Source of the DNA: Chloroflexota bacterium
Lineage (GTDB): Bacteria; Chloroflexota; UBA11872
DNA: 64,000 nt
Reading direction: 5' to 3'
Assembly (NCBI GenBank): GCA_022826485.1
Contig: JAJDUU010000044.1
Coordinates: 1-64,000, forward strand
The notes beneath the pieces were generated by a model. It made no database searches and had not been told where the DNA came from. It worked only from the letters and a program-made list of their open reading frames with translations. Positions 1 through 64,000 of this stretch are shown here, one piece after another (position 1 is the stretch's first letter; the number at the start of each line of letters is the position of its first letter). The position numbers and the translations under genes are program-made.

Positions 1-387
1 CCTCTCCCTCTGTTCGGGCGTCCGATTCCCTCTCCCTCTGGGAGAGGGCAGGGTGAGGGCTCCGGGCGCACGCCGCCGGCTGACTCTGTGCGGGGCGAGA
101 CGCACCCCTTCATCGCTGCGTCTCCGCCAGCAGCGAACGCAGCAGCGTGCGCTTCGCCTCCACAAACGGCGGCGCGGCGGTCCTTCAGCGTCGAGTCTTC
201 CCGTGATCGTCGATCCGATCCCCCTGCCTCCGGGAGGGCAATCCGGTTCCCTCCCCCTCCGGGAGGGCACTCCGGTCTCCTCTCCCTCTGTTCGGGCGTC
301 CGATTCCCTCTCCCTCTGGGAGAGGGCAGGGTGAGGGCTCCGGGCGCACGCCGCCGGCTGACTGTGTGCGGGGCGAAATGCGCCCGA
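1..387. repeat. Intergenic repeats with a duplicated gene tail
   Basis: Positions 1-180 and 279-458 are two copies of one segment, offset by 278 bases. The first copy starts at or before the window edge. Both carry a GC-rich hairpin of the form ccctctgggagaggg followed by the last codons of the ABC ATPase gene. The second copy is the true 3' end of that gene. Between the copies (181-278) are two short units of the type cctccgggagggca. I see no complete gene here. Confidence 0.75.
110..181 (-). pseudogene. Duplicated C-terminal fragment of the ThiZ-like ATPase
   Basis: Read on the minus strand this stretch encodes [20 protein letters not shown] and a stop (TGA at 110-112), the same last 20 residues as the ATPase gene ending at 388, whose stop is TAG. 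The final 60 bases differ at only two positions between the copies. Similarity ends near 181, so only the tail was copied. It has no start codon or upstream domain and should be non-functional. Confidence 0.65.
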
Positions 388-1176
388 CTACCGCTGTGTC
401 TCCGCCAGCAGCGAACGCAGCAGCGTGCGCTTCGCCTCCACGAACGGCGGCGCGGTGGTCATCTCGCGCTCCCGCGGCCGCGGCAGGTCGATCCTGAGCT
501 CCAGCTTCATCGTTCCCGGCCGGCGCGTCATAACGTACACGCGGTCGGACAGGAAGATCGCCTCCTCGATGTCATGGGTGACGAACAGGACCGTCTTGGC
601 CAGCTCGGTCCAGATGCTCAGCAGCCACTCCTGCATCTCGCCGCGCGTCAGGGCGTCCAGCGCGCCGAACGGCTCGTCGAGCAGCAGCGTGTCGCGATCC
701 AGCAGGATCGTGCGCAGGATGGCCGCGCGCTGCCGCATGCCGCCGGAGAGCATGTGCGGGTAGGCGTCGGCAAAGCCCTCCAGCCCGAATCGATCCAGCT
801 GCGCCAACGCCCGCGCCTCGCGGTCCGTTTCGCCGCGCAGCTCTGGGCCCAACACCGCGTTTTGCAACGTCGTGCGCCAGGGCAGCAGCAGGTCGCGCTG
901 GGGCATGTGCGCCACCAGGCCCGTGCGGCCGATCGCCGAACGACCGTCGACGGCAATCTCGCCGGCGCTCGGGCGATCGATCCCCGCGACTAGATTGAGC
1001 ATGGTGCTCTTGCCGCAGCCGCTCGGTCCGATCACCGACACGAACTCGCTCCGCGCCACGGTCAGGTTGACGTCATGCAACGCGTCCACGCGCAGGCCAC
1101 GCTCGACATAGGTGGCCCGAACGCCGCGCAGCGCCACGGCCGGGATCGCCGCGGCGCTGCCAGCCGGCGGGCTCAC
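388..1176 (-). CDS. thiZ: ABC transporter ATP-binding protein, thiamine-precursor type (ThiZ-like)
   Basis: Cytoplasmic ATPase of a NitT/TauT-class importer. Visible motifs are the Walker [10 protein letters not shown], the signature LSGGMRQR, the Walker [12 protein letters not shown] and a downstream switch histidine in VTHDIEEA. I chose the GTG at 1176, preceded by a G-run (GGGGGG) at Shine-Dalgarno distance. A TTG at 1203 would add nine residues. It is the last gene of a set with a permease and an NMT1/THI5-like binding protein under a TPP riboswitch, so the likely cargo is a pyrimidine precursor of thiamine. The family alone cannot separate this from taurine or nitrate import; the assignment is contextual. 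A 287-base gap with two long palindromic repeats separates it from the binding-protein gene. Confidence 0.8.
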
Positions 1177-1228
1177 GTCACCCCCCGACTGGCACCGCGC
1201 CAACCTTCGTCATTCTCGCCGCGCACTC

Positions 1229-1279
1229 CGTCATTCCCGCGAAGAGCCTGCCCCGTACTCGATACGGGGCGGGAATCCA
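1229..1279. repeat. Long-form nested palindromic repeat (copy 1)
   Basis: Outer arms attcccgc (1233-1240) and gcgggaat (1269-1276), with an inner perfect palindrome ccccgta/tacgggg at 1251-1269 in the loop. Related copies are at 1331-1382 and 13768-13819. Confidence 0.75.
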
Positions 1280-1330
1280 CCGCGCCGTCATCGCCATGCC
1301 TGCGGGCAAGCACCTTCGCGCCGCCGGCTC

Positions 1331-1382
1331 CGTCATTCCGGCGAAAAGCCTGCCCCGTACTCGATACGGGGCCGGAATCCAG
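1331..1382. repeat. Long-form nested palindromic repeat (copy 2)
   Basis: Outer arms attccggc and gccggaat with the inner palindrome ccccgta/tacgggg at 1353-1371. Same architecture as the copies at 1229 and 13768. Confidence 0.75.
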
Positions 1383-1463
1383 CCCCCACCCAAGCGGGAT
1401 TCTCATCGCGACCGTCCCGGCCGTTCATTGCCCCCCGGGAACGGCAATCGTCGCCCCGCGGCC

Positions 1464-2456
1464 TCAGGCGTTCTCGATAAACGAGTTATCGAAGGCGTTG
1501 GCGGGGTTGATCGTGTTCGCGAGCAGGTCGTAGCTCACCAGCCAGTTGGCATAGCCCTGCCAGGTGTCGCGCGTCTGCCAGCCCCACTTATCGGCGTCTT
1601 CCGCGTAGCGCGGGCTGAGCCAATCCTGGCTGGCGCGCACCAGGTCGGCGTCGATGCCGTCCACGGCCTTGATCAGCGTGTCCGCGCCGCGCGACGGCTC
1701 GTCGATGGCCAGCTCGTAGCCGCGGGCCGTGGCGCGCACGAAGCGCTGCACCACGTCCGGATTCTCGGCGATCATCGTCTCACTGGTCGCGAGCACCGGC
1801 GTGTAGTAGTCCGGGATGCAGTCGAGGTCGGTCAGGCGGATGTAGTCGAGCTCGAATCCCTGCAGCTGGGCGCGAATGCCGTCCCAGGCCTCGAAGATCC
1901 ACACGAAATCCACGTCGCCGCGCTCCCAGGCGACGAAATAGTCGATCGCGCCGATGTCCACGAACTCAATCTCGTTGAAGTCGCCGCCGTCGCACTGCAT
2001 CAGCGCCGTCAGCACCTGCCGCTCGGGACCCCAGCCAAAGGCGCCGTACTTCTTGCCCGCAAAGTCGCGTGGGCGGCGGATCCTGCGGTCCGCCGGCGAG
2101 GCGAAGCCCGAGGTGTTGTGCTGGATGATGGCCGCCACCGACACCAGCGGCACGTCCTCCGAGCGGGCTAGCGTCACTTCCTCCTGGAAGCTGATGCCAA
2201 ACTCGGCGGCCCCGGCCGCCACGGCCTGCGCCACACCCGACACGCCGGGCTCGACGATCGAGACTTCCAGGTTCTCGTCGTCATAGAAGCCGAAGTCACG
2301 GGCGACGTAGATCCCCGTGTGATTCGTGTTGGGGACCCAGTCCAGCATCAGCGTGACGGATGCCGGTTCCTTGGCCTCTTCGCCGCAGGCGGCCACCAGC
2401 GGCACGGCGGCGGCTCCGAGCATCAGACCCAATGTCCGGCGTCGCGAAATCATCAT
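1464..2456 (-). CDS. thiY: NMT1/THI5-like substrate-binding lipoprotein (ThiY-like)
   Basis: Extracytoplasmic binding lipoprotein of the importer. The N-terminus has arginines, a hydrophobic stretch and a lipobox VAAC followed by Gly. The mature start, with MLDWVPNTNHTGIYVA, is the hallmark of the ThiY/THI5 family, which binds thiamine pyrimidine precursors such as formylaminopyrimidine. The ATG at 2456 overlaps the permease stop as ATGA, with AAGGAGGA nine bases upstream. An ATG three bases later is also possible. A start at 2486 would spoil the signal peptide. The protein is about 330 residues, normal for the family. Ligand identity is inferred from this motif plus the riboswitch. Confidence 0.85.
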   Translation of the reverse strand: MMISRRRTLGLMLGAAAVPLVAACGEEAKEPASVTLMLDWVPNTNHTGIYVARDFGFYDDENLEVSIVEPGVSGVAQAVAAGAAEFGISFQEEVTLARSEDVPLVSVAAIIQHNTSGFASPADRRIRRPRDFAGKKYGAFGWGPERQVLTALMQCDGGDFNEIEFVDIGAIDYFVAWERGDVDFVWIFEAWDGIRAQLQGFELDYIRLTDLDCIPDYYTPVLATSETMIAENPDVVQRFVRATARGYELAIDEPSRGADTLIKAVDGIDADLVRASQDWLSPRYAEDADKWGWQTRDTWQGYANWLVSYDLLANTINPANAFDNSFIENA

Positions 2457-3232
2457 CGTGCAGTCTCCTCCTTGGCCGCCGTCCACGGTGCGACGGTGCG
2501 GCCCACAAGCTCAACGCAGCCGAACAGCGCGATGCTCAGCAACGCGATGACGGCAATCACGGCAAATACCTGGTCGGTCTGAAACGAGTTCGACGCCCGC
2601 AGCAGATAGAGTCCCAGCCCCTGGCTGGCCCCGGTCCACTCCGCGATGACGGCGCCGATGACGCTGTAGGTGGCGGCGATCTTCATGCCCGAGATCACCG
2701 ACGGCACCGCCGCCGGCAGGCGCACTTTGAAGAAGAGTTGGCGGTCGCTGGCCCCCATGCCGCGAACCAGGTCGAGCATCTCCTTGTCCGCGGCCCGCAG
2801 CCCGCCGACCGTCGCCACCACGACCGGGAAGAAGCACACCAGCGCCACGACCAGCACCTTCGGCAGCAGTCCGAATCCGAACCAGATGGCCAGCAGCGGG
2901 GCCAGCGCAAACGTCGGGACGGTCTGCGAAGTCACCAGCAGCGGGTAAATCGCGCGGCGCGCCAGTCCCCAACGGTCGATCGCGGCGGCCAGCAGGACGG
3001 CCGACACCAGGGCCAGGGCATAGCCCGCGGCGGCGGCGGTCACGGTTGCGACCACGTGCGGACCGAGCAACGGCGCGGCCTCGCCGAACGACACGCCAAT
3101 GTCCGAGGGCGCCGGCAGCAACCAATCCGGCATCTCCACCACCCGCGACACCACCTCCCACAGCGCCAGCAGTCCGGCGATCAGGAGGATGGCCGGTCCA
3201 AAGTCGCGCAGGCTGTGGTGGAGCTTTCTCAT
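2453..3232 (-). CDS. thiX: ABC transporter permease (ThiX-like)
   Basis: A 259-residue inner-membrane permease of the SsuC/TauC/ThiX type, with about six hydrophobic segments. The cytoplasmic EAA-like loop is visible around GMGASDRQLFFKVRLPAAVP, where the ATPase docks. Its stop overlaps the start of the binding-protein gene by four bases, implying translational coupling. Upstream lies a 412-base stretch of repeats and then the thiamine-binding protein gene, so it is probably in the riboswitch-controlled transcript, but an internal promoter cannot be excluded. Confidence 0.82.
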   Translation of the reverse strand: MRKLHHSLRDFGPAILLIAGLLALWEVVSRVVEMPDWLLPAPSDIGVSFGEAAPLLGPHVVATVTAAAAGYALALVSAVLLAAAIDRWGLARRAIYPLLVTSQTVPTFALAPLLAIWFGFGLLPKVLVVALVCFFPVVVATVGGLRAADKEMLDLVRGMGASDRQLFFKVRLPAAVPSVISGMKIAATYSVIGAVIAEWTGASQGLGLYLLRASNSFQTDQVFAVIAVIALLSIALFGCVELVGRTVAPWTAAKEETAR

Positions 3233-3644
3233 GCGACCGCCGCGGAACCGTGGTGCCCGCGCAAAACGACCTCTGCAAGATCGTCATTCCTGCGAACGAA
3301 TTCGCTCCCGACTCCGTCATTCCGGCGAAGGCCGGAATCCAGAACTCGTGAGCCAATCCTTGGCGCACGCCTCCCGCCGCGACTCCGCCCGGCAAGCCGA
3401 GGCCGCAACCGCTGCAGTTCTCTTCCCGCGGTTGAGATTCCTCGCTGCGCTCGGAATGACAGGGGTTGCGCTTGAAATGGCAGGGTGGTGGCGGCTCGAA
3501 TAGAAATGGTCGTCGGGGCGGTTCGCGAACCGCCTTTGCCTGATCGTCTCGCGTCCGGCCCCCTCTCCCTTGATGGGAGAGGGTTGGGGCGAGGGTGATT
3601 CGGGGCTGGGGAGTGGGGGAACGCCCCCTCATGCAAACGTCTCT
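3233..3644. repeat. 412-base gap filled with palindromic repeats
   Basis: No gene seen. It contains a palindromic repeat at 3315-3342 (arms attccggc/gccggaat), a related gattcctcgctgcgctc-type unit near 3430-3465, an 18-base perfect palindrome ggcggttcgcgaaccgcc at 3517-3534, and a ccctctccc/gggagaggg hairpin near 3560-3592. The same families recur elsewhere in the window, so this looks like an accumulation site for dispersed repeats. Confidence 0.7.
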
Positions 3645-3950
3645 TCACCCGCCCGCCCCCTCGCGAAACGGCGCCGTCTTCTCGTGCATGGACGCGATGC
3701 CCGCCGGGCTTTCGATCATGCGCACATTGGTCTGCACGGGACCGCCGGACAGCTCCACCGCGGCGCTGTGCGCCCGCGCGGCGATATCCAGCAGCTCGTG
3801 CAGCGAGTCGCCCTCGATGGTGGTCTCCATGGGACCGACCTCGTGCGAGACGCCGCTGTCCTGAATCACCGCAATCGCCGCGTCAACCGCCGCCAGCGCG
3901 TCGGGCGCGTTCAGCGGCAGCACTTGGAGAGCCAGCGTTGCCTGGGGCAT
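3645..3950 (-). CDS. Thiamine-binding protein, MTH1187/YkoF family
   Basis: A 101-residue protein resembling the small thiamine-binding (DUF77/MTH1187) family, which folds as a ferredoxin-like dimer and binds thiamine or its pyrimidine. It shows the family's alternating pattern from LALQVLPL through GPMETTIEG to HSAAVELSGGPVQTNVRM. The start is the ATG at 3950. A longer frame to 4052 would run through the riboswitch and terminator and is not credible. It is the first gene after the TPP riboswitch, about 19 bases from the terminator U-run, and leads the thiXYZ-like genes. No signal peptide is seen, so it probably acts in the cytoplasm as a thiamine buffer or sensor. Confidence 0.8.
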   Translation of the reverse strand: MPQATLALQVLPLNAPDALAAVDAAIAVIQDSGVSHEVGPMETTIEGDSLHELLDIAARAHSAAVELSGGPVQTNVRMIESPAGIASMHEKTAPFREGAGG

Positions 3951-3966
3951 TCGTCCACCGCCATCA

Positions 3967-4000
3967 ATAAAAAGACCGCAGCTTCCAGTGGAACCTGCGG
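3967..4000 (-). terminator. Intrinsic terminator of the TPP riboswitch
   Basis: On the minus strand, a hairpin with 6-bp CCGCAG/CTGCGG arms and an inner TTCC/GGAA stem (3976-4000) is followed by TCTTTTTATT. It lies between the aptamer and the first gene, so it is the expression platform. Its 5' arm contains CAGGTTCCA, the exact complement of TGGAACCTG inside the aptamer (4043-4051). Confidence 0.82.
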
Positions 4001-4018
4001 CAGCCAACGCGGTGAACG

Positions 4019-4106
<88 letters not shown>

Positions 4107-4328
4107 CGATCAATCAGGTCACCCCAAGGATACGACACCGCGGGCCGCGGGTCATGGTGGGATCCGTCTTCATGGATGGGAGCGGCGTCCAGCCGTGCCG
4201 CCTACGCCACGTCCCGTAGGGGCGAGTCTCAGACCCGCCCGCGCCACCATCCGGTCCGGCTCCCTCTCCCACAGGGAGAGGGTCGGGGTGAGGGGATCCC
4301 TGCAACCCCGCTGTGCGGTCGCCTTGCG
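4107..4328. other. Intergenic region with repeats
   Basis: This separates the riboswitch operon from the end of the SMP-30 gene. It contains a gagtctcagacccgc-type unit near 4222-4240 that recurs near 23135-23155, and a ccctctccc/gggagaggg hairpin near 4262-4282. The promoter of the riboswitch transcript should lie just above 4107 on the minus strand, but I could not identify convincing -35/-10 boxes. Confidence 0.5.
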
Positions 4329-5198
4329 CTACACCTCGATCGGCGGCGGGTAGGCCAGCGGGATCCCCGGCACCGACATGCGCAGGCGGTTGAGGTGCCA
4401 GCGGCCGAGGTTGGCGGTGAAGAGGTCGGTGAGGTCGGGGCCGCCGAAGACGATGTTGGTGGGTGAGGAGAGCTGCGTGTGGTTGGGGTCGTCCACGAGG
4501 ACCTGGATGCGTCCCGTGGGCTCGAGGCGATAGATGCGGCTGGGGGTGTAGAGCGTGATGTACAGCGTGCCCTCGACGTCGAACTGCACGCCGTCGGGCA
4601 CGTCGCCGGGGAGGGTGGCCACGACCTGGCGCTCGCCCAGGGTGCCGTCGTCGAGCACGCGCAGGCGGCTGACGCCGGGCATCTGCGACTCGACCACGTA
4701 GAGCCACTCACCCGCGGCGTCGAAACACATGCCGTTGGCGAAAAAGCGCGTCGCCTCGCTCACCAAATCCGTCGAGCCGTCGGGCCGCACGCGGTAGACC
4801 CGGCCGGTGTCGTGGTCCCATTCGCCCGAGTCGGAGACATAAAGGTCGCCGGAGGGATGAAAGCAGGGATAGTTCGGCGTATCCATGGGCCGGTCGGCGG
4901 TGCCGCGGGTGATCTCGTCCAGGCTGCCGTCGGGAGCGGCGCGCACGACCGTGCCGCTGTACGCGGCGCAGACGTAGACGTTTGCGTCGACGTCGCAGGC
5001 CACGCCGCCCAGGAAGCCCTCGTGCTGCGCGATCTGCGTGATGGCCCCGCTGTCCGGGTTCACGCGATAGATCTGCCCCGCCTCGCCGCCGGCGTAGAGC
5101 TGCCCGTCGGGGCCCCAGGTCACACCTTCGGGGTGATCCAAGCCGTCGTTGAAGTCGCCCGCGACCGTCTCGACCTCGGACACATCGCGTAGTGCCAT
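4329..5198 (-). CDS. SMP-30/gluconolactonase/LRE family protein
   Basis: A 289-residue six-bladed beta-propeller of the SMP-30/gluconolaconase family, metal-dependent lactone hydrolases acting on sugar lactones and related compounds. Blade motifs recur as HPEGVTWGPDGQLYAGG, GGVACDVDANVYVC, HPSGDLYVSDSG, ANGMCFDAAGEWLYVVES and DGVQFDVEGTLYIT. The conserved N/D metal-ligand positions (PEGV, FANGM, PDGVQFD) are present. No signal peptide, so cytoplasmic. It is transcribed away from moaA with a short shared upstream region. The substrate is not identifiable from sequence. Confidence 0.8.
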   Translation of the reverse strand: MALRDVSEVETVAGDFNDGLDHPEGVTWGPDGQLYAGGEAGQIYRVNPDSGAITQIAQHEGFLGGVACDVDANVYVCAAYSGTVVRAAPDGSLDEITRGTADRPMDTPNYPCFHPSGDLYVSDSGEWDHDTGRVYRVRPDGSTDLVSEATRFFANGMCFDAAGEWLYVVESQMPGVSRLRVLDDGTLGERQVVATLPGDVPDGVQFDVEGTLYITLYTPSRIYRLEPTGRIQVLVDDPNHTQLSSPTNIVFGGPDLTDLFTANLGRWHLNRLRMSVPGIPLAYPPPIEV

Positions 5199-5305
5199 GG
5201 TGCGCGCCCTCGATGAGTGTCTGGTCGCTCACGGTACATGACGCGGTTTGCGGCCGCCCACTGCGTAAACTCAGGGTGAAGACGCATCGGAGACGCACGC
5301 CGCCA

Positions 5306-6346
5306 GTGCCTGCCGCCATCGCCACCGACCCCGTCGACACGCTTGGCCGCCACATGCGCGACCTGCGCATTTCGGTGACGGACCGGTGCAATTTCCGCTG
5401 TCCCTATTGCATGCCGGCCGAGGTCTACGGCGAGCACTACACGTTCTTGCCGAAGACCCAGATCCTCACCTTCGAGGAGATCGCACGGCTGGCCGGCATC
5501 TTCGTCGAGCTTGGCGTGCGGAAGCTGAGGCTGACCGGCGGCGAGCCTCTGCTGCGGGCGGACCTGCCCAGCCTGGTCTCGATGCTGGCGGCGTTGCCGG
5601 TCGAGGACCTGGCGCTGACGACCAACGCCCATTTGCTCGCGCGGCACGCCGAGTCCCTGGCCCAGGCCGGGCTGCAGCGCGTGACGGTGAGTCTGGACAG
5701 CCTGGACGACGAGGTGTTTCGCGCCATGAACGGGCGGGGCTACGGCGTCGACGCGACGCTGGAGGGCATTGCCGCCGCCGAGCGCGTGGGCCTGTCGCCC
5801 ATCAAGCTGAACTGCGTGGTGGTGCGGGGCGTCAACGACCACACCATCGTCGACCTGGCGCGCCACTTTCACGGCACCGGGCACACCATGCGGTTCATCG
5901 AATACATGGACGTGGGCAACCTCAACCAGTGGAAGATGGACGAGGTCGTCACCGCCGACGAGATCGTGGAGCGCATTGGGACCGAGTTCCCACTCGAGCC
6001 GCTGCCGCCCAACTATCCCGGCGAGGTGGCGAATCGCTTTCGCTATCGCGACGGCGGCGGTGAGATCGGCGTCGTCGCGTCGGTGAGCCAGCCGTTCTGC
6101 GGCGCCTGCACGCGCGCGCGGCTCTCAACCGACGGCCACCTGCTGACCTGCCTGTTTGCGTTCGGCGGCACCGACCTGCGGACGCCCATGCGCGAGGGCG
6201 CCACGGACGCCGAGCTGCGCGAGCTGATCGCCGGCGTGTGGCAGGTCCGAGGCGACCGCTACTCCGAGGCGCGCGCGGGCCTCATCGCTGAAGACGGCCA
6301 CGGGCCGGAGGTCCAGAAGGTCGAGATGTTCCAGATCGGCGGCTAG
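5306..6346 (+). CDS. moaA: GTP 3',8-cyclase MoaA (molybdenum cofactor biosynthesis)
   Basis: Radical SAM enzyme for the first step of molybdopterin synthesis, converting GTP to 3',8-cyclo-GTP with MoaC. The N-terminal CNFRCPYC gives the SAM-binding 4Fe-4S cluster. The C-terminal CGACTRARLSTDG and a later LLTC supply the second cluster that binds GTP. LTGGEPLLR and the C-terminal GG are also typical. I chose the GTG at 5306 because it leaves a family-like short N-terminus before DTLGR. A GTG at 5276 is possible, and a start at 5192 would overlap the divergent gene. The cofactor is needed by the SUOX-like and xanthine-dehydrogenase-like enzymes in this window. Confidence 0.9.
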   Translation: MPAAIATDPVDTLGRHMRDLRISVTDRCNFRCPYCMPAEVYGEHYTFLPKTQILTFEEIARLAGIFVELGVRKLRLTGGEPLLRADLPSLVSMLAALPVEDLALTTNAHLLARHAESLAQAGLQRVTVSLDSLDDEVFRAMNGRGYGVDATLEGIAAAERVGLSPIKLNCVVVRGVNDHTIVDLARHFHGTGHTMRFIEYMDVGNLNQWKMDEVVTADEIVERIGTEFPLEPLPPNYPGEVANRFRYRDGGGEIGVVASVSQPFCGACTRARLSTDGHLLTCLFAFGGTDLRTPMREGATDAELRELIAGVWQVRGDRYSEARAGLIAEDGHGPEVQKVEMFQIGG

Positions 6347-6386
6347 CGCCGGTGCGCGTCCAACAGATTCGGAACATGCCCAGCTG

Positions 6387-7178
6387 ATGGCGGATCCCGG
6401 TCTCCTGGGCTTCGCCGCCGCGGCCATCGGCGTTTTCATGACGCTGGTGTGGCTGCTGAGCCTGCGGCTGCGCGACGCGTCGATCGTGGACGTGTTCTGG
6501 GGGCTGGGTTTCATCGTGGTCGGGGCGCTTACCGCGTGGCTCGGCGCGGGCGATGCCGGACGCGTCGCGCTGCTGCTGGTGTTGGTGGCAGTCTGGGGAC
6601 TGCGTCTGGCAGGGCACATCGGGTGGCGTAACCACGGCAAGCCCGAGGACCCGCGCTATCAGAAGTTCCGCGCCAACGCCGGGAGCGCCTTCTGGTGGCG
6701 CAGCTATTTCACCGTCTTTCTGCTCCAGGGCGTCGTGATGTGGGTGGTCGCGCTGCCGCTGCTGGCGGCTCTGGGCGAGCCGCAGCCGTCCCTGCCGACC
6801 GCGTGGGACGTGGCTGCCATCGTGCTCTGGGCCATCGGCTTGGCCTTCGAGGCGGGCGGCGACCTGCAACTGGCGCGATTCAAGGCCAACCCGGCCAATC
6901 GAGGGCGCGTGCTGTCAACCGGATTCTGGGGGCTGACGCGACACCCGAACTACTTCGGCGACGCCGTGGTGTGGTGGGGCTTCGGCTGCCTGGGACTCGC
7001 CGTCGGCGCGTGGTGGACGCTGATCGGCCCCGTCGTCATGACGGTGCTGCTGATGCGGGTGTCGGGCGTGACGCTGCTCGAGCGCAGCATGATCGAGAGC
7101 AAGCCGGGATATCGCGAGTACGTGGAGTCCACGCCGGCGTTCTTCCCGCGCCTCCCATTCCTGGGACCACGTGGATAG
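6387..7178 (+). CDS. DUF1295 domain membrane protein (steroid 5-alpha-reductase-like)
   Basis: A 263-residue membrane protein with about six or seven hydrophobic segments. The C-terminal LTRHPNYFGDAVVWWG is the signature of the DUF1295/steroid 5-alpha-reductase C-terminal fold, related to NADPH-dependent ene reductases and isoprenylcysteine methyltransferases. FWGLGFI and HIGWRNHGKPEDPRY are further family features. It starts the four-gene coupled cassette; the next gene's GTG lies eight bases inside its end. In that setting it may reduce a double bond in a lipid chain, which is inference. Confidence 0.78.
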   Translation: MADPGLLGFAAAAIGVFMTLVWLLSLRLRDASIVDVFWGLGFIVVGALTAWLGAGDAGRVALLLVLVAVWGLRLAGHIGWRNHGKPEDPRYQKFRANAGSAFWWRSYFTVFLLQGVVMWVVALPLLAALGEPQPSLPTAWDVAAIVLWAIGLAFEAGGDLQLARFKANPANRGRVLSTGFWGLTRHPNYFGDAVVWWGFGCLGLAVGAWWTLIGPVVMTVLLMRVSGVTLLERSMIESKPGYREYVESTPAFFPRLPFLGPRG

Positions 7179-8220
7179 CCAATCGGCCTGGTTCGAGCGG
7201 CTGGCGGCGCGGGGTGTGGCGCCCGACGGCGTGCTGCGCCTCGGCGTGCGGTTGGCTCTGCGGCGACGGCTGCGAGCGCTGCAACAGGGCGATCCTCAGG
7301 AGCGCTTTCGCACTCTGCGCGGTGGACCAACGGCGGTTGCCACGGACGCCGCAAACCGGCAGCACTACGAGGTGCCGACCGAATTCTTTCGCATGATCCT
7401 CGGTCCGAGGCTCAAGTACAGCAGCGCCCTCTGGCCGTCGGGCGTCGCGACGCTGGCGGAGGCCGAGGACGCCATGCTGGAGCTGTATGCCCAGCGCGCG
7501 GGTCTCGCGGACGGCCAGCGCGTGCTCGATCTGGGGAGCGGCTGGGGCTCCTTTGCCCTGTGGGCCGCGGCGCGGTATCCGGCGTCGACGATCACCGCCG
7601 TGACCAACTCACGCACCCAGCGCGACCATATCGTCGGCGAGGCCGAGGCGCGCGGCTTGGCAAACCTTGCCGTGGTGCACGCCAATGCCGCCACGGATGA
7701 GATTTCCGGTCGGTTCGACCGGATCGTGAGCATCGAAATGCTGGAGCACGTGCGAGATCACGGCGCGCTGCTGGCCCGCCTGGCCGATCGGCTCGATGCG
7801 GACGGGCTGCTATTCGTGCATGTCTTCAGCCACGTGCGTCACGCCTACGCCTTCGAGCCCGAGGACGGCTGGATGGCGCGGTGGTTCTTCAGCGGCGGCG
7901 CCATGCCGAGTCTGGACCTCTTCGAGGAATGCGCTCCCGCCGTGCGCACCGTCGACCGCTGGATCGTGAACGGCCGCCACTACGCGCGCACGCTGCGCGC
8001 GTGGCTGCGAAACTTCGACAAGCGCCGCCCGCAGATCGTTGAGCTCTTTCGGGATGTCTACGGCGACGACCTGGCGGATCTCTGGCTGATGCGGTGGCGG
8101 CTCTTCTTCATCGCTTGTGAGGAGCTGTTCGCCTACCGCGGCGGACGCGAGTGGGTGGTGGCGCATCATCTGTTTGCCCCCGCGAAGGTTGCCCAAGCCC
8201 AGGCGCGGCGGCACGCCTAG
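7171..8220 (+). CDS. Cyclopropane-fatty-acyl-phospholipid synthase-like methyltransferase
   Basis: A 349-residue SAM-dependent methyltransferase of the Cfa class, which methylates or cyclopropanates double bonds of membrane lipid acyl chains. The SAM site is VLDLGSGWGSFALWAA, followed by ITAVTNSRTQRDHI and the EMLEHVRDHG motif. The start is the GTG at 7171 overlapping the DUF1295 gene. The neighbours are an FAD amine oxidase-like protein and DUF1365, a recurring partnership in bacterial unsaturated-lipid modification loci. The product could be a cyclopropane, methyl-branched or furan fatty acid; sequence alone does not decide. Confidence 0.82.
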   Translation: MDSQSAWFERLAARGVAPDGVLRLGVRLALRRRLRALQQGDPQERFRTLRGGPTAVATDAANRQHYEVPTEFFRMILGPRLKYSSALWPSGVATLAEAEDAMLELYAQRAGLADGQRVLDLGSGWGSFALWAAARYPASTITAVTNSRTQRDHIVGEAEARGLANLAVVHANAATDEISGRFDRIVSIEMLEHVRDHGALLARLADRLDADGLLFVHVFSHVRHAYAFEPEDGWMARWFFSGGAMPSLDLFEECAPAVRTVDRWIVNGRHYARTLRAWLRNFDKRRPQIVELFRDVYGDDLADLWLMRWRLFFIACEELFAYRGGREWVVAHHLFAPAKVAQAQARRHA

Positions 8221-8291
8221 TCCCTTGCACCAAACGCGACCGACCGAGCGCGGCCGGTGAGCCGTGGGGCAGACATGAGACATCGCAAACC

Positions 8292-9533
8292 ATGAGAATC
8301 GCCGTCATCGGCGCCGGCGTGTCGGGCCTCGTCGTGGCGCGCCAGCTGCACGCGCGCCACGACGTCACGGTGTTCGAGGCCGGCGATGCACCGGGCGGAC
8401 ATGCGCGCACCATCGACGTGGAATCCGGCGGCCGAACCTTCGCGGTCGATACGGGATTCGTGGTCTTCAACGACCGCACCTATCCGGAGTTCCTGCGAAT
8501 CCTGGATGACCTCCGCGTCCCGACGCAGCCGTCCGATATGAGCTTCTCCGTGCGCTGCGATCGCACGGGCGTCGAGTACGGCGGGGCGTCGCTCAACGCC
8601 GTATTCGCCCACCGCCGCAATCTGCTGCGCCCCACGTTCCTGCGGTTGGTGCGCGACTACCTGCGCTTCAATCGCCAGGCGCCCAAGCTGCTGGAGGCCG
8701 ACGAGCGGCTCACGCTGGACGACTACCTGAAGGGCGCCGGGTTCTCGCGCGCCTTTCGCGAGCTGTACCTGGTGCCCATGGGCGCCGCCATTTGGTCAAC
8801 CGACCCCGGGCGCTTCGCCCGGATTCCCGTTCGGTCGTTCGTCCGTTTCTTTCACAACCACGGACTGCTGGCGATTCGAGGCAAGCCGACCTGGTATTCG
8901 ATCACCGGCGGCGCCCGCGAATATGTCGAGGCATTGGCGCGGCCCTTTCGCGATCGGATCCATACTCGGGCCACCGTGACCCGCGTGCGGCGGGAGCACG
9001 ACCACGTCAGCGTCACCGTTGCCGGTGGGGGCGACGCCCGATTCGATCGGGTGGTGCTGGCGACCCACAGCGACCAGGCCCTGCAATTGCTTGACGATCC
9101 CAGCCCCGAGGAGCGCGCCGTCCTTGGGGCCATCGAGTACCAGACCAACAGCGTCGTGCTGCACACCGACACCAGCCTGCTGCCCCGGCGGCGACGCGCC
9201 TGGGCCGCGTGGAACTACTACATTCACCCAGACGGTGGGGAGCGGGTGGCGACGACCTACAACATGAACCGCCTGCAGCATTTGGACGCGCCGGAGACCT
9301 TCTGCGTCACGCTCAACCAGGACGAGCGCATCGACGAGGCGTCCGTGATCGCCCGCATGACCTACCACCACCCGATGCTCAGCCGCGCGGCGATCGCCGC
9401 CCAGCGCCGGTGGACCGATGTCAACGGCTGGCGCCGGACCTGGTATGCCGGCGCCTACTGGGGCCATGGATTCCATGAAGACGGCGTCGTGAGCGGCCTG
9501 CGCGTGGCGCGGGCGATCGAGGCCGGCGCATGA
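8292..9533 (+). CDS. FAD-dependent amine oxidase/desaturase-like protein
   Basis: A flavoprotein of about 413 residues. The N-terminus MRIAVIGAGVSGLVVA is a Rossmann GxGxxG, followed by the acidic FEAGDAPGGHA that binds the FAD ribose. It belongs to the NAD(P)-binding, flavin-containing amine oxidoreductase group that is regularly adjacent to Cfa-like methyltransferases. The C-terminal AGAYWGHGFHEDGVVSGL is the FAD pyrophosphate-proximal motif, with the bound GFHEDG variant typical of this group. The ATG at 8292 fits; earlier codons lack family similarity. Its stop overlaps the DUF1365 start (ATGA). It probably oxidises or reduces a lipid acyl group rather than an amine. Confidence 0.82.
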   Translation: MRIAVIGAGVSGLVVARQLHARHDVTVFEAGDAPGGHARTIDVESGGRTFAVDTGFVVFNDRTYPEFLRILDDLRVPTQPSDMSFSVRCDRTGVEYGGASLNAVFAHRRNLLRPTFLRLVRDYLRFNRQAPKLLEADERLTLDDYLKGAGFSRAFRELYLVPMGAAIWSTDPGRFARIPVRSFVRFFHNHGLLAIRGKPTWYSITGGAREYVEALARPFRDRIHTRATVTRVRREHDHVSVTVAGGGDARFDRVVLATHSDQALQLLDDPSPEERAVLGAIEYQTNSVVLHTDTSLLPRRRRAWAAWNYYIHPDGGERVATTYNMNRLQHLDAPETFCVTLNQDERIDEASVIARMTYHHPMLSRAAIAAQRRWTDVNGWRRTWYAGAYWGHGFHEDGVVSGLRVARAIEAGA

Positions 9534-10321
9534 GCGGCGCGAGTTGTCTCTACACCGGCGTCGTCACGCACCGGCGGCGACAACCGGTGAGCCACGCATT
9601 TCGCTATCCGCTCTTCATGGCGTATCTCGATCTCGCCGAGCTTCCCGGCGTGTTCGATGGACGCCTGCTCTGGTCCGCGCGGCGTCCGGCGCCGGCGTGG
9701 TTTCGCCGGGCCGATCACTTCGGCGATCCGGCGCTGCCGCTCGACGAGGCGGTGCGGCGGCGCGTCCACGAGGCGACGGGAATCCGACCCGAAGGTCCGA
9801 TTCGCCTGCTGACCCACCTGCGCTACTTCGGCTACGTCTTCAATCCGATCAGCGTCTACTACTGCTTCGCTCCCGACAACGAGCGGGTCGAGGCGCTGGT
9901 GGCCGAGGTCACGAATACGCCCTGGGGAGAACGCCACGTCTATGTCGTGGCGCCTGAGTCGACCGCCGACGGCGGCAGGCTACAGGCGGACTTCTCGAAG
10001 GCGTTGCACGTTTCGCCCTTCATGACCATGGATATGGACTACCGGCTGTCGGCGACGGTGCCAGGCGATGAGCTCGACGTACGCATGGTGGCGGCACGCC
10101 ATGGCGCGCCGATCTTCGACGCTGGCCTCTCGCTGCGTCGGCGGCCCATGACCGCGGGCGCGCTGGCCGGCGTGCTGGTTCGGTATCCGTTCATGACGGC
10201 GCGCGTGGTTGCCGCGATCTACTGGCAGGCGCTGCGGCTGAGGCTGAAGGGCGTGCCCTTCGTGCCGCATCCGGCGCGCCGCCGTGCTGCGCAGGAGGAG
10301 CGCCTGGAATCCGGCAACTAG
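9530..10321 (+). CDS. DUF1365 domain-containing protein
   Basis: A 263-residue protein of the DUF1365 family, unknown in detail but tied by gene neighbourhood to Cfa-like methyltransferases and FAD amine oxidase-like proteins. Conserved family features are the N-terminal LYTGVVTHRR, FRYPLFMAYLDL, the central YFGYVFNPISVYYCF, VTNTPWGERHVYV and the later FMTMDMDYR. It begins within the stop of the preceding gene. It ends 22 bases from the convergent nfuA gene. I cannot name a reaction; the context suggests acyl-chain modification. Confidence 0.8.
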   Translation: MSGASCLYTGVVTHRRRQPVSHAFRYPLFMAYLDLAELPGVFDGRLLWSARRPAPAWFRRADHFGDPALPLDEAVRRRVHEATGIRPEGPIRLLTHLRYFGYVFNPISVYYCFAPDNERVEALVAEVTNTPWGERHVYVVAPESTADGGRLQADFSKALHVSPFMTMDMDYRLSATVPGDELDVRMVAARHGAPIFDAGLSLRRRPMTAGALAGVLVRYPFMTARVVAAIYWQALRLRLKGVPFVPHPARRRAAQEERLESGN

Positions 10322-10343
10322 CGCCTGCGCGGCCAGTCTTGCC

Positions 10344-10997
10344 CTACTTCTTGGCGGCCTCGAAGTAGGGATTCGTGCCCGAGGCGTGGTCGGTCACGTC
10401 GATCACCCGGGTGACCTCGGGCACGGCCTCGCGGATGGCCACCTCGATGCCCTGCGTCAGCGTCACCGCCGCCATGCCGCAGCCCTGGCAACCGCCGCTG
10501 AGGCGCAGGTAGGCCGCGCCGTCCTCGACCGAGACCAGCTCGGCGTGCCCACCGTGCGCGGCGATGGCAGGGTTGATTTGCTGTTCGAGAATCTGCGCGA
10601 CCTGATCCGCCACCGCGCCGCTGAGCTGTGGCGTCGGGGCGTCGTGCGCGGCCGGTCCGGCCACCGGGCTCGGGGTGTTCGGGTTGTCCACGAATAGGCC
10701 GCCGCCGTTGGGAGCGGACCGGTAGTCGATGGTGGCGCCGTTCAGCTGGTCGGTGCTCCCATCGGGAACGACCACGTTGAGCCCGTAGGCGACTTCGACA
10801 ACCGCGTCACTGGGTCCCGCGTCGCGCGTGCTCTTCAGGTACATGTCGTAGCTGAAGCCCGTCCCGGAAACACCCGTGACCTCGATCCACATGGCCAGGT
10901 CGTCCTTGTCCGGGCGGTCGGAGCGCGCGCGAAAATCAAGCACCAGGTCGCGTGCGGCTTCGCTGATGAAAACATCGGTGTCGTGTTGCAGGGTCAT
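10344..10997 (-). CDS. nfuA: NfuA-type iron-sulfur cluster carrier
   Basis: A protein of about 217 residues with two parts. The N-terminal half is an A-type (IscA-like) fold without the usual cysteines, as in E. coli NfuA. The C-terminal half is an Nfu domain with GGCQGCGMA, the CxxC that holds a bridging 4Fe-4S cluster. NfuA delivers and restores clusters, notably the auxiliary cluster that lipoyl synthase consumes; lipA lies 4 kb away. The ATG at 10997 was preferred over one at 11006. It is divergent from the ATP-grasp/radical SAM pair, whose radical SAM enzyme would also need a 4Fe-4S cluster. Confidence 0.85.
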   Translation of the reverse strand: MTLQHDTDVFISEAARDLVLDFRARSDRPDKDDLAMWIEVTGVSGTGFSYDMYLKSTRDAGPSDAVVEVAYGLNVVVPDGSTDQLNGATIDYRSAPNGGGLFVDNPNTPSPVAGPAAHDAPTPQLSGAVADQVAQILEQQINPAIAAHGGHAELVSVEDGAAYLRLSGGCQGCGMAAVTLTQGIEVAIREAVPEVTRVIDVTDHASGTNPYFEAAKK

Positions 10998-11053
10998 GCT
11001 TCCCATCCAGCGGGCATGCGGCGCGTCGTCCGTTCGTGTTTCATCATAGGACG

Positions 11054-12325
11054 ATGCGCCGGGTTCTCCTACTGTTGCCGACGAGGGCGTACCGCGCGGC
11101 CGACTTTCTCGAAGCCGCCCGGGATCTTGGCGTCGAGGTTGTCGTCGGCGCGGAGCAACGCCACGCGCTGGAGGACGTGGTTGATTCGCGCGTGATCGAG
11201 CTGCCCCTCCACCGTCCCGAGGTTGCGGCGGACGCCATCGTTGAGTTCGCCGACGAGATGCCGCTCAGCGCCATCGTCCCGGTGGATGATGCCGGCGTCG
11301 GGGCGGCGTCGCTCGCGGCGGAGCGCTTGGGCCTGGCGCACAGTCCACCCGCGGCGACGGCGCTCACGCGGGACAAGGCCGGCATGCGACGGCGCTTGGC
11401 GCAGGCCGGCGTGCCGCAACCGGACTTCGTCCTCGTGGCGGGCGGTGACGACCCGGCCGCCGCCGCGGCGAGGCTCGGATTCCCGGTGGTGATCAAACCC
11501 CTGGAGCTGTCGGGCAGCCAGGGGGTCATCCGCGCCGACACGCCGGCGGAAGCCGCGACAGCGGCGGCGCGAATCCAGCGCATGCTCGCGCTTCCCGCTG
11601 ACGACGAACCTGCGGCGTTGCTGATCGAGCGCTTCGTGCCCGGCGTGGAGGTTGCGGTGGAGGGGCTGCTGCGCCGTGGGACGCTGCACACGCTGGCCAT
11701 CTTCGACAAGCCGGATCCGCTCGACGGTCCCTATTTCGAGGAGACGCTCTACATCACGCCGTCGCGCCTGCCAGAGCGGAGGCAGCGTGTCGTGGAGGAG
11801 GTGACGCGCGCGGCGGTGGCGGGGCTGGGGCTCACCGAGGGTCCGGTGCATGCCGAGGTGCGCCTCGACGGCGACGCGCCGTCGGTCATCGAGATCGCCG
11901 CGCGCTCGATCGGCGGGCTCTGCGCCCGATCGTTGCGATTCGGGCTGGGCGTGTCGCTGGAGTCGCTGATCTTGCGGCATGCGCTGAACCTGCCGCTCCG
12001 GGACACCACGCGGATGCATGCCGCATCGGGCGTGATGATGTTGCCCATTCCCCTCGCCGGCGTGCTGGTCGACGTGCGCGGGCGCGAGGCGGCACTCGAT
12101 GTTTCGGACATCGTGGGACTGGAAATCACCATTGCGCCGGGCAATTGGGTCGAGCCGCTGCCGGAGGGCGACCGCTATCTTGGCTTCATGTTTGCGCGGG
12201 GTGAGACGCCCCAAGCCGTCGAGTCGGCCCTGCGGCGCGCGCATGCGAAGCTTGACGTGCGAATCGATCCGGATCGAGCGCCCCGGCGGCGCGACGGATC
12301 GCAGGCCTCGGAGGCGGGACGTTGA
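11054..12325 (+). CDS. ATP-grasp ligase, partner of the radical SAM protein
   Basis: A protein of about 423 residues with an ATP-grasp fold: N-terminal pre-ATP domain (RRVLLLLPTRAYRAADF), central FPVVIKPLELSGSQGVIRA for nucleotide binding, LIERFVPGVEVAVEGLL, and a C-terminal VHAEVRLDG followed by VIEIAARSIGG holding metal ligands. Such enzymes form amide or peptide bonds via acyl phosphates. It resembles the carbamoyl-phosphate-synthase/L-amino-acid-ligase branch. Its stop overlaps the ATG of the radical SAM gene (TGATG), so the two are made together. Substrate is unknown; a small peptide or amino-acid metabolite is possible. Confidence 0.82.
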   Translation: MRRVLLLLPTRAYRAADFLEAARDLGVEVVVGAEQRHALEDVVDSRVIELPLHRPEVAADAIVEFADEMPLSAIVPVDDAGVGAASLAAERLGLAHSPPAATALTRDKAGMRRRLAQAGVPQPDFVLVAGGDDPAAAAARLGFPVVIKPLELSGSQGVIRADTPAEAATAAARIQRMLALPADDEPAALLIERFVPGVEVAVEGLLRRGTLHTLAIFDKPDPLDGPYFEETLYITPSRLPERRQRVVEEVTRAAVAGLGLTEGPVHAEVRLDGDAPSVIEIAARSIGGLCARSLRFGLGVSLESLILRHALNLPLRDTTRMHAASGVMMLPIPLAGVLVDVRGREAALDVSDIVGLEITIAPGNWVEPLPEGDRYLGFMFARGETPQAVESALRRAHAKLDVRIDPDRAPRRRDGSQASEAGR

Positions 12326-13737
12326 TGCGAGTCCTGATTGTCTCCACCTACGAGCTTGGACACCAGCCGGTGCATGCGGCCTCGCCGGCCGCGGCGCTGC
12401 AGGCGGCTGGGCACGAGGTGCACGCGCTGGACCTTGCCGTCGAGATGTGGGACCCGGACGCCCTGGACGGCATCGACGCGCTGGCGTTCTCCGTGCCGAT
12501 GCACACGGCCATGCGCATTGCCGTGAGCGCCGCGCAGGCGGCGCGCCGCACGCACCCTGACGTACCTGTCTGCTTCTACGGTCTGTACGGCGAGATGGCG
12601 CCGGCGCTCGACCCAAGCCACCCCATGGACCGCGCGCTCGCCGGCGAGTATGAGCCCGAGCTCGTCGCCTGGGTGGACGCCCTGGCCGGCGCGAACGGAT
12701 CGGCAGCCCTCTCGTCCGACATCGTCCAACTCACCAAACACGCCTATCACGCCCCGGCGCGCGAGTTGCTCCCGCCAATTGATCGCTACGCGCGGCTTGC
12801 CGTCGACGGTGAGGAGCGTTTGGCCGGCTACGTCGAGGCCAGCCACGGCTGCGTGCACAAGTGCCGCCACTGTCCGGTGCCGGTGGTCTACGACGGCCGC
12901 ATTCGCATCGTCGGCGCCGACACCGTGCTGGATGACATTGCGCGGCTCGTCGATGCGGGCGCGCGCCACATCACCTTCGGCGATCCCGACTTCCTCAACG
13001 GCTGGCGTCACTCGCACAAGGTCGTGCGGGCCATGCACGCGCGGTTCCCGGACCTCACGTTCGACTGCACCACCAAGGTGGAGCACATCCTGGAGCACGC
13101 CCACGTGTGGCCGGAGTTCGCCGACGCCGGATGCCTGTTCGTCATTTCGGCGTTCGAGTCGCTCAACGACGAGACCCTGGAGCGCCTGGACAAGGGTCAC
13201 GTGGCCGCCGAGGCCGAGCAGGCGATCACCCTGCTGCGCCTCCACGGCATCGAGACGCGGCCATCGTGGCTGCCGTTCACCCCGTGGACGACCTTCGCCG
13301 ACGTGCTGGACATCCTCGATTTCGTCGCCGTGAACGACCTGGTGGGCAACGTCGATCCGGTGCAGTACAGCATCCGGCTCCTGCTGCCGAAGGGATCGCT
13401 GCTGCTCGACCTGCCCGACATGCGGCGCTACCTGGGCCCGTACGACGAGGCGCAATTGAGCTATGCGTGGCGGGCCGCCGATCCGGCGGTCGATGCGCTT
13501 CAGGCCGAAATCGGGGCCCTGGTGGCGGCAATGGCCGACGAGGACGCGGATATCGCCACGTCCTACGCCGCGGTTCGGGCGCTTGCCCTCGACGCCGCCG
13601 GGGCTGCCGCCGAGGGCCGCCGTCGTGAGATTTCAGTCGACTTGGAGCGCGCGGCAGCCCGACCCAGGCTCACCGAGGCCTGGTTCTGCTGCGCCGAGCC
13701 AACCGAGCTGCAATTCGCACAACTGGCGGGGATCTAG
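12325..13737 (+). CDS. B12-binding-like radical SAM protein with CCAEP tail
   Basis: A 470-residue radical SAM enzyme. The N-terminal ~130 residues look like a Rossmann B12-binding-type domain (VLIVSTYELGHQPVH), but I see no DxHxxG cobalamin motif. The radical SAM core has C176, C180 and C183 in CVHKCRHC. The C-terminus carries CCAEP at residues 455-459, eleven residues from the end, matching the tail motif of a family I recall as CUAEP/CCAEP-tail radical SAM (seleno)proteins. Here the first residue is encoded by TGC, so this is the all-cysteine form. It is coupled to the ATP-grasp gene upstream. Reaction unknown. Confidence 0.85.
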   Translation: MRVLIVSTYELGHQPVHAASPAAALQAAGHEVHALDLAVEMWDPDALDGIDALAFSVPMHTAMRIAVSAAQAARRTHPDVPVCFYGLYGEMAPALDPSHPMDRALAGEYEPELVAWVDALAGANGSAALSSDIVQLTKHAYHAPARELLPPIDRYARLAVDGEERLAGYVEASHGCVHKCRHCPVPVVYDGRIRIVGADTVLDDIARLVDAGARHITFGDPDFLNGWRHSHKVVRAMHARFPDLTFDCTTKVEHILEHAHVWPEFADAGCLFVISAFESLNDETLERLDKGHVAAEAEQAITLLRLHGIETRPSWLPFTPWTTFADVLDILDFVAVNDLVGNVDPVQYSIRLLLPKGSLLLDLPDMRRYLGPYDEAQLSYAWRAADPAVDALQAEIGALVAAMADEDADIATSYAAVRALALDAAGAAAEGRRREISVDLERAAARPRLTEAWFCCAEPTELQFAQLAGI

Positions 13738-14004
13738 GCAACCGCTGACCTAACGCCTTCCCCCCTCCGTCATTCCGGCGAAGAGCCTGCCCCGTACTTG
13801 ATACGGGGCCGGAATCCAGTCCGGTCGAACCTGGGACGCCTGGATGCGTGCCGAAGGGGCGGTTCGCGAACCGCCCCTCCGTCTTTGTTCAACGACCTCC
13901 TTCAAGGAAAAAGCCTGGTATCGAGTCTGACGAGGACTCTCGCATCGTCATTCCAGCCTTCGCCATGGCTTGGATAGCTCGGACCTGCCCGGTACGCTCG
14001 GGCC
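13738..14004. repeat. Intergenic composite palindromic repeat
   Basis: A long-form palindromic repeat at 13768-13819 is followed after a short arm by a perfect 22-base palindrome at 13856-13877 (ggggcggttcg and its complement). A closely related arrangement occurs at 27302-27390. No gene seen; the promoter for lipBA and the downstream genes may lie after 13880. Confidence 0.7.
13768..13877. repeat. Composite repeat: long palindrome plus 22-base palindrome
   Basis: A long-form nested palindrome (13768-13819) is joined through a spacer containing gtcgaacctg to a perfect 22-base palindrome at 13856-13877 (ggggcggttcg and its complement). Close relatives are at 27302-27390 (full arrangement) and 3517-3534 (18-base core only). 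Confidence 0.7.
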
Positions 14005-14691
14005 ATGGCGTCGAGCACCGTCGATCTGCACCGAGCGGGCCGGGTGGCCTATCGCGACGCGTGGGCGTGGCAGCAGGCGCGCGCCGACGACATTCGCGCG
14101 GGCACGGCGGCCGAGGCGCTGGCCGTGCTCGAGCATCCGCCGGTGTACACCTGTGGCCGCCGCAGCGACCCGGCGAACCTGCTGGCGTCCCCGGAGCGGC
14201 TGGCCGCCCAGGGGATCGAGGTCGTTGACGTGGAACGCGGCGGCGACGTGACCTATCACGGCCCGGGCCAGCTGGTGGCCTATCCGATCCTGGATTTGCG
14301 CCGCCGCGGTATCTATCCGATCAGCTTCGTACGCGGCCTGGAGCAAACGCTGGTGACCACGCTGGCGACCCTCGGCGTGCCCGCGGCGCCCCGCAAGAAC
14401 CTGCCCGGCGTGTGGGTGGGCAACGACAAGATCGCCGCGCTGGGCGTGCATGTGCGCGGCGGCGTGAGTATGCACGGCATATCGCTCAACCTGGCGCCGG
14501 ACCTCGCGGCCTTCGAGGCCATCGTGCCCTGCGGCATCCATGACGCCGGCATCACCTCCGTGGAGCGCTACTGTGGAGCGGCGCCCGACGACGAGGCCGC
14601 CAAGGAGGCTTTCATCAACGCCTTCGCGCAGACGTTCGACGTCGTCCTGCGGGACGCCCACTCGGAGATGGCCCTCGCCAATGGCCACTAA
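14005..14691 (+). CDS. lipB: Lipoyl(octanoyl) transferase LipB
   Basis: A 228-residue enzyme that moves octanoate from acyl carrier protein to lipoyl domains. RGGDVTYHGPGQLVAYPI (from about residue 78) is the family signature. The catalytic pair is visible as K142 in DKIAALGVHV and C176 in PCGIHDAGITSVER. It precedes lipA with an 11-base overlap and sits just upstream of pyruvate dehydrogenase genes whose E2 carries the target lysine. Confidence 0.93.
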   Translation: MASSTVDLHRAGRVAYRDAWAWQQARADDIRAGTAAEALAVLEHPPVYTCGRRSDPANLLASPERLAAQGIEVVDVERGGDVTYHGPGQLVAYPILDLRRRGIYPISFVRGLEQTLVTTLATLGVPAAPRKNLPGVWVGNDKIAALGVHVRGGVSMHGISLNLAPDLAAFEAIVPCGIHDAGITSVERYCGAAPDDEAAKEAFINAFAQTFDVVLRDAHSEMALANGH

Positions 14692-15577
14692 AGTCCGGCC
14701 CCGGTACCCGAAGCCCGCGTGGCTCAAGGTGCGCGCGCCGACCGGCGACCGCTTTGCGGGCCTGAAGCGGCTGATGCGCACGCAATCCCTGCACACGGTG
14801 TGCGAGGAGGCGCGCTGCCCCAACATCGGCGAGTGCTGGAACGACGGCCACGCCACCTTCATGATCCTGGGCGACACCTGCACCCGCGCCTGTGGCTTCT
14901 GCGCCGTCACGTCGGGCCGGCCGGACACAGTCGACCCGCTGGAGCCGCTGCGCCTGGCGGCCGCGGTCGAGCGCATGGGGCTGGACTATTGCGTGATTAC
15001 GTCCGTCAACCGCGACGACGTGCCGGACGGCGGGGCGAGCGTGTTTGCCGGCTGCATTCGCGCGGTGCGCCGCGTGCGACCGTCATGCCAGGTCGAGGTG
15101 CTGATACCCGACTTCATGGGCAACTGGGACGCCTTGGCCACGGTGATGGAGGCGCGCCCGGTGGTGCTCAACCACAACACGGAGACGGTGCCGCGCCTCT
15201 ACGCCCGCGTGCGACCCAAGGCGCGCTACGAGCGGACGCTGGAGCTCATTCGTCGCGCGGCCAATTTGGCGCCGGACGTTGCAACCAAGTCGGGCGTGAT
15301 GGTCGGGTTGGGCGAGACCCGCGAGGAGCTGCGCGCGACCCTTGCCGACCTGGTGGAGCATCGCTGCGAGTTGCTCACGGTGGGGCAATACCTCCAGCCG
15401 ACGCGCAAGCATCTGCCGGTGCAGCGCTTCTATCATCCCGACGAGTTCGTCGAGATCGCCGAGGAGGCCCGAGCGCTCGGGTTCGTCCACGTGGAATCCG
15501 GTCCCCTGGTGCGCAGCTCGTACCACGCGGGCCGGCAGGCCCTGGCCGCGTCCATGAACCGCGCGCGCGTGGAATGA
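14681..15577 (+). CDS. lipA: Lipoyl synthase LipA
   Basis: A 298-residue radical SAM enzyme inserting two sulfurs into protein-bound octanoate. The auxiliary cluster cysteines are C41, C46 and C52 (CEEARCPNIGEC); the SAM-cluster cysteines are C67, C71 and C74 (CTRACGFC). The C-terminal RSSYHAG provides the serine ligand of the auxiliary cluster. The ATG at 14681 lies inside the end of lipB, giving a normal family N-terminus. The auxiliary cluster is sacrificed as a sulfur source, which links this gene to nfuA nearby. Confidence 0.95.
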   Translation: MATKVRPRYPKPAWLKVRAPTGDRFAGLKRLMRTQSLHTVCEEARCPNIGECWNDGHATFMILGDTCTRACGFCAVTSGRPDTVDPLEPLRLAAAVERMGLDYCVITSVNRDDVPDGGASVFAGCIRAVRRVRPSCQVEVLIPDFMGNWDALATVMEARPVVLNHNTETVPRLYARVRPKARYERTLELIRRAANLAPDVATKSGVMVGLGETREELRATLADLVEHRCELLTVGQYLQPTRKHLPVQRFYHPDEFVEIAEEARALGFVHVESGPLVRSSYHAGRQALAASMNRARVE

Positions 15578-15732
15578 AGGGCCAGAACCGGCGCGGCACG
15601 CTCGTCTCGCCGGTGGCGCCCCGTCAAAGCTCAACGGTCACGGGCGGAGTCAGGCCAATCCCGGCCATCCAGCAGCCGCTGAAGCGTCCGTCGCCGGGCG
15701 TACTACCCTTGCATAGTCTCTAGGCGGAGCGC

Positions 15733-18432
15733 ATGGCACAGCTAGACACCCAGCGCGACGGCGCCCTGAACGGCGGGCAGGGGTCGGACGCGGTCGAGAC
15801 GCGAGACTGGCTGGACGCGCTGCACGACGTGCGGCGGCTTTCGGGCAATGAGCGCGTACGCGAGTTGCTGCGCGAGCTGCAAATCCACGCGCAGCGGGCC
15901 GGCGGCGTGCTGCCGGTCACCGCCCGCACGCCGTATGCCAACACCATCCCGCCCGAGCGGGAGCCGGCCTATCCCGGCGACGAGGCGCTCGAGTGGCAGA
16001 TCCGCAGCATCATTCGCTGGAATGCAATGGCCATGGTCGTGGCGGCCAACCGCGAGGCAGACGGCATCGGCGGACATATCTCCACCTATGCCTCGGCGGC
16101 CACCCTCTATGAGGTTGGCTTCAACCACTTCTTCCGCGGGCCGGAACACCCGGAGGGGCCGGACATCATCTATTTCCAGGGCCACGCGACGCCCGGCATC
16201 TATGCCCGGGCCTATCTCGAAGGTCGCCTGACCGCCGAGCAAATCCACGACTTTCGGCGTGAGCTCATGCCCAGCGGCGGCGTTTCGTCGTATCCGCATC
16301 CCTGGCTCATGCCCGATTTCTGGCAGTTCCCGACCGTGTCCATGGGCTTGGGTCCCTTGATGTCGATCTACCAGGCGCGGTTCATGCGCTATCTGGAGGA
16401 TCGAGGACTCAAGCAGCCTTCCGACCAGCGGGTGTGGGCGTTCGTGGGCGACGGCGAAGCCGACGCGCCGGAGACGATCGCGGCAATCTCTCTGGCCGGG
16501 CGCGAGCACCTGGACAATCTCACCTGGGTGGTCAACTGCAACCTGCAGCGCCTGGACGGCCCGGTGCGCGGCAACGGCAACATCGTCCAGGAGCTCGAGG
16601 GACTGTTTCGCGGCGCCGGCTGGAACGTGATCAAGGTCCTCTGGGGCCGCGATTGGGACGAGCTGTTCGCCAACGATCACGACGGCCTGCTCACGCGCCG
16701 CGCCGGCCAGATCGTCGACGGGGAATATCAGAAATACAGCGTGGCCGGCGGGGCCTACATCCGCGAAAACTTCTACGGGGTGGACGAGCGATTGCTGGCC
16801 ATGGTCGCCGACCGCAGCGACGAGGATCTGGTGCGCATGAACCTCGGCGGGCACGACGCACGCAAGGTCTACGCGGCGTTCAACTCGGCCGTGCGCCACG
16901 AAGGCGCCCCGACGGTCGTCTTGGCGCGCACGATCAAGGGCTATGGACTCGGCGAGGCCGGCGAAGGCCGCAACGTGACGCATCAGCAGAAGCAGCTGAA
17001 CGAGGACGAGCTGCTGACGTTCCGCGATCGATTCAAGATCCCGATTTCCGATGAGGACGTCGGTCGCGCCCCGCTCTATCGCCCGGCGCCCGAGAGCCGC
17101 GAAGTCCGCTATCTCACCGTCCGCCGCGAGGAGCTTGGCGGATTCATGCCGATGCGCAAGGCGGAGAAGAGCCAGATATCGACCCCGCCGGCCGACGTAT
17201 TCGCCGAGTTCGAGGCCGGCAGTGAGCGACCTGCCACCACGACCATGGCGTTCGTGCGCATGCTGTCTAAGCTGCTGCGCGATCCGGCGCTGGGTCCGCG
17301 CGTCGTTCCGATCGTGCCGGACGAAGCCCGCACCTTCGGCATGGAGGCGCTCTTCCGCCAGGTCGGCATCTACTCAGCTGTGGGGCAGCTCTACGAGCCG
17401 GTCGATTCGGCGTCGCTCCTCTACTACAAGGAGGCCACCGACGGCCAGATTCTGGAGGAAGGGATCGCCGAGGCGGGCGCGATGAGCTCGTTCATCGCCG
17501 CCGGGACTTCACACGCGACCTACGGCGTCGCCACGCTGCCGTTCTTTATCTACTACTCGATGTTCGGCTTCCAGCGCGTCGGCGACCTCGTCTGGGCCGC
17601 GGCTGACGCCAGGACGCGCGGATTCCTGCTGGGCGCCACCGCGGGTCGCACGACGCTGTCAGGCGAGGGCTTGCAGCATCAGGACGGCCACAGCCATCTC
17701 TTGTTCTCGGTCGTGCCGACGTGCCTGGCCTACGATCCCGCGTTTGCCTATGAGATCTCGGTCATCATTCGCGAGGGCATCCGCCGCATGCACGAGCAGG
17801 ACGAGGACGTGTTCTATTACCTCACCCTCGGCAACGAGGCGTATCCGCATCCCCAGCTTCCCGAAGTCGAGGGGGTGCGGGAAGGCATCCTCAAGGGCAT
17901 GTACCGCTTGAGCTCCGCCGAGGCGCCGCCCGACCAACCGCGCGCCACCCTGCTGGGCAGCGGCGCAATCCTGAACGAGGTTCTCGCGGCGCAGGAGATG
18001 CTGGCGGCGAGGTACGGCGTGGCGGCCGACGTGTGGTCGGTGACGAGCTATACGGAGCTTCGCCGGGAGGCGCTGGACGCGGACCGATGGAACATGCTGC
18101 ATCCGGACCGGACGCCGCGCACGTCGTACGTGGCGACGTGCCTGGCGGATGCGCCCGAGGTGGTCGTGGCCGCGACCGACTACATGAAATCGCTGCCCGA
18201 CCTCATTGCCAAATGGGTTCCCGGGCGGCTCGTGGCGCTGGGCACCGACGGCTTCGGGCGCAGCGATACGCGCGCGGCCCTGCGCGACTTCTTCGAGGTC
18301 GATGCCCGCTTCGTGACCCTGGCGACCCTGCACGCGCTCGCGTCTGAGGGCCGGATCGACTCCGAGCTCGTCTCGGAGGCGATCGAAGACCTGAACATCG
18401 ACGCCGAGAAACCGAATCCGCGGCTGAGTTGA
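15733..18432 (+). CDS. aceE: Pyruvate dehydrogenase E1, homodimeric AceE type
   Basis: An 899-residue TPP-dependent decarboxylase of the single-chain AceE type, the usual length for proteobacterial and actinobacterial E1. The TPP motif is GDGEADAPE followed by VVNCNLQRLDGPVRGNG; GHISTYASAATLYEVGFNHFF lines the active site. The ATG follows GGCGGAG at good distance. It is followed by E2 (44-base gap) and then E3. TPP supply links it to the thiamine importer at the start of the window. Confidence 0.95.
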   Translation: MAQLDTQRDGALNGGQGSDAVETRDWLDALHDVRRLSGNERVRELLRELQIHAQRAGGVLPVTARTPYANTIPPEREPAYPGDEALEWQIRSIIRWNAMAMVVAANREADGIGGHISTYASAATLYEVGFNHFFRGPEHPEGPDIIYFQGHATPGIYARAYLEGRLTAEQIHDFRRELMPSGGVSSYPHPWLMPDFWQFPTVSMGLGPLMSIYQARFMRYLEDRGLKQPSDQRVWAFVGDGEADAPETIAAISLAGREHLDNLTWVVNCNLQRLDGPVRGNGNIVQELEGLFRGAGWNVIKVLWGRDWDELFANDHDGLLTRRAGQIVDGEYQKYSVAGGAYIRENFYGVDERLLAMVADRSDEDLVRMNLGGHDARKVYAAFNSAVRHEGAPTVVLARTIKGYGLGEAGEGRNVTHQQKQLNEDELLTFRDRFKIPISDEDVGRAPLYRPAPESREVRYLTVRREELGGFMPMRKAEKSQISTPPADVFAEFEAGSERPATTTMAFVRMLSKLLRDPALGPRVVPIVPDEARTFGMEALFRQVGIYSAVGQLYEPVDSASLLYYKEATDGQILEEGIAEAGAMSSFIAAGTSHATYGVATLPFFIYYSMFGFQRVGDLVWAAADARTRGFLLGATAGRTTLSGEGLQHQDGHSHLLFSVVPTCLAYDPAFAYEISVIIREGIRRMHEQDEDVFYYLTLGNEAYPHPQLPEVEGVREGILKGMYRLSSAEAPPDQPRATLLGSGAILNEVLAAQEMLAARYGVAADVWSVTSYTELRREALDADRWNMLHPDRTPRTSYVATCLADAPEVVVAATDYMKSLPDLIAKWVPGRLVALGTDGFGRSDTRAALRDFFEVDARFVTLATLHALASEGRIDSELVSEAIEDLNIDAEKPNPRLS

Positions 18433-18475
18433 TGCGAGCGACAGACTCGAGTGCGGCCGGCGAGAAGCGACCGTC

Positions 18476-19774
18476 ATGAGCGTCGAGGTGCGCCTGCCGG
18501 ATCTCGGTGAGGGGATCGAGGAAGCCGACGTCTTGAGCGTGCTGGTGGGTGTGGGGCAGTCGGTCGCCGCCGGCGACTCCGTGATCGAAATCGAGAGTGA
18601 GAAGGCGACCCTGGAGGTGCCGACCGACGCCGGGGGCACCGTCACCGGGATTCAGGTCAAATCCGGCGACACGATTGCGGTGGGCCAGCTAGTGCTCACG
18701 CTGGAGCCAGACGGCGCGGAGCCGCCGCCGCAGCGTCCAGCGGCCGAGCCCGAGATCGATGAGGCGCCTCGGCCAACCGCCGATGGCGCGGCGGATGGCC
18801 CGACCGTCGAACCGCCGCCGGCAAGCGATGGCCCCGAGGTCCACATTGCGCCGCGCTTCGCGGACGCCGAGGTCGACGCTGGTGACCGACCGGTAGCCGC
18901 CGCACCCTCAGTACGCATCTTCGCGCGGGAAATCGGCGTGGACGTGCGCCAGGTCGAAGGCTCAGGCCCGGCAGGGCGGATCTCCATCGACGACGTCAAG
19001 GCGCATGCCCGCCGCCGCACCTCCGCGCCGGCGCCGGACCGTTCCGAGCCGCTTCCCGACTTTGCCCAATGGGGCCCCATCGAGCGCGTCCGGCTGAGCC
19101 GCTTGCGGCGGACGCTGGCCGACAATCTGGCGCAATCGTGGGCCACGATTCCCCACGTCACGTTGTTCCACGAGGCCGACGTGACCGACATCGAGGCCAT
19201 GCGCGCCGAACACAAGGAGCGCGCGGCCGCTCAGGGCGCCAAGCTCACGATCACGGCGTTCTTGCTGCCGATCGTCGCGGCGGCGCTGAAGGCCCACCCC
19301 AACGTCAACGCCAGCCTGGACCTGACCGCGGGGGAGATCGTGCAGAAGGGTTACTACCACCTGGGGGTCGCCGCCGACACGGAGCGGGGGCTGCTGGTGC
19401 CGGTGGTCCGTGACGCGGACACCAAGGGCGTAATCGAGATCGCGGCTGAGTTGACCGGCATCGCCGAGCGCGCGCGCGCCGGCAGGCTGACGCCGGACGA
19501 GATGCAGGGTGCGACGTTCACCATCAGCAACCTCGGCGGGCTGGGAACCGGATTCTTCACCCCGATCGTGAACCCGCCCGAGGTGGCGATCCTGGGCGTC
19601 GGCCGCGCCGTCCCGCGCGCGACGCTCCACGACGACGCCATGCAAACGCGGCTCATGCTCCCGCTGTCGCTCTCGTTCGATCATCGGGCGCTCGACGGCG
19701 CCGACGGCGCACGCTTCCTGTCCTGGATCGCCGATGCGCTCGAGCAGCCGACGATGCTGGCGATGGAGTCATAG
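18476..19774 (+). CDS. aceF: Dihydrolipoamide acetyltransferase E2
   Basis: A 432-residue E2 with one lipoyl domain (K43 in IEIESEKATLEVP), a Pro/Ala-rich linker, a peripheral subunit-binding domain (VRIFAREIGVDVRQVEGSGPAG... around residues 142-180) and a CoA-acyltransferase domain ending in SFDHRALDGADGARFL with the catalytic His-Asp. E. coli E2 has three lipoyl domains; this has one. It receives acetyl groups from E1, is lipoylated by LipB/LipA and reoxidised by E3. The first gene is 44 bases upstream. Confidence 0.92.
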   Translation: MSVEVRLPDLGEGIEEADVLSVLVGVGQSVAAGDSVIEIESEKATLEVPTDAGGTVTGIQVKSGDTIAVGQLVLTLEPDGAEPPPQRPAAEPEIDEAPRPTADGAADGPTVEPPPASDGPEVHIAPRFADAEVDAGDRPVAAAPSVRIFAREIGVDVRQVEGSGPAGRISIDDVKAHARRRTSAPAPDRSEPLPDFAQWGPIERVRLSRLRRTLADNLAQSWATIPHVTLFHEADVTDIEAMRAEHKERAAAQGAKLTITAFLLPIVAAALKAHPNVNASLDLTAGEIVQKGYYHLGVAADTERGLLVPVVRDADTKGVIEIAAELTGIAERARAGRLTPDEMQGATFTISNLGGLGTGFFTPIVNPPEVAILGVGRAVPRATLHDDAMQTRLMLPLSLSFDHRALDGADGARFLSWIADALEQPTMLAMES

Positions 19775-19926
19775 GAGCGCGACCACAGTGACCGTACGGA
19801 AACTAGAGCCCGTTCGCCCCCGGATCGAGTACCGGGCAGGCTCTGAGCTTGTCGAAGGGCCGTTCATGGTTCGACAAGCTCACCACGAACGGATGGCGCT
19901 GGCTTGTTGACCCTCCCTAGAGTGCC
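19775..19926. repeat. Intergenic inverted repeat between E2 and E3
   Basis: Perfect 12-base arms gagcttgtcgaa (19845-19856) and ttcgacaagctc (19870-19881), flanked by ccgttc/gaacgg, would form a hairpin in RNA. A smaller cccgg/ccgggc palindrome precedes it near 19817-19837. There is no T-run, so it is more like a dispersed repeat than a terminator; it may tune E3 expression relative to E1-E2. Confidence 0.6.
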
Positions 19927-21354
19927 GTGACGGGTTCCGACGGTCCTCCGCACGTCGTCGTGATCGGCGCTGGACCCGGGGGCTATCCCGCGGCGTTCCG
20001 CGCGGCCAAGCTGGGCTTCCGCGTGACGCTGATCGACCCGGAGGTCAGCCCGGGCGGCGTGTGTCTCTATCGCGGCTGCATTCCCTCCAAGGCCCTGCTG
20101 CACGCGGCAGAGGTGATGCGCACGTCGAGCGAGGCCGAGGCCATGGGGCTGAGCTTTGACGCGCCGCGCGTTGACCTGGACCGCCTGCGCGCCTGGAAGG
20201 ACGAGGTGGTGGTCAAGCAGACGCGTGGTCTGGCCGGCCTCGCGCGGGCGCGTCGCGTGAGCCACGTGCAGGGCCGGGCCCGCTTCCGCGACGCCCACTC
20301 GATCGAGGTTGCGGGCGAACAGCCGCGCGTCATCGAGTTCGATGCGGCGATCATCGCCACCGGCTCGTCGCCCGCGGCCCCCAAGGGTCTTCGCAGCGAC
20401 TCGCCGCGTGTCATGGACTCGACCGCCGCGCTGTCCGTTGCGGAGGCGCCCGACACGCTGCTGGTGGTCGGCGGCGGCTACATCGGACTCGAGCTGGGAT
20501 CGGTCTACGCGGCGCTCGGGTCCCAGGTGACCCTGGTCGAGATGACGCCGGGGCTCTTGCCCGGAGTCGACCGAGCACTAGTAGCACCGCTGGCGCGGCA
20601 CATGGACGCGGTGTTGCACGAGGTCTTGTTGGACACACGGGTTGCGGCGCTGCGGCCGACAGCCGATCGGGTCGAGGTGGAGCTCAGTGGGCCCGACGTC
20701 GAGCAGTCGGAGCGCGCCTTCGATCGCGTGCTGGTGGCCGTTGGACGGGTGCCCAACAGCGGCGACCTGGGCCTGGAACGCACCGCCGTGCAGGTCGACG
20801 CCAACGGATTCATCCAGACCGACGCGCAGCAACGCACGGCAGAGCCGTCGATCTTTGCCGTCGGCGACGTCGCGGGCGAGCCCATGCTGGCCCACAAGGC
20901 GACGCACGAAGGCCACGTGGCCGCGGATGCGATCGCGGGACTCGCGTCGGCCTTCGACGCCCAGGCGATCCCGGCCGTGGTCTTCACCGATCCGGAGATC
21001 GCCTGGTGCGGCCTCACCGAAGACGAAGCCGTTGCGCGCGGCCTGGAGGTGGAAGTCAGCCGCTTCCCGTGGATGGCCTCTGGGCGCGCGGCCATGCTGG
21101 GCGGCAGCGAAGGGTTGACGCAACTCATCGTCGAGCCGCGCACGCGGCTGGTGCTCGGCGCCGGCATCGTCGGGCGGGGCGCGGGCGATCTGATCGGCGA
21201 GTGCGTCCACGCCATCGAGATGGGCGCGACGGCCGAAGACTTGGCCCTGAGCGTCCACCCCCACCCGACGCTCTCCGAGACCATCATGGAGGCCGCCGCG
21301 CTGCTGGACGACGACAGCCCGCACTTCATGGCGCGACGGCGGGCTGCCAACTAG
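19927..21354 (+). CDS. lpdA: Dihydrolipoyl dehydrogenase E3
   Basis: A 475-residue flavoprotein that reoxidises dihydrolipoamide with NAD. FAD site VVIGAGPGGYPAA; redox-active disulfide C46/C51 in GGVCLYRGCIPSKAL; NAD site VVGGGYIGLELGSV; second FAD motif SIFAVGDVAGEPMLAHKA; C-terminal HPHPTLSE with the active-site His-Glu. The start codon is GTG. It closes the E1-E2-E3 series. The last four bases form the palindrome CTAG, which is also the end of the convergent rfbD-like gene. Confidence 0.93.
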   Translation: MTGSDGPPHVVVIGAGPGGYPAAFRAAKLGFRVTLIDPEVSPGGVCLYRGCIPSKALLHAAEVMRTSSEAEAMGLSFDAPRVDLDRLRAWKDEVVVKQTRGLAGLARARRVSHVQGRARFRDAHSIEVAGEQPRVIEFDAAIIATGSSPAAPKGLRSDSPRVMDSTAALSVAEAPDTLLVVGGGYIGLELGSVYAALGSQVTLVEMTPGLLPGVDRALVAPLARHMDAVLHEVLLDTRVAALRPTADRVEVELSGPDVEQSERAFDRVLVAVGRVPNSGDLGLERTAVQVDANGFIQTDAQQRTAEPSIFAVGDVAGEPMLAHKATHEGHVAADAIAGLASAFDAQAIPAVVFTDPEIAWCGLTEDEAVARGLEVEVSRFPWMASGRAAMLGGSEGLTQLIVEPRTRLVLGAGIVGRGAGDLIGECVHAIEMGATAEDLALSVHPHPTLSETIMEAAALLDDDSPHFMARRRAAN

Positions 21355-22235
21355 TCGGTGGCGTCCGCCAACTCACCCAGCTCAGCCAGGTAGGCGCGGA
21401 CGGCGTCGCGCCAGTGCCGCAGCGGACGGCCGCGCACGGCGATCGTTCGATCCGTGGCCAGCACCGAATACGGCGGTCGCCTGGCCGGCGTCGGGTACTC
21501 CGAGGTTGGGATCGGCGTCAGCGATGGCTTCATTCCGGCTGCTGCGAAGATCTCTTGCGCGAACTCGAACCAGGTGCAGGACCCGTCATTGACCGCATGG
21601 AAGGTGCCCTCGGCCTCGGCCTCGATTAGATCGACGATCGCCTCCGCCGCGTCCCGCGCGTAGGACGGCGTGCAGTGCTGGTCGTTGACGACGCGGAGAT
21701 CGCGGCCTTCCCGCGCCAGCCGCAGCATGGTACGGACGAAATTGCCGCCCTTGACCGCCGAGCCGCGCGAGCCATAGAGGCCACAGGTGCGCACGATCAA
21801 GTGCCGGGCGCCGGCGCCTCGAACCAGGTGCTCTCCGGCGAGCTTGGACGCGCCGTAGACGCTCAGAGGCGCCGGCAGGGCGTCCTCGGCCAGCGGCCCT
21901 CGCGCCGCTTGGCCTCCAAACACGTAGTCGGTGCTCACGTGGACCAGCATCGCGTCAGCCGCGGCGCAGGCCCGAGCTAGGGTCAGCGGCCCAGCGGCGT
22001 TGACCTGGAAGGCGCGAGCGAACTCCGACTCGCCCAAGTCCACGTGATTGAACGCGGCGGTGTTGACGACCACCGCCGGCGCGTGTTCCGCGAACGCGCG
22101 GTCAACCGCCGCCGCGTCGGTGATGTCGAGCTCGGCCCGCGCCGGCGCGACCGTCGTCTCGGCCGGGAGCAGTTGCGCCAAATAAGTCGCCAACTGCCCA
22201 CCGCCGCCGGTGACGAGTACGCGGGCGGCGCTCAT
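21351..22235 (-). CDS. rfbD: dTDP-4-dehydrorhamnose reductase-like (RfbD)
   Basis: A 294-residue extended-SDR protein. The N-terminus VLVTGGGGQLATYLAQLL binds NADPH; VHVSTDYVFGG and YGASKLAGEHLV (YxxxK) form the active site. These are the usual RfbD features, which catalyse the last step of dTDP-L-rhamnose synthesis. No rfbA, B or C genes are in the window, so the sugar could differ. The ATG at 22235 gives the normal start; one at 22241 adds two residues. Confidence 0.87.
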   Translation of the reverse strand: MSAARVLVTGGGGQLATYLAQLLPAETTVAPARAELDITDAAAVDRAFAEHAPAVVVNTAAFNHVDLGESEFARAFQVNAAGPLTLARACAAADAMLVHVSTDYVFGGQAARGPLAEDALPAPLSVYGASKLAGEHLVRGAGARHLIVRTCGLYGSRGSAVKGGNFVRTMLRLAREGRDLRVVNDQHCTPSYARDAAEAIVDLIEAEAEGTFHAVNDGSCTWFEFAQEIFAAAGMKPSLTPIPTSEYPTPARRPPYSVLATDRTIAVRGRPLRHWRDAVRAYLAELGELADATD

Positions 22236-22515
22236 GAACATGCCGACCGTCGTGGCACTGCGTCGTCTGCGGTAGGACCCAACCTGCTCCTTGGCTCCAG
22301 GCGTGCCTCCAATCTCCCCTCCCTAGACGAGATGTCTGATCCCCTCTCCCTCGATGAGACCTTTGCGTAACCCTTCGTCATTCCCGCGAAGGCGGGATTC
22401 CACCCTTCATTGGACCTGGGGGCGGACAGGATGCGCCCGGTCATCCCCAAGCCCGGCTGGATTCTGCAAAAGTCTCTCGATGGGAGAGGATTTGGGTGAG
22501 GGTGATCTCCCCCGC
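22236..22515. repeat. Intergenic region with palindromic repeats
   Basis: Contains a palindromic unit with arms attcccgc/gcgggat at 22376-22403 and a degenerate ccctctccctcgatgag hairpin near 22340 and 22475-22490. No coding region recognised. Confidence 0.6.
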
Positions 22516-22929
22516 CTAGCTCCAAACGCTCAAAATGCCGCCCATGAGCGGCAGCGTCACCACGTGATAGCCCACGTTGATCAGATAGAGGTTCCGCGGC
22601 CGGTTCTCGTAGACGTAGGACGAGGCGAAGGCGGTGGCCACCAGCCCAATCGCGCCCCAGATGCCGATCACGAAGCCCTCGCCGAAGCCCTCGGCGCCGG
22701 TGAAGGCCACGATCTGCGCGAGCAGATATGAGGTCACGAGCGCGCCGACGTTGCTCACGACCAGCGCCCGCACCATGTTCCCCTCGGCTTCGATCTGCTC
22801 CTGGGTCTTGCCGATCAGTCCCATCCAGGCCTTGCCGAACACCCGCAACGAATACCAGTTGAAGCCCACCGCGACCGGCACCAGGGCCGCCACGATCATG
22901 GCCGCGTAGTTGATCTCAGCCGTCCACAC
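22516..22929 (-). CDS. Small membrane protein, DUF1761-like
   Basis: A protein of about 137 residues with four hydrophobic segments. The stretch WYSLRVFGKAWMGLIGK followed by VRALVVSNVGALVTSYLLAQIV and the arrangement of helices resemble DUF1761, a membrane family of unknown function. I chose the GTG at 22929 with GGGGA upstream; a TTG at 22974 would add 15 poor-quality residues, and an ATG at 22899 is also possible. It stands alone between repeat-rich gaps. Confidence 0.62.
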   Translation of the reverse strand: MWTAEINYAAMIVAALVPVAVGFNWYSLRVFGKAWMGLIGKTQEQIEAEGNMVRALVVSNVGALVTSYLLAQIVAFTGAEGFGEGFVIGIWGAIGLVATAFASSYVYENRPRNLYLINVGYHVVTLPLMGGILSVWS

Positions 22930-23470
22930 AGGAGTCCCCAATCTTGCTCCGGCCGCGAGTTGCGACCGTGCCAAACACGCTTGCCGGTGTCAACGCGGGC
23001 AAGTGGTCGATAACAGGTCACTTTGAGTCCGTCATTCCCGCGAAGGGAGACGTTTGCGAACCCCCGTCATTCCGGCGGAGGCCGGAATCCAGTCCGGTCG
23101 AACCCGGAAGCGCGCCGGATGCTTGGCGTCGGGCGGGTCTCAGACCCGTCTCTACCGACTTATTCAAAGGTCTCCGAAGGCGGGAATCCAGGCCCGTAAG
23201 TCAACCGACGAGTCGAGGGCGCTGCGGCCTCCTGGAGCGCGGGACGGGACACGGCGCAGCTACCGTGAGATTCGGCACCGCCGCGCGCCGGCAACGGACC
23301 GCACGCGCTCTAGAATGGGAAAGGGTCGCATTGAGGGCGGCCGCGGCGAACGAGGGTGTTGCCAACCATGCGTGAAGCCCGCGCAATGGAATTTTCTCTA
23401 GGATTCGGCAACCGGCACGGCCTCGTTCACGTATCAATGGGTGAGAGCACTGGTCGCATAGGAGTTTGGT
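22930..23470. repeat. 541-base repeat-rich gap
   Basis: Holds palindromic units at 23030-23048, 23065-23092 and near 23175-23192, and a gtctcagacccgtc-type unit near 23135-23155. The order resembles the gap at 27240-27430. No gene recognised. The region just before 23471 should hold the promoter of the SUOX-like gene, but the boxes are not clear. Confidence 0.6.
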
Positions 23471-25276
23471 ATGGCTGAGGAGAGCGCCGGGAGGTTTTCC
23501 CGCATGTTGAGCTACTGGGGGCGCGGCGGCCTGGCTGGCCTTCTGGCCGCGCTGCTGGCCGTGGGCGTGAGCGAACTCTACGCCGGAATCTTCGGCGGCT
23601 TGCCGTCGCTCCTCGTTTCCATGAGCGGCCGGATCGTGGATCTGAGCCCGCGCGCGATGGAGGAGTTTGCCATCAGCGTGTTCGGCACCAGCGACAAGCT
23701 GGCGCTGGTCATTTTCCTGGTCGTGCTCAGCGCGATCTTTGGCTCCATCTTCGGCGTCATCGCCTTGCGGTCCCGGCCGATCGCCGTGGCTGGCTTCGCG
23801 GCATTCGGAATCCTCACGGGCGTATCGAACGCCGTGGACGCGCAGTCGACTCCGGCCCACGGGGTTGCCTCGGCGGCCATCTCCGTGGGGGTCGCCATTG
23901 TCGCCCTCCTGTGGTTCACCCGCGCCAATCCGACGGCGGCTGCCGCCGGCGACGCGGGGGCGGCCCTTCAGTTCCAGCGGCAACGCCGGGTCTTCCTGGG
24001 GAGCGGAGCGGTGGTCGCGCTGGCCGCGGTGGTCACCGGAATCCTGGGACGCAACCTGATCGAGGGAGCCAAGGTCGCCGTGGCCAGCCGAGAGGGCATT
24101 GTGCTGCCGCCCACGCGCAGCCGAGCCGCCGCGGCTGCTCCGTCACCGGCGACGGCTGCCGCCGACGAGGCGTCCGCCCCAACACCGGCGCCGGTCGCAA
24201 CGGCCGCGCCGGCGGCCACCCAGGCCCCGCTGACGACCCCTGCGCCCGTGGCAACGGCGAGCGCGACCGAAGCGGCGACGCCGGCGCCCGAAGCGGCGGT
24301 TGAAGCCGCTGGCACGCCCACGCCGATCGAGGTCGAGGCCGCCACTGGATCGCTGCCGTCGGAGACGATGCTCGACGTGCGAGGCATTTCGCCGCTCGTC
24401 ACGCCAAACCGGGACTTCTATCGCATTGACACTGCCTTCTCGATTCCGCGTGTCGACGTCGAGAGCTGGGAGCTCAGGATCACGGGCCTGGTCGACAGCC
24501 CCTACTCCCTGACCTACCGCGAGCTGCTCGACCTGGCCACCGATGAGGACTACGTGACGCTCTGCTGCGTGTCCAACGAGGTTGGCGGCCGGCTGATCGG
24601 CAACGCCAAGTGGCAGGGCATTCCGCTGGCCGACGTGCTCAATCGCGCCGGGATCAAGGATGAAGCCACCCAGATCGTGGGCCGGTCGGTGGACGGCTTT
24701 TCGGCCGGATTCCCACGCGAGGTGGCGTTCGACGGGCGACCGGTCCTGGTCGCCGTGGGCATGAACGGCGAGCCGCTGCCGTTCAAGCACGGCTTCCCGG
24801 CGCGCCTGGTGGTGTCCGGCCTCTACGGCTACGTCTCCGCGACGAAGTGGCTCCAGGAGATCGAGCTCACCACCTGGGAGGGTTTCGACGGCTACTGGAT
24901 CCCGCGCGGCTGGTCGAAGGAAGGGCCCATCAAGACGCAATCCCGCATCGACGTGCCGAAGGCGTTCTCGTTCGACACCGCGCCGGGCTTGCAGCCGATT
25001 GCGGGCGTGGCGTGGGCGCAGAACCGCGGCATCAGCAAGGTCGAAGTGCAGATCGACGGTCAGGGAGAGTGGAAGGAAGCGAAGCTCTCCTCGCCGATCA
25101 GCAAGCACACCTGGGTGCAGTGGGTGAGCGAGTTCGAGGCCACCCCGGGTTCGCACTTCATCCGAGTGCGCGCGACCGACTCCGACGGCGAGTTGCAGGC
25201 CAAGGGGCCCAAGAACCCGGCGCCGAACGGCGCCGAGGGCTGGCACCAGGTCAACTTCCGCGTCACCGACGGATAG
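23471..25276 (+). CDS. Membrane-anchored sulfite-oxidase-fold molybdoenzyme
   Basis: A 601-residue protein. Residues 1-195 carry about five transmembrane segments; 205-290 is a low-complexity Ala/Pro/Thr linker; 295-480 is a SUOX-type Moco domain with the likely Mo-ligating C366 in LCCVSN and GLYGYVSATKWLQEIEL; 490-601 is the C-terminal Ig-like dimerisation domain. The ATG follows AGGAG. The catalytic part would face outside the membrane if the linker is exported. The substrate is unknown: sulfite, or another oxide as for YedY-type reductases. No heme or cytochrome partner gene is adjacent. Confidence 0.82.
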   Translation: MAEESAGRFSRMLSYWGRGGLAGLLAALLAVGVSELYAGIFGGLPSLLVSMSGRIVDLSPRAMEEFAISVFGTSDKLALVIFLVVLSAIFGSIFGVIALRSRPIAVAGFAAFGILTGVSNAVDAQSTPAHGVASAAISVGVAIVALLWFTRANPTAAAAGDAGAALQFQRQRRVFLGSGAVVALAAVVTGILGRNLIEGAKVAVASREGIVLPPTRSRAAAAAPSPATAAADEASAPTPAPVATAAPAATQAPLTTPAPVATASATEAATPAPEAAVEAAGTPTPIEVEAATGSLPSETMLDVRGISPLVTPNRDFYRIDTAFSIPRVDVESWELRITGLVDSPYSLTYRELLDLATDEDYVTLCCVSNEVGGRLIGNAKWQGIPLADVLNRAGIKDEATQIVGRSVDGFSAGFPREVAFDGRPVLVAVGMNGEPLPFKHGFPARLVVSGLYGYVSATKWLQEIELTTWEGFDGYWIPRGWSKEGPIKTQSRIDVPKAFSFDTAPGLQPIAGVAWAQNRGISKVEVQIDGQGEWKEAKLSSPISKHTWVQWVSEFEATPGSHFIRVRATDSDGELQAKGPKNPAPNGAEGWHQVNFRVTDG

Positions 25277-25389
25277 GCGCCGCGGCAAGAAAAGCGTTTG
25301 GCGGCGGCCTGGCGCGGGGCTATACCTGGATGGGGTGAGCCGGCGCGGCATCTGAAGCCGCGGCCGCCCCCAATCCAGAAGGGTGGGCC

Positions 25390-26394
25390 TTGGTCGAAGT
25401 GCGCGAAGCGCCGGAGCGTCACGAGAGCACGGGAGCGCGTCCCAGCGCCATCGTGGTGCGCGGCATGTCGAAGGCCTACGGCAAAGTCCAGGCTCTCGAC
25501 GACGTGAGCCTCGACGTTGCGGCGGGCACGATTCACGGTCTGTTGGGTCCCAACGGCGCCGGCAAAACCACGCTGGTGCGCATCCTCACGACGTTGCTGC
25601 CGCCCGACAGCGGGCGCGCCTGGGTGGCCGGATTCGACGTGGCGCGTGAGGCCACGCAGCTCCGATCGAGGATCGGATTGGCCGGCCAGAGCGCGGCGGT
25701 CGACGAGTATCTGACGGGCCGCGAGAATCTGGAGCTAGTCGGGCGCCTCTACCACCTGAATCGCTCGACTGCCGAGCGGCGCGCCGCCGAGTTGCTCGAA
25801 CGCTTCGACTTGACCGAAGCCGCCGACCGCCGGTCCAAGACCTACTCCGGCGGCATGCGGCGCCGGCTGGATCTGGCGGCGAGCCTGGTGGCGGATCCCG
25901 AGGTGCTGCTGCTCGACGAGCCGACCACCGGGCTCGATCCCCGCGCTCGCCGCGAGCTGTGGGCCGTGATCCGGCAACTCGTCTCGGACGGCACGACGGT
26001 GATGTTGACGACGCAGTATCTCGAGGAGGCCGACGAGTTGGCCGACCGAATCACGGTCGTGGACCTGGGGCGAGTCATCGCCGAGGGCACGGCGCAGGAA
26101 CTCAAGCAACGCACGCACGGCGACGTTCTGAGTGTCGTGGTTGAAGATTCCGCCCAGGCCGATGCCGCGCTCGGCGTGGTCGCGCGACACGGCAGCGGCG
26201 ATGCGCGGATTGACGCCGATGGCGTGACCGTGACCATGCCCGTCGCGGGCGGTGCCGCGAAGCTGGCCGCCATCATCCGCGACCTGGATTCCGGCGGCGT
26301 GGCGATTTCCGACATCGGCGTTCGCCGACCCTCGCTCGACGATGTGTTCCTCGCCCTCACCGGCCACACCGCCGGGGCGGATCGTGAGGACTAG
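25390..26394 (+). CDS. ABC exporter ATP-binding protein, DrrA-like
   Basis: A 334-residue ATPase with Walker A GPNGAGKTT, signature YSGGMRRRLDLA, Walker B LLLDEPTTGLDPRAR and the C-terminal extension typical of the DrrA/daunorubicin-resistance family, ending RRPSLDDVFLALTGHTA. It would energise the ABC-2 permease encoded 29 bases downstream, moving a hydrophobic compound out of the cell. The TTG at 25390 is the apparent start, but a downstream codon could be used. Cargo unknown. Confidence 0.85.
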   Translation: MVEVREAPERHESTGARPSAIVVRGMSKAYGKVQALDDVSLDVAAGTIHGLLGPNGAGKTTLVRILTTLLPPDSGRAWVAGFDVAREATQLRSRIGLAGQSAAVDEYLTGRENLELVGRLYHLNRSTAERRAAELLERFDLTEAADRRSKTYSGGMRRRLDLAASLVADPEVLLLDEPTTGLDPRARRELWAVIRQLVSDGTTVMLTTQYLEEADELADRITVVDLGRVIAEGTAQELKQRTHGDVLSVVVEDSAQADAALGVVARHGSGDARIDADGVTVTMPVAGGAAKLAAIIRDLDSGGVAISDIGVRRPSLDDVFLALTGHTAGADRED

Positions 26395-26423
26395 GGTCAT
26401 CGCAGTGAACGGACGCATCCCCG

Positions 26424-27215
26424 ATGCATGACACGCTCACGGCCCTTCGCCTCGAGGCGCGCTGGGCCCTGTCGGACACGCTGGCCATGGCCCGGCGCAA
26501 TCTCATTCGCTACGTGCGATCGCCGGAGCTGCTGGTGTTTTCCACCATCAACCCGGTCATGTTCGTCCTGCTGTTCACCTACATCTTCGGCGGTGCCATC
26601 GACGTTGGGGCGGGCAACTACATCGACTTCCTGCTGCCCGGAATCCTGGTGCAAACCGTGGTGTTCGGCGCGGTGCAAACGGGCGTGGGCCTCGCCGAGG
26701 ACCTGTCGTCCGGCATGGTCGATCGCTATCGCTCGCTGCCCATGGCGCGGTCGGCGGTGATGGCGGGACGAATCCTCGCCGATACGGTGCGGAACGTCTT
26801 CGTGGTGCTGCTGATGATCGGCGTGGGCCATGCGATCGGGTTTCGATTCAACGCGAGCCCGGCGGCGATCATCGCGGTTCCCATCGTCCTGGTCATCTTT
26901 GGGCAAGCCTTCTCGTGGATCTCGGCGGCGATCGGCGTCTCGGTGCGCGAGGCGGAGACGGCGCAGGTGGCGGGGTTCGTGTGGATCTTCCCGCTCACCT
27001 TCATGAGCTCGATGTTCGTGCCGGTGCACACGATGCCCGGATGGCTGGAAGCCTTCGCCAGCGTCAATCCGATCACGGTCACGGTGGACTTGCTGCGGGG
27101 GTTGACGCAGGGCGGCGAGATCATGCCGTCGCTGTGGCAGGCCGCCGCGTGGACCGTCGGCCTGGTGGCGTTTTTTTCGACGGTGGCCATCACGCAGTAC
27201 CGGCGGCTTTCCTAG
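26424..27215 (+). CDS. ABC-2 type permease, DrrB-like
   Basis: A 263-residue inner-membrane permease with six hydrophobic segments and the ABC-2 signature region (AGFVWIFPLTFMSSMFVPVHTMPGWLEAFASVNPIT), matching the DrrB branch. It pairs with the preceding ATPase. Ends just before a repeat-rich gap. Confidence 0.85.
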   Translation: MHDTLTALRLEARWALSDTLAMARRNLIRYVRSPELLVFSTINPVMFVLLFTYIFGGAIDVGAGNYIDFLLPGILVQTVVFGAVQTGVGLAEDLSSGMVDRYRSLPMARSAVMAGRILADTVRNVFVVLLMIGVGHAIGFRFNASPAAIIAVPIVLVIFGQAFSWISAAIGVSVREAETAQVAGFVWIFPLTFMSSMFVPVHTMPGWLEAFASVNPITVTVDLLRGLTQGGEIMPSLWQAAAWTVGLVAFFSTVAITQYRRLS

Positions 27216-27596
27216 CGCGCGAATTCGGCTGATGGTGCGCTCTGGGTCCGTCAATCCCGCGGAGCCAGTCCCCGCGAAGGGAGACCTTTGCGTAACCCCT
27301 CCGTCATTCCGGCGGAGGCCGGAATCCAGTCCGTTCGAACCTGTGAGGGCGCTTGGATACGTGGCGGAGGGGCAGTTCGCGAATCGCCCCCTAGATCTTG
27401 CTGCAAGGGTCTCCGAAGGCGGGAATCCACCCCCAGTAGCCAATCTAACGACGTTGGGGGCGCCCGCCGGTGCTGCGACACCCCAAGCGGCGCTAAGAGG
27501 CCATAGCTGCCTATTTCCCAATTTCGTGGCGGTTGGTGAAGCCGCCTTTACAATCGGAACCAGTGACTCAGAAATATCCGCGCGTCCGGCACCGTC
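27216..27596. repeat. 381-base composite repeat gap
   Basis: Contains a palindromic unit at 27302-27329, then an arm and a 22-base near-perfect palindrome at 27369-27390 (ggggcagttcg and partner), then a further gcgaaggcggg-type half-unit near 27410-27430. The order matches 13768-13877. No gene seen. A TACAAT box at 27549-27554 could be a -10 element for the kinase-WD40 gene, but no matching -35 box was found. Confidence 0.6.
27302..27390. repeat. Composite repeat, second copy
   Basis: Short-form palindrome (27302-27329) followed by a ttcgaacctg spacer and a 22-base near-palindrome at 27369-27390 (ggggcagttcg and partner, with one mismatch pair). Parallels the arrangement at 13768-13877. Confidence 0.7.
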
Positions 27597-30500
27597 GTGA
27601 TTGACGCCTGGCCGCCGCTCGAGGGCCTCGAGCGCGGCGTGAGCATTGGCGCCGGCCCACGGGGCACGGTGTTCCGCGCCGCGCGTTCCGATGGCAGCGG
27701 CGACGTGGCCGTGCTCATCTTCCACGAGCATCTGGCGCAGCGGCGCGAACTGATGGCGCAGCTGGTGCGCGAGGTCGACCTTGCCCGGCGCATCGAGCAT
27801 TCCGCCGTGGCGCGGGTATTCGACGCCCAAGAAGCCGATGGCAGCTGGTGCGTGGTCATGGAGCTGGCCGGCGGTCTGACGCTGCGGCAATACCTCGAGG
27901 CGCGCGGCCCGGTCGGCGTGACTGAAGCGCTTGACATAACTAAGGGAATCGCGGCTGGCCTCGCGGCCATGCATGCCCGGCGGCTATCCCATCGCAATCT
28001 CACGCCCGAAAACGTCAAGCTCCAGCACGGCCGGGTGAAGATCCTCGACGCCGGGACCGCGCCGCAGCATGAGCTCGACCCTTCCGGTGCGACCGCCTAC
28101 ATCGCACCCGAGCGCGCCGCCGGACGCCGCGCAACCGCGCAGGCCGACCTGTACGCGCTGGGTACGGTGCTCTTTGAGTTGCTGGCCGGAGTGCCGCCGT
28201 TTCGGGCCGACACGCCGCTGGCGGTGCTCGATCTTCACCGGCGGGCGGCCGTGCCGCCGCTGGCCTCACATCGCGATGACGTGCCGCCGGTTGTCGAGGA
28301 GCTCATGCTCCACCTGCTGGCCAAGGATCCCGATGCCCGACCGCCGTCGGCCGACGAGGTGTACGCGCGGATCGAGGACATTCAGGCGACCGAGCGCACG
28401 CTCGGTGAGGCAGCGGTGGCCCCCGCCGCCGACCGGTTTCGCGCCAGCCCCCGCCGTCGCGCGGCGGCAACCGGCGGAGCCGTCTCGCGACGGCAGCTCA
28501 TCCTCGCCGTCTCCGCCACCGCGCTCGGCGGAGCCGCCGTCGCCGCCGGCGCGGCGGCGATCGGCGTGCTGGCGGCCCGCCGGCAGCCGGTGGTGCAGGT
28601 GGAGCGCCTGCTCCCGCAGGAGGTGGTCAAGGTCGTGCCCGTGGACCGCGTCGTGACGCGTGACGTCGTGCGTGAGGTTCCCGTCACCCGAACCATCATC
28701 CGTCAGGTGGCCCCTGAGAGCCCGGCGGAGCCGACCGTGGCGCCGACGGTCGCGCCCACGGCGACTCCCGCAGCGACGCCTCAGCCGACGGCGGCCGCGG
28801 CGACGCCCACTCCGGCTGATGCCGCGGCGCCGGACACCGGCGGGCAATTTGTGCACGATGGTGAGAGCCGGGCCTTGCCCGGAGTGATCGAGCCTTTACG
28901 CGCCGTCAACCTGGGGCGGTTGGCCCAACTCCACCGTGCCGGTCTGGGCAAGGCACAGGCAGTGGCGTCGTTGCCATCCGGGGAGATTGCCGTTGGTTCC
29001 AGCATCGGCCTGATCAGCGTCTTCGATGCCCAGTCGGGCCGCGAGCTTCGGCGATGGACGACCGGCGCCGGTGAGGCGGCGGGTCCCGCCGTGACCGCGC
29101 TGAGCGCGAGCGGCGATTCCCTCGTGAGCGGTCACGCCGACGGAACGCTGAGCGCCTGGGATGCCTTCACCGGGCTGCACCGCTGGTCGACGCAACTCCA
29201 ATCCGAGGTCACCAGCCTGGCGATCGACGCGACGAGCGCGCGTGTCGCCGCCACCGAGGGTGGTGGGTCGGTTGCCGTGTGGCAGGCGAGCAGCGGCGGC
29301 GCCGTTGAGCAACTGGCGCCACAGGCGGCGGCCGCGCGCGCCGTGGCGTTCCATCCCGAGTTGCCGCTGCTGGCTGCCGGCGGCGATGACGGGAACATTG
29401 CAATCTGGAATGTGCAAGAGGGCACGGCGGAAGCCTCGTTCGGAGACGCCGCACGGCCCGTTCGCGCGCTGGCCTTCAATCCCACCGCGACGCTCCTGGC
29501 GGCCGCCGAGGCCGGCGGTTCGGTGGGAATCTGGGACCTCGCGAGCCAGACGCGCCAGACCACGCTGAGCGGACTGCAATTCGACGCGGACGACGTGGTC
29601 TTTGGTCCCGATGGAACCTGGGTCGCCGCCGCCGACGGTACGGAGCGAACCCTGGTGTGGGACGTGGTTTCGGGCAGCGTGATCCACGATTTGCAGGATC
29701 GGAGCGGTGCCGTCAGCCGCGGCTCGCTGGCGATCACGCCGGACGGCGCGTCCTTGGCGTGTGCGGTGCGGCATGTGGCCGTCGCGCTCTGGGGCCTCCC
29801 TGACGGCAGCCTGCGTCACCGATTGGGGGCCTACGGCGACGCGGCCCGCGTTGCGCTTCGAGGCGATGCCACGCTGATGGCGGTGGCGCATCCCGCGGGA
29901 ACCATCGAGCTGACCCGGCTGCCCGACGCCGCGCCGGCCGGCACGCTTGCCTACCACACGGGGCTGACGCACGTGCTGGCGTTCAGTCCCGATGGGGCTC
30001 GGCTCGTCAGTGGCGGCGCGGCCGATGGGCCGCCCGTGCGGCTCTGGGACGCATCCAGCGCCGCGCCGGTCGAAGGCTTTGCACCCGAGGCGCTGCCGCA
30101 GGCGACCATCGGCGCGGCCGCCTTCAGCCCGGACGGCGGCCTGCTGGCCACTGGTTGGAGCGATGGGATCGTGCGGATTTGGCATACCGCGACGTGGAGC
30201 CTGGTGACCTCGCTGTCGGCGCATACGATCCTGGTGGATGACCTGCAATTCGGCCCGGACGGCGATCGAGTGATCACGTCCGACATCGACGGCGCCGTCT
30301 ATCTCTGGGACCTTCCCAGCTTGACGCCGGTCCAATTGGCGTCCGGCGGCGTGCCGGTGCGCGCGGTGGCGATCCACGCGAACGGCGGGCCGATTGCGGG
30401 AGCCCTCGACGATGGCGCGGTCATCCTGTGGGACGGTGTCGAGGGCGCGTCGATCCGGCGCCTGGAGAGCCCCGAGTCCGGCACGCTGGCCGTGGCGTTC

Positions 30501-30707
30501 AGTCCCATCTCGCCGTTGCTGGTGTCTGGGCATCGGAGCGGCACGCTGCGCTGGTGGGATACGGCGTCGGGCGAGCCGCTGCAGGTGCTCGATGGTCACC
30601 GCGCGCCGATCGTGAATGTCGAGTTCAGCGCCGCCGGCGACCTGCTGACCAGCGCCGCCTTTGACGGCACGGCGCGACTCTGGGGGGTTCCCGCTTCGAC
30701 GGGCTAG
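27597..30707 (+). CDS. Membrane pseudokinase fused to 14 WD40 repeats
   Basis: A 1036-residue protein. Residues ~10-265 are a Hanks-type kinase fold, but the usual VAIK lysine is Leu40, the HRD motif reads HRN (132-134), and DFG reads DAG (151-153). The glycine-rich loop GAGPRGTVF and APE (170-172) remain. Residues 300-327 form one transmembrane helix, followed by charged VV-rich repeats and a Pro/Thr/Ala linker (375-412). From about 425 to the end I count 14 WD40 units, enough for two seven-bladed propellers, many ending in the WD pair. It starts with GTG. Likely a signalling or scaffold protein with the kinase-like part in the cytoplasm and propellers outside. Substrates and ligands unknown. 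Confidence 0.85.
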   Translation: MIDAWPPLEGLERGVSIGAGPRGTVFRAARSDGSGDVAVLIFHEHLAQRRELMAQLVREVDLARRIEHSAVARVFDAQEADGSWCVVMELAGGLTLRQYLEARGPVGVTEALDITKGIAAGLAAMHARRLSHRNLTPENVKLQHGRVKILDAGTAPQHELDPSGATAYIAPERAAGRRATAQADLYALGTVLFELLAGVPPFRADTPLAVLDLHRRAAVPPLASHRDDVPPVVEELMLHLLAKDPDARPPSADEVYARIEDIQATERTLGEAAVAPAADRFRASPRRRAAATGGAVSRRQLILAVSATALGGAAVAAGAAAIGVLAARRQPVVQVERLLPQEVVKVVPVDRVVTRDVVREVPVTRTIIRQVAPESPAEPTVAPTVAPTATPAATPQPTAAAATPTPADAAAPDTGGQFVHDGESRALPGVIEPLRAVNLGRLAQLHRAGLGKAQAVASLPSGEIAVGSSIGLISVFDAQSGRELRRWTTGAGEAAGPAVTALSASGDSLVSGHADGTLSAWDAFTGLHRWSTQLQSEVTSLAIDATSARVAATEGGGSVAVWQASSGGAVEQLAPQAAAARAVAFHPELPLLAAGGDDGNIAIWNVQEGTAEASFGDAARPVRALAFNPTATLLAAAEAGGSVGIWDLASQTRQTTLSGLQFDADDVVFGPDGTWVAAADGTERTLVWDVVSGSVIHDLQDRSGAVSRGSLAITPDGASLACAVRHVAVALWGLPDGSLRHRLGAYGDAARVALRGDATLMAVAHPAGTIELTRLPDAAPAGTLAYHTGLTHVLAFSPDGARLVSGGAADGPPVRLWDASSAAPVEGFAPEALPQATIGAAAFSPDGGLLATGWSDGIVRIWHTATWSLVTSLSAHTILVDDLQFGPDGDRVITSDIDGAVYLWDLPSLTPVQLASGGVPVRAVAIHANGGPIAGALDDGAVILWDGVEGASIRRLESPESGTLAVAFSPISPLLVSGHRSGTLRWWDTASGEPLQVLDGHRAPIVNVEFSAAGDLLTSAAFDGTARLWGVPASTG

Positions 30708-30713
30708 ATTTCG

Positions 30714-32102
30714 CTAGCCGGTCACCTTCAGCTCGCCGATCAGCTCCCGCACCGCGTCCTCGCCGTCGCCGAAGAGCATGGCCGTGTTGGGCGCGGCGAA
30801 GAGCGTGTTTGGAATACCCGCGAAGCCGGGACTCAGGCTGCGTTTGATCACGATCACGGTGTGGGCCTTGTCGACGTCGAGAATGGGCATGCCATAGATG
30901 GGACTTGTGGGGTCCTCGCGCGCCAGCGGATTGACGACGTCGTTGGCGCCGATCACGAGCGCCACGTCCGTCTGGGCAAAGGCGCCGACCAGTTGCTCCA
31001 GATCGAAGAGCTGCTCATAGGGCACGTCGGCCTCGGCCAGCAGCACGTTCATGTGGCCGGGCATGCGGCCGGCGACGGGGTGGATGGCGAACTTCACCTC
31101 CACGCCGCGCCGCTCGAGCTCCGCGGAGAGATCCCGCACGGCATGTTGCGCCTGGGCCACCGCCATGCCGTAGCCGGGCACGATCATCACGCTGCGAGCG
31201 TCGTGTAGCAGCAGGGCGGTTTCCTCGGGGCTCGTCCGCTTGATCCGGCCCTCGTAGATCTCGTCGCCCGGGCCGCCCTCGGTGGGTCCGAGCGTGCCGA
31301 ACAGCACGCTGAGCACCGAGCGATTCATGGCGCGGCTCATGAGCGTGGTGAGGATGAAACCCGACGCGCCCACCAGCGCCCCGCCGATGATCAGCACGTT
31401 GTTGCTGAGGACGAAGCCGGTGGCCGCGGCCGCCAGGCCGGAAGCCGAGTTGAGCAGCGCAATCACCACCGGCATGTCGGCGCCGCCGATGGGAAGGGTG
31501 AGCCGCACGCCCAGGATGGCGGCGGCGACCACGAGCGCCCAGAACGGCCATTGCAGCGACACGTCCACGATGACCAGGGCGAACAGGGCCAGCGTCACGA
31601 CGGCGAGGACCCCATTGACGCCATGCTGGATCGAGGTATTGCCCGGCTGCCAGCGCAAGACTTCCTGCAGCTTGCCCCAGGCCACCGCGCTGCCGGCGAA
31701 GGTCAGCGCACCGACCAGGCCGCTGACCGCCCCCGCCGCCACGGCTTGCAGCTCCGTCGCCGCCGTCATCACCGTGCCGGACGCGATGGCGCTGCCCGCG
31801 ACGAGCGCCGAGGCTCCGCCGCCGAACCCGTTGAACGCCGCCACCAGTTGGGGCATGGCGGTCATGTGCACCCGCACGGCGAGAATGGCGCCCAGCGCCG
31901 CGCCGACGCCCAATCCGACGGCAACCAACTCGAATCCGATGATCTTGCGGTCGAGCAAGGTCACGACGATCGCCACGAGCATGCCCAGCGAGCTGAAGAC
32001 GTTTCCGCGGCGCGCGCCGCGGACGGTTGCCAGTCCACGCAGTCCGAGGATGAACAGCGTCGCGGCGACGAGATACGCCCCGTTGACGACGCCTTCAGGC
32101 AC
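30714..32102 (-). CDS. pntB: NAD(P) transhydrogenase subunit beta
   Basis: A 462-residue protein with about eight membrane helices, then the NADP-binding domain III (GYGMAVAQAQHAVRDL, GANDVVNPLAREDPTSPIYGMPILDVDKAHTVIVIKRSLSPGFAGI). It couples hydride transfer between NADH and NADP to proton movement across the membrane, together with PntAA and PntAB. The stop lies six bases from the convergent pseudokinase gene. It is the third gene of the pntAA-pntAB-pntB operon, three bases after pntAB. Confidence 0.93.
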   Translation of the reverse strand: MPEGVVNGAYLVAATLFILGLRGLATVRGARRGNVFSSLGMLVAIVVTLLDRKIIGFELVAVGLGVGAALGAILAVRVHMTAMPQLVAAFNGFGGGASALVAGSAIASGTVMTAATELQAVAAGAVSGLVGALTFAGSAVAWGKLQEVLRWQPGNTSIQHGVNGVLAVVTLALFALVIVDVSLQWPFWALVVAAAILGVRLTLPIGGADMPVVIALLNSASGLAAAATGFVLSNNVLIIGGALVGASGFILTTLMSRAMNRSVLSVLFGTLGPTEGGPGDEIYEGRIKRTSPEETALLLHDARSVMIVPGYGMAVAQAQHAVRDLSAELERRGVEVKFAIHPVAGRMPGHMNVLLAEADVPYEQLFDLEQLVGAFAQTDVALVIGANDVVNPLAREDPTSPIYGMPILDVDKAHTVIVIKRSLSPGFAGIPNTLFAAPNTAMLFGDGEDAVRELIGELKVTG

Positions 32103-32105
32103 GCG

Positions 32106-32390
32106 CTACTTCTTCCGCGACCGGAACATCGAGAGCATGCGGTGCGTGACCAGGAATCCACCCACCACGTTCACGGTGGCCAGGATCAGCGCCGCCAGCC
32201 CCAGGGCCGCGGCCAGCGGCGTCTGCTGAGCGCCGGCGGCAATGATCGCGCCGACGATGGAGATTCCCGAGATCGCGTTGGCGCCCGACATGAGCGGCGT
32301 GTGCAAGGTCGGAGGGACCTTGGTGATGACCTCGAACCCGATGAACGCGGCGAGCAGGAACACCGTCAGCGCCAGGATGAAGACTTCCAT
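32106..32390 (-). CDS. pntAB: NAD(P) transhydrogenase subunit alpha, membrane part
   Basis: A 94-residue protein with three hydrophobic segments, equal to the C-terminal membrane portion of a fused PntA. In this split arrangement (alpha1, alpha2, beta), common in actinobacteria and some Chloroflexi, it provides domain IIa. The ATG directly follows the pntAA stop codon, and pntB follows after three bases. Confidence 0.92.
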   Translation of the reverse strand: MEVFILALTVFLLAAFIGFEVITKVPPTLHTPLMSGANAISGISIVGAIIAAGAQQTPLAAALGLAALILATVNVVGGFLVTHRMLSMFRSRKK

Positions 32391-33557
32391 TTAGGCTCCC
32401 GCCACCGGGGCCGCATCGGCCGGTGACTCCTCCGGGGCGAGCGCGGTCGGAGTCACCAGGGTTTCACGAAAGATCTCGTCCCCCGCGTCGAGCGTCAATC
32501 CGTCGGGGGTGGCGATGTGGCGCAGGAACGCCGACACGTTCCGGGCATACATCTGGCTCGCGTGGACGGGTGCGGCCGACGCCAGATCGAGCGGCGCCAC
32601 GATCGATACGCCGTGGCGAACCACGGTCGCGCCCGGCTCACTCAGCTCGCAGTTTCCTCCGCGCTCGGCGGCCAGGTCCACGATGACCGATCCCGGGCGC
32701 ATGCCGGCCACGGCGGCGGCGGTGATGAGCGTTGGCGCGCGGCGTCCGAGTACCAGTGCCGTGGTAATGGCAACGTCCACGTCGCGCAGTGCTTCGGCGA
32801 GCATCTCGCGCTGTCGGGAATAGAACGCCTCCGATTGCTCCGTGGCATAGCCGCCCGCGGATGCGCGGGACTCTTCGCCATCGAACGAGACGAACGTGGC
32901 GCCGAGGCTCTCGACCTGCTCGCGGACGACGGGGCGCACGTCGTAGGCCTGAACGACGGCCCCGAGGCGCCGGGCGGTCGCGATGGCCTGCAAGCCGGCC
33001 ACCCCGGCCCCGAGGACGAGCACGCGCGCCGCGCTGAGCGTCCCGGCGGCGGTCATCAGCAGGGGAAACATGCGCGGCGAGGTCCGCGCGGCCAGCAAGA
33101 CCGCCTGGTAGCCGGTGATGGTCGACATCGAGCTCAGCACGTCCATGCTCTGCGCTCGGGTGATCCGCGGCATGCGCTCCAGCGCGAATGCCAGGACGCC
33201 GCGATCAGCCATGGACTGGATCCGGTCCTCGTCGTCGTAGGGATCCAGCAGGCCCACGACGGCCGCGCCGCTCGGAACGTTTGCCAAGTCGCGCGCGAAC
33301 GACTCGGCGTCGGCCCCACCCAGTCCGCGCACCGTGAGCACGACGTCGGCTTCGCGAAGCAGCGCGGGGCGATGGTCGTCGACCATCGCCCCGCTGGCTC
33401 GGTAGACATCGTCGTCGGCGAAGGATCGGACTCCGGCGCCGCTTTCGACCGCGACGGCAAAGCCCTCGTTCACAAGCTGGGCGACGGCATCGGGCACGAG
33501 CGCCACGCGCGCCTCGCGCGGGCGCAATTCACGCGGAACGGCAAGCCGGAGGCTCAT
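32391..33557 (-). CDS. pntAA: NAD(P) transhydrogenase subunit alpha, NAD-binding part
   Basis: A 388-residue soluble domain I that binds NAD(H). Conserved positions include PRELRPREARVALVPDAV at the N-terminus, VLVLGAGVAGLQAIATARRLGA as the dinucleotide site and RSKQVESLGA-like VVREQVESLGATFV. It resembles alanine dehydrogenase. The first gene of the pnt operon, with a 263-base gap to the SDR gene upstream. Confidence 0.93.
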   Translation of the reverse strand: MSLRLAVPRELRPREARVALVPDAVAQLVNEGFAVAVESGAGVRSFADDDVYRASGAMVDDHRPALLREADVVLTVRGLGGADAESFARDLANVPSGAAVVGLLDPYDDEDRIQSMADRGVLAFALERMPRITRAQSMDVLSSMSTITGYQAVLLAARTSPRMFPLLMTAAGTLSAARVLVLGAGVAGLQAIATARRLGAVVQAYDVRPVVREQVESLGATFVSFDGEESRASAGGYATEQSEAFYSRQREMLAEALRDVDVAITTALVLGRRAPTLITAAAVAGMRPGSVIVDLAAERGGNCELSEPGATVVRHGVSIVAPLDLASAAPVHASQMYARNVSAFLRHIATPDGLTLDAGDEIFRETLVTPTALAPEESPADAAPVAGA

Positions 33558-33820
33558 GGATGGAAATTCACGGGCGTCCGCGGTCGGGCGGAAGCGGTGT
33601 CGACCGGTCGCTTAAACGCCAAACCCGCTACACCGATACTGGCTATGGAGCCATTGCGTGTGTAACTGGTGTCAGGCGTCGTTGGGACCTCGCTTTGAGC
33701 AAACCGTCAGGTGCTCCTCAATGCTACCCAACGGCTGCCGCCCGGGATGTACAGATTTCTACCGGACGCGTCGGCGAGCGGCGCTGTTTCGGATGTGTCC
33801 GGGGCGTCGTCGCGCCGGCG
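33558..33820. other. 263-base intergenic region upstream of pntAA
   Basis: This lies between the pntAA start (minus) and the SDR gene end (minus). I see no gene, repeat family member or clear promoter. It is slightly less GC-rich than its surroundings and should carry the pnt promoter. Confidence 0.4.
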
Positions 33821-34579
33821 CTACTCGATGCTCATGCGCGCCGTGAGGCCGCCGTCGACGAACAGCACCGCGCCGTTGACGTAGCGCGCATCCTCGGACG
33901 CCAGAAAGGCCGCCGCGCCGGCGATGTCGGCGGGCGTGCCCACGGACGCCGAGGGAATGCCCCGGATCATGTTGGATTCGTCCACGTTTTCCCGCTCGTA
34001 CCGCTCCACGTGGATGGCGCCCGGTGCGATGACGTTGGCCGTGATGTTGTCGCGCCCGATGTCGATAGCCAGGTTGCGGGTGAACTCGTTGATCGCGCCC
34101 TTGGTGGCCGAGTAAATCACATAACCGGGCGCATGCACCTGCGAGTGCACCGAGCTGATATTGATGATGCGTCCGAAGCCGTGCTCGAGCATGCCGGGCA
34201 GGGCCGTCTGGCAGGTGACGAACATGGACTTGATGTTGACGTTGAACAGGTCGTCCCAGTCCTGCTCGTCACAGTCGTGGAACGGCTTCACCATGGTGCG
34301 CCCGGCGTTGTTCACCAGGATGTCAACCTGACCGAAGGCGTCCAGCGCCTCCTCCACGACATGCGCGGCGTTTGCCGCCTTTCGAAAGTCCGACTGCACC
34401 GCGCGCACGTCGGCGCCCTGTCCGCGAAGCTCCGCCGCCAAGCGCTCGGCGCCCTCGATGCTGCCCGACGCCGAGACGACGACTCGCGCTCCTTCTTCGG
34501 CGAGACGCCGGGCGATGCCGACGCCGATCCCCGTTCCCGCGCCGGTTACCACCGCCGCGCGTCCTGAGAGATCGCTCAT
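33821..34579 (-). CDS. SDR-family oxidoreductase
   Basis: A 252-residue classical short-chain dehydrogenase: cofactor site TGAGTGIG, NNAG, catalytic Ser-Tyr-Lys as ISSVHS...YSATK and a C-terminal VNGAVLFVDGG. Substrate is not evident; glucose-dehydrogenase-like and 3-oxoacyl-ACP-reductase-like assignments are both possible. The ATG at 34579 follows GGGAGGA at ideal distance; the frame continues upstream to 34762, but that part is not family-like. It sits 37 bases after the ABC exporter gene. Confidence 0.82.
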   Translation of the reverse strand: MSDLSGRAAVVTGAGTGIGVGIARRLAEEGARVVVSASGSIEGAERLAAELRGQGADVRAVQSDFRKAANAAHVVEEALDAFGQVDILVNNAGRTMVKPFHDCDEQDWDDLFNVNIKSMFVTCQTALPGMLEHGFGRIINISSVHSQVHAPGYVIYSATKGAINEFTRNLAIDIGRDNITANVIAPGAIHVERYERENVDESNMIRGIPSASVGTPADIAGAAAFLASEDARYVNGAVLFVDGGLTARMSIE

Positions 34580-34616
34580 GGTGTCCTCCCGGCGAAGGCG
34601 GGCGCGGTCGGCGGCA

Positions 34617-36383
34617 TCATGCGTGCTGGACGGCTTGTTGCTCGCCAAGCCGCCATCGCGCCGTGCCTGCCTGAATCTCGTACATGCGGGCATACCAGCC
34701 GCCCTGGTCCAGGAGCTCGTCATGCGAGCCCGTTTCGGCCACCGTTCCGTCGGCCAGCCCAACGATGAGGTCGGCGCTGCGGACGGTGGACAGGCGGTGG
34801 GCGATGACGATCGTGGTGCGGCCCTTGGTGAGCTGAGACAGCGATTCCTGGATCAGGCCCTCGGTCTCGGTGTCCACCGATGAGGTCGCCTCGTCCAGGA
34901 TGAGGATTGGGGCGTCCTTGAGAATCGACCGCGCAATGGAAATGCGTTGCTGCTGCCCACCGGAAAGGCGCACGCCGCGCTCGCCAACGCGGGCGTCGTA
35001 GCCGCCGGGCAGACGCTCGGCGAACTCATCCACGTTGGCCGCCCGCGCGGCAGCCAGAATCTCGGCGTCCGTCGCCTCGGGTCGCCCGAAGGCGATGTTG
35101 TCCCAGATGCTGCCCTCGAAGAGGAACACGTCCTGCAGCACCATCGAGATGTTGGATCGCAGCCAGGCGATCGGCAGGTCGCGCACGTCCACGCCGCTGA
35201 TGCGCACGGCGCCCCCGTCAATGTCGTAGAAGCGCGGAATCAGGCTGGTGCAGGTGGTCTTGCCCGCGCCGGTGGGGCCCACGAGCGCAACGAGCGATCC
35301 CTCGGGAACCGTGAAGTCCACGCCGTGCAGCACGGGCGCGCCGCGGTCGTAAGCAAAGTCCACCTGGTCGAACTGCACGGTCCAGCGAGGATTTTTGGGC
35401 GGACGGGCGTTGGGACGGTCCACGATGTTGCTGCGCACGTCGAGCAGCGCAAAGATGCGGTCGGTGCTCGCGATGGCCTTCTGAATGTCCTCGCCGATGG
35501 CCGCGACCTGGATGATCGGCTGGTAGATCATCCCCAGATACACCACGAACACGAACAGGTCGGCCACGGGCACGATGCCCTCGAGCGTCCAGTTCCCGCC
35601 AACGGCCACGATGAGCACCAATCCGAGTCCGGCGATGATCTCCAGCACGCCGACCGGGATCAGCGTGAGCGCCTGGGTGCGCACGATGGCGTCGCGGAAC
35701 CGGGCGCCGGCGCGGTCGATTTCCGCCCGGCGCTCGGGCTCGCGGCCGAAAGCCTTCACCACCGCGAATCCTGAGATGCCCTCCGCAACCGCGCCGGTCA
35801 GCTCGGCCATGTGCTGGCGCACGCTTCCCCACCGGGCTCGAAGCCGCGGCATCACGAACCAGGTGAGCAGAAAAATCAGCGGCATGGGAATGAGGCTGAT
35901 GAGCATCAGCTGCCAGTTGATGATCCCGAGGGCGATGACCATCGCGGTTGGGATGGTCGCGGCGAGCGTCGCCTCCGGAATGCCGTGCGCGATGAAGTCC
36001 TCGACGGCTTCAACGTCTCCAACGGCGCGCGAGATGAGATTGCCGGTGCGCCGGTTCTCGAAGAATCGGTGCGGTAGTGACTGGATGTGGCGATTGAGCG
36101 TGACCAGCAGCAGGTGCTGGGCACGGTAGGCCACGATGTGCGCGAACGCGCCATAGCCGTAGCGTCCCGCCGCGCGCAGCACGAACGAGCCGACGAGCAC
36201 CGCGATGATGATGCCCAGGGCGCCCGTCTCGACCGTGCCTTCGGCGTGCCAGACGAGGATCTGGCGTACGAGCAGGGGGGCGATGAGCCCGGCGCCCGCG
36301 AACACGATGCCAAAGACGATCGTCACGGCCATGAGGTGGTGCTGGCCGCGCAGGAAGACGTGGAGCCGCCGCAGGAACGTCAC
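34617..36383 (-). CDS. ABC exporter half-transporter (permease-ATPase fusion)
   Basis: A 588-residue type I exporter half-subunit that works as a dimer. An N-terminal domain of six helices (to about 310) is followed by the ATPase: Walker A GPTGAGKTT, signature LSGGQQQRISIARSIL, Walker B ILILDEATSSVD and the switch His in IAHRLST. Typical of the MsbA/BmrA multidrug and lipid exporter group. Substrate not identifiable. It precedes the SDR gene on the same strand. Confidence 0.88.
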   Translation of the reverse strand: MTFLRRLHVFLRGQHHLMAVTIVFGIVFAGAGLIAPLLVRQILVWHAEGTVETGALGIIIAVLVGSFVLRAAGRYGYGAFAHIVAYRAQHLLLVTLNRHIQSLPHRFFENRRTGNLISRAVGDVEAVEDFIAHGIPEATLAATIPTAMVIALGIINWQLMLISLIPMPLIFLLTWFVMPRLRARWGSVRQHMAELTGAVAEGISGFAVVKAFGREPERRAEIDRAGARFRDAIVRTQALTLIPVGVLEIIAGLGLVLIVAVGGNWTLEGIVPVADLFVFVVYLGMIYQPIIQVAAIGEDIQKAIASTDRIFALLDVRSNIVDRPNARPPKNPRWTVQFDQVDFAYDRGAPVLHGVDFTVPEGSLVALVGPTGAGKTTCTSLIPRFYDIDGGAVRISGVDVRDLPIAWLRSNISMVLQDVFLFEGSIWDNIAFGRPEATDAEILAAARAANVDEFAERLPGGYDARVGERGVRLSGGQQQRISIARSILKDAPILILDEATSSVDTETEGLIQESLSQLTKGRTTIVIAHRLSTVRSADLIVGLADGTVAETGSHDELLDQGGWYARMYEIQAGTARWRLGEQQAVQHA

Positions 36384-36446
36384 AGGCGCAGCCTAGCGCG
36401 TTCCGGACTTGCGGGCGTCGGGCTCGGGCTCTGTCGCCCCGGCGCC

Positions 36447-38720
36447 TTAGTCGGAATCGAGCGCGGCGATGGCCGCCTGGACCTTGGGCGGCGAGGCCGG
36501 CAGGTCGCGCATGCGGGCGCCGGTGGCGTCCGCGATGGCGTTCGTGATCGCCGCCAGCGGCGGCACGATGGGAACCTCGCCCACGCCCCGGGCGCCGTAC
36601 GGATGGCCCGGATTCGGCACCTCCACGATGATGCTCTCGATCATCGGCACGTCCAGCGTCGTGGGCATGCGGTAGTCCAGCAAGCTCACGTTCCGCATGT
36701 GGCCCTCGGCGTCGTAGACGTATTCCTCGGTGAGCGCCCAGCCGATGCCCTGCGCCACGCCGCCCTCCATCTGCCCCTCTACGTACGGCGGATAGATGGC
36801 CGTTCCGGCGTCCTGGATGGCCGTATAGCGCACCACGTCGACCTTGCCGGTCTCGAGGTCCACGTCCACGTCCGCGATGTGAATGGCGAACGTGTTGCCG
36901 GAGCCCTCGGGCACCACCGTGGCGGAGCCGACCAGGCGCAGGTCGTCGCCGTCGAGGATGCTCGCGGCCTCCTTGAAAGACACCGCCACGCCGTTCTGGC
37001 GAAACGTGCCGTCATCGTCGGCGGCGATGGAGTCGCTGGCCACGTCCCAATGGTCGGCCAGCCCGTCGATCATCTGCTGCTTTAGATCGCGCGCGGCTTC
37101 GATGGCCGCCCAGCCGGTGGCGAACGTGACGCGGCTGCCGCCGGTCACGCCGGTGAAGGCAATGCTGTCCGTATCGGGCACGATCGGATCGACGTCCTCG
37201 ACCGGAATGCCCAGCGTCTCGGCGGCTTGCATGGCGATCGACGTGCGCGTGCCGCCGATATCGACCGAACCTTCGCGCAGCGTCACGGTGCCGTCCGCGT
37301 TCAGTTGAGCCACGGCGGTTGACATGCCGCCGCCGTTCATCCAGAAGCCCGACGCGATGCCGCGCCCTCGCTGCCGTCCGGGCGCCGACCCGATGGATGA
37401 GCGCCAGTGATCCGACGTGCGCGCCGCCTCGATGACCTCGTGATTGCCAATGCAGTGATACCGCGTGCCGTTGGCGCGCAGGTCGCCCTCTTCCGACGCG
37501 TTCATGGCGCGGAACTCCACCCGGTCGAAGCCCATCTCCTCGCAGATCTCGTCGACCAGGCTGTCCACGGCGAACTCGCCCTGCGGCGCTCCCGGCGCGC
37601 GATAGGCGTGCGACTTGGGCATGTTCACGACCACGTCGTAGCCGTCGATGCGAAAGTCCGTCAGCTTGTAGGGGCCGAAGGCGCAGAGGCAGGCCGCGCC
37701 GACGGCAGACCCCGGATATCCACCGGCCTCGAAGGCGAACATGGCCTGCGCCGCGGTGATCCGTCCCTCGTTGGTGACGCCGATCTTGACCCAGGCATAG
37801 CCGCCCGGCGCCGGGCCGGTAGCGCGCAGGATGTCGGAGCGGCTCATGGTGAGCTTGACGGGCCGCCCCGACTTGCGGGAAAGCACCGCCGCCAGCGGTT
37901 CCAGGTAGATGGTGGTCTTGCCCCCGAACCCGCCGCCGATCTCCGACGGAAACACGTTGATCTTCGAGATGGGCCATTGCAGGTGGTCGGCCAACTCGCT
38001 GCGAATGCCGAACTGGCCCTGTGAGCTGCACTCGACGCGCAGGTGCCCGTCGGCGCTCCAGTAGGCCAGGGCGTTGTGCGGCTCGATATAGCCCTGGTGC
38101 ACCATGGACATGGTGTACTCGCCCTCGAACACGCGGTCGGCCGCGGCGAATCCCGTCTCGATGTCGCCTTCCTCGTGAATCGTGCGCGAGGCGACATTGC
38201 TGGGCTCGTCGGCCAACTCGCCGCCGGTGTCCATGTGCAGGTCGTCGAGCAGCAGCGGCGCGTCGGGCTTCATGGCCTCGCGCACGTCAAGGACTACCGG
38301 CAGCAGCTCGTATTCGACATCGATCAGCTCCAGGGCTTCCTCGGCCACGTGCTTGTTGGTCGCGGCGACGGCCGCGATCGGGTGGCCCTCGAACAGCACC
38401 TTGTCGCGGGCCATGAGGCTGGCGCTCTTGTAGCGCTTGCTCTGGAGACCCGACTCGTTGGCTTCGGCCACGCCGGCCCCCGGATCGGGGATGTCCGCCG
38501 CAGTCATGACGGCGTGAACGCCCTCCAACGCCTCGGCGCGCGAGGTGTCGATGGACAGAATTCGGGCGTGGGCGTGCGGACTGCGCAGCACCTGGCCCCA
38601 CAGCATGCCCGGCATGTGCGCGTCGACGCCGTAGATCGCGCGTCCCGTGACCTTGTCGACCCCGTCGTGCCGGACGGGTCGCGTGCCAATGACGTTGTAG
38701 TTGCCGTTCGTTTCCGCCAT
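36447..38720 (-). CDS. Xanthine dehydrogenase-family molybdopterin subunit, paralog 1
   Basis: A 757-residue large subunit of a molybdenum hydroxylase. GGGFGGKT, AYRAPGAPQGEF and the C-terminal GARGVGEVPIVPPLAAI (with the active-site Glu) mark the family. The AYRCSFR motif of form I carbon monoxide dehydrogenase is absent. It is a close paralog of the gene ending at 39147, and the MoaD-like gene lies between them. The shared small subunits at 41462-42902 would provide 2Fe-2S and FAD cofactors. Substrate unknown. Confidence 0.85.
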   Translation of the reverse strand: MAETNGNYNVIGTRPVRHDGVDKVTGRAIYGVDAHMPGMLWGQVLRSPHAHARILSIDTSRAEALEGVHAVMTAADIPDPGAGVAEANESGLQSKRYKSASLMARDKVLFEGHPIAAVAATNKHVAEEALELIDVEYELLPVVLDVREAMKPDAPLLLDDLHMDTGGELADEPSNVASRTIHEEGDIETGFAAADRVFEGEYTMSMVHQGYIEPHNALAYWSADGHLRVECSSQGQFGIRSELADHLQWPISKINVFPSEIGGGFGGKTTIYLEPLAAVLSRKSGRPVKLTMSRSDILRATGPAPGGYAWVKIGVTNEGRITAAQAMFAFEAGGYPGSAVGAACLCAFGPYKLTDFRIDGYDVVVNMPKSHAYRAPGAPQGEFAVDSLVDEICEEMGFDRVEFRAMNASEEGDLRANGTRYHCIGNHEVIEAARTSDHWRSSIGSAPGRQRGRGIASGFWMNGGGMSTAVAQLNADGTVTLREGSVDIGGTRTSIAMQAAETLGIPVEDVDPIVPDTDSIAFTGVTGGSRVTFATGWAAIEAARDLKQQMIDGLADHWDVASDSIAADDDGTFRQNGVAVSFKEAASILDGDDLRLVGSATVVPEGSGNTFAIHIADVDVDLETGKVDVVRYTAIQDAGTAIYPPYVEGQMEGGVAQGIGWALTEEYVYDAEGHMRNVSLLDYRMPTTLDVPMIESIIVEVPNPGHPYGARGVGEVPIVPPLAAITNAIADATGARMRDLPASPPKVQAAIAALDSD

Positions 38721-38732
38721 GCAGGCGTCCTC

Positions 38733-39077
38733 CTAGGAAGGTGCGATGCCGGCGTGCGGTCGCACGTGATTTCGTCCTGACCAATTGTGCTGGATTTCGA
38801 CTCCGACGCCACAGGATCCGCCGCCGATGGACTCGAGGAAGAACACTTCGCTGTCCTCGCGCAGCTTGGTGCGCAGGCCGCGGCGGCTGTTCGCGCCGTC
38901 CACGAAGATGGCCAGCCCCGGCCGCAGGTCGCCCGCCTGCACCAGGCGGTTCTCCAGCCCCGGGAATCGGGCCTCGAGGTTCGCGACGACCTCACGCACG
39001 GTGGCGCCCTCGACGTCGACCTTGATCTGGCCGTCGGTGAACTCGCGCAGCGGCGTGGGGATATGCACCCGCGCCAT
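38733..39077 (-). CDS. MoaD/ThiS-like ubiquitin-fold protein with C-terminal extension
   Basis: A 114-residue protein. Residues 1-87 match the MoaD/ThiS beta-grasp fold and end with the expected GGG (85-87), whose last Gly would be thiocarboxylated. Unlike normal MoaD, 27 residues follow (SCGVGVEIQHNWSGRNHVRP...), so sulfur transfer would require cleavage or the function differs. It sits between two molybdenum hydroxylase genes, with 12 bases to the downstream one, and may supply sulfur or molybdopterin locally. A frameshift after the GGG is an alternative reading. Confidence 0.75.
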   Translation of the reverse strand: MARVHIPTPLREFTDGQIKVDVEGATVREVVANLEARFPGLENRLVQAGDLRPGLAIFVDGANSRRGLRTKLREDSEVFFLESIGGGSCGVGVEIQHNWSGRNHVRPHAGIAPS

Positions 39078-39146
39078 GGCTACGCCATGCCGATGCGCGT
39101 GGCCCCCGCGACGCGGCGGGCATTGCCGCCGCGTCGCGGTTGGGGA

Positions 39147-41459
39147 CTACGCTCCAGCGCCGTTCTGCCTCGCCGCCAGCTCCGCGTAGACGCGGTGAGG
39201 CGACATGGGCAAGTCGCGGTAGCGGATGCCGACGGCGTCGTAGATGGCGATGGCCAGCGCGGCCGGCGGCGGCACGATGGGCACTTCGCCCACGCCGCGT
39301 ACGCCGAACGGGCTGCCCGGATGCGGCACCTCGACGATGATCGTTTCGATCATCGGCACGTCGAGCGTGGTCGGCATGCGGTAGTCCAGCAGCGTGGCGT
39401 TCCGCAGCCGCCCGTCGTCGTCGTAGAAGTACTCCTCGTTGAACGCCCAGCCGATGCCCTGCACCGCGCCGCCCTGCATCTGGCCTTCCACGTACGGCGG
39501 ATAAATCGCCACGCCGGCATCCTGGATGGCCGTGTACCGCAGGACCGTCACCTTGCCGGTCTCGACGTCGACCTCCACGTCCGCGATGTGGACTGCGAAG
39601 GCGTTGCCTTCCTTCTCCGGCGTGACGGTGGCCTTGCCGATGATCTGCTGCGTGTCTTCGTTGAGAAGATGCGCGGCCTCCTTGAACGAGGCCGACTCGC
39701 CGTTGGCGGTGAAGGTCGCGTTCTCGTAGGTGATGGAGTCCGCCGCCACGTCCCACACGTCGGCCATGCCCTCGATCATCTGCCGGCGCATGTCGTTGGC
39801 GGCCTCATGCGCGGCGTAGCCGGTGGCAAAGGTCACGCGACTGCCGCCCGTAACGTCGGTGTAGCCGACGGAGTCGGTGTCGACGACCATCGGAATGACG
39901 TCGTCGAAGCCGATCCCCAGGGTTTCGGCAAATTGCATGGCGATCGACGAACGGGTGCCGCCGATGTCGGGAGAGCCCTCGAGCAGCGTCACCGTGCCGT
40001 CCGGATTCAGACGGGCGATCGCCGACGAGGTGAACCCGATGTTGAACCAGAACCCGGAGGCCACGCCCCGTCCGCGATAGGTACCGGCCGGCTTCTCGAG
40101 CGTCGACTGCCAGTGCTCGGAGTTGCGCGCGGCTTCCACGCACTCAATGTGCCCGATCCGACCGTAGGCCGGACCGCCGGCGCGCCAGGTGCCCTCCTCC
40201 GCGGAGTTCTTCGTGCGGAAGTCGAGCACGTCGATCCCGAGCTGCTCGCAGATCTCGTCCACCACCGTCTCGCTGGCGAACTCCGCCTGCGTGGCGCCGG
40301 GTGCGCGGTAGGCGTGCGTCTTGGGCCGGTTCACGACCACGTCGTAGCCCTCGATCTTGACGTTCGAGAGCTTGTAGGGCGCGAACACGCACATGCAGCC
40401 GGCGGCCACGACAGACCCCGGGAATCCCCCGGCCTCGAACCCCATGTCCGCCTCGGCGGCCGTGAGGTTGCCGTCGCTGTCGGCGCCCATCTTGACGCGG
40501 ACGTAGCCGCCGGGCGTTGGACCGGTGGCCTTCAGAATGTCGGCGCGGGCCATGGTCATCTTGACCGGGCGTCCCGCCTTGCGGGCGAGCGCCGCCGCCA
40601 GCGGCTCCAGGTAGCAGGTGGTCTTGCCGCCAAACCCGCCGCCGATCTCGGTGGGAATCACCTTGACCTTGGAGATTGGCACGTCGAGGATGTCGGCCAC
40701 CTCGGCGCGGATGGTGAAGTGGCCCTGGCTGCTGCACCAGACGGTCAGCTCGCCGTCGCCATGCCACAGCGCGAGGGCGTTGTGGTTTTCGATGTAGCCC
40801 TGGTGCACGGTGGCGAAGTTGAACACACGCTCGACGACCACCGCGGCCTCGGCGAACCCGGCCTCGACGTCGCCTTCCTCGAAGAGGAACTTGGCGGCGA
40901 TGTTGCTCGGCGCTTCGGACATTTCGCCGGCAAAGTCCGTGTGCAGGTCATCGTGCAGGAGCGTTGAGTCGGACTTCATCGCCTCACGCACGTCCATGAC
41001 CGGCGGCAGGACCTCGTAGTCGACCTCGATTAGCTCCGCGGCCTCGCCGGCCGTATGCGCGTCCACCGCCGCCACGGCCGCGATTGCGTGGCCGTGATAG
41101 AGGGCCTTGCCGCGCGCCAGCACGTTGCCGCTCTTGTATTTGAGCGGGACGGCCGTCGCCTCGCCGCCGCCGGTCACCTTGTCGCCCGGGTCGGCGAGAT
41201 CGTCGCTGGTGATCACCGCGTGCACGCCCGGCAGCGCCTCGGCCTTGCTGGTGTCGATCGACCGGATGCGCGCGTGGGCGTGCGGGCTGCGCGTCACGGC
41301 TCCGTAGATCTGCCCCGGCTGGCTGACATCGGCGCCGTAGCGCGCCGCTCCGGTGACCTTATCCACGCCGTCGTGTCGCACCGGGCGGGTGCCGACGACG
41401 CTGTAGTCCTCGGAATGATGCTTGATGGTTACGGCTTCTTCGCGCGTTTCAACAGCCAT
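39147..41459 (-). CDS. Xanthine dehydrogenase-family molybdopterin subunit, paralog 2
   Basis: A 770-residue Mo-binding subunit, closely similar to the gene at 36447-38720, with GGGFGGKTTCYLEPLAAALARK, AYRAPGATQAEF and GVRGVGEVPIVPPPAAL carrying the Glu. CODH-specific residues are absent. The ATG at 41459 follows GGAGGG two bases after the small-subunit stop; the frame extends upstream to 41642 but that region belongs to the other gene. It is the first of the two large subunits in the operon. Substrate unknown. Confidence 0.86.
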   Translation of the reverse strand: MAVETREEAVTIKHHSEDYSVVGTRPVRHDGVDKVTGAARYGADVSQPGQIYGAVTRSPHAHARIRSIDTSKAEALPGVHAVITSDDLADPGDKVTGGGEATAVPLKYKSGNVLARGKALYHGHAIAAVAAVDAHTAGEAAELIEVDYEVLPPVMDVREAMKSDSTLLHDDLHTDFAGEMSEAPSNIAAKFLFEEGDVEAGFAEAAVVVERVFNFATVHQGYIENHNALALWHGDGELTVWCSSQGHFTIRAEVADILDVPISKVKVIPTEIGGGFGGKTTCYLEPLAAALARKAGRPVKMTMARADILKATGPTPGGYVRVKMGADSDGNLTAAEADMGFEAGGFPGSVVAAGCMCVFAPYKLSNVKIEGYDVVVNRPKTHAYRAPGATQAEFASETVVDEICEQLGIDVLDFRTKNSAEEGTWRAGGPAYGRIGHIECVEAARNSEHWQSTLEKPAGTYRGRGVASGFWFNIGFTSSAIARLNPDGTVTLLEGSPDIGGTRSSIAMQFAETLGIGFDDVIPMVVDTDSVGYTDVTGGSRVTFATGYAAHEAANDMRRQMIEGMADVWDVAADSITYENATFTANGESASFKEAAHLLNEDTQQIIGKATVTPEKEGNAFAVHIADVEVDVETGKVTVLRYTAIQDAGVAIYPPYVEGQMQGGAVQGIGWAFNEEYFYDDDGRLRNATLLDYRMPTTLDVPMIETIIVEVPHPGSPFGVRGVGEVPIVPPPAALAIAIYDAVGIRYRDLPMSPHRVYAELAARQNGAGA

Positions 41460-41461
41460 CG

Positions 41462-41959
41462 TCAGCCCTCCCCGCGCATGGATGCGGCGGCGTCGAGCAC
41501 CGCGCGCACGATCTTGTCGTATCCGGTGCAGCGGCAGAGGTTGCCGGCCAGCCACCACCGCACCTCGTCCTCGGTCGGGTCGGGGTTTTCGTCGAGCATG
41601 GCCTTGGCCGACACGAGGAAGCCGGGTGTGCAGACGCCGCATTGCAGCGCGGCGTGCTCCAGGAATTTCTCCTGCAGCGGGTGCAGCCCCGACGGGCCGG
41701 CAATGCCCTCGATCGTGGTGACGTCCGCGCCGCTGGCCTCGACCGCCAGCACGCAGCAGGAGTTCACCAGGCGCCCGTCCATGATGACGTTGCAGGCGCC
41801 GCAGTTGCCGTCGTTGCAGCCCTCTTTGGCGCCCGTGAGGCCCAGCGTCTCGCGCAGGACCTCGAGCAGGCTTTCGCGCGGCTCCGCGAGGAAGTCGGTC
41901 GACTCCCCGTTGATCGTGGTGTTGACATGCACCTTGCCGCTGAGAATCTCAGTGGCCAT
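41462..41959 (-). CDS. 2Fe-2S subunit of the molybdenum hydroxylase
   Basis: A 165-residue small subunit with two 2Fe-2S clusters: the plant-ferredoxin-type CNDGNCGACNV with a later Cys in NSCCVL, and the helical cluster CGVCTPGF and CRCTGYDKI. It passes electrons from the Mo site to FAD. The ATG at 41959 follows GGAGGT and overlaps the end of the FAD subunit by 11 bases; a longer start at 41977 is less likely. One copy serves two possible large subunits. Confidence 0.88.
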   Translation of the reverse strand: MATEILSGKVHVNTTINGESTDFLAEPRESLLEVLRETLGLTGAKEGCNDGNCGACNVIMDGRLVNSCCVLAVEASGADVTTIEGIAGPSGLHPLQEKFLEHAALQCGVCTPGFLVSAKAMLDENPDPTEDEVRWWLAGNLCRCTGYDKIVRAVLDAAASMRGEG

Positions 41960-42902
41960 GGCCGACCTCCATTCCACGCGCGCGGGCTACCGCGCCGCGC
42001 AAGGCACGCTGGGTAAGGACGAAACTCAGATGTTTGCGATGCGCGATCGTGCCGCGCATGTCGTTGATCGGGCTCGCCGCCTCTCGGGCGATGTTGGCCG
42101 CGACGTCATAGGCGGCCTCGCCGGCCGTCTGGCCGATGAGCGCCTCGCCGGCCTCGGCAACGAACAGCGGGGTTGGAGCGACGGCCCCAATCGAAATGCG
42201 GGCGGCGGTGATGGTGTCGCCGTCCAGCGTGACCGCTGCGCCCGCGCCCACTTCCGCGATGTCCATCTCGTTGCGGGGAATGAACCGCAGGTAGTGCGAT
42301 CCCGAGCCATCGGCGGGCTTGGGCAGCGTCAGCGAGACGAGCAGCTCGTCGTCGCCGAGCACATTTCGCGACGGGCCGGTGCAGAAGTCTTCCACCGCCA
42401 GGGTGCGCTCACCGTTGGCGCCCGCGATGTTGGCGACGGCGCCGTGAACGATCAGCGGCGGGATGGTGTCGCCGGCGGGTCCTGAGTTGCAGAGATTGCC
42501 ACCCACCGACGCACGTCCCTGAATCCCCGTGCTGCCGATGATCCGGCACGCGTCCACCAAGGCGGGGTACTGCGCGACGATGGCGTCATCGCCGTAGATC
42601 TGATGGCAGGCAACGGCCGCGCCGAGCGTGGCCGAGCCATCGGCATTGACCGATAGCTGCATGAGGTCCGGGATGTGCTTGGCATCCACGAATACCGTGG
42701 TGTCGCGGAGCTTCTCACGGACCTGCACGATGAGGTCCGTGCCGCCGGCGAGCATGCGGGCGTTCGCCCCATGCTCGGCGAGGATGGAAACCGCGTCCGC
42801 GACTGTCGTGGGCGCGGCGTAGGAAATCGCGTGCACGAAAGCGCTCCGTTCTGGGGCGAGGACGGCGAGTGCGGGTGCATTGTTGCCGAAACTGACCGGC
42901 AT
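41949..42902 (-). CDS. FAD-binding subunit of the molybdenum hydroxylase
   Basis: A 317-residue medium subunit of the CoxM/XdhB type. FAD motif ARMLAGGTDLIVQVRE and TLGAAVACHQIY, GGNLCNSGPAGDTIPPLIV; C-terminal CO-dehydrogenase-flavoprotein domain. It completes a three-subunit enzyme (FAD, 2Fe-2S, Mo). The start at 42902 is the longest; a GTG at 42836 would also give a family-like protein. First gene of the operon. Confidence 0.86.
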   Translation of the reverse strand: MPVSFGNNAPALAVLAPERSAFVHAISYAAPTTVADAVSILAEHGANARMLAGGTDLIVQVREKLRDTTVFVDAKHIPDLMQLSVNADGSATLGAAVACHQIYGDDAIVAQYPALVDACRIIGSTGIQGRASVGGNLCNSGPAGDTIPPLIVHGAVANIAGANGERTLAVEDFCTGPSRNVLGDDELLVSLTLPKPADGSGSHYLRFIPRNEMDIAEVGAGAAVTLDGDTITAARISIGAVAPTPLFVAEAGEALIGQTAGEAAYDVAANIAREAASPINDMRGTIAHRKHLSFVLTQRALRGAVARARGMEVGHGH

Positions 42903-43071
42903 CGGCTAGTGCGGTCGCTCGGAGCGTGCCGCTGGGCAAGACGAAGTCGGTGTAGGGGCAGCCCTCGTGGCTGCCCTCGGCTCCGCTGGGGCTACCCGCG
43001 GGCGCCCACAAGGGACGCCCCTACACGGACTGGGACTGCGCGGGCCACCGACATCGGGTAGGGGGACGGTC
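42903..43071. repeat. Inverted repeat between frd and the Mo hydroxylase operon
   Basis: Outer arms tgtaggggc (42951-42959) and gcccctaca (43017-43025), with a nested gggcagcc/ggctgccc hairpin at 42956-42975. It lies between the frdD stop and the upstream end of the FAD-subunit gene. The structure is symmetrical, so it could serve as a barrier or dispersed repeat rather than a simple terminator. Confidence 0.6.
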
Positions 43072-43434
43072 CTAGAAGAGCGCCAGGACGATGGCCGTCA
43101 GCACGCTCACGACCGCCGCCGCGCCGTAGCTCGCGACGATGAGCACCGCCGGCGGAGCGTGGACGTGCAGGTCGATCAGCGTATGCCGGATGCGGTGCGC
43201 GGCGTGGACGGCCGCCAGCGCCATGATCAGGCCCAGCACCGCCCGCACCGGCGCGTGCCGCAACAGCGCGCCGATACCGTCCTCGCCGTGAGCCAGAGCC
43301 CCGGACACCGCCTCCCACCCGGCGGCCCCGCCGATGCCGGTGACGAAGATGATGACCGGGATGAAAATGGCGGCGACAATCCCGCCCAGGCCGAAAACCG
43401 ACCAGAAGATCGGCTCGTGCGACCGGCCCCTCAT
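43072..43434 (-). CDS. frdD: Fumarate reductase subunit D
   Basis: A 120-residue membrane anchor with three helices. EPIFWSVFGLGGIVAAIFIPVIIFV and HRIRHTLIDLHVHAP match E. coli FrdD. It forms, with FrdC, a heme-less anchor that binds menaquinone. The start overlaps the frdC stop as ATGA; only the end of a longer open frame is this gene. Confidence 0.82.
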   Translation of the reverse strand: MRGRSHEPIFWSVFGLGGIVAAIFIPVIIFVTGIGGAAGWEAVSGALAHGEDGIGALLRHAPVRAVLGLIMALAAVHAAHRIRHTLIDLHVHAPPAVLIVASYGAAAVVSVLTAIVLALF

Positions 43435-43826
43435 CCCGCGCCCACCCACCAGACCCAGGCGATGATCAGCCCGGTCACGACGGCCCACCCGCCGAACTGC
43501 GGCGCCACCAGCAATAGCCCCGGAATCCGTCGACCCCGAATGCGGATGGCCACGGTCTGCGGCATCAGGTTGAACCAGGTGTAGGTATGGAGCAGGGCGA
43601 AGGCGATGGAAACGACGTGGAAGACGACCATGCCCGGATTCCACAGGAAGTCCAGATAGGCCTGGTAGTCGGCCGCCGGCTGCCCGGCCTTGTGCAGCAG
43701 CACCAGCACCAGCACGACCTGCACGGCGATGAACACTGACGAGGTTTCGCGCAGAAACACCAGCAGGTACGAGGGCCGCCTGGTCCACCAGGTCCATCCC
43801 AGCGAGCGGAATGTCGGCTGCGTCAA
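43431..43826 (-). CDS. frdC: Fumarate reductase subunit C
   Basis: A 131-residue membrane anchor with three helices. The TWWTRRPSYLLVFLRE start, FLWNPGMVV and ALLHTYTWFNLMP correspond closely to E. coli FrdC, including the conserved HTxTWF. The best start is the TTG at 43826, overlapping the frdB stop, with GGTGA upstream; a GTG at 43841 is an alternative. It belongs to frdABCD, in order A-B-C-D along the minus strand. Confidence 0.8.
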   Translation of the reverse strand: MTQPTFRSLGWTWWTRRPSYLLVFLRETSSVFIAVQVVLVLVLLHKAGQPAADYQAYLDFLWNPGMVVFHVVSIAFALLHTYTWFNLMPQTVAIRIRGRRIPGLLLVAPQFGGWAVVTGLIIAWVWWVGAG

Positions 43827-44581
43827 GACTTCACCGTCCACGGCATGAGCAGCCGCCGGTAGTAGTCGATGGCGCCCGTCATCTTGGCCTGCTGGATGGC
43901 GCCCGCCGGGTCCACGTGCTTGGGACAGACGGCGGAGCACTCGCCGACGAACGAGCACTCCCAGATTCCCTCGTCCTTGAGAATCACGTCGCGGCGCTGC
44001 TCGACGCCCTCGTCGCGGGTGTCGAGGTTGTAGCGCTGGGCCAACGCCAGCGCCGCCGGACCAATGAACTCCTCGCTGTGCGACGACACCGGGCAGGCCG
44101 CGTAGCACAGCAGGCAGTTGATGCACATGCTGAACTGCTGATAGGCGGCGTGCTGGGACGGCGTCTGCAGATACTCGGACTTGAGGTCGTCGGTGGCGCC
44201 GTCCTCGCGAATGATCCACGGCTGGACGCTCTCCAGCTTCTCCATGAACCCTTCGAGGTCGGTCACCAGATCGCGCTCGACGTTGAAATTGACCAGCGGC
44301 TCGACCCGGATCGGTCCTGGCAGGTACTCCGAGAGGAACGCGGCGCAGGTGAGCTTGGGGTAGCCGTTGACCATGGCCCCGCACGAGCCGCAGACGCCCA
44401 TGCGGCAGGACCAGCGGTAGGTGAGCGACCCGTCGATCGTGTCCTTGATGTAGTTGAGCGCGTCGAGCACCACCCAGTCCTCGCGGTAGGGCACGTCGTA
44501 GACCTGGTAGGTCGGCTCGTCCCAATCCGGCTGGTAGCGGAAGACCTCGAACTTGACCATAGTCTCGATCGCCGTGCTCAT
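43823..44581 (-). CDS. frdB: Fumarate reductase/succinate dehydrogenase iron-sulfur subunit
   Basis: A 252-residue electron-transfer subunit. It has the 2Fe-2S cysteines in [11 protein letters not shown] and LTC, then [12 protein letters not shown] (4Fe-4S) and [12 protein letters not shown] (3Fe-4S region). It links the FAD subunit to the membrane anchors. The ATG overlaps the frdA stop by four bases, and its own stop overlaps the frdC start. Confidence 0.92.
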
Positions 44582-46377
44582 GATTCGGTTTTCGCCGCCT
44601 TTGCTTGATCGGTGGAACCGTACGTCCGCGATCCGGGAGGCCATTTCGTAATCACCACGTCGCGGAAGGACACCTCGGGCGTGCCGTCGTCCCCACGCAT
44701 CGCCAGCGAGTGTTTCAAGAACTGGTCGTCGTCCCGCTCCGGGTGGTCGGTGCGCTGGTGGGACCCGCGCGACTCGGTGCGGTCGCGTGCGCTCGCGGCC
44801 AGCGCCAGCGAGATGTCGAGCATGTAGTCCAACTCCAGCGCGCTGATGAGGTCGGTGTTGTAGACGTTGGTGCGGTCGTCGAGATCGACGCCGCCAAAGC
44901 GCTCCCGCAGGTCGCTGAGTGTGGCGTAGGTCTGCTCGATGCCCTCCTGCGTGCGGTAGATGCCGGCGCCTTCTTCCATGGTCGAGGTCATCTCGCGCCG
45001 CAGCTCGGCGACTCGATCGCCGCCGGACGGCTGTTCGAGGATGCGTCGGATGCGATCTCGCTCCCCATCGACCTGCGACGTCAGCCGATCGACCGCCGCT
45101 GGATCGGAGGTGTGCGCGAAGTTTGCCGCGTTCCTCCCGGCGCGCGCGCCGAAGACGACCAGCTCGGTGAGCGAGTTCGAGCCCAGCCGGTTGGCGCCGT
45201 TGATGCTCACGCAGGCGCACTCGCCGGCTGCGTAGAGCCCCGGCAGGCTCGTGGCGGCTTCGATGTCGGTGTCGATGCCGCCCATCATGTAGTGCACCAC
45301 CGGCCGCACGGGGATCGATTCCTTGACGGGGTCGATGCCGCCGTAGTTTCGCGCCAGCTCGCGCACGAAGGGGAGCTTGGTGTCGATCCGGTGCTCGCCA
45401 AGGTGCTGGATGTCCAGGTGCACGTAGTCGCCGTACGTCCCGGAGTAGGTGTTTCCCTTCTCCTGCTCCTTGATGAACGCCTGCGACAGCCGGTCGCGCG
45501 GGCCGAGCTCCATGGTTCGCAATTGCGGATGCCGCGGATCGTCCAGCGGCAGCGGCTCGCCCAGGTCGTAGTCGGCCAGATACCGCTCACCCTTGTTGTT
45601 CCTCAGCACGCCGCCCTCGCCGCGCGACGCCTCGGTGATGAGGATGCCGGTGCCCGGCAGGCCCGTCGGGTGGTATTGCACAAACTCCATGTCCTTCAGC
45701 GCCACCCCGGCCCGATAGGCCATGGCCAGTCCGTCGCCGGTCTTGATGGCGCCGTTGGTGGTGAAGGGGAAGATGCGCCCGAAGCCGCCCGTGGCGATGA
45801 TCACCGCCTTGGCGTAGATGGGCCGCAGCTGCCCGGTGCGCAGCTCGATGGCCGTGCACCCCTGGCACCGGCCGTCGTCTACCAGCAGCTTGGTGGCAAA
45901 CCATTCGTCGTAGCGGGTGATGGACGGGAACTGCAAGCACGTCTGGAACAGGCTGTGGAGAACGTGGAAGCCGGTCTTGTCGGTGGCGAACCAGGTGCGT
46001 TGCAGCTTCATGCCGCCGAACGGCCGCACCGCCACGTGGCCGGTCGCCTCGCGGGACCAGGGGCAGCCCCAGTGCTCGAGCTGGATTAGCTCCCGGGGCG
46101 CTTCCGCCACGAACATCTCGACCGCGTCCTGGTCGGCCAGCCAGTCCGAGCCGCTGATGGTGTCGTAGATGTGGTCTTCGGCGCTGTCGTTGTCCTTGAT
46201 GACCGCGGCCATGCCGCCCTCGGCGGCGACGGTGTGGCTGCGCATCGGATAGACCTTGGACACGATGCCAATGCTGAGGTCGGGGTGCTCTTGGGCTACG
46301 GCGATAGCGGCGCGCAGGCCGGCGCCACCGCCGCCAATCACGAGCACGTCGTGCTGCAGTTGGTCCACGGCGCTCAT
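44578..46377 (-). CDS. frdA: Fumarate reductase/succinate dehydrogenase flavoprotein
   Basis: A 599-residue flavoprotein subunit. [17 protein letters not shown] binds [16 protein letters not shown] contains the His that attaches FAD covalently; [21 protein letters not shown] and GRNAANFA are active-site regions. It reduces fumarate or oxidises succinate. It starts the operon after a 174-base gap with a palindromic repeat (46431-46457). The Frd-type anchors suggest a menaquinone partner, but the physiological direction cannot be read from sequence. Confidence 0.93.
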
Positions 46378-46430
46378 GGTAGGCAGCCGGTGTCAGGGCC
46401 GCAAAGCTAGTCCGCGGAAAATCTTCGGTC

Positions 46431-46457
46431 CGTCATTCCCGCGCAGGCGGGAATCTA
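46431..46457. repeat. Short palindromic repeat
   Basis: Arms attcccgc and gcgggaat around a short loop, one copy of the dispersed family also found at 22376 and 51514. It lies between frdA and the CcmI-adjacent gene. Confidence 0.65.
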
Positions 46458-46551
46458 CGCCTAGGTTGGCTCCGCACGCCACGAACGCCCCGCATGTCAG
46501 CCTGCGAATGCCAACCCGCCGTTCCACATCCCAGTTGCAAAGACTGTTGCA

Positions 46552-47757
46552 CTAAGGCGCCGGTCCTTGTGCCCCTCGGTCCCGCCGCAGCTCTACCGCG
46601 AGGTCCGGGCGACGCTCGATCAGGTCAACCAGCTCCGCGCGCATCACCGCGTGTTCAGGGTCGGACCGCTGATTCGAGCGTTGCAGGCTCGCTAAAAGCT
46701 GCCGCGCTCGCGTGAGGTCGTCCGGCGCCGGACGCGGCCGCCAGACGCGACGGTGCGCGGCGAATACGAGCGATAGGGCCACCCCGCATCCAGCCGCGAT
46801 GAGCGCCCACCGGTCGGCGGTGGTGGTGCGGATGACGCGCACGATGCCGGGCAATGTGGTGTCCGAGACCTCGATGGCGAACGTGGTGCGTGCGGCGACG
46901 TCACGTGCCTCCCAGCGGTCGACGGCGATCCCGGCAAACGACGTGGCCACCTGCGGCGCCAACCCTGCGGGATTCGTCACCAGAACGTCCTGCTCGCTCA
47001 ACAGCCGCACGACGCCCGCCGGCAGTCCGATCAGCCAGTCGAAGCTGGCGGCGCCATCGATGAGACGGACCTGATAGGCGTAGGCGATGGTGGTCACGCC
47101 AGGTCGCAGCGGCGCCAGCACCGCGAATCCCGGGCCGCCAATGACCAGTTCATCGGCGCCAAATCCGCTCACCGGCTGCAGGCCGAACGCGCCGTCGGGC
47201 ACGGCGAACCTCAGCGGTGGCGGGGCAGTGGTCGAGGCGTTCGGCAGGAACGTTCGGTCGCCGGGAACCAGGACGTCGATCACGTCCAGGATGGCGATGG
47301 CATCGGCCGTCTGATGGCGCAGGAGCCGCGACACGGATTGCAGCGAGATACCCGGGTCCTGACCGGTGGATTCGTAGACGGTGAGGGTAGTCTCGACTTC
47401 CGTGCGACCGTCGAAGCTGATCCCGTCGGTGGCATAGGACACGCCCTGGTATTCCACGTGGGCGAAGTACGCCGCATCCCCCGTTCTCGGAAGATCAGCG
47501 AATACAAAGGTCCCGTCCTGATCGACGCCGGTGGTGAGGGTGGGAAGCGCATCCGGGCCGCGTCGCCCGACAAGCGATACGACCAGATCGGCCGGCACGG
47601 CGGCGCCGGAGGTGCCGTTGACCACGGTGCCGCGGATCACTCCCTGGTCCTGGGCGCCGACCGGTTGCCAGGCGGTGATGACGGTGATCGCAAGCGCCGC
47701 CACGGCGAGCAGCCGCGGCAGCGTCCGTCGGCGCGCCGGCTTCGCGGCTATCCCCAT
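46552..47757 (-). CDS. Secreted protein with carboxypeptidase-regulatory-like domain
   Basis: A 401-residue protein of unknown function. It has a signal peptide (about 1-35), a region GVIRGTVVNGTSGAAVPADLVVSL like carboxypeptidase regulatory (CarboxypepD_reg) or SpaA-type Ig domains, then Ig-like material with a predicted C-terminal membrane helix near WALIAAGCGVALSLVFAAH and a basic tail. It overlaps the start of the previous gene's end by ten bases and thus belongs to the ccm operon. It may be an envelope factor for cytochrome assembly or have a separate role; I cannot name it. Confidence 0.6.
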   Translation of the reverse strand: MGIAAKPARRRTLPRLLAVAALAITVITAWQPVGAQDQGVIRGTVVNGTSGAAVPADLVVSLVGRRGPDALPTLTTGVDQDGTFVFADLPRTGDAAYFAHVEYQGVSYATDGISFDGRTEVETTLTVYESTGQDPGISLQSVSRLLRHQTADAIAILDVIDVLVPGDRTFLPNASTTAPPPLRFAVPDGAFGLQPVSGFGADELVIGGPGFAVLAPLRPGVTTIAYAYQVRLIDGAASFDWLIGLPAGVVRLLSEQDVLVTNPAGLAPQVATSFAGIAVDRWEARDVAARTTFAIEVSDTTLPGIVRVIRTTTADRWALIAAGCGVALSLVFAAHRRVWRPRPAPDDLTRARQLLASLQRSNQRSDPEHAVMRAELVDLIERRPDLAVELRRDRGAQGPAP

Positions 47758-49001
47758 GACGCGCCCAGGTCGCGGCTGCGAAACACCGTGCCGTCGCGGG
47801 CGACGGCGTACAGGTCGCGCGGCGCCGCGGCGCTGCCGGTGACGACGACGATGTCGGCGGCGAGCACGAGGCGGTTCCAGGACTGCATGCCGTCAACGGA
47901 CTTGAACACGCCGGCGTCGGTGGCCACGTACACCGCGCCCTGGAATTCTTGGCCGGTGGGCGAGACGTATTGATCACCGCTGTTCGGCTCGTAGTGCAGC
48001 GAGCGCACGTTGACGGTCGGCAATGCTCCGTTGACGAAGCCGTTGGCGCTGCGCCAGCTCCCGTCCAGTCCCGCGGCCAGCACGCCCTCGGTGGACGTGC
48101 TCACCACGATTTGCAGCTCGGGCTGCTCGACGATCGCCAGCCCGGTCACGTTTGGCGGCGCTGCCACCGGCAGTGAGCGCCAGGTGGAACCGTCGTCATC
48201 CGAGGCGTGCACGGCGCCGGTTGTGTCGATCGCTATCAGGAGATCGGAGTGGCCCGCGGACGCGAGCCGCGCCAGGTCGAGCGACGATGCCCCTGGGATC
48301 CAGCCGGCTCCCGTGCCGTCGCCGCGAAACGGCCCGTCGTCGCTGACGGCCACGAAGCCGGAGCGCGTCGCCGCCACCGAACTCGTCGCGCGCGGAAAGT
48401 CGACGGGCTGCCAGGTGGCGCCGCCATCGTTGCTGACCTGGAGCCCCGCCGGGTGCGCGGCCACCAGCGTCTCCGGGTCGGTGGACGAAACCGCCACCGC
48501 GACGATTGCCGCGACGCCCACGTTGCCCACGGCGGTTTGCTCGCCGAGTCCCTCGCGCGCGCCCAGGGTCACGATGAGCACCACCGCAACGAGTCCCACC
48601 GTCAACGTTGCCCCCATGAGCAGCCAGACCAGCGGGCGTCGCGTCGATGCGGGCGCCGCGCCGGGCGTCGCGCGCTCGGGCATCCGCGGCCGTTCGGCAA
48701 GCAGATGCTCCACGTGGGCCTCGGCGCGGGCGCGCCGCCGCTCGTGCGCGCTGAGCTCCAGTGCAGCCTGGCGGCGCGTCTCCGCCGTGAGCTCGGCGTG
48801 CTCGGCGTCGCTGATCGCGCCGCGAAGTCGCTCGAGATCAAGATCGGTCATCAGATCCAGCGACCGCTGCACGTCATCGCTGAACTGCTGACGGCGGGGA
48901 CTGACGCGCCGGGCCGTGTCGCGCAGCAGCGGCGAGGTGACCCAGGCCAGCCCGCCAACGGCGACAAGGGCCAGGCCAACCAGCAGGACGACCGGCGTCA
49001 C
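47748..49001 (-). CDS. CcmI-like membrane domain fused to a BNR/sortilin-like propeller
   Basis: A 417-residue protein. The first ~110 residues have a membrane helix, DLDLERLRGAISDAEHAEL and an ARAEAHVEHLL stretch, resembling the CcmI heme-lyase chaperone N-terminus. A second helix (RPLVWLLMGATLTVGLVAVVLIV) follows, and the C-terminal ~250 residues carry BNR/Ycf48-type repeats (VSNDGGATWQPV, ASDDDGSTWRSL, RSRDLGASWG). The GTG at 49001 overlaps the ccmH stop. Its place after ccmH matches ccmI; the propeller may act in apocytochrome handling. Function inferred. Confidence 0.6.
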   Translation of the reverse strand: MTPVVLLVGLALVAVGGLAWVTSPLLRDTARRVSPRRQQFSDDVQRSLDLMTDLDLERLRGAISDAEHAELTAETRRQAALELSAHERRRARAEAHVEHLLAERPRMPERATPGAAPASTRRPLVWLLMGATLTVGLVAVVLIVTLGAREGLGEQTAVGNVGVAAIVAVAVSSTDPETLVAAHPAGLQVSNDGGATWQPVDFPRATSSVAATRSGFVAVSDDGPFRGDGTGAGWIPGASSLDLARLASAGHSDLLIAIDTTGAVHASDDDGSTWRSLPVAAPPNVTGLAIVEQPELQIVVSTSTEGVLAAGLDGSWRSANGFVNGALPTVNVRSLHYEPNSGDQYVSPTGQEFQGAVYVATDAGVFKSVDGMQSWNRLVLAADIVVVTGSAAAPRDLYAVARDGTVFRSRDLGASWG

Positions 49002-49474
49002 GTACGTTCGCCGTTGGGCGGATGCCGGAGCCGGTCGATTCGGGCCTCGAGCTCGCCCAGGTTCTCGTCGGCCGTCGGGACCGGTTGCGGCCGGCGTCGC
49101 AGCAGCACCACGCCCACGGCCAGGACGCCCGCGGCGGCGGCGATGATCGGCCCCAGCCAAACGCCCAGCGCCAGACCCTGCTTCGGCGGGTCGCGCAGAA
49201 CGCCGACGCCGTAACGCGTCTCGAAGAAGTCGAAAATCTCCTCGTCCGACGCGCCGTCCGCGATCTTCTCGTTGATCAGCGCGCGCATTTGCCGCGCCAA
49301 GGGTGCGTTGGACTCCTTGACCGATTGGCCCTGACAGACCGGGCAGTCAAGCTGGTCGGCGAGGCGCGATTGCCGGGCGTACAGCGCGTCGGCGTCGCTC
49401 TCCTCGGCGAGGACTGCCGGGACGCTGAGGCTCGCGACGAGGAGCAATGCCGCGGCGGTCGCTCGGAGGTTCAC
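48998..49474 (-). CDS. ccmH: Cytochrome c maturation protein CcmH
   Basis: A 158-residue protein with a signal peptide, the heme-lyase redox motif CPVCQGQSVKESNAPLA near residue 45, and a C-terminal membrane helix. CcmH keeps apocytochrome cysteines reduced for heme ligation with CcmF. The GTG at 49474 overlaps the ccmF stop and starts a good signal peptide; the frame extends upstream but that part is inside ccmF. A separate CcmG is not seen nearby. Confidence 0.85.
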   Translation of the reverse strand: MNLRATAAALLLVASLSVPAVLAEESDADALYARQSRLADQLDCPVCQGQSVKESNAPLARQMRALINEKIADGASDEEIFDFFETRYGVGVLRDPPKQGLALGVWLGPIIAAAAGVLAVGVVLLRRRPQPVPTADENLGELEARIDRLRHPPNGERT

Positions 49475-51471
49475 GGTCCAGCCGGTTGCCGTGCCGGCGA
49501 CGCCGCGGCCGGGGCTCGCCGAGGCGCGGCGCCGGGCCAGGCGATCACGAGCACGCCGATGAAGTACAGCACGCCGCCGACCCAAAGCAGCGGCACGAGC
49601 GGATTCACCAGGATGCGGAAGGACGCAACCGACCCGTCTGGCTCCCATTCGTCAAGCAGGACGTAGAGATCGTCGAGCGCGGGGAATGTAGTGCGAATCG
49701 CGACGTCGGACGTGGGCTGGTTCTCCCAGCCCGCGTGAATGCGGCGCGACGGCGTGAGGCGCGCCGGCGGTTGATCGCCGCGCGCCACGTCGAGGTCGGC
49801 GTAGATGGTCGTCAGGCCGGGCTGCGACAGCGGGCGCAGGCCGCGAAACGTCACGGTGTGACCGTCGACGGTCGCGGACTCTCCCAGCGCCAGGCGCACG
49901 GCGGACTCCTGCGCGAAGGACGCCGAGCCGACGATCCCGATGGCGAAGACTGCGATGCTGAAATGCGCGATATTGCTCCCCAGGCGACGCCGGCTGCCAA
50001 GAAGTCGCAGCGCGATGCGGGGCTCATCAGCCGAAGCCGCCGGCCGGGCGCGAACGCTGCGCACGACTTCGAGCAACGCTCCGACGCCCACGAGGGCGGC
50101 CAGGCCAAACCCCAGCACGGCGAGTCCGGCGCGCATGCCCACGGCGAGCAGTACGGCGGAGACCACGACTGTGACGAGGATCGGCCAGCGGGTGGCCCGC
50201 CACGCGGCGCGCCCCGTCGTGCGCCGCCAGGCCAGCAGCGGGCCAATCCCCAACAGCCCGAGCATGAACAGCAGCAACGGCACGGTGACCTGGGCGTAGA
50301 ACGGCGGTCCCACCGCAATGCGAACGCCTTGCACCAGTTCGGAGAAGATTGGAAACACGGTGCCCCAGAGCACCGCCACCAGCACCGCCATAAGCAACAG
50401 ATTGTTGAGCAGGACCCCGGCTTCCTTGGACGCCAGCGACTCGATAGGCAAGGGGGCTCGCAGCAGCGGCAGGCGGTACAGGAAGGCCAGGACGGCGATC
50501 ACCATCACGATGCCGACGAACGTGAGAAAGATCGGCCCCACGTCGGAGAGCGCGAACGAGTGCACCGACGTGAGAATCCCGCTGCGCACCACGAACGTGC
50601 CGAAGACGGCCAGCGCGAAGCCAAGCAGCACCAGCCCCACCGACCACGCTCGAAGCTGGCCGCGCCGCTCCTGCGCCAGCGCCGAGTGGATGTAGGCCGT
50701 GGCCGCGAGCCACGGAAGCAGCGCGACGTTCTCGACCGGGTCCCAACCCCAATAGCCGCCCCACCCCAGCACGCGGTAGGCCCACCAGGCGCCAAGCAGC
50801 AAGCCCGCGCCCTGGATGGCCCAGGCCACGAGCATCCAGTTGCGCATTTCGCGCAGCCAATCCTGGGAGAGCCGGCCCGCGGCCAGCATCGCCACCGCAA
50901 ACGCGAACGGAATGGTGAACGACATGTATCCGGTGAGCAGCATGGGCGGATGCACCTGCATGCCGCTGTCCCAGAGCAGCGGATTCAACCCGCGTCCGTC
51001 GACCGGCGCCACGACCAGCCGCTGAAACGGGCTTGAGACGAAGACCAGCACGCCGATGAAAAAGAGCGCGATGGCCGCCAGCGTGCCGATGCCCCAGGGC
51101 GCGAGCGCGTCGTCGCGCTTGGACATGCGCCAGGCCGCGAGGGCGCTGAAGAGACTGAGCCCCCAGGCCCAGAACAGCAGCGACCCCTCCTGGCCGCCCC
51201 ACAGAGCCGAAATCGTGAGACCCAGCGGCATCGAGCGGCTGGACGTGTCCGCGACGAAGGCGATCGAGAAGTCCTGGCTGAGAAATCCCGCGGCGAGGGT
51301 GGAGACGGCGATGGTCACGACGGCGGCCAGGACGATGGCGGCGTTGCGCGCGGCGTCCGTGAAGCCGGGGCTGCGCCGCCAGACGGCCAGCCCGCTCATC
51401 GTGAGCTGCAGCACCGCAACGCCAAAGGCCAGCCCGAGCGCCATGCGGCCAACCACCACCAGGTCAATCAA
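49471..51471 (-). CDS. ccmF: Heme lyase CcmF
   Basis: A 666-residue polytopic membrane protein, the heme lyase of system I cytochrome c maturation. The tryptophan-rich domain WGGYWGWDPVENVALLPWL is the WWD signature that holds heme, with conserved His residues in flanking helices. More than a dozen hydrophobic segments are visible. The start appears to be a TTG at 51471. It is followed by ccmH with a four-base overlap. Confidence 0.9.
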   Translation of the reverse strand: MIDLVVVGRMALGLAFGVAVLQLTMSGLAVWRRSPGFTDAARNAAIVLAAVVTIAVSTLAAGFLSQDFSIAFVADTSSRSMPLGLTISALWGGQEGSLLFWAWGLSLFSALAAWRMSKRDDALAPWGIGTLAAIALFFIGVLVFVSSPFQRLVVAPVDGRGLNPLLWDSGMQVHPPMLLTGYMSFTIPFAFAVAMLAAGRLSQDWLREMRNWMLVAWAIQGAGLLLGAWWAYRVLGWGGYWGWDPVENVALLPWLAATAYIHSALAQERRGQLRAWSVGLVLLGFALAVFGTFVVRSGILTSVHSFALSDVGPIFLTFVGIVMVIAVLAFLYRLPLLRAPLPIESLASKEAGVLLNNLLLMAVLVAVLWGTVFPIFSELVQGVRIAVGPPFYAQVTVPLLLFMLGLLGIGPLLAWRRTTGRAAWRATRWPILVTVVVSAVLLAVGMRAGLAVLGFGLAALVGVGALLEVVRSVRARPAASADEPRIALRLLGSRRRLGSNIAHFSIAVFAIGIVGSASFAQESAVRLALGESATVDGHTVTFRGLRPLSQPGLTTIYADLDVARGDQPPARLTPSRRIHAGWENQPTSDVAIRTTFPALDDLYVLLDEWEPDGSVASFRILVNPLVPLLWVGGVLYFIGVLVIAWPGAAPRRAPAAASPARQPAGP

Positions 51472-51730
51472 CGGCGAGGCCCTTCCTAGCCGGAAGCGCC
51501 CAGTCCCTGGTCTTCATTCCCGCGAAGGCGGGAATCCAGGTGCCTCCTGACCAGGGTGCGCAGAGAGTCCTTGGGGAGATAGTTGGCCCTGTCGGATTAC
51601 GCAACCGTCTCGTTGCACACGGAGGCTACCGCGTCGACGCGCAATGGCGGCATGCGGATTCGCACTTGTCTACCGGCCAAGAGCCACCGTCCGCCTCACA
51701 AGCGATGCACGGGCAAGCGGAAGGTTGAAA
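51472..51730. repeat. 259-base gap between ccmF and ccmD
   Basis: Holds one short palindromic repeat at 51514-51540 (arms attcccgc/gcgggaat) and otherwise no recognised feature. It separates the ccmE-ccmAB-ccmC-ccmD group from ccmF-ccmH. A second promoter or transcription start may lie here. Confidence 0.55.
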
Positions 51731-51892
51731 CTACTCCGAAGCTTGTCGGCGTTGCGCGTCAAGCTCCTGGCGCACGTCGTGAACGGCGTCCCGGACGCCG
51801 CGAATGCGCCCCGTGACGAACACCAGGTAGCCGAACAGCAGCACCCAGATCACCGCGTACCCGATGAACAGAAACACCAGCTCTTGCGTCAT
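51731..51892 (-). CDS. ccmD: CcmD-like small membrane protein
   Basis: A 53-residue protein with one helix (VFLFIGYAVIWVLLFGYLVFV) and a basic, coiled tail, the shape of CcmD, which releases holo-CcmE from CcmABC. Its ATG overlaps the ccmC stop as ATGA. It is very short and easily missed by gene callers. Confidence 0.75.
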   Translation of the reverse strand: MTQELVFLFIGYAVIWVLLFGYLVFVTGRIRGVRDAVHDVRQELDAQRRQASE

Positions 51893-52665
51893 TTCCCAGC
51901 CTCCGGCGTGGACTCGCCACCTGTCAGCCGCAATTCCTCGAGCCGATTGCGGACGATATCTCTTAGACCCTCTCCCTCGTCGCTGGCACGCTCCAAGAGA
52001 TATCGCTGGCGGATGAGCACGAAACAAAACACGGTGAACGCGACCACGGTGACCACCAGCGTGAGCACCATCTCCGAGGTCAGTCCGGCGCGCGTGACCG
52101 ACTGCACCGGGTGCAGGCTGCGCCACCATTCCACGGAGTACCACACGATGGGCACGTCGACGAAGCCCACGATGCCGAAGATGGCGGCGACGCGCCGGCG
52201 AGTGTCGGCGTTGTCGATGTACATCCGCAGCGCCAGGTAAGCCACGTAGATGAACCACAGCACCAACGTCGTCGTGAGCCGGGGGTCCCAGGTCCACCAG
52301 ACGCCCCAGACGTGTCGACCCCAGATGGAGCCGCTGATCAGCGTGAGCGTGGTGAAGAGCACTCCGACCTCGGCCGATGCCACCGCCAGGCTGTCCCAAC
52401 GCGGGTTGCGCCGCCACAGGTACATCACGCTGGCGACGGCGACGACGCCAAAGGCGAGAAAGGCCAGCCACGCCACCGCCACGTGACCGTAAAGCAGGCG
52501 GTGGGCGTCACCCTGCACGCGCTCCGCCGGCGCGTAGATGAAGATCATGTAGAGGGCCACGGCCATCAGGACGAGCAGCGCCGTGTACACGATGAATCCC
52601 CGCCAGCCGAATAGCGGCGGTTGCTTGACCGCCTGGCGGCGAACTACGGATTTGGCAAGGCTCAC
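51889..52665 (-). CDS. ccmC: Heme exporter/handling protein CcmC
   Basis: A 258-residue protein with six helices and the WWD motif WGVWWTWDPRLT, which binds heme and transfers it to CcmE. The true start is the GTG at 52665, twelve bases beyond the ccmAB stop; the open frame extends further upstream inside the neighbouring gene. Followed by ccmD. Confidence 0.88.
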   Translation of the reverse strand: MSLAKSVVRRQAVKQPPLFGWRGFIVYTALLVLMAVALYMIFIYAPAERVQGDAHRLLYGHVAVAWLAFLAFGVVAVASVMYLWRRNPRWDSLAVASAEVGVLFTTLTLISGSIWGRHVWGVWWTWDPRLTTTLVLWFIYVAYLALRMYIDNADTRRRVAAIFGIVGFVDVPIVWYSVEWWRSLHPVQSVTRAGLTSEMVLTLVVTVVAFTVFCFVLIRQRYLLERASDEGEGLRDIVRNRLEELRLTGGESTPEAGK

Positions 52666-52676
52666 GTCACGAATTC

Positions 52677-54098
52677 CTAGCCGTCGACGGCGTAAGGGTA
52701 GAGCAGGACGCTCAAGGCTAAGAATACTGCGGCCACTACCGCCAGCAAGCCAAACCACGGGGCGGCGCCCCCTGCCGGCGCGCCCTGCAGCGTCTCGAGC
52801 GTTGCCCCGACTCCGGCCAGCATCACGGGTATCGCCAGCGGCACGGCCAGGAGCGGCATGAGGACCTCGCGCGCCCGGCTTTCCAGCGCCAGAGCGCTCA
52901 GCATGGCCGTCACCGCGCTCAGCGAGATTGTCACGAGGCCCAAGGTGGCGAACATGCCGCCCTGGAGAAGCTGAAGGTCGAGCAGCGCGCTGAGCAGCAC
53001 CAGTTGCAGCAGTCCCACCGCCAGCAGGTGCGTTGCCAGCACGACGTACTTGGCCGCGAACACGGCGCTCTGATCGATCGGCGCCAGACGCAGGCAGGTG
53101 AGCGTGCCGGCGTCGCGCTCCGAGCCGAACAGCCGGACCCCGGACAGGCTGGCGACCAGCAGCAGCGTGGCCCAGGCCACGCCCGCGGCTACGGCCGGCG
53201 CGTCCGAGGCCGCCGGGATGACGAACGCCATGTCGAACAGCACGGTGATGAGCAGCGTGAACGCCAGCAGCGCCGGCGCCTGCTCCCGCGCCCGCCACTC
53301 GACCAGGGCGTCCTTGCGGAGGAGCGTCCACGCCGCCGCGAAAAACGGCACGCTCAGGGCTCCAGGCGGAGCCGATGGCGCCGCGGGGCGGGCTCCAGAC
53401 GAATCCGGTTCGCTGACCCGGCCTCGGTCGACGATGACCCGGCGGTTGGCCACCTGCGCGGCGACTTCGGGATCGTGGGTGCTCAGCAGCACGGCGGAGG
53501 CCGGACACAGCGCGTCCAGCATGGCCGGCAGCGCCCTGACGGCGTCGCGGTCCAGGCTGGCGTCGGGCTCGTCCAAAAGCAGGACGGTGGGATGGTGCAG
53601 CGCGGCGGCGGCCAGGGACAGCCGCTGAAGCTGCCCGCGCGATAGCTCGCGGGCGCGCCGGTCGGCCAGATCGGCGAGTCCCACCACCTCCAGCGCTTCG
53701 GCGACCCGCGAGCCGGCGTTTGTCACTCCATACAGCGAGGACAAGAACGCGAGGTTCTCGCGGGCGGTGAGATGGCCGATCAAGTGCGGCGTGTGCCCAA
53801 CGAAGCCGAGGTGGCGGCGCGCGGCGCGCTTGCGGCGCACGACATCGGCGCCGCCGATGCTCGCCTGGCCGTCCAATGGCGGCTGCAGGGTCGCCAGCGT
53901 GCGCAGCAGGGTCGTCTTGCCCGCGCCGTTCGGCCCCAGCAAGGCCACCCGCTCACCTGGATTCAGCGAAAGCGAGACCTCGCGGAGCACCTGGCGCCGG
54001 CCGAATCCGACCGTGAGGCGATTCAGCGTGAGGGCCGGCGGCTCCGTGTCCGGCTCACCAGTCGCCAGCGGCGCCGGCCGCGTGGCAACCGGCTTCAC
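52677..54098 (-). CDS. ccmA: CcmA-CcmB fusion (heme exporter ATPase and permease)
   Basis: A single 473-residue chain. Residues 1-~225 are CcmA: Walker A GPNGAGKTT, the CcmA-type signature LSRGQLQRLSLA, Walker B LLLDEPDASLD. A short Pro/Ala linker follows, then ~245 residues of CcmB-like membrane protein with six helices from VPFFAAAWTLLRKDALVEWRARE to the end. The two are separate genes in E. coli. The complex releases heme-loaded CcmE. Overlaps the ccmE stop by four bases. Confidence 0.88.
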   Translation of the reverse strand: MKPVATRPAPLATGEPDTEPPALTLNRLTVGFGRRQVLREVSLSLNPGERVALLGPNGAGKTTLLRTLATLQPPLDGQASIGGADVVRRKRAARRHLGFVGHTPHLIGHLTARENLAFLSSLYGVTNAGSRVAEALEVVGLADLADRRARELSRGQLQRLSLAAAALHHPTVLLLDEPDASLDRDAVRALPAMLDALCPASAVLLSTHDPEVAAQVANRRVIVDRGRVSEPDSSGARPAAPSAPPGALSVPFFAAAWTLLRKDALVEWRAREQAPALLAFTLLITVLFDMAFVIPAASDAPAVAAGVAWATLLLVASLSGVRLFGSERDAGTLTCLRLAPIDQSAVFAAKYVVLATHLLAVGLLQLVLLSALLDLQLLQGGMFATLGLVTISLSAVTAMLSALALESRAREVLMPLLAVPLAIPVMLAGVGATLETLQGAPAGGAAPWFGLLAVVAAVFLALSVLLYPYAVDG

Positions 54099-54565
54099 TG
54101 CGCCGGAATCTCGCGCGGTTCGAACTCCGGCCCGTGTTTGACGATCAGATTGCGCGCCTCGAAGACGCCGGTGCCCAGCAGTCGGCCTTCCGCGATCACG
54201 TCGGAGTACTTGTCATCCTCCGCGTATCCAAAGAGATCCGGCGGTGACCCGCGAAACTGAACCGGCAGCACGCCCGTGTCGTCCTCGATCTCGAAGCGGA
54301 TGATGCCGTTGGCATCCGCCTCATGAATCGATCCGTCCACCACGATTCCGTTCACGCGCACCAGCACGCCTTGAATCTCGTCCCCCTTGGCGTGCAGCTC
54401 GCTCACCGTGTGGTAGTAGACGGCGGCCCCTTGGGTGGCGGTCCAGATCAGAAATCCGAGCGCCGCGGCCAGGGCGCCGCCGACGAAAATGAACTTGCCG
54501 GACAAGAGCCGGTTCCGTATGGGCTCTGGCGCGGCGGCGCTGGAGGGCTCGGAGGTTTCGGTCAA
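54095..54565 (-). CDS. ccmE: Cytochrome c maturation protein CcmE
   Basis: A 156-residue periplasmic heme chaperone with an N-terminal membrane anchor (FIFVGGALAAALGFLIW) and an OB fold. The heme-binding motif is VKHGPEFEP; E. coli has HDENY, so the His is kept but the Tyr four residues later is Phe here. Otherwise the fold cues (VLVRVNGIVVDGSI, VAEGRLLGTGVFEARNL) are normal. First of the ccm genes in transcription order, 32 bases after the CopD-like gene. Confidence 0.85.
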   Translation of the reverse strand: MTETSEPSSAAAPEPIRNRLLSGKFIFVGGALAAALGFLIWTATQGAAVYYHTVSELHAKGDEIQGVLVRVNGIVVDGSIHEADANGIIRFEIEDDTGVLPVQFRGSPPDLFGYAEDDKYSDVIAEGRLLGTGVFEARNLIVKHGPEFEPREIPAQ

Positions 54566-54597
54566 GGCGTCAATCTGGGCACGCGGTCCAAATCAGC

Positions 54598-55059
54598 CTA
54601 GCCGATTGCCAGCGCGGCCCGTTCGATTATTTCGTTGAGAATCACCGAGAGCAAGTACACCACCAGAGCGATCACGACGATCCAGAACGTGCGGTCGCGC
54701 GTCCACCTCGACCAACCTTCGGCCGGCGGCGCTGGGCCGCGGCGCGATCGGGGCAGCGCCAGCCAGAACATGGCGAAGGCCAGCGCGATCTTGCCCACGA
54801 GAACGACGACGTAGCCGACGGGCACGTTCGGCTCCGCAAGCCGCACCGCTGTCAGCAGCGCCCCGGTGACGATGAAGACGGCCACGCCCAGCCGCAGCGT
54901 GTGGCCGGCGGTACGTCCCCACGACACGGACGGGACTCCGGGGCCCTGTCCGCGTGCCCGCAGGGCCAGCAGCAACAGCCCGCCGCCCAGCCAGAGCGCC
55001 GCGGCCACGACGTGCAACCAGCGCAAGATGACCAGAAAGACGGCGGGGCTCTCAGCCAT
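54598..55059 (-). CDS. Small membrane protein, CopD-like
   Basis: A 153-residue protein with four hydrophobic segments. The N-terminal LRWLHVVAAALWLGGGLLLLALRAR with its conserved His resembles the CopD/DUF2269 group of membrane proteins linked to copper or heme. It lies between actE and ccmE on the same strand and could be in either operon. Function inferred only loosely. Confidence 0.6.
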   Translation of the reverse strand: MAESPAVFLVILRWLHVVAAALWLGGGLLLLALRARGQGPGVPSVSWGRTAGHTLRLGVAVFIVTGALLTAVRLAEPNVPVGYVVVLVGKIALAFAMFWLALPRSRRGPAPPAEGWSRWTRDRTFWIVVIALVVYLLSVILNEIIERAALAIG

Positions 55060-55198
55060 TCAACCGGCGCCTTCCGTGACTCCATGCCGCGCGCATCAGT
55101 TTGGCCGATTCGTTCGACGTTGGGGTCTCGCCGTCAAGCCGCGCTCGCCGAGGCAGTCAGTAGGCGGGTCGAATTCCAACCGGACGTGCTAACGGGCG

Positions 55199-55732
55199 CT
55201 AGTTCAGCGATCGGATGAAGGTGACCAACTGCCAGCGCTCCTCCTCGGTGAGGAACCGCTGCCAGGCCGGCATGTTGTTCACGCCGTTCGTGATCGTCCA
55301 GTAGAGCGCGCCGTCGGCCTGGGCCTTCACGTTGTCCGACACCAGGGAGGCCGGGCGCTTGTCGCCGTAGCTCTCGAAGGCGTCCGCGACGTAGCTGTCG
55401 CCCTCGCCGTCGGCGCCGTGGCACATGGCGCAGTTGACGGCAAACAGCGCGCGCCCGCTATCGATCGATGGCCCGTCGAACGGCACCGGATTCTCGAGCT
55501 GGATGGTTGCCACGAAGTCCGTCACCGGCACCTCGGCGCCGAGGGTCGAAACCTGACCCTCGGGCGGCGCCTCGTAGGGCGGCTCCTGGGTGCGGTAGGA
55601 CTGCTGGTAGTGCATCTCCGGGAAGAGGTCCGCCGGATATGCCCCGGTCTCGCACGCCGCGATGACAAGCGCCGCCAATACCAGCCCAACGGTCAGGCTG
55701 GCGGCGCGTCCGGCGCGGCGTGCGGTGGACAT
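55199..55732 (-). CDS. actE: Monoheme cytochrome c lipoprotein of alternative complex III
   Basis: A 177-residue lipoprotein with the lipobox ALVIAAC and a single heme site CAMCH, followed by an axial Met in NMPAWQRF. It matches ActE, the electron-exit cytochrome of alternative complex III. The ATG overlaps the actD stop by one base. It is the last gene of the ACIII operon. Confidence 0.87.
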   Translation of the reverse strand: MSTARRAGRAASLTVGLVLAALVIAACETGAYPADLFPEMHYQQSYRTQEPPYEAPPEGQVSTLGAEVPVTDFVATIQLENPVPFDGPSIDSGRALFAVNCAMCHGADGEGDSYVADAFESYGDKRPASLVSDNVKAQADGALYWTITNGVNNMPAWQRFLTEEERWQLVTFIRSLN

Positions 55733-56289
55733 CAGGGTGAGGCTGCCGCCGGGCGCATGAGGCTGCCGTCCTTGCTGAGCACGTCGACCGCGTTGGCTTC
55801 CTCGAGCGCGATCTGCGCGTCCGGGATCCGGCGCTCGCGCGCGATCACCGACACGCCGATGAGGCCGTCGGCGATGCGGTCGTCGTACACGCCGACGCCG
55901 TCGGGCAGGCGGGACTCGAACAGCACGCCGAGCACGGTGAAGAGCACCGCGCCGAGCATGGTGCCCTCGTAGAGCACCTGGATGATGGCCGGCACCGCGA
56001 CCACCGGCTTGCCGCCGGTCACGATCGGCAGCGCGATCTGGGCGCCGATGTGCCAGGCGATGGCGACGGCCAGCCCGCAGGCCGCGCCCGCGAACGGAAA
56101 CGCGAACAGCCGATGCTTCGCGTGCTGCTCGCCGAACGCGCCCTCGGGATAGGGCGTGGCCGAGATGATCTCGATGTCGTTGCCGCCGAAACCGGCGCCG
56201 CGGAGTCGCGACACGGCGTCGGCGGCGTCGTCGGGCTCGTTGTACAGCCCGAGCAGCTCGCGCTTTCGATCCGAATTGCTAGCGCTCAT
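55732..56289 (-). CDS. actD: DUF3341 membrane subunit ActD
   Basis: A 185-residue protein of the DUF3341 family, ActD of alternative complex III. An N-terminal soluble part (LLGLYNEPDDAADAVSRLR) precedes two membrane helices (FPFAGAACGLAVAIAWHIGA and a second near residues 110-130). It helps anchor the complex. It sits between actC and actE as in other ACIII operons. Confidence 0.85.
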   Translation of the reverse strand: MSASNSDRKRELLGLYNEPDDAADAVSRLRGAGFGGNDIEIISATPYPEGAFGEQHAKHRLFAFPFAGAACGLAVAIAWHIGAQIALPIVTGGKPVVAVPAIIQVLYEGTMLGAVLFTVLGVLFESRLPDGVGVYDDRIADGLIGVSVIARERRIPDAQIALEEANAVDVLSKDGSLMRPAAASP

Positions 56290-56298
56290 GAGTCCCCC

Positions 56299-57675
56299 TT
56301 AGGCCTCCCGCATCGTGGCCGGGACCCTCGCACGGCCGACCTTGATTTCGTCACGCAGAATCTGACCTTCCTTGATATCCGCCGCCGGCATGATCGGCAG
56401 CAGCTTGGAGAACACGAGGAACCCGGCGATCACCAGCGCCAACTGGGCGGCGATGATGCCGAACTCCGCCGCCGACGGCAGGTAGTCGCCGTACTGGAAC
56501 GTGAGGTTCGACTTCCGCTCGAGGCCCGGGATCACGATCATGTAGCGCTCGAGCCACATGCCGATGTTGACTAGCACCGTCGTCACGAACATCAGGAAGA
56601 AGTTGCGGCGCACGCTGCGGAACAGCCAGGCGCCCACCGGAATGATGTAGCCGGTGATGATGAAGATGATGGCGATGGCCGTCCACGGCGGCTCCATCAG
56701 CCGTCGCTGCCAGGTATCGACCTCGGCGGGCTCGGTGCCGTAGAGGCCGAACATGAAGTCCAGCATGAAGAAGAAGAGCCACACGGTGGCCACGATGATC
56801 AGCAGGCGGGCCAGCGAGTCGATGTGGTCCTTGGTGATGAAATTCTTGAGGCCAAAGGCGTAGCGCATCACGATCATCACGGTCACGACGGCGGACACGC
56901 CGGAGTGCACGGCCCCGATGACGAAGTACGGCGCGAACACCGTGTTGTGCCAGCCCGGAATGATCGTGACGGCGAAGTCCCACGACACGATGCTGTGCAC
57001 CGAGACGAAGATGGGCAGAATCAGCGCCGAGAGCAAGATGCCGGCGATGGCCTGGATGCGCCACTGCCTGGTGGTGCCGCGGAATCCCAGCGACAACACG
57101 CCGTAGACGGCCTTGCCGATGGGGTTCTTCACGCGGTCGCGGGCCAGCGCCAGGTCGGGCAGTAGCGCGATGTAGACGAACATCACCGTCGAGGTCAGGT
57201 AGGTGAAGATCGCGGCGGGGTCCCACACCAGCGGCGAGCGCGGGTTCGGCCAGATGCCGCGCATCCAGTCGTAGGGGAACTCCCAATACAGCGTGCGCCA
57301 GGGGCGACCGCTGTGAATGATCGGGAAGGTCATGGCGGTCATCAGCGAGAAGATCGTCAGGACCTCCGCGGCGCGCGTGACCGGGCGGCGCCACTCGGCC
57401 TGCGCCAGCCGCAGGATGGCCGAAACCATGATTCCGGCGTGGCTGACCCCGATCCAGAACACGAAGTTCACGACCGGGAAGCCCCAGTAGACGGGGTGCG
57501 CGTAGCCGAACAGCTGCAAGCCGAAGATCATCAGCAGCAGGAAGATGATCAGGCCCAGCGTGATCACGGCGCCGAGCAGGCCGGTGGTGGCGAAGAACCA
57601 CTTGGGCCAGCTGAAGACGAAGTCCAGCAGCTCGCGGTTCGCGGTTTCGCGATCGACGGTTACGGGTTCTTGCAT
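56299..57675 (-). CDS. actC: NrfD/PsrC-like quinone-binding subunit ActC
   Basis: A 458-residue polytopic subunit with 8-10 helices. HPVYWGFPVVNFVFWIGVSHAGIMVSAILRLA and FPIIHSGRPWRTLYWEFPYDW are typical of ActC, one of the two NrfD-like quinol-oxidising subunits. It would take electrons from menaquinol and pass them via the iron-sulfur subunit. Ten bases separate it from actD. A second NrfD-like gene precedes it. Confidence 0.88.
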   Translation of the reverse strand: MQEPVTVDRETANRELLDFVFSWPKWFFATTGLLGAVITLGLIIFLLLMIFGLQLFGYAHPVYWGFPVVNFVFWIGVSHAGIMVSAILRLAQAEWRRPVTRAAEVLTIFSLMTAMTFPIIHSGRPWRTLYWEFPYDWMRGIWPNPRSPLVWDPAAIFTYLTSTVMFVYIALLPDLALARDRVKNPIGKAVYGVLSLGFRGTTRQWRIQAIAGILLSALILPIFVSVHSIVSWDFAVTIIPGWHNTVFAPYFVIGAVHSGVSAVVTVMIVMRYAFGLKNFITKDHIDSLARLLIIVATVWLFFFMLDFMFGLYGTEPAEVDTWQRRLMEPPWTAIAIIFIITGYIIPVGAWLFRSVRRNFFLMFVTTVLVNIGMWLERYMIVIPGLERKSNLTFQYGDYLPSAAEFGIIAAQLALVIAGFLVFSKLLPIMPAADIKEGQILRDEIKVGRARVPATMREA

Positions 57676-57682
57676 GCCTGGA

Positions 57683-59041
57683 TCAGTCCGGCTTGCCGAG
57701 GAGAAGCACTTCGGCGTGCATGTATTTCTGCTCGCGGCGGTACATGGCGCCTTCGCGCATCTCCCAGCCGCCGGGCGTGGGGATGCGTGACAGCACCCAG
57801 AGATAGATCGCGGCCACTATGCCGACCACACCGATCATGAACAGGATGTCGATCACGTTCGGGTAGTACGGCTCGGGCAGCTCGGCCAGGGCGTGCGAGA
57901 ACGGGTTCTCACTGGACATCGACGCCACGAACAGCCGAATTCGATCGAATAGCAGCCCGATCAGCACGACGACCGACACGGTGGCCAGCCGCGCCAGCTT
58001 CCGGCGGATGGGATTGAAGATGAGCGTGACGAACGGAATCAGGAATTGGCCGAACATCGCGATCAGGAAGGGCACGATGTAGGTGACCGCCACGTTGGTC
58101 TGCACGGCCGCCACCTCGCTGGGGAGGCGCGCGTACCAGACCAGCAGAAAGTCCGACCAGAAGAAGTAGAACCAGAACAGCGTCAGCGCCAGCAGCAGCT
58201 TGCCGAAGCTGGCCGCCTGCTCGTCGCCGATGAACTGGCCCACGTTCGGGGCGTAGCGGCGGAGCAGAAACAGCGTGATGACGATGAGCGCCACCGCGCC
58301 CTGGAACGACGTGATCACGTGATAGGCCGGGAAGATTCCCGAACGCCAGCCCGGCAGCAGGCTCTGGCCGAGATCAGTCGTCAGGATCATCGTCACGAAC
58401 ACGTACATCATCAGGTAGAAGGCGCTCATCCAACGGATGCCGGTGCGCAGGACCTCCCACTGCTTCTTGGTCCCGGTCCAATTCAGGAACAGCAGGCGCT
58501 TCCAGGTCGGCATGGCGCGAACGCGGCTGGGCGGACCGGCGAGGTCGGGCACGGCGGCGAACCACATGAGGGCGCCGCCGGCCAGCAGCATCACCGAAAC
58601 GGCCAACTGGTCCGTGAGAAACGGCGCGCCGCCGCCCCACCCGAACCACAAGTTCGCTCGAGTGACGCCGTCCTGCTCGAACGGCGGTAGGGAGCCAAGG
58701 ATCGGGATCAGTAGCGCGAACAGCACCATCGACGGCAGGGCGAAGAGCTCGACCACGCGGCGCGTCGGCAGCGCCCAATAGCCGCGCGCCATACGCGAGG
58801 CGAAGGCCACCAGCGGCGCCGCGGACACGGCGGAGAGCACGAACAGCGTGATCGCCGCCGGATAGGCCCACTCGGCGCGGTCGCCCCAGCTGAACAGCTT
58901 GACCACGTACATCACCACGCCCAACGCCGCGACCAGACCGACGCCAATGGCCAAAGCGCTCCTGCGGTTGATGGCGATGGTCGACGGCCGATACGGCGGG
59001 CGTATCTTCAAGCTGAGGCCGACGGCTTCGGGCTTAATCAA
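57683..59041 (-). CDS. actF: Second NrfD-like subunit ActF
   Basis: A 452-residue membrane protein with about ten helices, weakly similar to ActC, with GYWALPTRRVVELFALPS and QWEVLRTGIRWMSAFYLMMYVFVTMIL as family cues. It corresponds to ActF, the second NrfD-like subunit. In many ACIII operons actF is last; here it precedes actC. Its ATG overlaps the end of the ferredoxin gene by four bases. Confidence 0.82.
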   Translation of the reverse strand: MIKPEAVGLSLKIRPPYRPSTIAINRRSALAIGVGLVAALGVVMYVVKLFSWGDRAEWAYPAAITLFVLSAVSAAPLVAFASRMARGYWALPTRRVVELFALPSMVLFALLIPILGSLPPFEQDGVTRANLWFGWGGGAPFLTDQLAVSVMLLAGGALMWFAAVPDLAGPPSRVRAMPTWKRLLFLNWTGTKKQWEVLRTGIRWMSAFYLMMYVFVTMILTTDLGQSLLPGWRSGIFPAYHVITSFQGAVALIVITLFLLRRYAPNVGQFIGDEQAASFGKLLLALTLFWFYFFWSDFLLVWYARLPSEVAAVQTNVAVTYIVPFLIAMFGQFLIPFVTLIFNPIRRKLARLATVSVVVLIGLLFDRIRLFVASMSSENPFSHALAELPEPYYPNVIDILFMIGVVGIVAAIYLWVLSRIPTPGGWEMREGAMYRREQKYMHAEVLLLGKPD

Positions 59042-59844
59042 TGGCCGTGCTCCTCGTGCTCGTCGACGTGGCTGGGGTCAACCTTCTTGAGGTAGGTGAT
59101 GGCGGGGGTCGTGCCGAGCGCATCCAGGAGCGAGTAGGCCCGCTTGGAGTTGGACAGCTCGCTGACCTTGCTGTCCGAGTCGTTCAGGTCGCCGAACACG
59201 AGCGCCGTGGTGGGGCAGGCCTGCACGCACGCCGGCTCGACCTCGCCGTCGGCCACCGGCCGCCCGTCGCGGTCCGCCTCGCGCTTGGTGCGGTTGATGC
59301 GGTGGATGCAGAAGGTGCACTTCTCGACGATGCCCTTGGTGCGCACCGTGACGTCCGGGTTGAGTTGCCGGTCCATTGGCGACGGCCACTCGGGCTCCCA
59401 GAAGTTGAAATAGCGCACCGAATAGGGGCAGGCGTTGGCGCAGAATCGCGTGCCGATGCAGCGGTTGTAGACCTGCACGTTGAGCCCGTCCGGGTTGTGA
59501 TAGGTGGCCCAGACGGGGCACACCGTCTCGCAGGGCGCGTTGCCGCAGTGCTGGCAGAGAACGGGGAGGAAACGCGCCTTGGCGTTGGGCCACTCGCCCT
59601 CCCAGTAGCGCTCGATGCGAATCCAGGTCTTTGCGCGGCGCTCGATCACGCGGTTTTCTTCGTTGAGGGCCAGATTGTTCTCGGACTGGCACGCCACCAC
59701 GCAGGCCTGGCAGCCGGTGCACTTGTCGGAGTCGATGACCATGCCCCACCGATGCCCGTCCGTCTCCGGATGCGGGTCGTCGGTGGGCAGCGTCGCGGCG
59801 GCTGCAACCACCGGAAGCTCTGCCGTGTCGGTGGCGCTAGCCAC
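59038..59844 (-). CDS. actB: Iron-sulfur subunit of alternative complex III (ActB C-terminal half)
   Basis: A 268-residue protein with four cysteine clusters for 4Fe-4S: CTGCQACVVAC, CQHCGNAPCETVC, CIGTRFCANACP and CTFCIHRI plus CVQACP. In most ACIII operons this is fused to the molybdopterin-like domain as ActB, but here it is separate. It conveys electrons between the NrfD subunits and the cytochrome. Overlaps the neighbouring molybdo-like gene by eight bases. Confidence 0.87.
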   Translation of the reverse strand: MASATDTAELPVVAAAATLPTDDPHPETDGHRWGMVIDSDKCTGCQACVVACQSENNLALNEENRVIERRAKTWIRIERYWEGEWPNAKARFLPVLCQHCGNAPCETVCPVWATYHNPDGLNVQVYNRCIGTRFCANACPYSVRYFNFWEPEWPSPMDRQLNPDVTVRTKGIVEKCTFCIHRINRTKREADRDGRPVADGEVEPACVQACPTTALVFGDLNDSDSKVSELSNSKRAYSLLDALGTTPAITYLKKVDPSHVDEHEEHGH

Positions 59845-62041
59845 TGGTTATTCGCACTGGTGGCGCCTCCCCGTCGTTTCGCGGATCTTCGATGACTTCA
59901 AGCGTGGGCAGCCGGTCGTGTTCCCCCGCCGGCCGCACACGAGCGCGCGTGGCGCCCCACGCCAGCGCTCCGCTGCCGGCAACGGCCTGGGCGGCCAGGG
60001 TCTGCATGACATTCGCTCCCCGATCGACGTTCCAGCGGCTGCCAAACTCGCGGCCCTGTCCGATGGGAACGGCCACGACGTCGGGCGGAACCACCGGCGC
60101 CTCGTACACGCGCGCCCGCAGCGTGCCATCCGGCGTGTCGATGTGCACCACGTCGTTGCGCTTCACGCCGAGGCGGCGGGCGGTTGCCGGGTTCAGCTCG
60201 GCCCAGGTCGTCCAGGTGACGGTGGTCAGCGGGTCGGGCGTGGCCTGCAGCCAGGGATTCGCCGATTCGCTGCCGGCGCCGAACGCCACGTTTTCGAATG
60301 GAATCAGGTGGAGATCGAATTCCGTCGTGTCGCCGGCGAATACCGGCTCGGCGAGCAGGTTGATGTGCCAATCGGGCTGGTCGGCTTGGTCCTCGCGGCC
60401 TTCGCCCTCCTGCCAGCGACCGCCGGTGCGCAGCAGCTCGATCCATCCGTGATCGAAGCCCTCTTGGCCGATCAGCGCCTGGGCGCCGTCGCGGACGGCG
60501 TCGCGCATGGTCGTCCACGGCGGCGGCGAGTCGGGGTAGAGCTCGGCGGTCAGCGCCAGCATCACGTCGCCAAAGCTCCGCGCATTGGTCCACGAGGTGA
60601 CCACGGGTTGCTGATAGCCCACGACCTCCATGTTGGGCGCGGGATCGGCCACGAAATCGCCCCATTCCTCGAAGGGATGGGTGGCTGGAAGCACCAGGTC
60701 GGCGCGGGCGAGCGTCTCGTTGAGGAAGGTGCCCATGCCGACGACGAACGACATCGCATCGAGAGCGTCCGCGAATCGCGTTGACGCGGGCAGCCCGTAG
60801 ACCGGATCGACGTCGTAAAAGAACGCCGCGTCGACCGTCTCGCTGCCGTCGAGCAGCGCGGTGGAGAGTGCGCCCCACTGGTTGAACGGCGTTGCCGCGG
60901 CCGATCCGGGCACCGCGCTCGGGGCTGCCGGGTTGGGTCGCACGCCGCCCGCCGCGCCGGTGCTCCCGACGATTCGGTTGAGCAGCAAGGCGGCCGCGGC
61001 ATTGTCCAGGCCGTTGGTCTGGGCGAGCCCGGCGCCGCCGGCGATCGACAGCGCGGGCGGATGGCCGGCGAATTCTCGGGCGATCTCGCGCACGGTTTCG
61101 GGCGCCACGCCGGTCTGGGCCGCGGTCAGCTCGGGCGCGTAGGCATTGAGGGCGTCGAGCCCGCCGACGGCGTTGACCGGATCGAACCAGCGGTCGTCGC
61201 CGGTCAGATTCTCGGCGGCGATGACCTGCGCGATGCTCAGCGCCAGCGCGCCTTCCTGTCCGGGGTTGACATACACCCAGTGGTCCGCGTTGGCGCCGGT
61301 GAGCGACATGTGGGACTCGATCTGGATCAACCGGCCGCGGTGGGGCTCCTCGCGGAACTTGCCGTAAGCGGTGCTGTAGTGCACCGGCGATAGCCACGTG
61401 CCCAGGAAGTCCGCGCCGAACGACAGCACGGCGCCGGCGTTGGCGATATCGAAGTGGGGCAGCCGGGTGTAGCCGAAGATCAGCCGCGCGGCTTCGCGGA
61501 TGGTTGCCGTGTCCTGCGCCTCGTAGACCAGGTGACGACCTTCGCTGTTGGCCAGGAACTCCGCCAGCACGCGCAGGTGCGTGCCGCTCGTGGGCCCGGT
61601 CACGATGAGCGGATTCTGCGCGGAGCTGAAATTCTCCGTGAGCAGATCGAGCGCTTCGGGCCAGCCGATGGCCTCGAACCGGCCCTCGCCACGCGGGCCG
61701 CGCCGGCGCAGGGGCGTCTTGAGGCGGTCCGGGTTGTACAGCGACTGAACGCCCGCCTGTCCGCGCACGTTTGTCTTGCCCAGGTTGACCGGGAAGCCCT
61801 TGGTGCCCTCGACCTTCTTCGCGCGGCCGTCCACCGTGCGCACGACCACGCTGTTGCCGCCCGTGGAGTGGGCGCAGGCGGTGGCGAACCACAGCTCCTG
61901 GCCGGGCAGCGTGTGTTCCGGCGAATGCACGAAGCTCTGCACCCGCGATTCGCGCTCGGGGGCCGCGCAGGCGACCACCGTGGCGCCGCCGGCCAATGCG
62001 GCCGCCCCGGTCAGAAACCGGCGTCGCGCGATGCCGCTCAT
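59837..62041 (-). CDS. actB: Molybdopterin-oxidoreductase-like subunit of alternative complex III (ActB N-terminal half)
   Basis: A 734-residue protein with a Tat-like N-terminus (RRRFLTGAAALAGGATVVACA), lipobox VACA, and the fold of the molybdopterin oxidoreductase family but with no identifiable Mo-binding Cys motif, as in ActB. It sits on the outer face of the complex. Split from the iron-sulfur half (59038), which it overlaps by eight bases. Together they would form one functional ActB. Confidence 0.87.
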   Translation of the reverse strand: MSGIARRRFLTGAAALAGGATVVACAAPERESRVQSFVHSPEHTLPGQELWFATACAHSTGGNSVVVRTVDGRAKKVEGTKGFPVNLGKTNVRGQAGVQSLYNPDRLKTPLRRRGPRGEGRFEAIGWPEALDLLTENFSSAQNPLIVTGPTSGTHLRVLAEFLANSEGRHLVYEAQDTATIREAARLIFGYTRLPHFDIANAGAVLSFGADFLGTWLSPVHYSTAYGKFREEPHRGRLIQIESHMSLTGANADHWVYVNPGQEGALALSIAQVIAAENLTGDDRWFDPVNAVGGLDALNAYAPELTAAQTGVAPETVREIAREFAGHPPALSIAGGAGLAQTNGLDNAAAALLLNRIVGSTGAAGGVRPNPAAPSAVPGSAAATPFNQWGALSTALLDGSETVDAAFFYDVDPVYGLPASTRFADALDAMSFVVGMGTFLNETLARADLVLPATHPFEEWGDFVADPAPNMEVVGYQQPVVTSWTNARSFGDVMLALTAELYPDSPPPWTTMRDAVRDGAQALIGQEGFDHGWIELLRTGGRWQEGEGREDQADQPDWHINLLAEPVFAGDTTEFDLHLIPFENVAFGAGSESANPWLQATPDPLTTVTWTTWAELNPATARRLGVKRNDVVHIDTPDGTLRARVYEAPVVPPDVVAVPIGQGREFGSRWNVDRGANVMQTLAAQAVAGSGALAWGATRARVRPAGEHDRLPTLEVIEDPRNDGEAPPVRITSG

Positions 62042-62054
62042 CGCCGTGGCCTGA

Positions 62055-62684
62055 TCATTTGTGACAAACCGCGCAATCCAGCGGCGCGCTGTTCTCGCGG
62101 TGGCAGCCCTGGCAATCGCCCATGTTGAGCGCGCGCACCTGCTCGACCTCGGTCATGGACGCGACGTCGCCGTGACAGGTGGCGCAAATCTGCGCGGTGG
62201 TGAAGCTTGGATGAGTTTCCGCCAGCGCGCGGATGTGGGGATCATGCACGAAGTCCACGTGGTCGGGGAGACGGTGCACCCGCACCCAATCGATGGGGGT
62301 GCCGGTCTCCCACGCGGCGCGAATCTTCTGCACCTCGGGGCTGTCGGTGGCGACCACCGCGTGACAGAACATGCACTGCTCCACGGACGGGATGGTGGCC
62401 GCCGCGGACACCGGCGCGCTCATGGCGGTCGCCGTGTTTCCGACCACCGGGATCCCGCGGTGGCAGAACTCGCAGGCGATGCCGGCCTTGCCGACGTGCA
62501 CCGAGTGGTCGAAGGCGATCGGCTGCTCCGGCGGCCCGGTGATGGTGCCGCCCATGGCCCCGAGCACAACCAGCAGAATGACGGGCGCGATGGCGCCCCC
62601 GCCGAGCACGGCTCCGAGGCCGCTGATCACGATCAACTGCTTGGGTGAGAGGCGCGGCAGCAGCGCCCGGAATGCGTCCAACAC
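62055..62684 (-). CDS. actA: Pentaheme cytochrome c subunit ActA
   Basis: A 209-residue protein with an N-terminal membrane helix (LIVISGLGAVLGGGAIAPVILLVVLGAMGG) and five heme-binding CXXCH sites: CEFCH, CMFCH, CATCH, CQGCH and CAVCH. This is the pentaheme ActA of alternative complex III, which passes electrons to ActE or an external acceptor. It starts directly after the small membrane gene upstream. Confidence 0.9.
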   Translation of the reverse strand: MLDAFRALLPRLSPKQLIVISGLGAVLGGGAIAPVILLVVLGAMGGTITGPPEQPIAFDHSVHVGKAGIACEFCHRGIPVVGNTATAMSAPVSAAATIPSVEQCMFCHAVVATDSPEVQKIRAAWETGTPIDWVRVHRLPDHVDFVHDPHIRALAETHPSFTTAQICATCHGDVASMTEVEQVRALNMGDCQGCHRENSAPLDCAVCHK

Positions 62685-62981
62685 TCAAATGGCCAGCCGC
62701 GGAAGCATTGACGGGAGCAAGTCGAGAGCCAGAATCGTGGCCTTGATGACGATGGCCGTCAGGGCGCCCAGACCGGCGACCATGATGGCGTAGAGCGGCG
62801 CGCGCATCTTGCGCCCGGCCTGCGGCTCGATGTCCCCGGTGAGGACCAGCGAGGGAATCAGGGCATGGGCCAGCGCGTACACCAGCCCGGTTCCGATAAG
62901 CACGGCCGCCAGAATCCAGAGGTGAACGTTTAGCTCGGTCAGTTTGACCCAGTCGCTCGCGGTGAGCTCCCTTAGCTCCAC
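62685..62981 (-). CDS. Small membrane protein leading the alternative complex III operon
   Basis: A 98-residue protein with two or three hydrophobic segments (LWILAAVLIGTGLVYALAHALI and LYAIMVAGLGALTAIVIKATIL). I do not recognise the family. It begins the operon with its stop adjacent to the actA start, so it may be a subunit or assembly factor. The ATG at 62981 is followed by a soluble N-terminus with no signal peptide. Confidence 0.6.
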   Translation of the reverse strand: MELRELTASDWVKLTELNVHLWILAAVLIGTGLVYALAHALIPSLVLTGDIEPQAGRKMRAPLYAIMVAGLGALTAIVIKATILALDLLPSMLPRLAI

Positions 62982-63257
62982 GCCACCGCCTCATGCGAGT
63001 GCGCGCAACCGGCGCAACTATCGACGGGTGTGCGTAGCGGCACGCGAGCATCGCTCAGGAAGCTGCGTGCGGGAGATGCGGGGTAGGTCCACATCAGTGC
63101 CCTGAACCTAGCGTTCTGCACCGTTTGCAAAATGTTTCACAAATGCAGGCGGGCTGCAAGCACCCGACCCTCTATCGGGCGCGCGCAGGGTGCGGCGCGC
63201 GGCCCCCGCATGTGCCACCATTCGCTATCGGATCCGATTGCCATGGGATGACGCCTG
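62982..63257. promoter_or_regulatory. Divergent intergenic region with a 20-base palindrome
   Basis: This 276-base stretch separates the ACIII operon from the aldehyde dehydrogenase gene, so it must hold both promoters. At 63124-63143 there is a perfect palindrome at 14 of 20 positions, of the form TTTGNNAAANNTTTNNCAAA, in a relatively AT-rich patch. It is a plausible operator for a dimeric regulator. No clear -35/-10 pair was confirmed. Confidence 0.5.
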
Positions 63258-64000
63258 ATGAAGATGTATGTGGCGGGTCAGTGGACGAATGGTCGCGACT
63301 CGATTGACGTGCTGAATCCGTACGACGGGTCGGTGGTCGACACCGTGCCCCGTGGCTCGGCGGACGACGTGGACCGCGCGCTGGCGAGCGCCGAGCGCGG
63401 GGCGAAAGTCATGGCGGAGCTGACCGGGTTCGAGCGCTACGAAATCCTGCACCGGGCCGGCGACCTGATCCTGCGCGACCAGGAGTCGCTCGCGCGCATG
63501 CTGACCCAGGAAGAGGGCAAGATCATCTCCGAGGCCCGCTTCGAGGTCTCCCGCGCGGCCGAGATTCTGTACCTGTCGGCCGAGGAGGCCAAGCGACTCG
63601 GCGCCGAGGTGATCCCGCTCGACGGCGGCCCGGGCGTGAAGGACAAGTTCGGATTCACCGTGCGCGTGCCCTGCGGGGTCGTGGCGGCGGTGTGTCCGTT
63701 CAACTTCCCCCTGCACCTGGTCTGCCACAAGGTGGGTCCGGCGCTGGCCGCCGGGAACGCCGTGGTCGTCAAGCCGGCCACGGACACGCCCCTCATGGGC
63801 GTGCGCGTAATCGAGCTGCTGCTCGAGGCGGGCGCGCCGGAAGAGGCGGTGCACATCATCACGGGGCCGGGCTCGGAGATCGGCGACGCGCTGGTGTCCG
63901 ACCCGCGCGTGCGCAAGGTCACGTTCACCGGCAGCCGCGACATCGGCGAGCGCATCTGCAAGGCCGCCGGCATCAAGAAGGTCACCATGGAGTTGGGGTC
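63258..64000 (+). CDS. NAD(P)-dependent aldehyde dehydrogenase (truncated by window edge)
   Basis: From the ATG at 63258 the frame stays open to the window edge, giving about 247 residues of the N-terminal and central part of an aldehyde dehydrogenase. NPYDGSVVDTV, the PFNFPLHLVCHKVGPALAAGN motif (with the conserved Asn), VVKPATDTPL and FTGSRDIGERI match the family; the catalytic Cys and C-terminus lie beyond the edge. It resembles lactaldehyde/succinate-semialdehyde or non-phosphorylating GAPDH-type members. It is divergent from the ACIII operon. Confidence 0.85.
   Translation, partial: MKMYVAGQWTNGRDSIDVLNPYDGSVVDTVPRGSADDVDRALASAERGAKVMAELTGFERYEILHRAGDLILRDQESLARMLTQEEGKIISEARFEVSRAAEILYLSAEEAKRLGAEVIPLDGGPGVKDKFGFTVRVPCGVVAAVCPFNFPLHLVCHKVGPALAAGNAVVVKPATDTPLMGVRVIELLLEAGAPEEAVHIITGPGSEIGDALVSDPRVRKVTFTGSRDIGERICKAAGIKKVTMELG

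What the first reader, a model, noticed from the sequence alone, without database searches (positions are those of the whole stretch)
11054..13737. ATP-grasp plus CCAEP-tail radical SAM pair of unknown function
Seen: two genes overlapping as TGATG, an ATP-grasp ligase and a radical SAM enzyme with C176/C180/C183 and a CCAEP motif eleven residues from its end. From memory, such tails define a family whose other members have selenocysteine at the first position (CUAEP). A conserved redox-active CC/UC pair at the C-terminus of a radical SAM protein, next to an amide-forming ATP-grasp, suggests an undescribed two-step modification of a small metabolite or peptide. The nearby nfuA could serve its cluster. 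No substrate is known.
Basis: partly seen in the sequence, partly recalled or inferred. Interest (0 to 1): 0.75.

Follow-up and report, generated by a model that had tools for sequence, protein, structure and literature searches.

The report
Radical SAM and peptide-ligase gene pair
Two overlapping genes in a Chloroflexota genome encode a radical enzyme related to the one that makes an arsenic antibiotic and a ligase that joins amino acids; the two occur together in almost every bacterium that has the radical enzyme, so they probably make an unknown small molecule in two steps.

Summary
At 11054-12325 is an ATP-grasp ligase; at 12325-13737 (overlap TGATG) a radical SAM enzyme with C176/C180/C183 and a WFCCAEP tail. 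The latter is a clear member of NCBIfam NF040546 (CUAEP/CCAEP-tail radical SAM, function unknown). In 100 of 100 loci with a complete C-terminus the tail is W[F/Y]C[C/U][A/S]EP (52 CC, 48 CU), and the CU genes carry a covarying bacterial SECIS hairpin.

[quoted passage not shown] the vicinal CC aligns with ArsL's RCCLKC tail. Second, the pairing is nearly obligate: 96 of 98 CUAEP Chloroflexota genomes, and 34 of 36 genomes mainly from other phyla without an adjacent copy, encode this L-amino-acid-ligase orthologue, often far away; only 33 of 302 CUAEP-negative genomes do. A divergent NfuA-like gene (10344-11006) and, elsewhere, DUF169 belong to the module.

Best model: ACP-radical transfer to a soft acceptor held by Cys-Cys/Sec, coupled to dipeptide formation. 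Arsenic as acceptor is disfavoured. Substrate remains unknown.

The parts
11054..12325 (+). ATP-grasp ligase of the L-amino-acid-ligase type (P0002, 423 aa)
   Evidence: PF13535, LAL_C2 PF18603, ATPgrasp_N; closest solved structure L-amino acid ligase BL00235, 3vot, 2.5e-32
12325..13737 (+). CCAEP-tail radical SAM protein (P0001, 470 aa)
   Evidence: NF040546 559.5 bits, cut-off 500; ArsL model NF040542 276 bits; next family 38.9 bits; AF2 model pLDDT 92
12323..12327 (+). TGATG overlap of the ATP-grasp stop and the radical SAM start
   Evidence: sequence
12850..12873 (+). codons C176 to C183: CX3CX2C radical SAM cluster motif
   Evidence: invariant in 44 CUAEP and 5 ArsL-type sequences
13687..13701 (+). 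CCAEP tail (C455 C456 A E P); Sec replaces C456 in half of the relatives
   Evidence: 100/100 loci W[FY]C[C/U][A/S]EP; C455-C456 aligns with the CC of ArsL RCCLKC
10344..11006 (-). NfuA-like Fe-S carrier (P0003, 220 aa), divergent from the ATP-grasp
   Evidence: NifU domain 6.9e-23, TIGR03341 99.5 bits below cut-off; conserved neighbour in 43 of 101 loci; adjacent to the ligase in 52 of 59 genomes that have both
11007..11053 (.). 47-bp intergenic region between the divergent nfuA-like and ATP-grasp genes
   Evidence: sequence; same divergent layout in many relatives

Best explanation
A dedicated two-enzyme pathway. Step A: the L-amino-acid-ligase-type ATP-grasp joins two amino acids, or an amino acid and a small acid, with ATP. 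[quoted passage not shown] The NfuA-like protein helps keep the radical SAM enzyme's [4Fe-4S] cluster intact under air. The ligase probably acts first, or independently, because it occurs without the radical SAM gene but the reverse is almost never seen. Shown here: family memberships, tail invariance, Sec recoding signature, alignment of the tail with ArsL, near-obligate pairing, NfuA link. Inferred: ACP chemistry, role of the tail, peptide product, order of steps. Unknown: the acceptor.
For: ArsL is the nearest family by far (276 bits; next 38.9), and 51 residues are invariant in both groups, including E10, D220, D222, T249, E278, K290, R351, the three cluster cysteines and the tail C455-C456. 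ArsL makes hydroxyarsinothricin alone in E. coli (PMC8552651), and ACP transfer to As is attributed to it (Yao 2024, as cited in PMC12159101). Pairing: 96/98 CUAEP Chloroflexota genomes carry the ligase orthologue (at least 42% identity), 50 within 6 kb and 46 elsewhere, against 33/302 without CUAEP; 34 of 36 further genomes, mostly from other phyla, without an adjacent copy have it elsewhere. Four of five RCCLKC-tail clusters on plasmids also carry an ATP-grasp gene. Ligase relatives: 3vot, BacD. NfuA-like: 28/33 ligase-only and 31/98 CUAEP genomes, 4/269 others.
Against: The protein is below the ArsL model's cut-off, and CUAEP members have invariant residues absent from ArsL (H13, H60, H182, H292, R312), so the acceptor differs and SAM cleavage could too. 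The ATP-grasps of ArsL clusters are only about 25% identical to this one, so that partnership may be convergent. The NfuA link also exists without the radical SAM gene, so NfuA is not only its servant. No product or activity is known. Co-occurrence p-values ignore shared ancestry.
Confidence: 0.42

Rival explanations
1. Canonical radical SAM chemistry with a redox tail: the enzyme makes a 5'-deoxyadenosyl radical that modifies the ligase's peptide product, and the Cys-Cys/Cys-Sec tail gives an electron or hydrogen atom or re-reduces the active site, like the Cys-Sec tail of mammalian thioredoxin reductase.
For: Sec at one position of a vicinal pair is typical of redox catalysis; Cys and Sec interchange freely (52 CC, 48 CU). 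The fold matches canonical and methylating radical SAM enzymes: AprD4, OxsB, MgmA, TsrM.
Against: The closest family is ArsL, not these enzymes, and the CC pair aligns with the ArsL tail. The whole WFC[C/U]AEP context is invariant, more than a mobile redox tail needs.
Confidence: 0.25
2. Organoarsenical pathway: like ArsL it transfers ACP to As(III) held by the tail, and the ligase makes a hydroxyarsinothricin dipeptide.
For: ArsL homology; RCCLKC clusters with arsR, arsM, MFS and ArsN1-type genes carry ATP-grasp genes too; a SaoD/DsrE family gene beside six CUAEP genes, a family that I recall from organometallic selenoprotein operons (memory).
Against: No recurrent ars gene among 106 nearest non-core neighbours. 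Acr3 in 2/40 CUAEP-positive and 10/40 CUAEP-negative genomes. No exporter in the conserved set. ArsL's third tail Cys is missing. Presence in every species searched of the window's family looks like core metabolism. ArsB was not tested.
Confidence: 0.12
3. Low-molecular-weight thiol or metal-handling peptide: the ligase makes a cysteine-containing peptide that works with the NfuA-like protein (and YggX in some lineages) in Fe-S trafficking, and the radical SAM enzyme modifies it.
For: Ligase and NfuA-like genes are adjacent even in genomes without the radical SAM gene; yggX neighbours; nfu in multicopy suppresses loss of bacillithiol in S. aureus (PMC8593673). BshC absent from all 77 genomes tested.
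Against: BshC is equally absent from CUAEP-negative genomes; many CUAEP genomes have an MshC-like gene below the family cut-off. No substrate evidence.
Confidence: 0.13
4. Ribosomal peptide (RiPP) modification by the ATP-grasp and radical SAM pair.
For: Graspetide-type ATP-grasp and radical SAM pairs exist in general (PMC8939145, listed).
Against: The ligase is of the free amino-acid type; no conserved short ORF of 20-75 codons near the genes; partner genes often lie far apart.
Confidence: 0.04

Closest known systems
CUAEP/CCAEP-tail radical SAM (seleno)protein, NCBIfam NF040546
   Same: Score above cut-off, CX3CX2C, invariant CC/CU tail; the window protein is a member
   Different: The family had no function; no partner or paper was found here
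ArsL, arsinothricin radical SAM enzyme (NF040542, RCCLKC tail)
   Same: Nearest family, 51 shared invariant residues, vicinal CC at the C-terminus, ATP-grasp in several clusters
   Different: Below the ArsL cut-off, no third tail Cys, no ars operon, extra invariant His/Arg residues, wide core-like distribution
L-amino-acid ligases BL00235 (3vot), BacD, DdaF
   Same: ATP-grasp core and LAL_C2 domain, near full-length similarity
   Different: Separate orthologous group (at least 42% identity inside; the only second hit in the genomes is 26%) with an invariant Cys296 after the GG motif, tied to CUAEP and NfuA-like genes
NfuA (TIGR03341)
   Same: N-terminal A-type-like and C-terminal NifU domain with CxxC
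   Different: Below the equivalog cut-off in the window (99.5 of 269 bits); linked to the ligase

Membership tests
NF040546 CUAEP/CCAEP-tail radical SAM protein | Model score above the curated cut-off of 500 bits | tested here: met
   559.5 bits
NF040546 CUAEP/CCAEP-tail radical SAM protein | C-terminal C-(C/U)-A-E-P | tested here: met
   C455-C456-A-E-P459; 100/100 relatives, six with SEP
NF040546 CUAEP/CCAEP-tail radical SAM protein | Sec recoding in CU members (UGA plus bSECIS) | tested here: met
   7-bp stem, 6.32 of 7 pairs in CU against 2.73 in CC, with several pair types per position
ArsL (NF040542) | Model score above the curated cut-off of 450 bits | tested here: not met
   276.2 bits
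ArsL (NF040542) | RCCLKC tail | tested here: not met
   CC shared, LKC replaced by AEP
ArsL (NF040542) | ars operon context (arsR, arsM, permease) | tested here: not met
   no recurrent ars neighbour in 101 loci
ArsL (NF040542) | ACP transfer from SAM to As(III) | not testable with these tools
   needs enzyme assay
L-amino-acid ligase (ATP-grasp) | ATP-grasp core and LAL C-terminal domain | tested here: met
   PF13535 9e-28, PF18603 3.3e-15; 3vot 2.5e-32
L-amino-acid ligase (ATP-grasp) | ATP-dependent dipeptide formation | not testable with these tools
   needs enzyme assay
NfuA (TIGR03341) | NifU domain with CxxC | tested here: met
   C173 and C176 in 43/43 sequences
NfuA (TIGR03341) | Score above the equivalog cut-off of 269 bits | tested here: not met
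   99.5 bits
RiPP biosynthesis | Conserved precursor peptide gene nearby | tested here: not met
   no conserved ORF of 20-75 codons other than antisense of known genes

The most novel reading that the evidence does not exclude
A widespread, partly selenium-dependent core pathway in Chloroflexota, Actinobacteria and other phyla that makes an unknown ACP-bearing peptide, metal ligand or thiol cofactor. It would use radical ACP transfer onto a non-arsenic acceptor, a reaction known outside ArsL only from diphthamide synthesis, followed or preceded by peptide ligation.
Probability: 0.3. Interest if true: 0.85.

Novelty: new variant of a known kind. Interest (0 to 1): 0.62.

Why it matters
It turns an orphan selenoprotein family with only a motif name into a testable pathway: a defined partner ligase, a defined accessory Fe-S carrier, and a chemical prediction from ArsL. 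If correct, many environmental bacteria make an undescribed small molecule by radical ACP transfer, and the Cys/Sec tail gives a natural Cys-Sec comparison for metalloid or chalcogen binding in a radical enzyme.

Tried and rejected
A wrong accession from memory (NF038083) gave noise and was dropped. The viral-contig scan found nothing. Papers: no hits for CUAEP/CCAEP; the Haft selenoprotein papers that may describe related families are not held. Arsenic context was expected from the ArsL homology, but neighbours and Acr3 speak against it. RiPP precursor: none. A first ORF-clustering run let antisense ORFs win and was redone with homology weighting. LMW-thiol gene profiles (BshC, MshC) did not discriminate. 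DUF169 co-occurs with CUAEP (59/98 against 40/302) but less tightly than the ligase.

Full report
What is there. The window, from a 3.17 Mb Chloroflexota genome bin, holds an ATP-grasp gene at 11054-12325 and a radical SAM gene at 12325-13737, overlapping as TGATG at 12323-12327. The radical SAM protein has C176, C180, C183 and ends ...PRLTEAWFCCAEPTELQFAQLAGI. It scores 559.5 bits against NF040546 (cut-off 500), 'CUAEP/CCAEP-tail radical SAM (seleno)protein', 276 bits against ArsL, and 38.9 bits against the next family. The ATP-grasp has an ATP-grasp core and the L-amino-acid-ligase C-terminal domain; the closest solved structures are L-amino acid ligase BL00235 (3vot, 2.5e-32) and alanine-anticapsin ligase BacD. 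A divergent NfuA-like gene (10344-11006, minus strand) lies 47 bp upstream.

The tail. Among 101 loci from Chloroflexota, Actinobacteria, Acidobacteria, Rokubacteria, Nitrospirae, KSB1, Poribacteria and others, all 100 with a complete C-terminus have W[F/Y]C[C/U][A/S]EP: 52 CC and 48 with UGA at the second position. Downstream of the UGA a 7-bp stem with an AGUU(C/G/U) loop forms 6.32 of 7 pairs in CU genes against 2.73 in CC genes, with several pair types per position, the mark of a bacterial SECIS. SelB is found in most CU genomes tested and also in the window's own genome, although its tail is CC. Thermomicrobium roseum's protein is annotated truncated exactly at the UGA.

Kinship with ArsL. 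I aligned 44 CUAEP with 5 RCCLKC-tail sequences from plasmids (Pseudomonas amygdali arsL and four relatives). 51 positions are invariant in both, among them the cluster cysteines and C455-C456. ArsL alone lets E. coli make hydroxyarsinothricin from As(III) and was proposed to transfer the ACP group of SAM (PMC8552651); [quoted passage not shown] CUAEP proteins lack ArsL's third tail cysteine and have their own invariant H13, H60, H182, H292 and R312, so the acceptor should differ. The AF2 model is confident (pLDDT 92, residues 441-460 about 80-91); Foldseek finds the B12-domain radical SAM class (AprD4, OxsB, MgmA, TsrM).

Partners. Homology-weighted gene clustering around the 101 loci gave four recurrent genes besides the radical SAM gene itself: the ATP-grasp (48 loci), the NfuA-like gene (43), a DUF169 gene (27) and a SaoD/DsrE family gene (6); yggX and a formyltransferase recur mainly in Ktedonobacteria-type genomes. 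Adjacency understates the link. Over 400 Chloroflexota genomes, 96 of 98 with CUAEP carry the ligase orthologue (42-100% identity), 50 of them within 6 kb and 46 elsewhere, against 33 of 302 without CUAEP; the two exceptions (G017, G207) are fragmented bins whose genus-mates have it. Of 38 genomes reached through other loci, mostly of other phyla, 36 have it, including 34 of the 36 without an adjacent copy; a second, clearly different match in one of them is only 26% identical. Fisher p-values (9e-61) ignore phylogeny; at genus level all 47 CUAEP genera have the ligase in at least one genome.

The reverse is not true: 33 genomes have the ligase without CUAEP, and in 28 of these the NfuA-like gene is present, usually divergent and adjacent. 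NfuA-like genes are almost confined to ligase genomes (59 of 63). Where ligase and radical SAM gene are apart, the NfuA-like gene sits beside the radical SAM gene in four genomes of two genera (G181, G233, G320, G387). The nested pattern suggests that the ligase acts first or independently and that the radical SAM enzyme works on, or supplies, its product. This ordering is inference.

Arsenic? Four of five RCCLKC clusters examined also carry an ATP-grasp gene, with arsR, arsM, MFS and GNAT genes in various combinations, which supports the idea that an ACP amino acid is ligated to a peptide. Those ligases are only about 25% identical to the window's. Near CUAEP genes no ars gene recurs (106 neighbours scanned), and Acr3 is rarer in CUAEP genomes (2/40) than in others (10/40). 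I therefore treat arsenic as an unlikely acceptor here, while the ACP chemistry stays the best guess. ArsB was not tested.

Judgement. Shown: family membership, the invariant CC/CU tail with the signature of Sec recoding, ArsL paralogy including the tail pair, near-obligate pairing with one ligase orthologue, and the NfuA link. Inferred: ACP-radical transfer, tail as acceptor site, peptide product, order of steps. Unknown: acceptor and product. The radical SAM protein is a member of a known but functionless family; the module and its chemical prediction are, as far as the searchable literature goes, not described, with the caveat that two selenoprotein papers by Haft and co-workers could not be read.

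Noticed in passing
L171, L172, L173, L174 (Priestia, Alicyclobacillus, Pantoea, Klebsiella plasmids): RCCLKC-tail (ArsL-type) clusters carry an L-amino-acid-ligase-like ATP-grasp gene with arsR/arsM/MFS/GNAT genes in various combinations, suggesting arsinothricin-type dipeptides.
   Followed up: partly
L170:7935-9371 (Thermomicrobium roseum, WP_012643191.1): The annotated CUAEP protein stops at ...WFC: truncated at the Sec UGA.
   Followed up: yes
L181-L200: Ligase and NfuA-like pairs, usually divergent and adjacent, in Chloroflexota without any CUAEP radical SAM gene.
   Followed up: partly
L116, L117, L118, L127, L131, L135: Acidimicrobiaceae variants with CCSEP in place of CCAEP.
   Followed up: yes
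G000:C30:102529-103806: The window's genome has a SelB above cut-off although its own CUAEP-family gene uses Cys; its Sec proteins were not sought.
   Followed up: no
window 14005-21354: lipB, lipA, pyruvate dehydrogenase E1, E2 and a dihydrolipoyl dehydrogenase-like gene follow directly; the arrangement recurs only in close relatives.
   Followed up: partly
window 6387-10321: DUF1295, cyclopropane-fatty-acid-synthase-like, flavin amine oxidase and DUF1365 genes in a row, a lipid-modification-type cluster, after a moaA-like gene (5192-6346).
   Followed up: no
L084, L091, L092, L094, L097, L145: SaoD/DsrE family gene (NF040913) beside the CUAEP radical SAM gene, facing the opposite way, mostly in Solirubrobacterales-type actinobacteria.
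   Followed up: partly
G000:C29:3332-3931: DUF169 gene, adjacent to the module in the sister genus, lies on another contig in the window's genome.
   Followed up: partly
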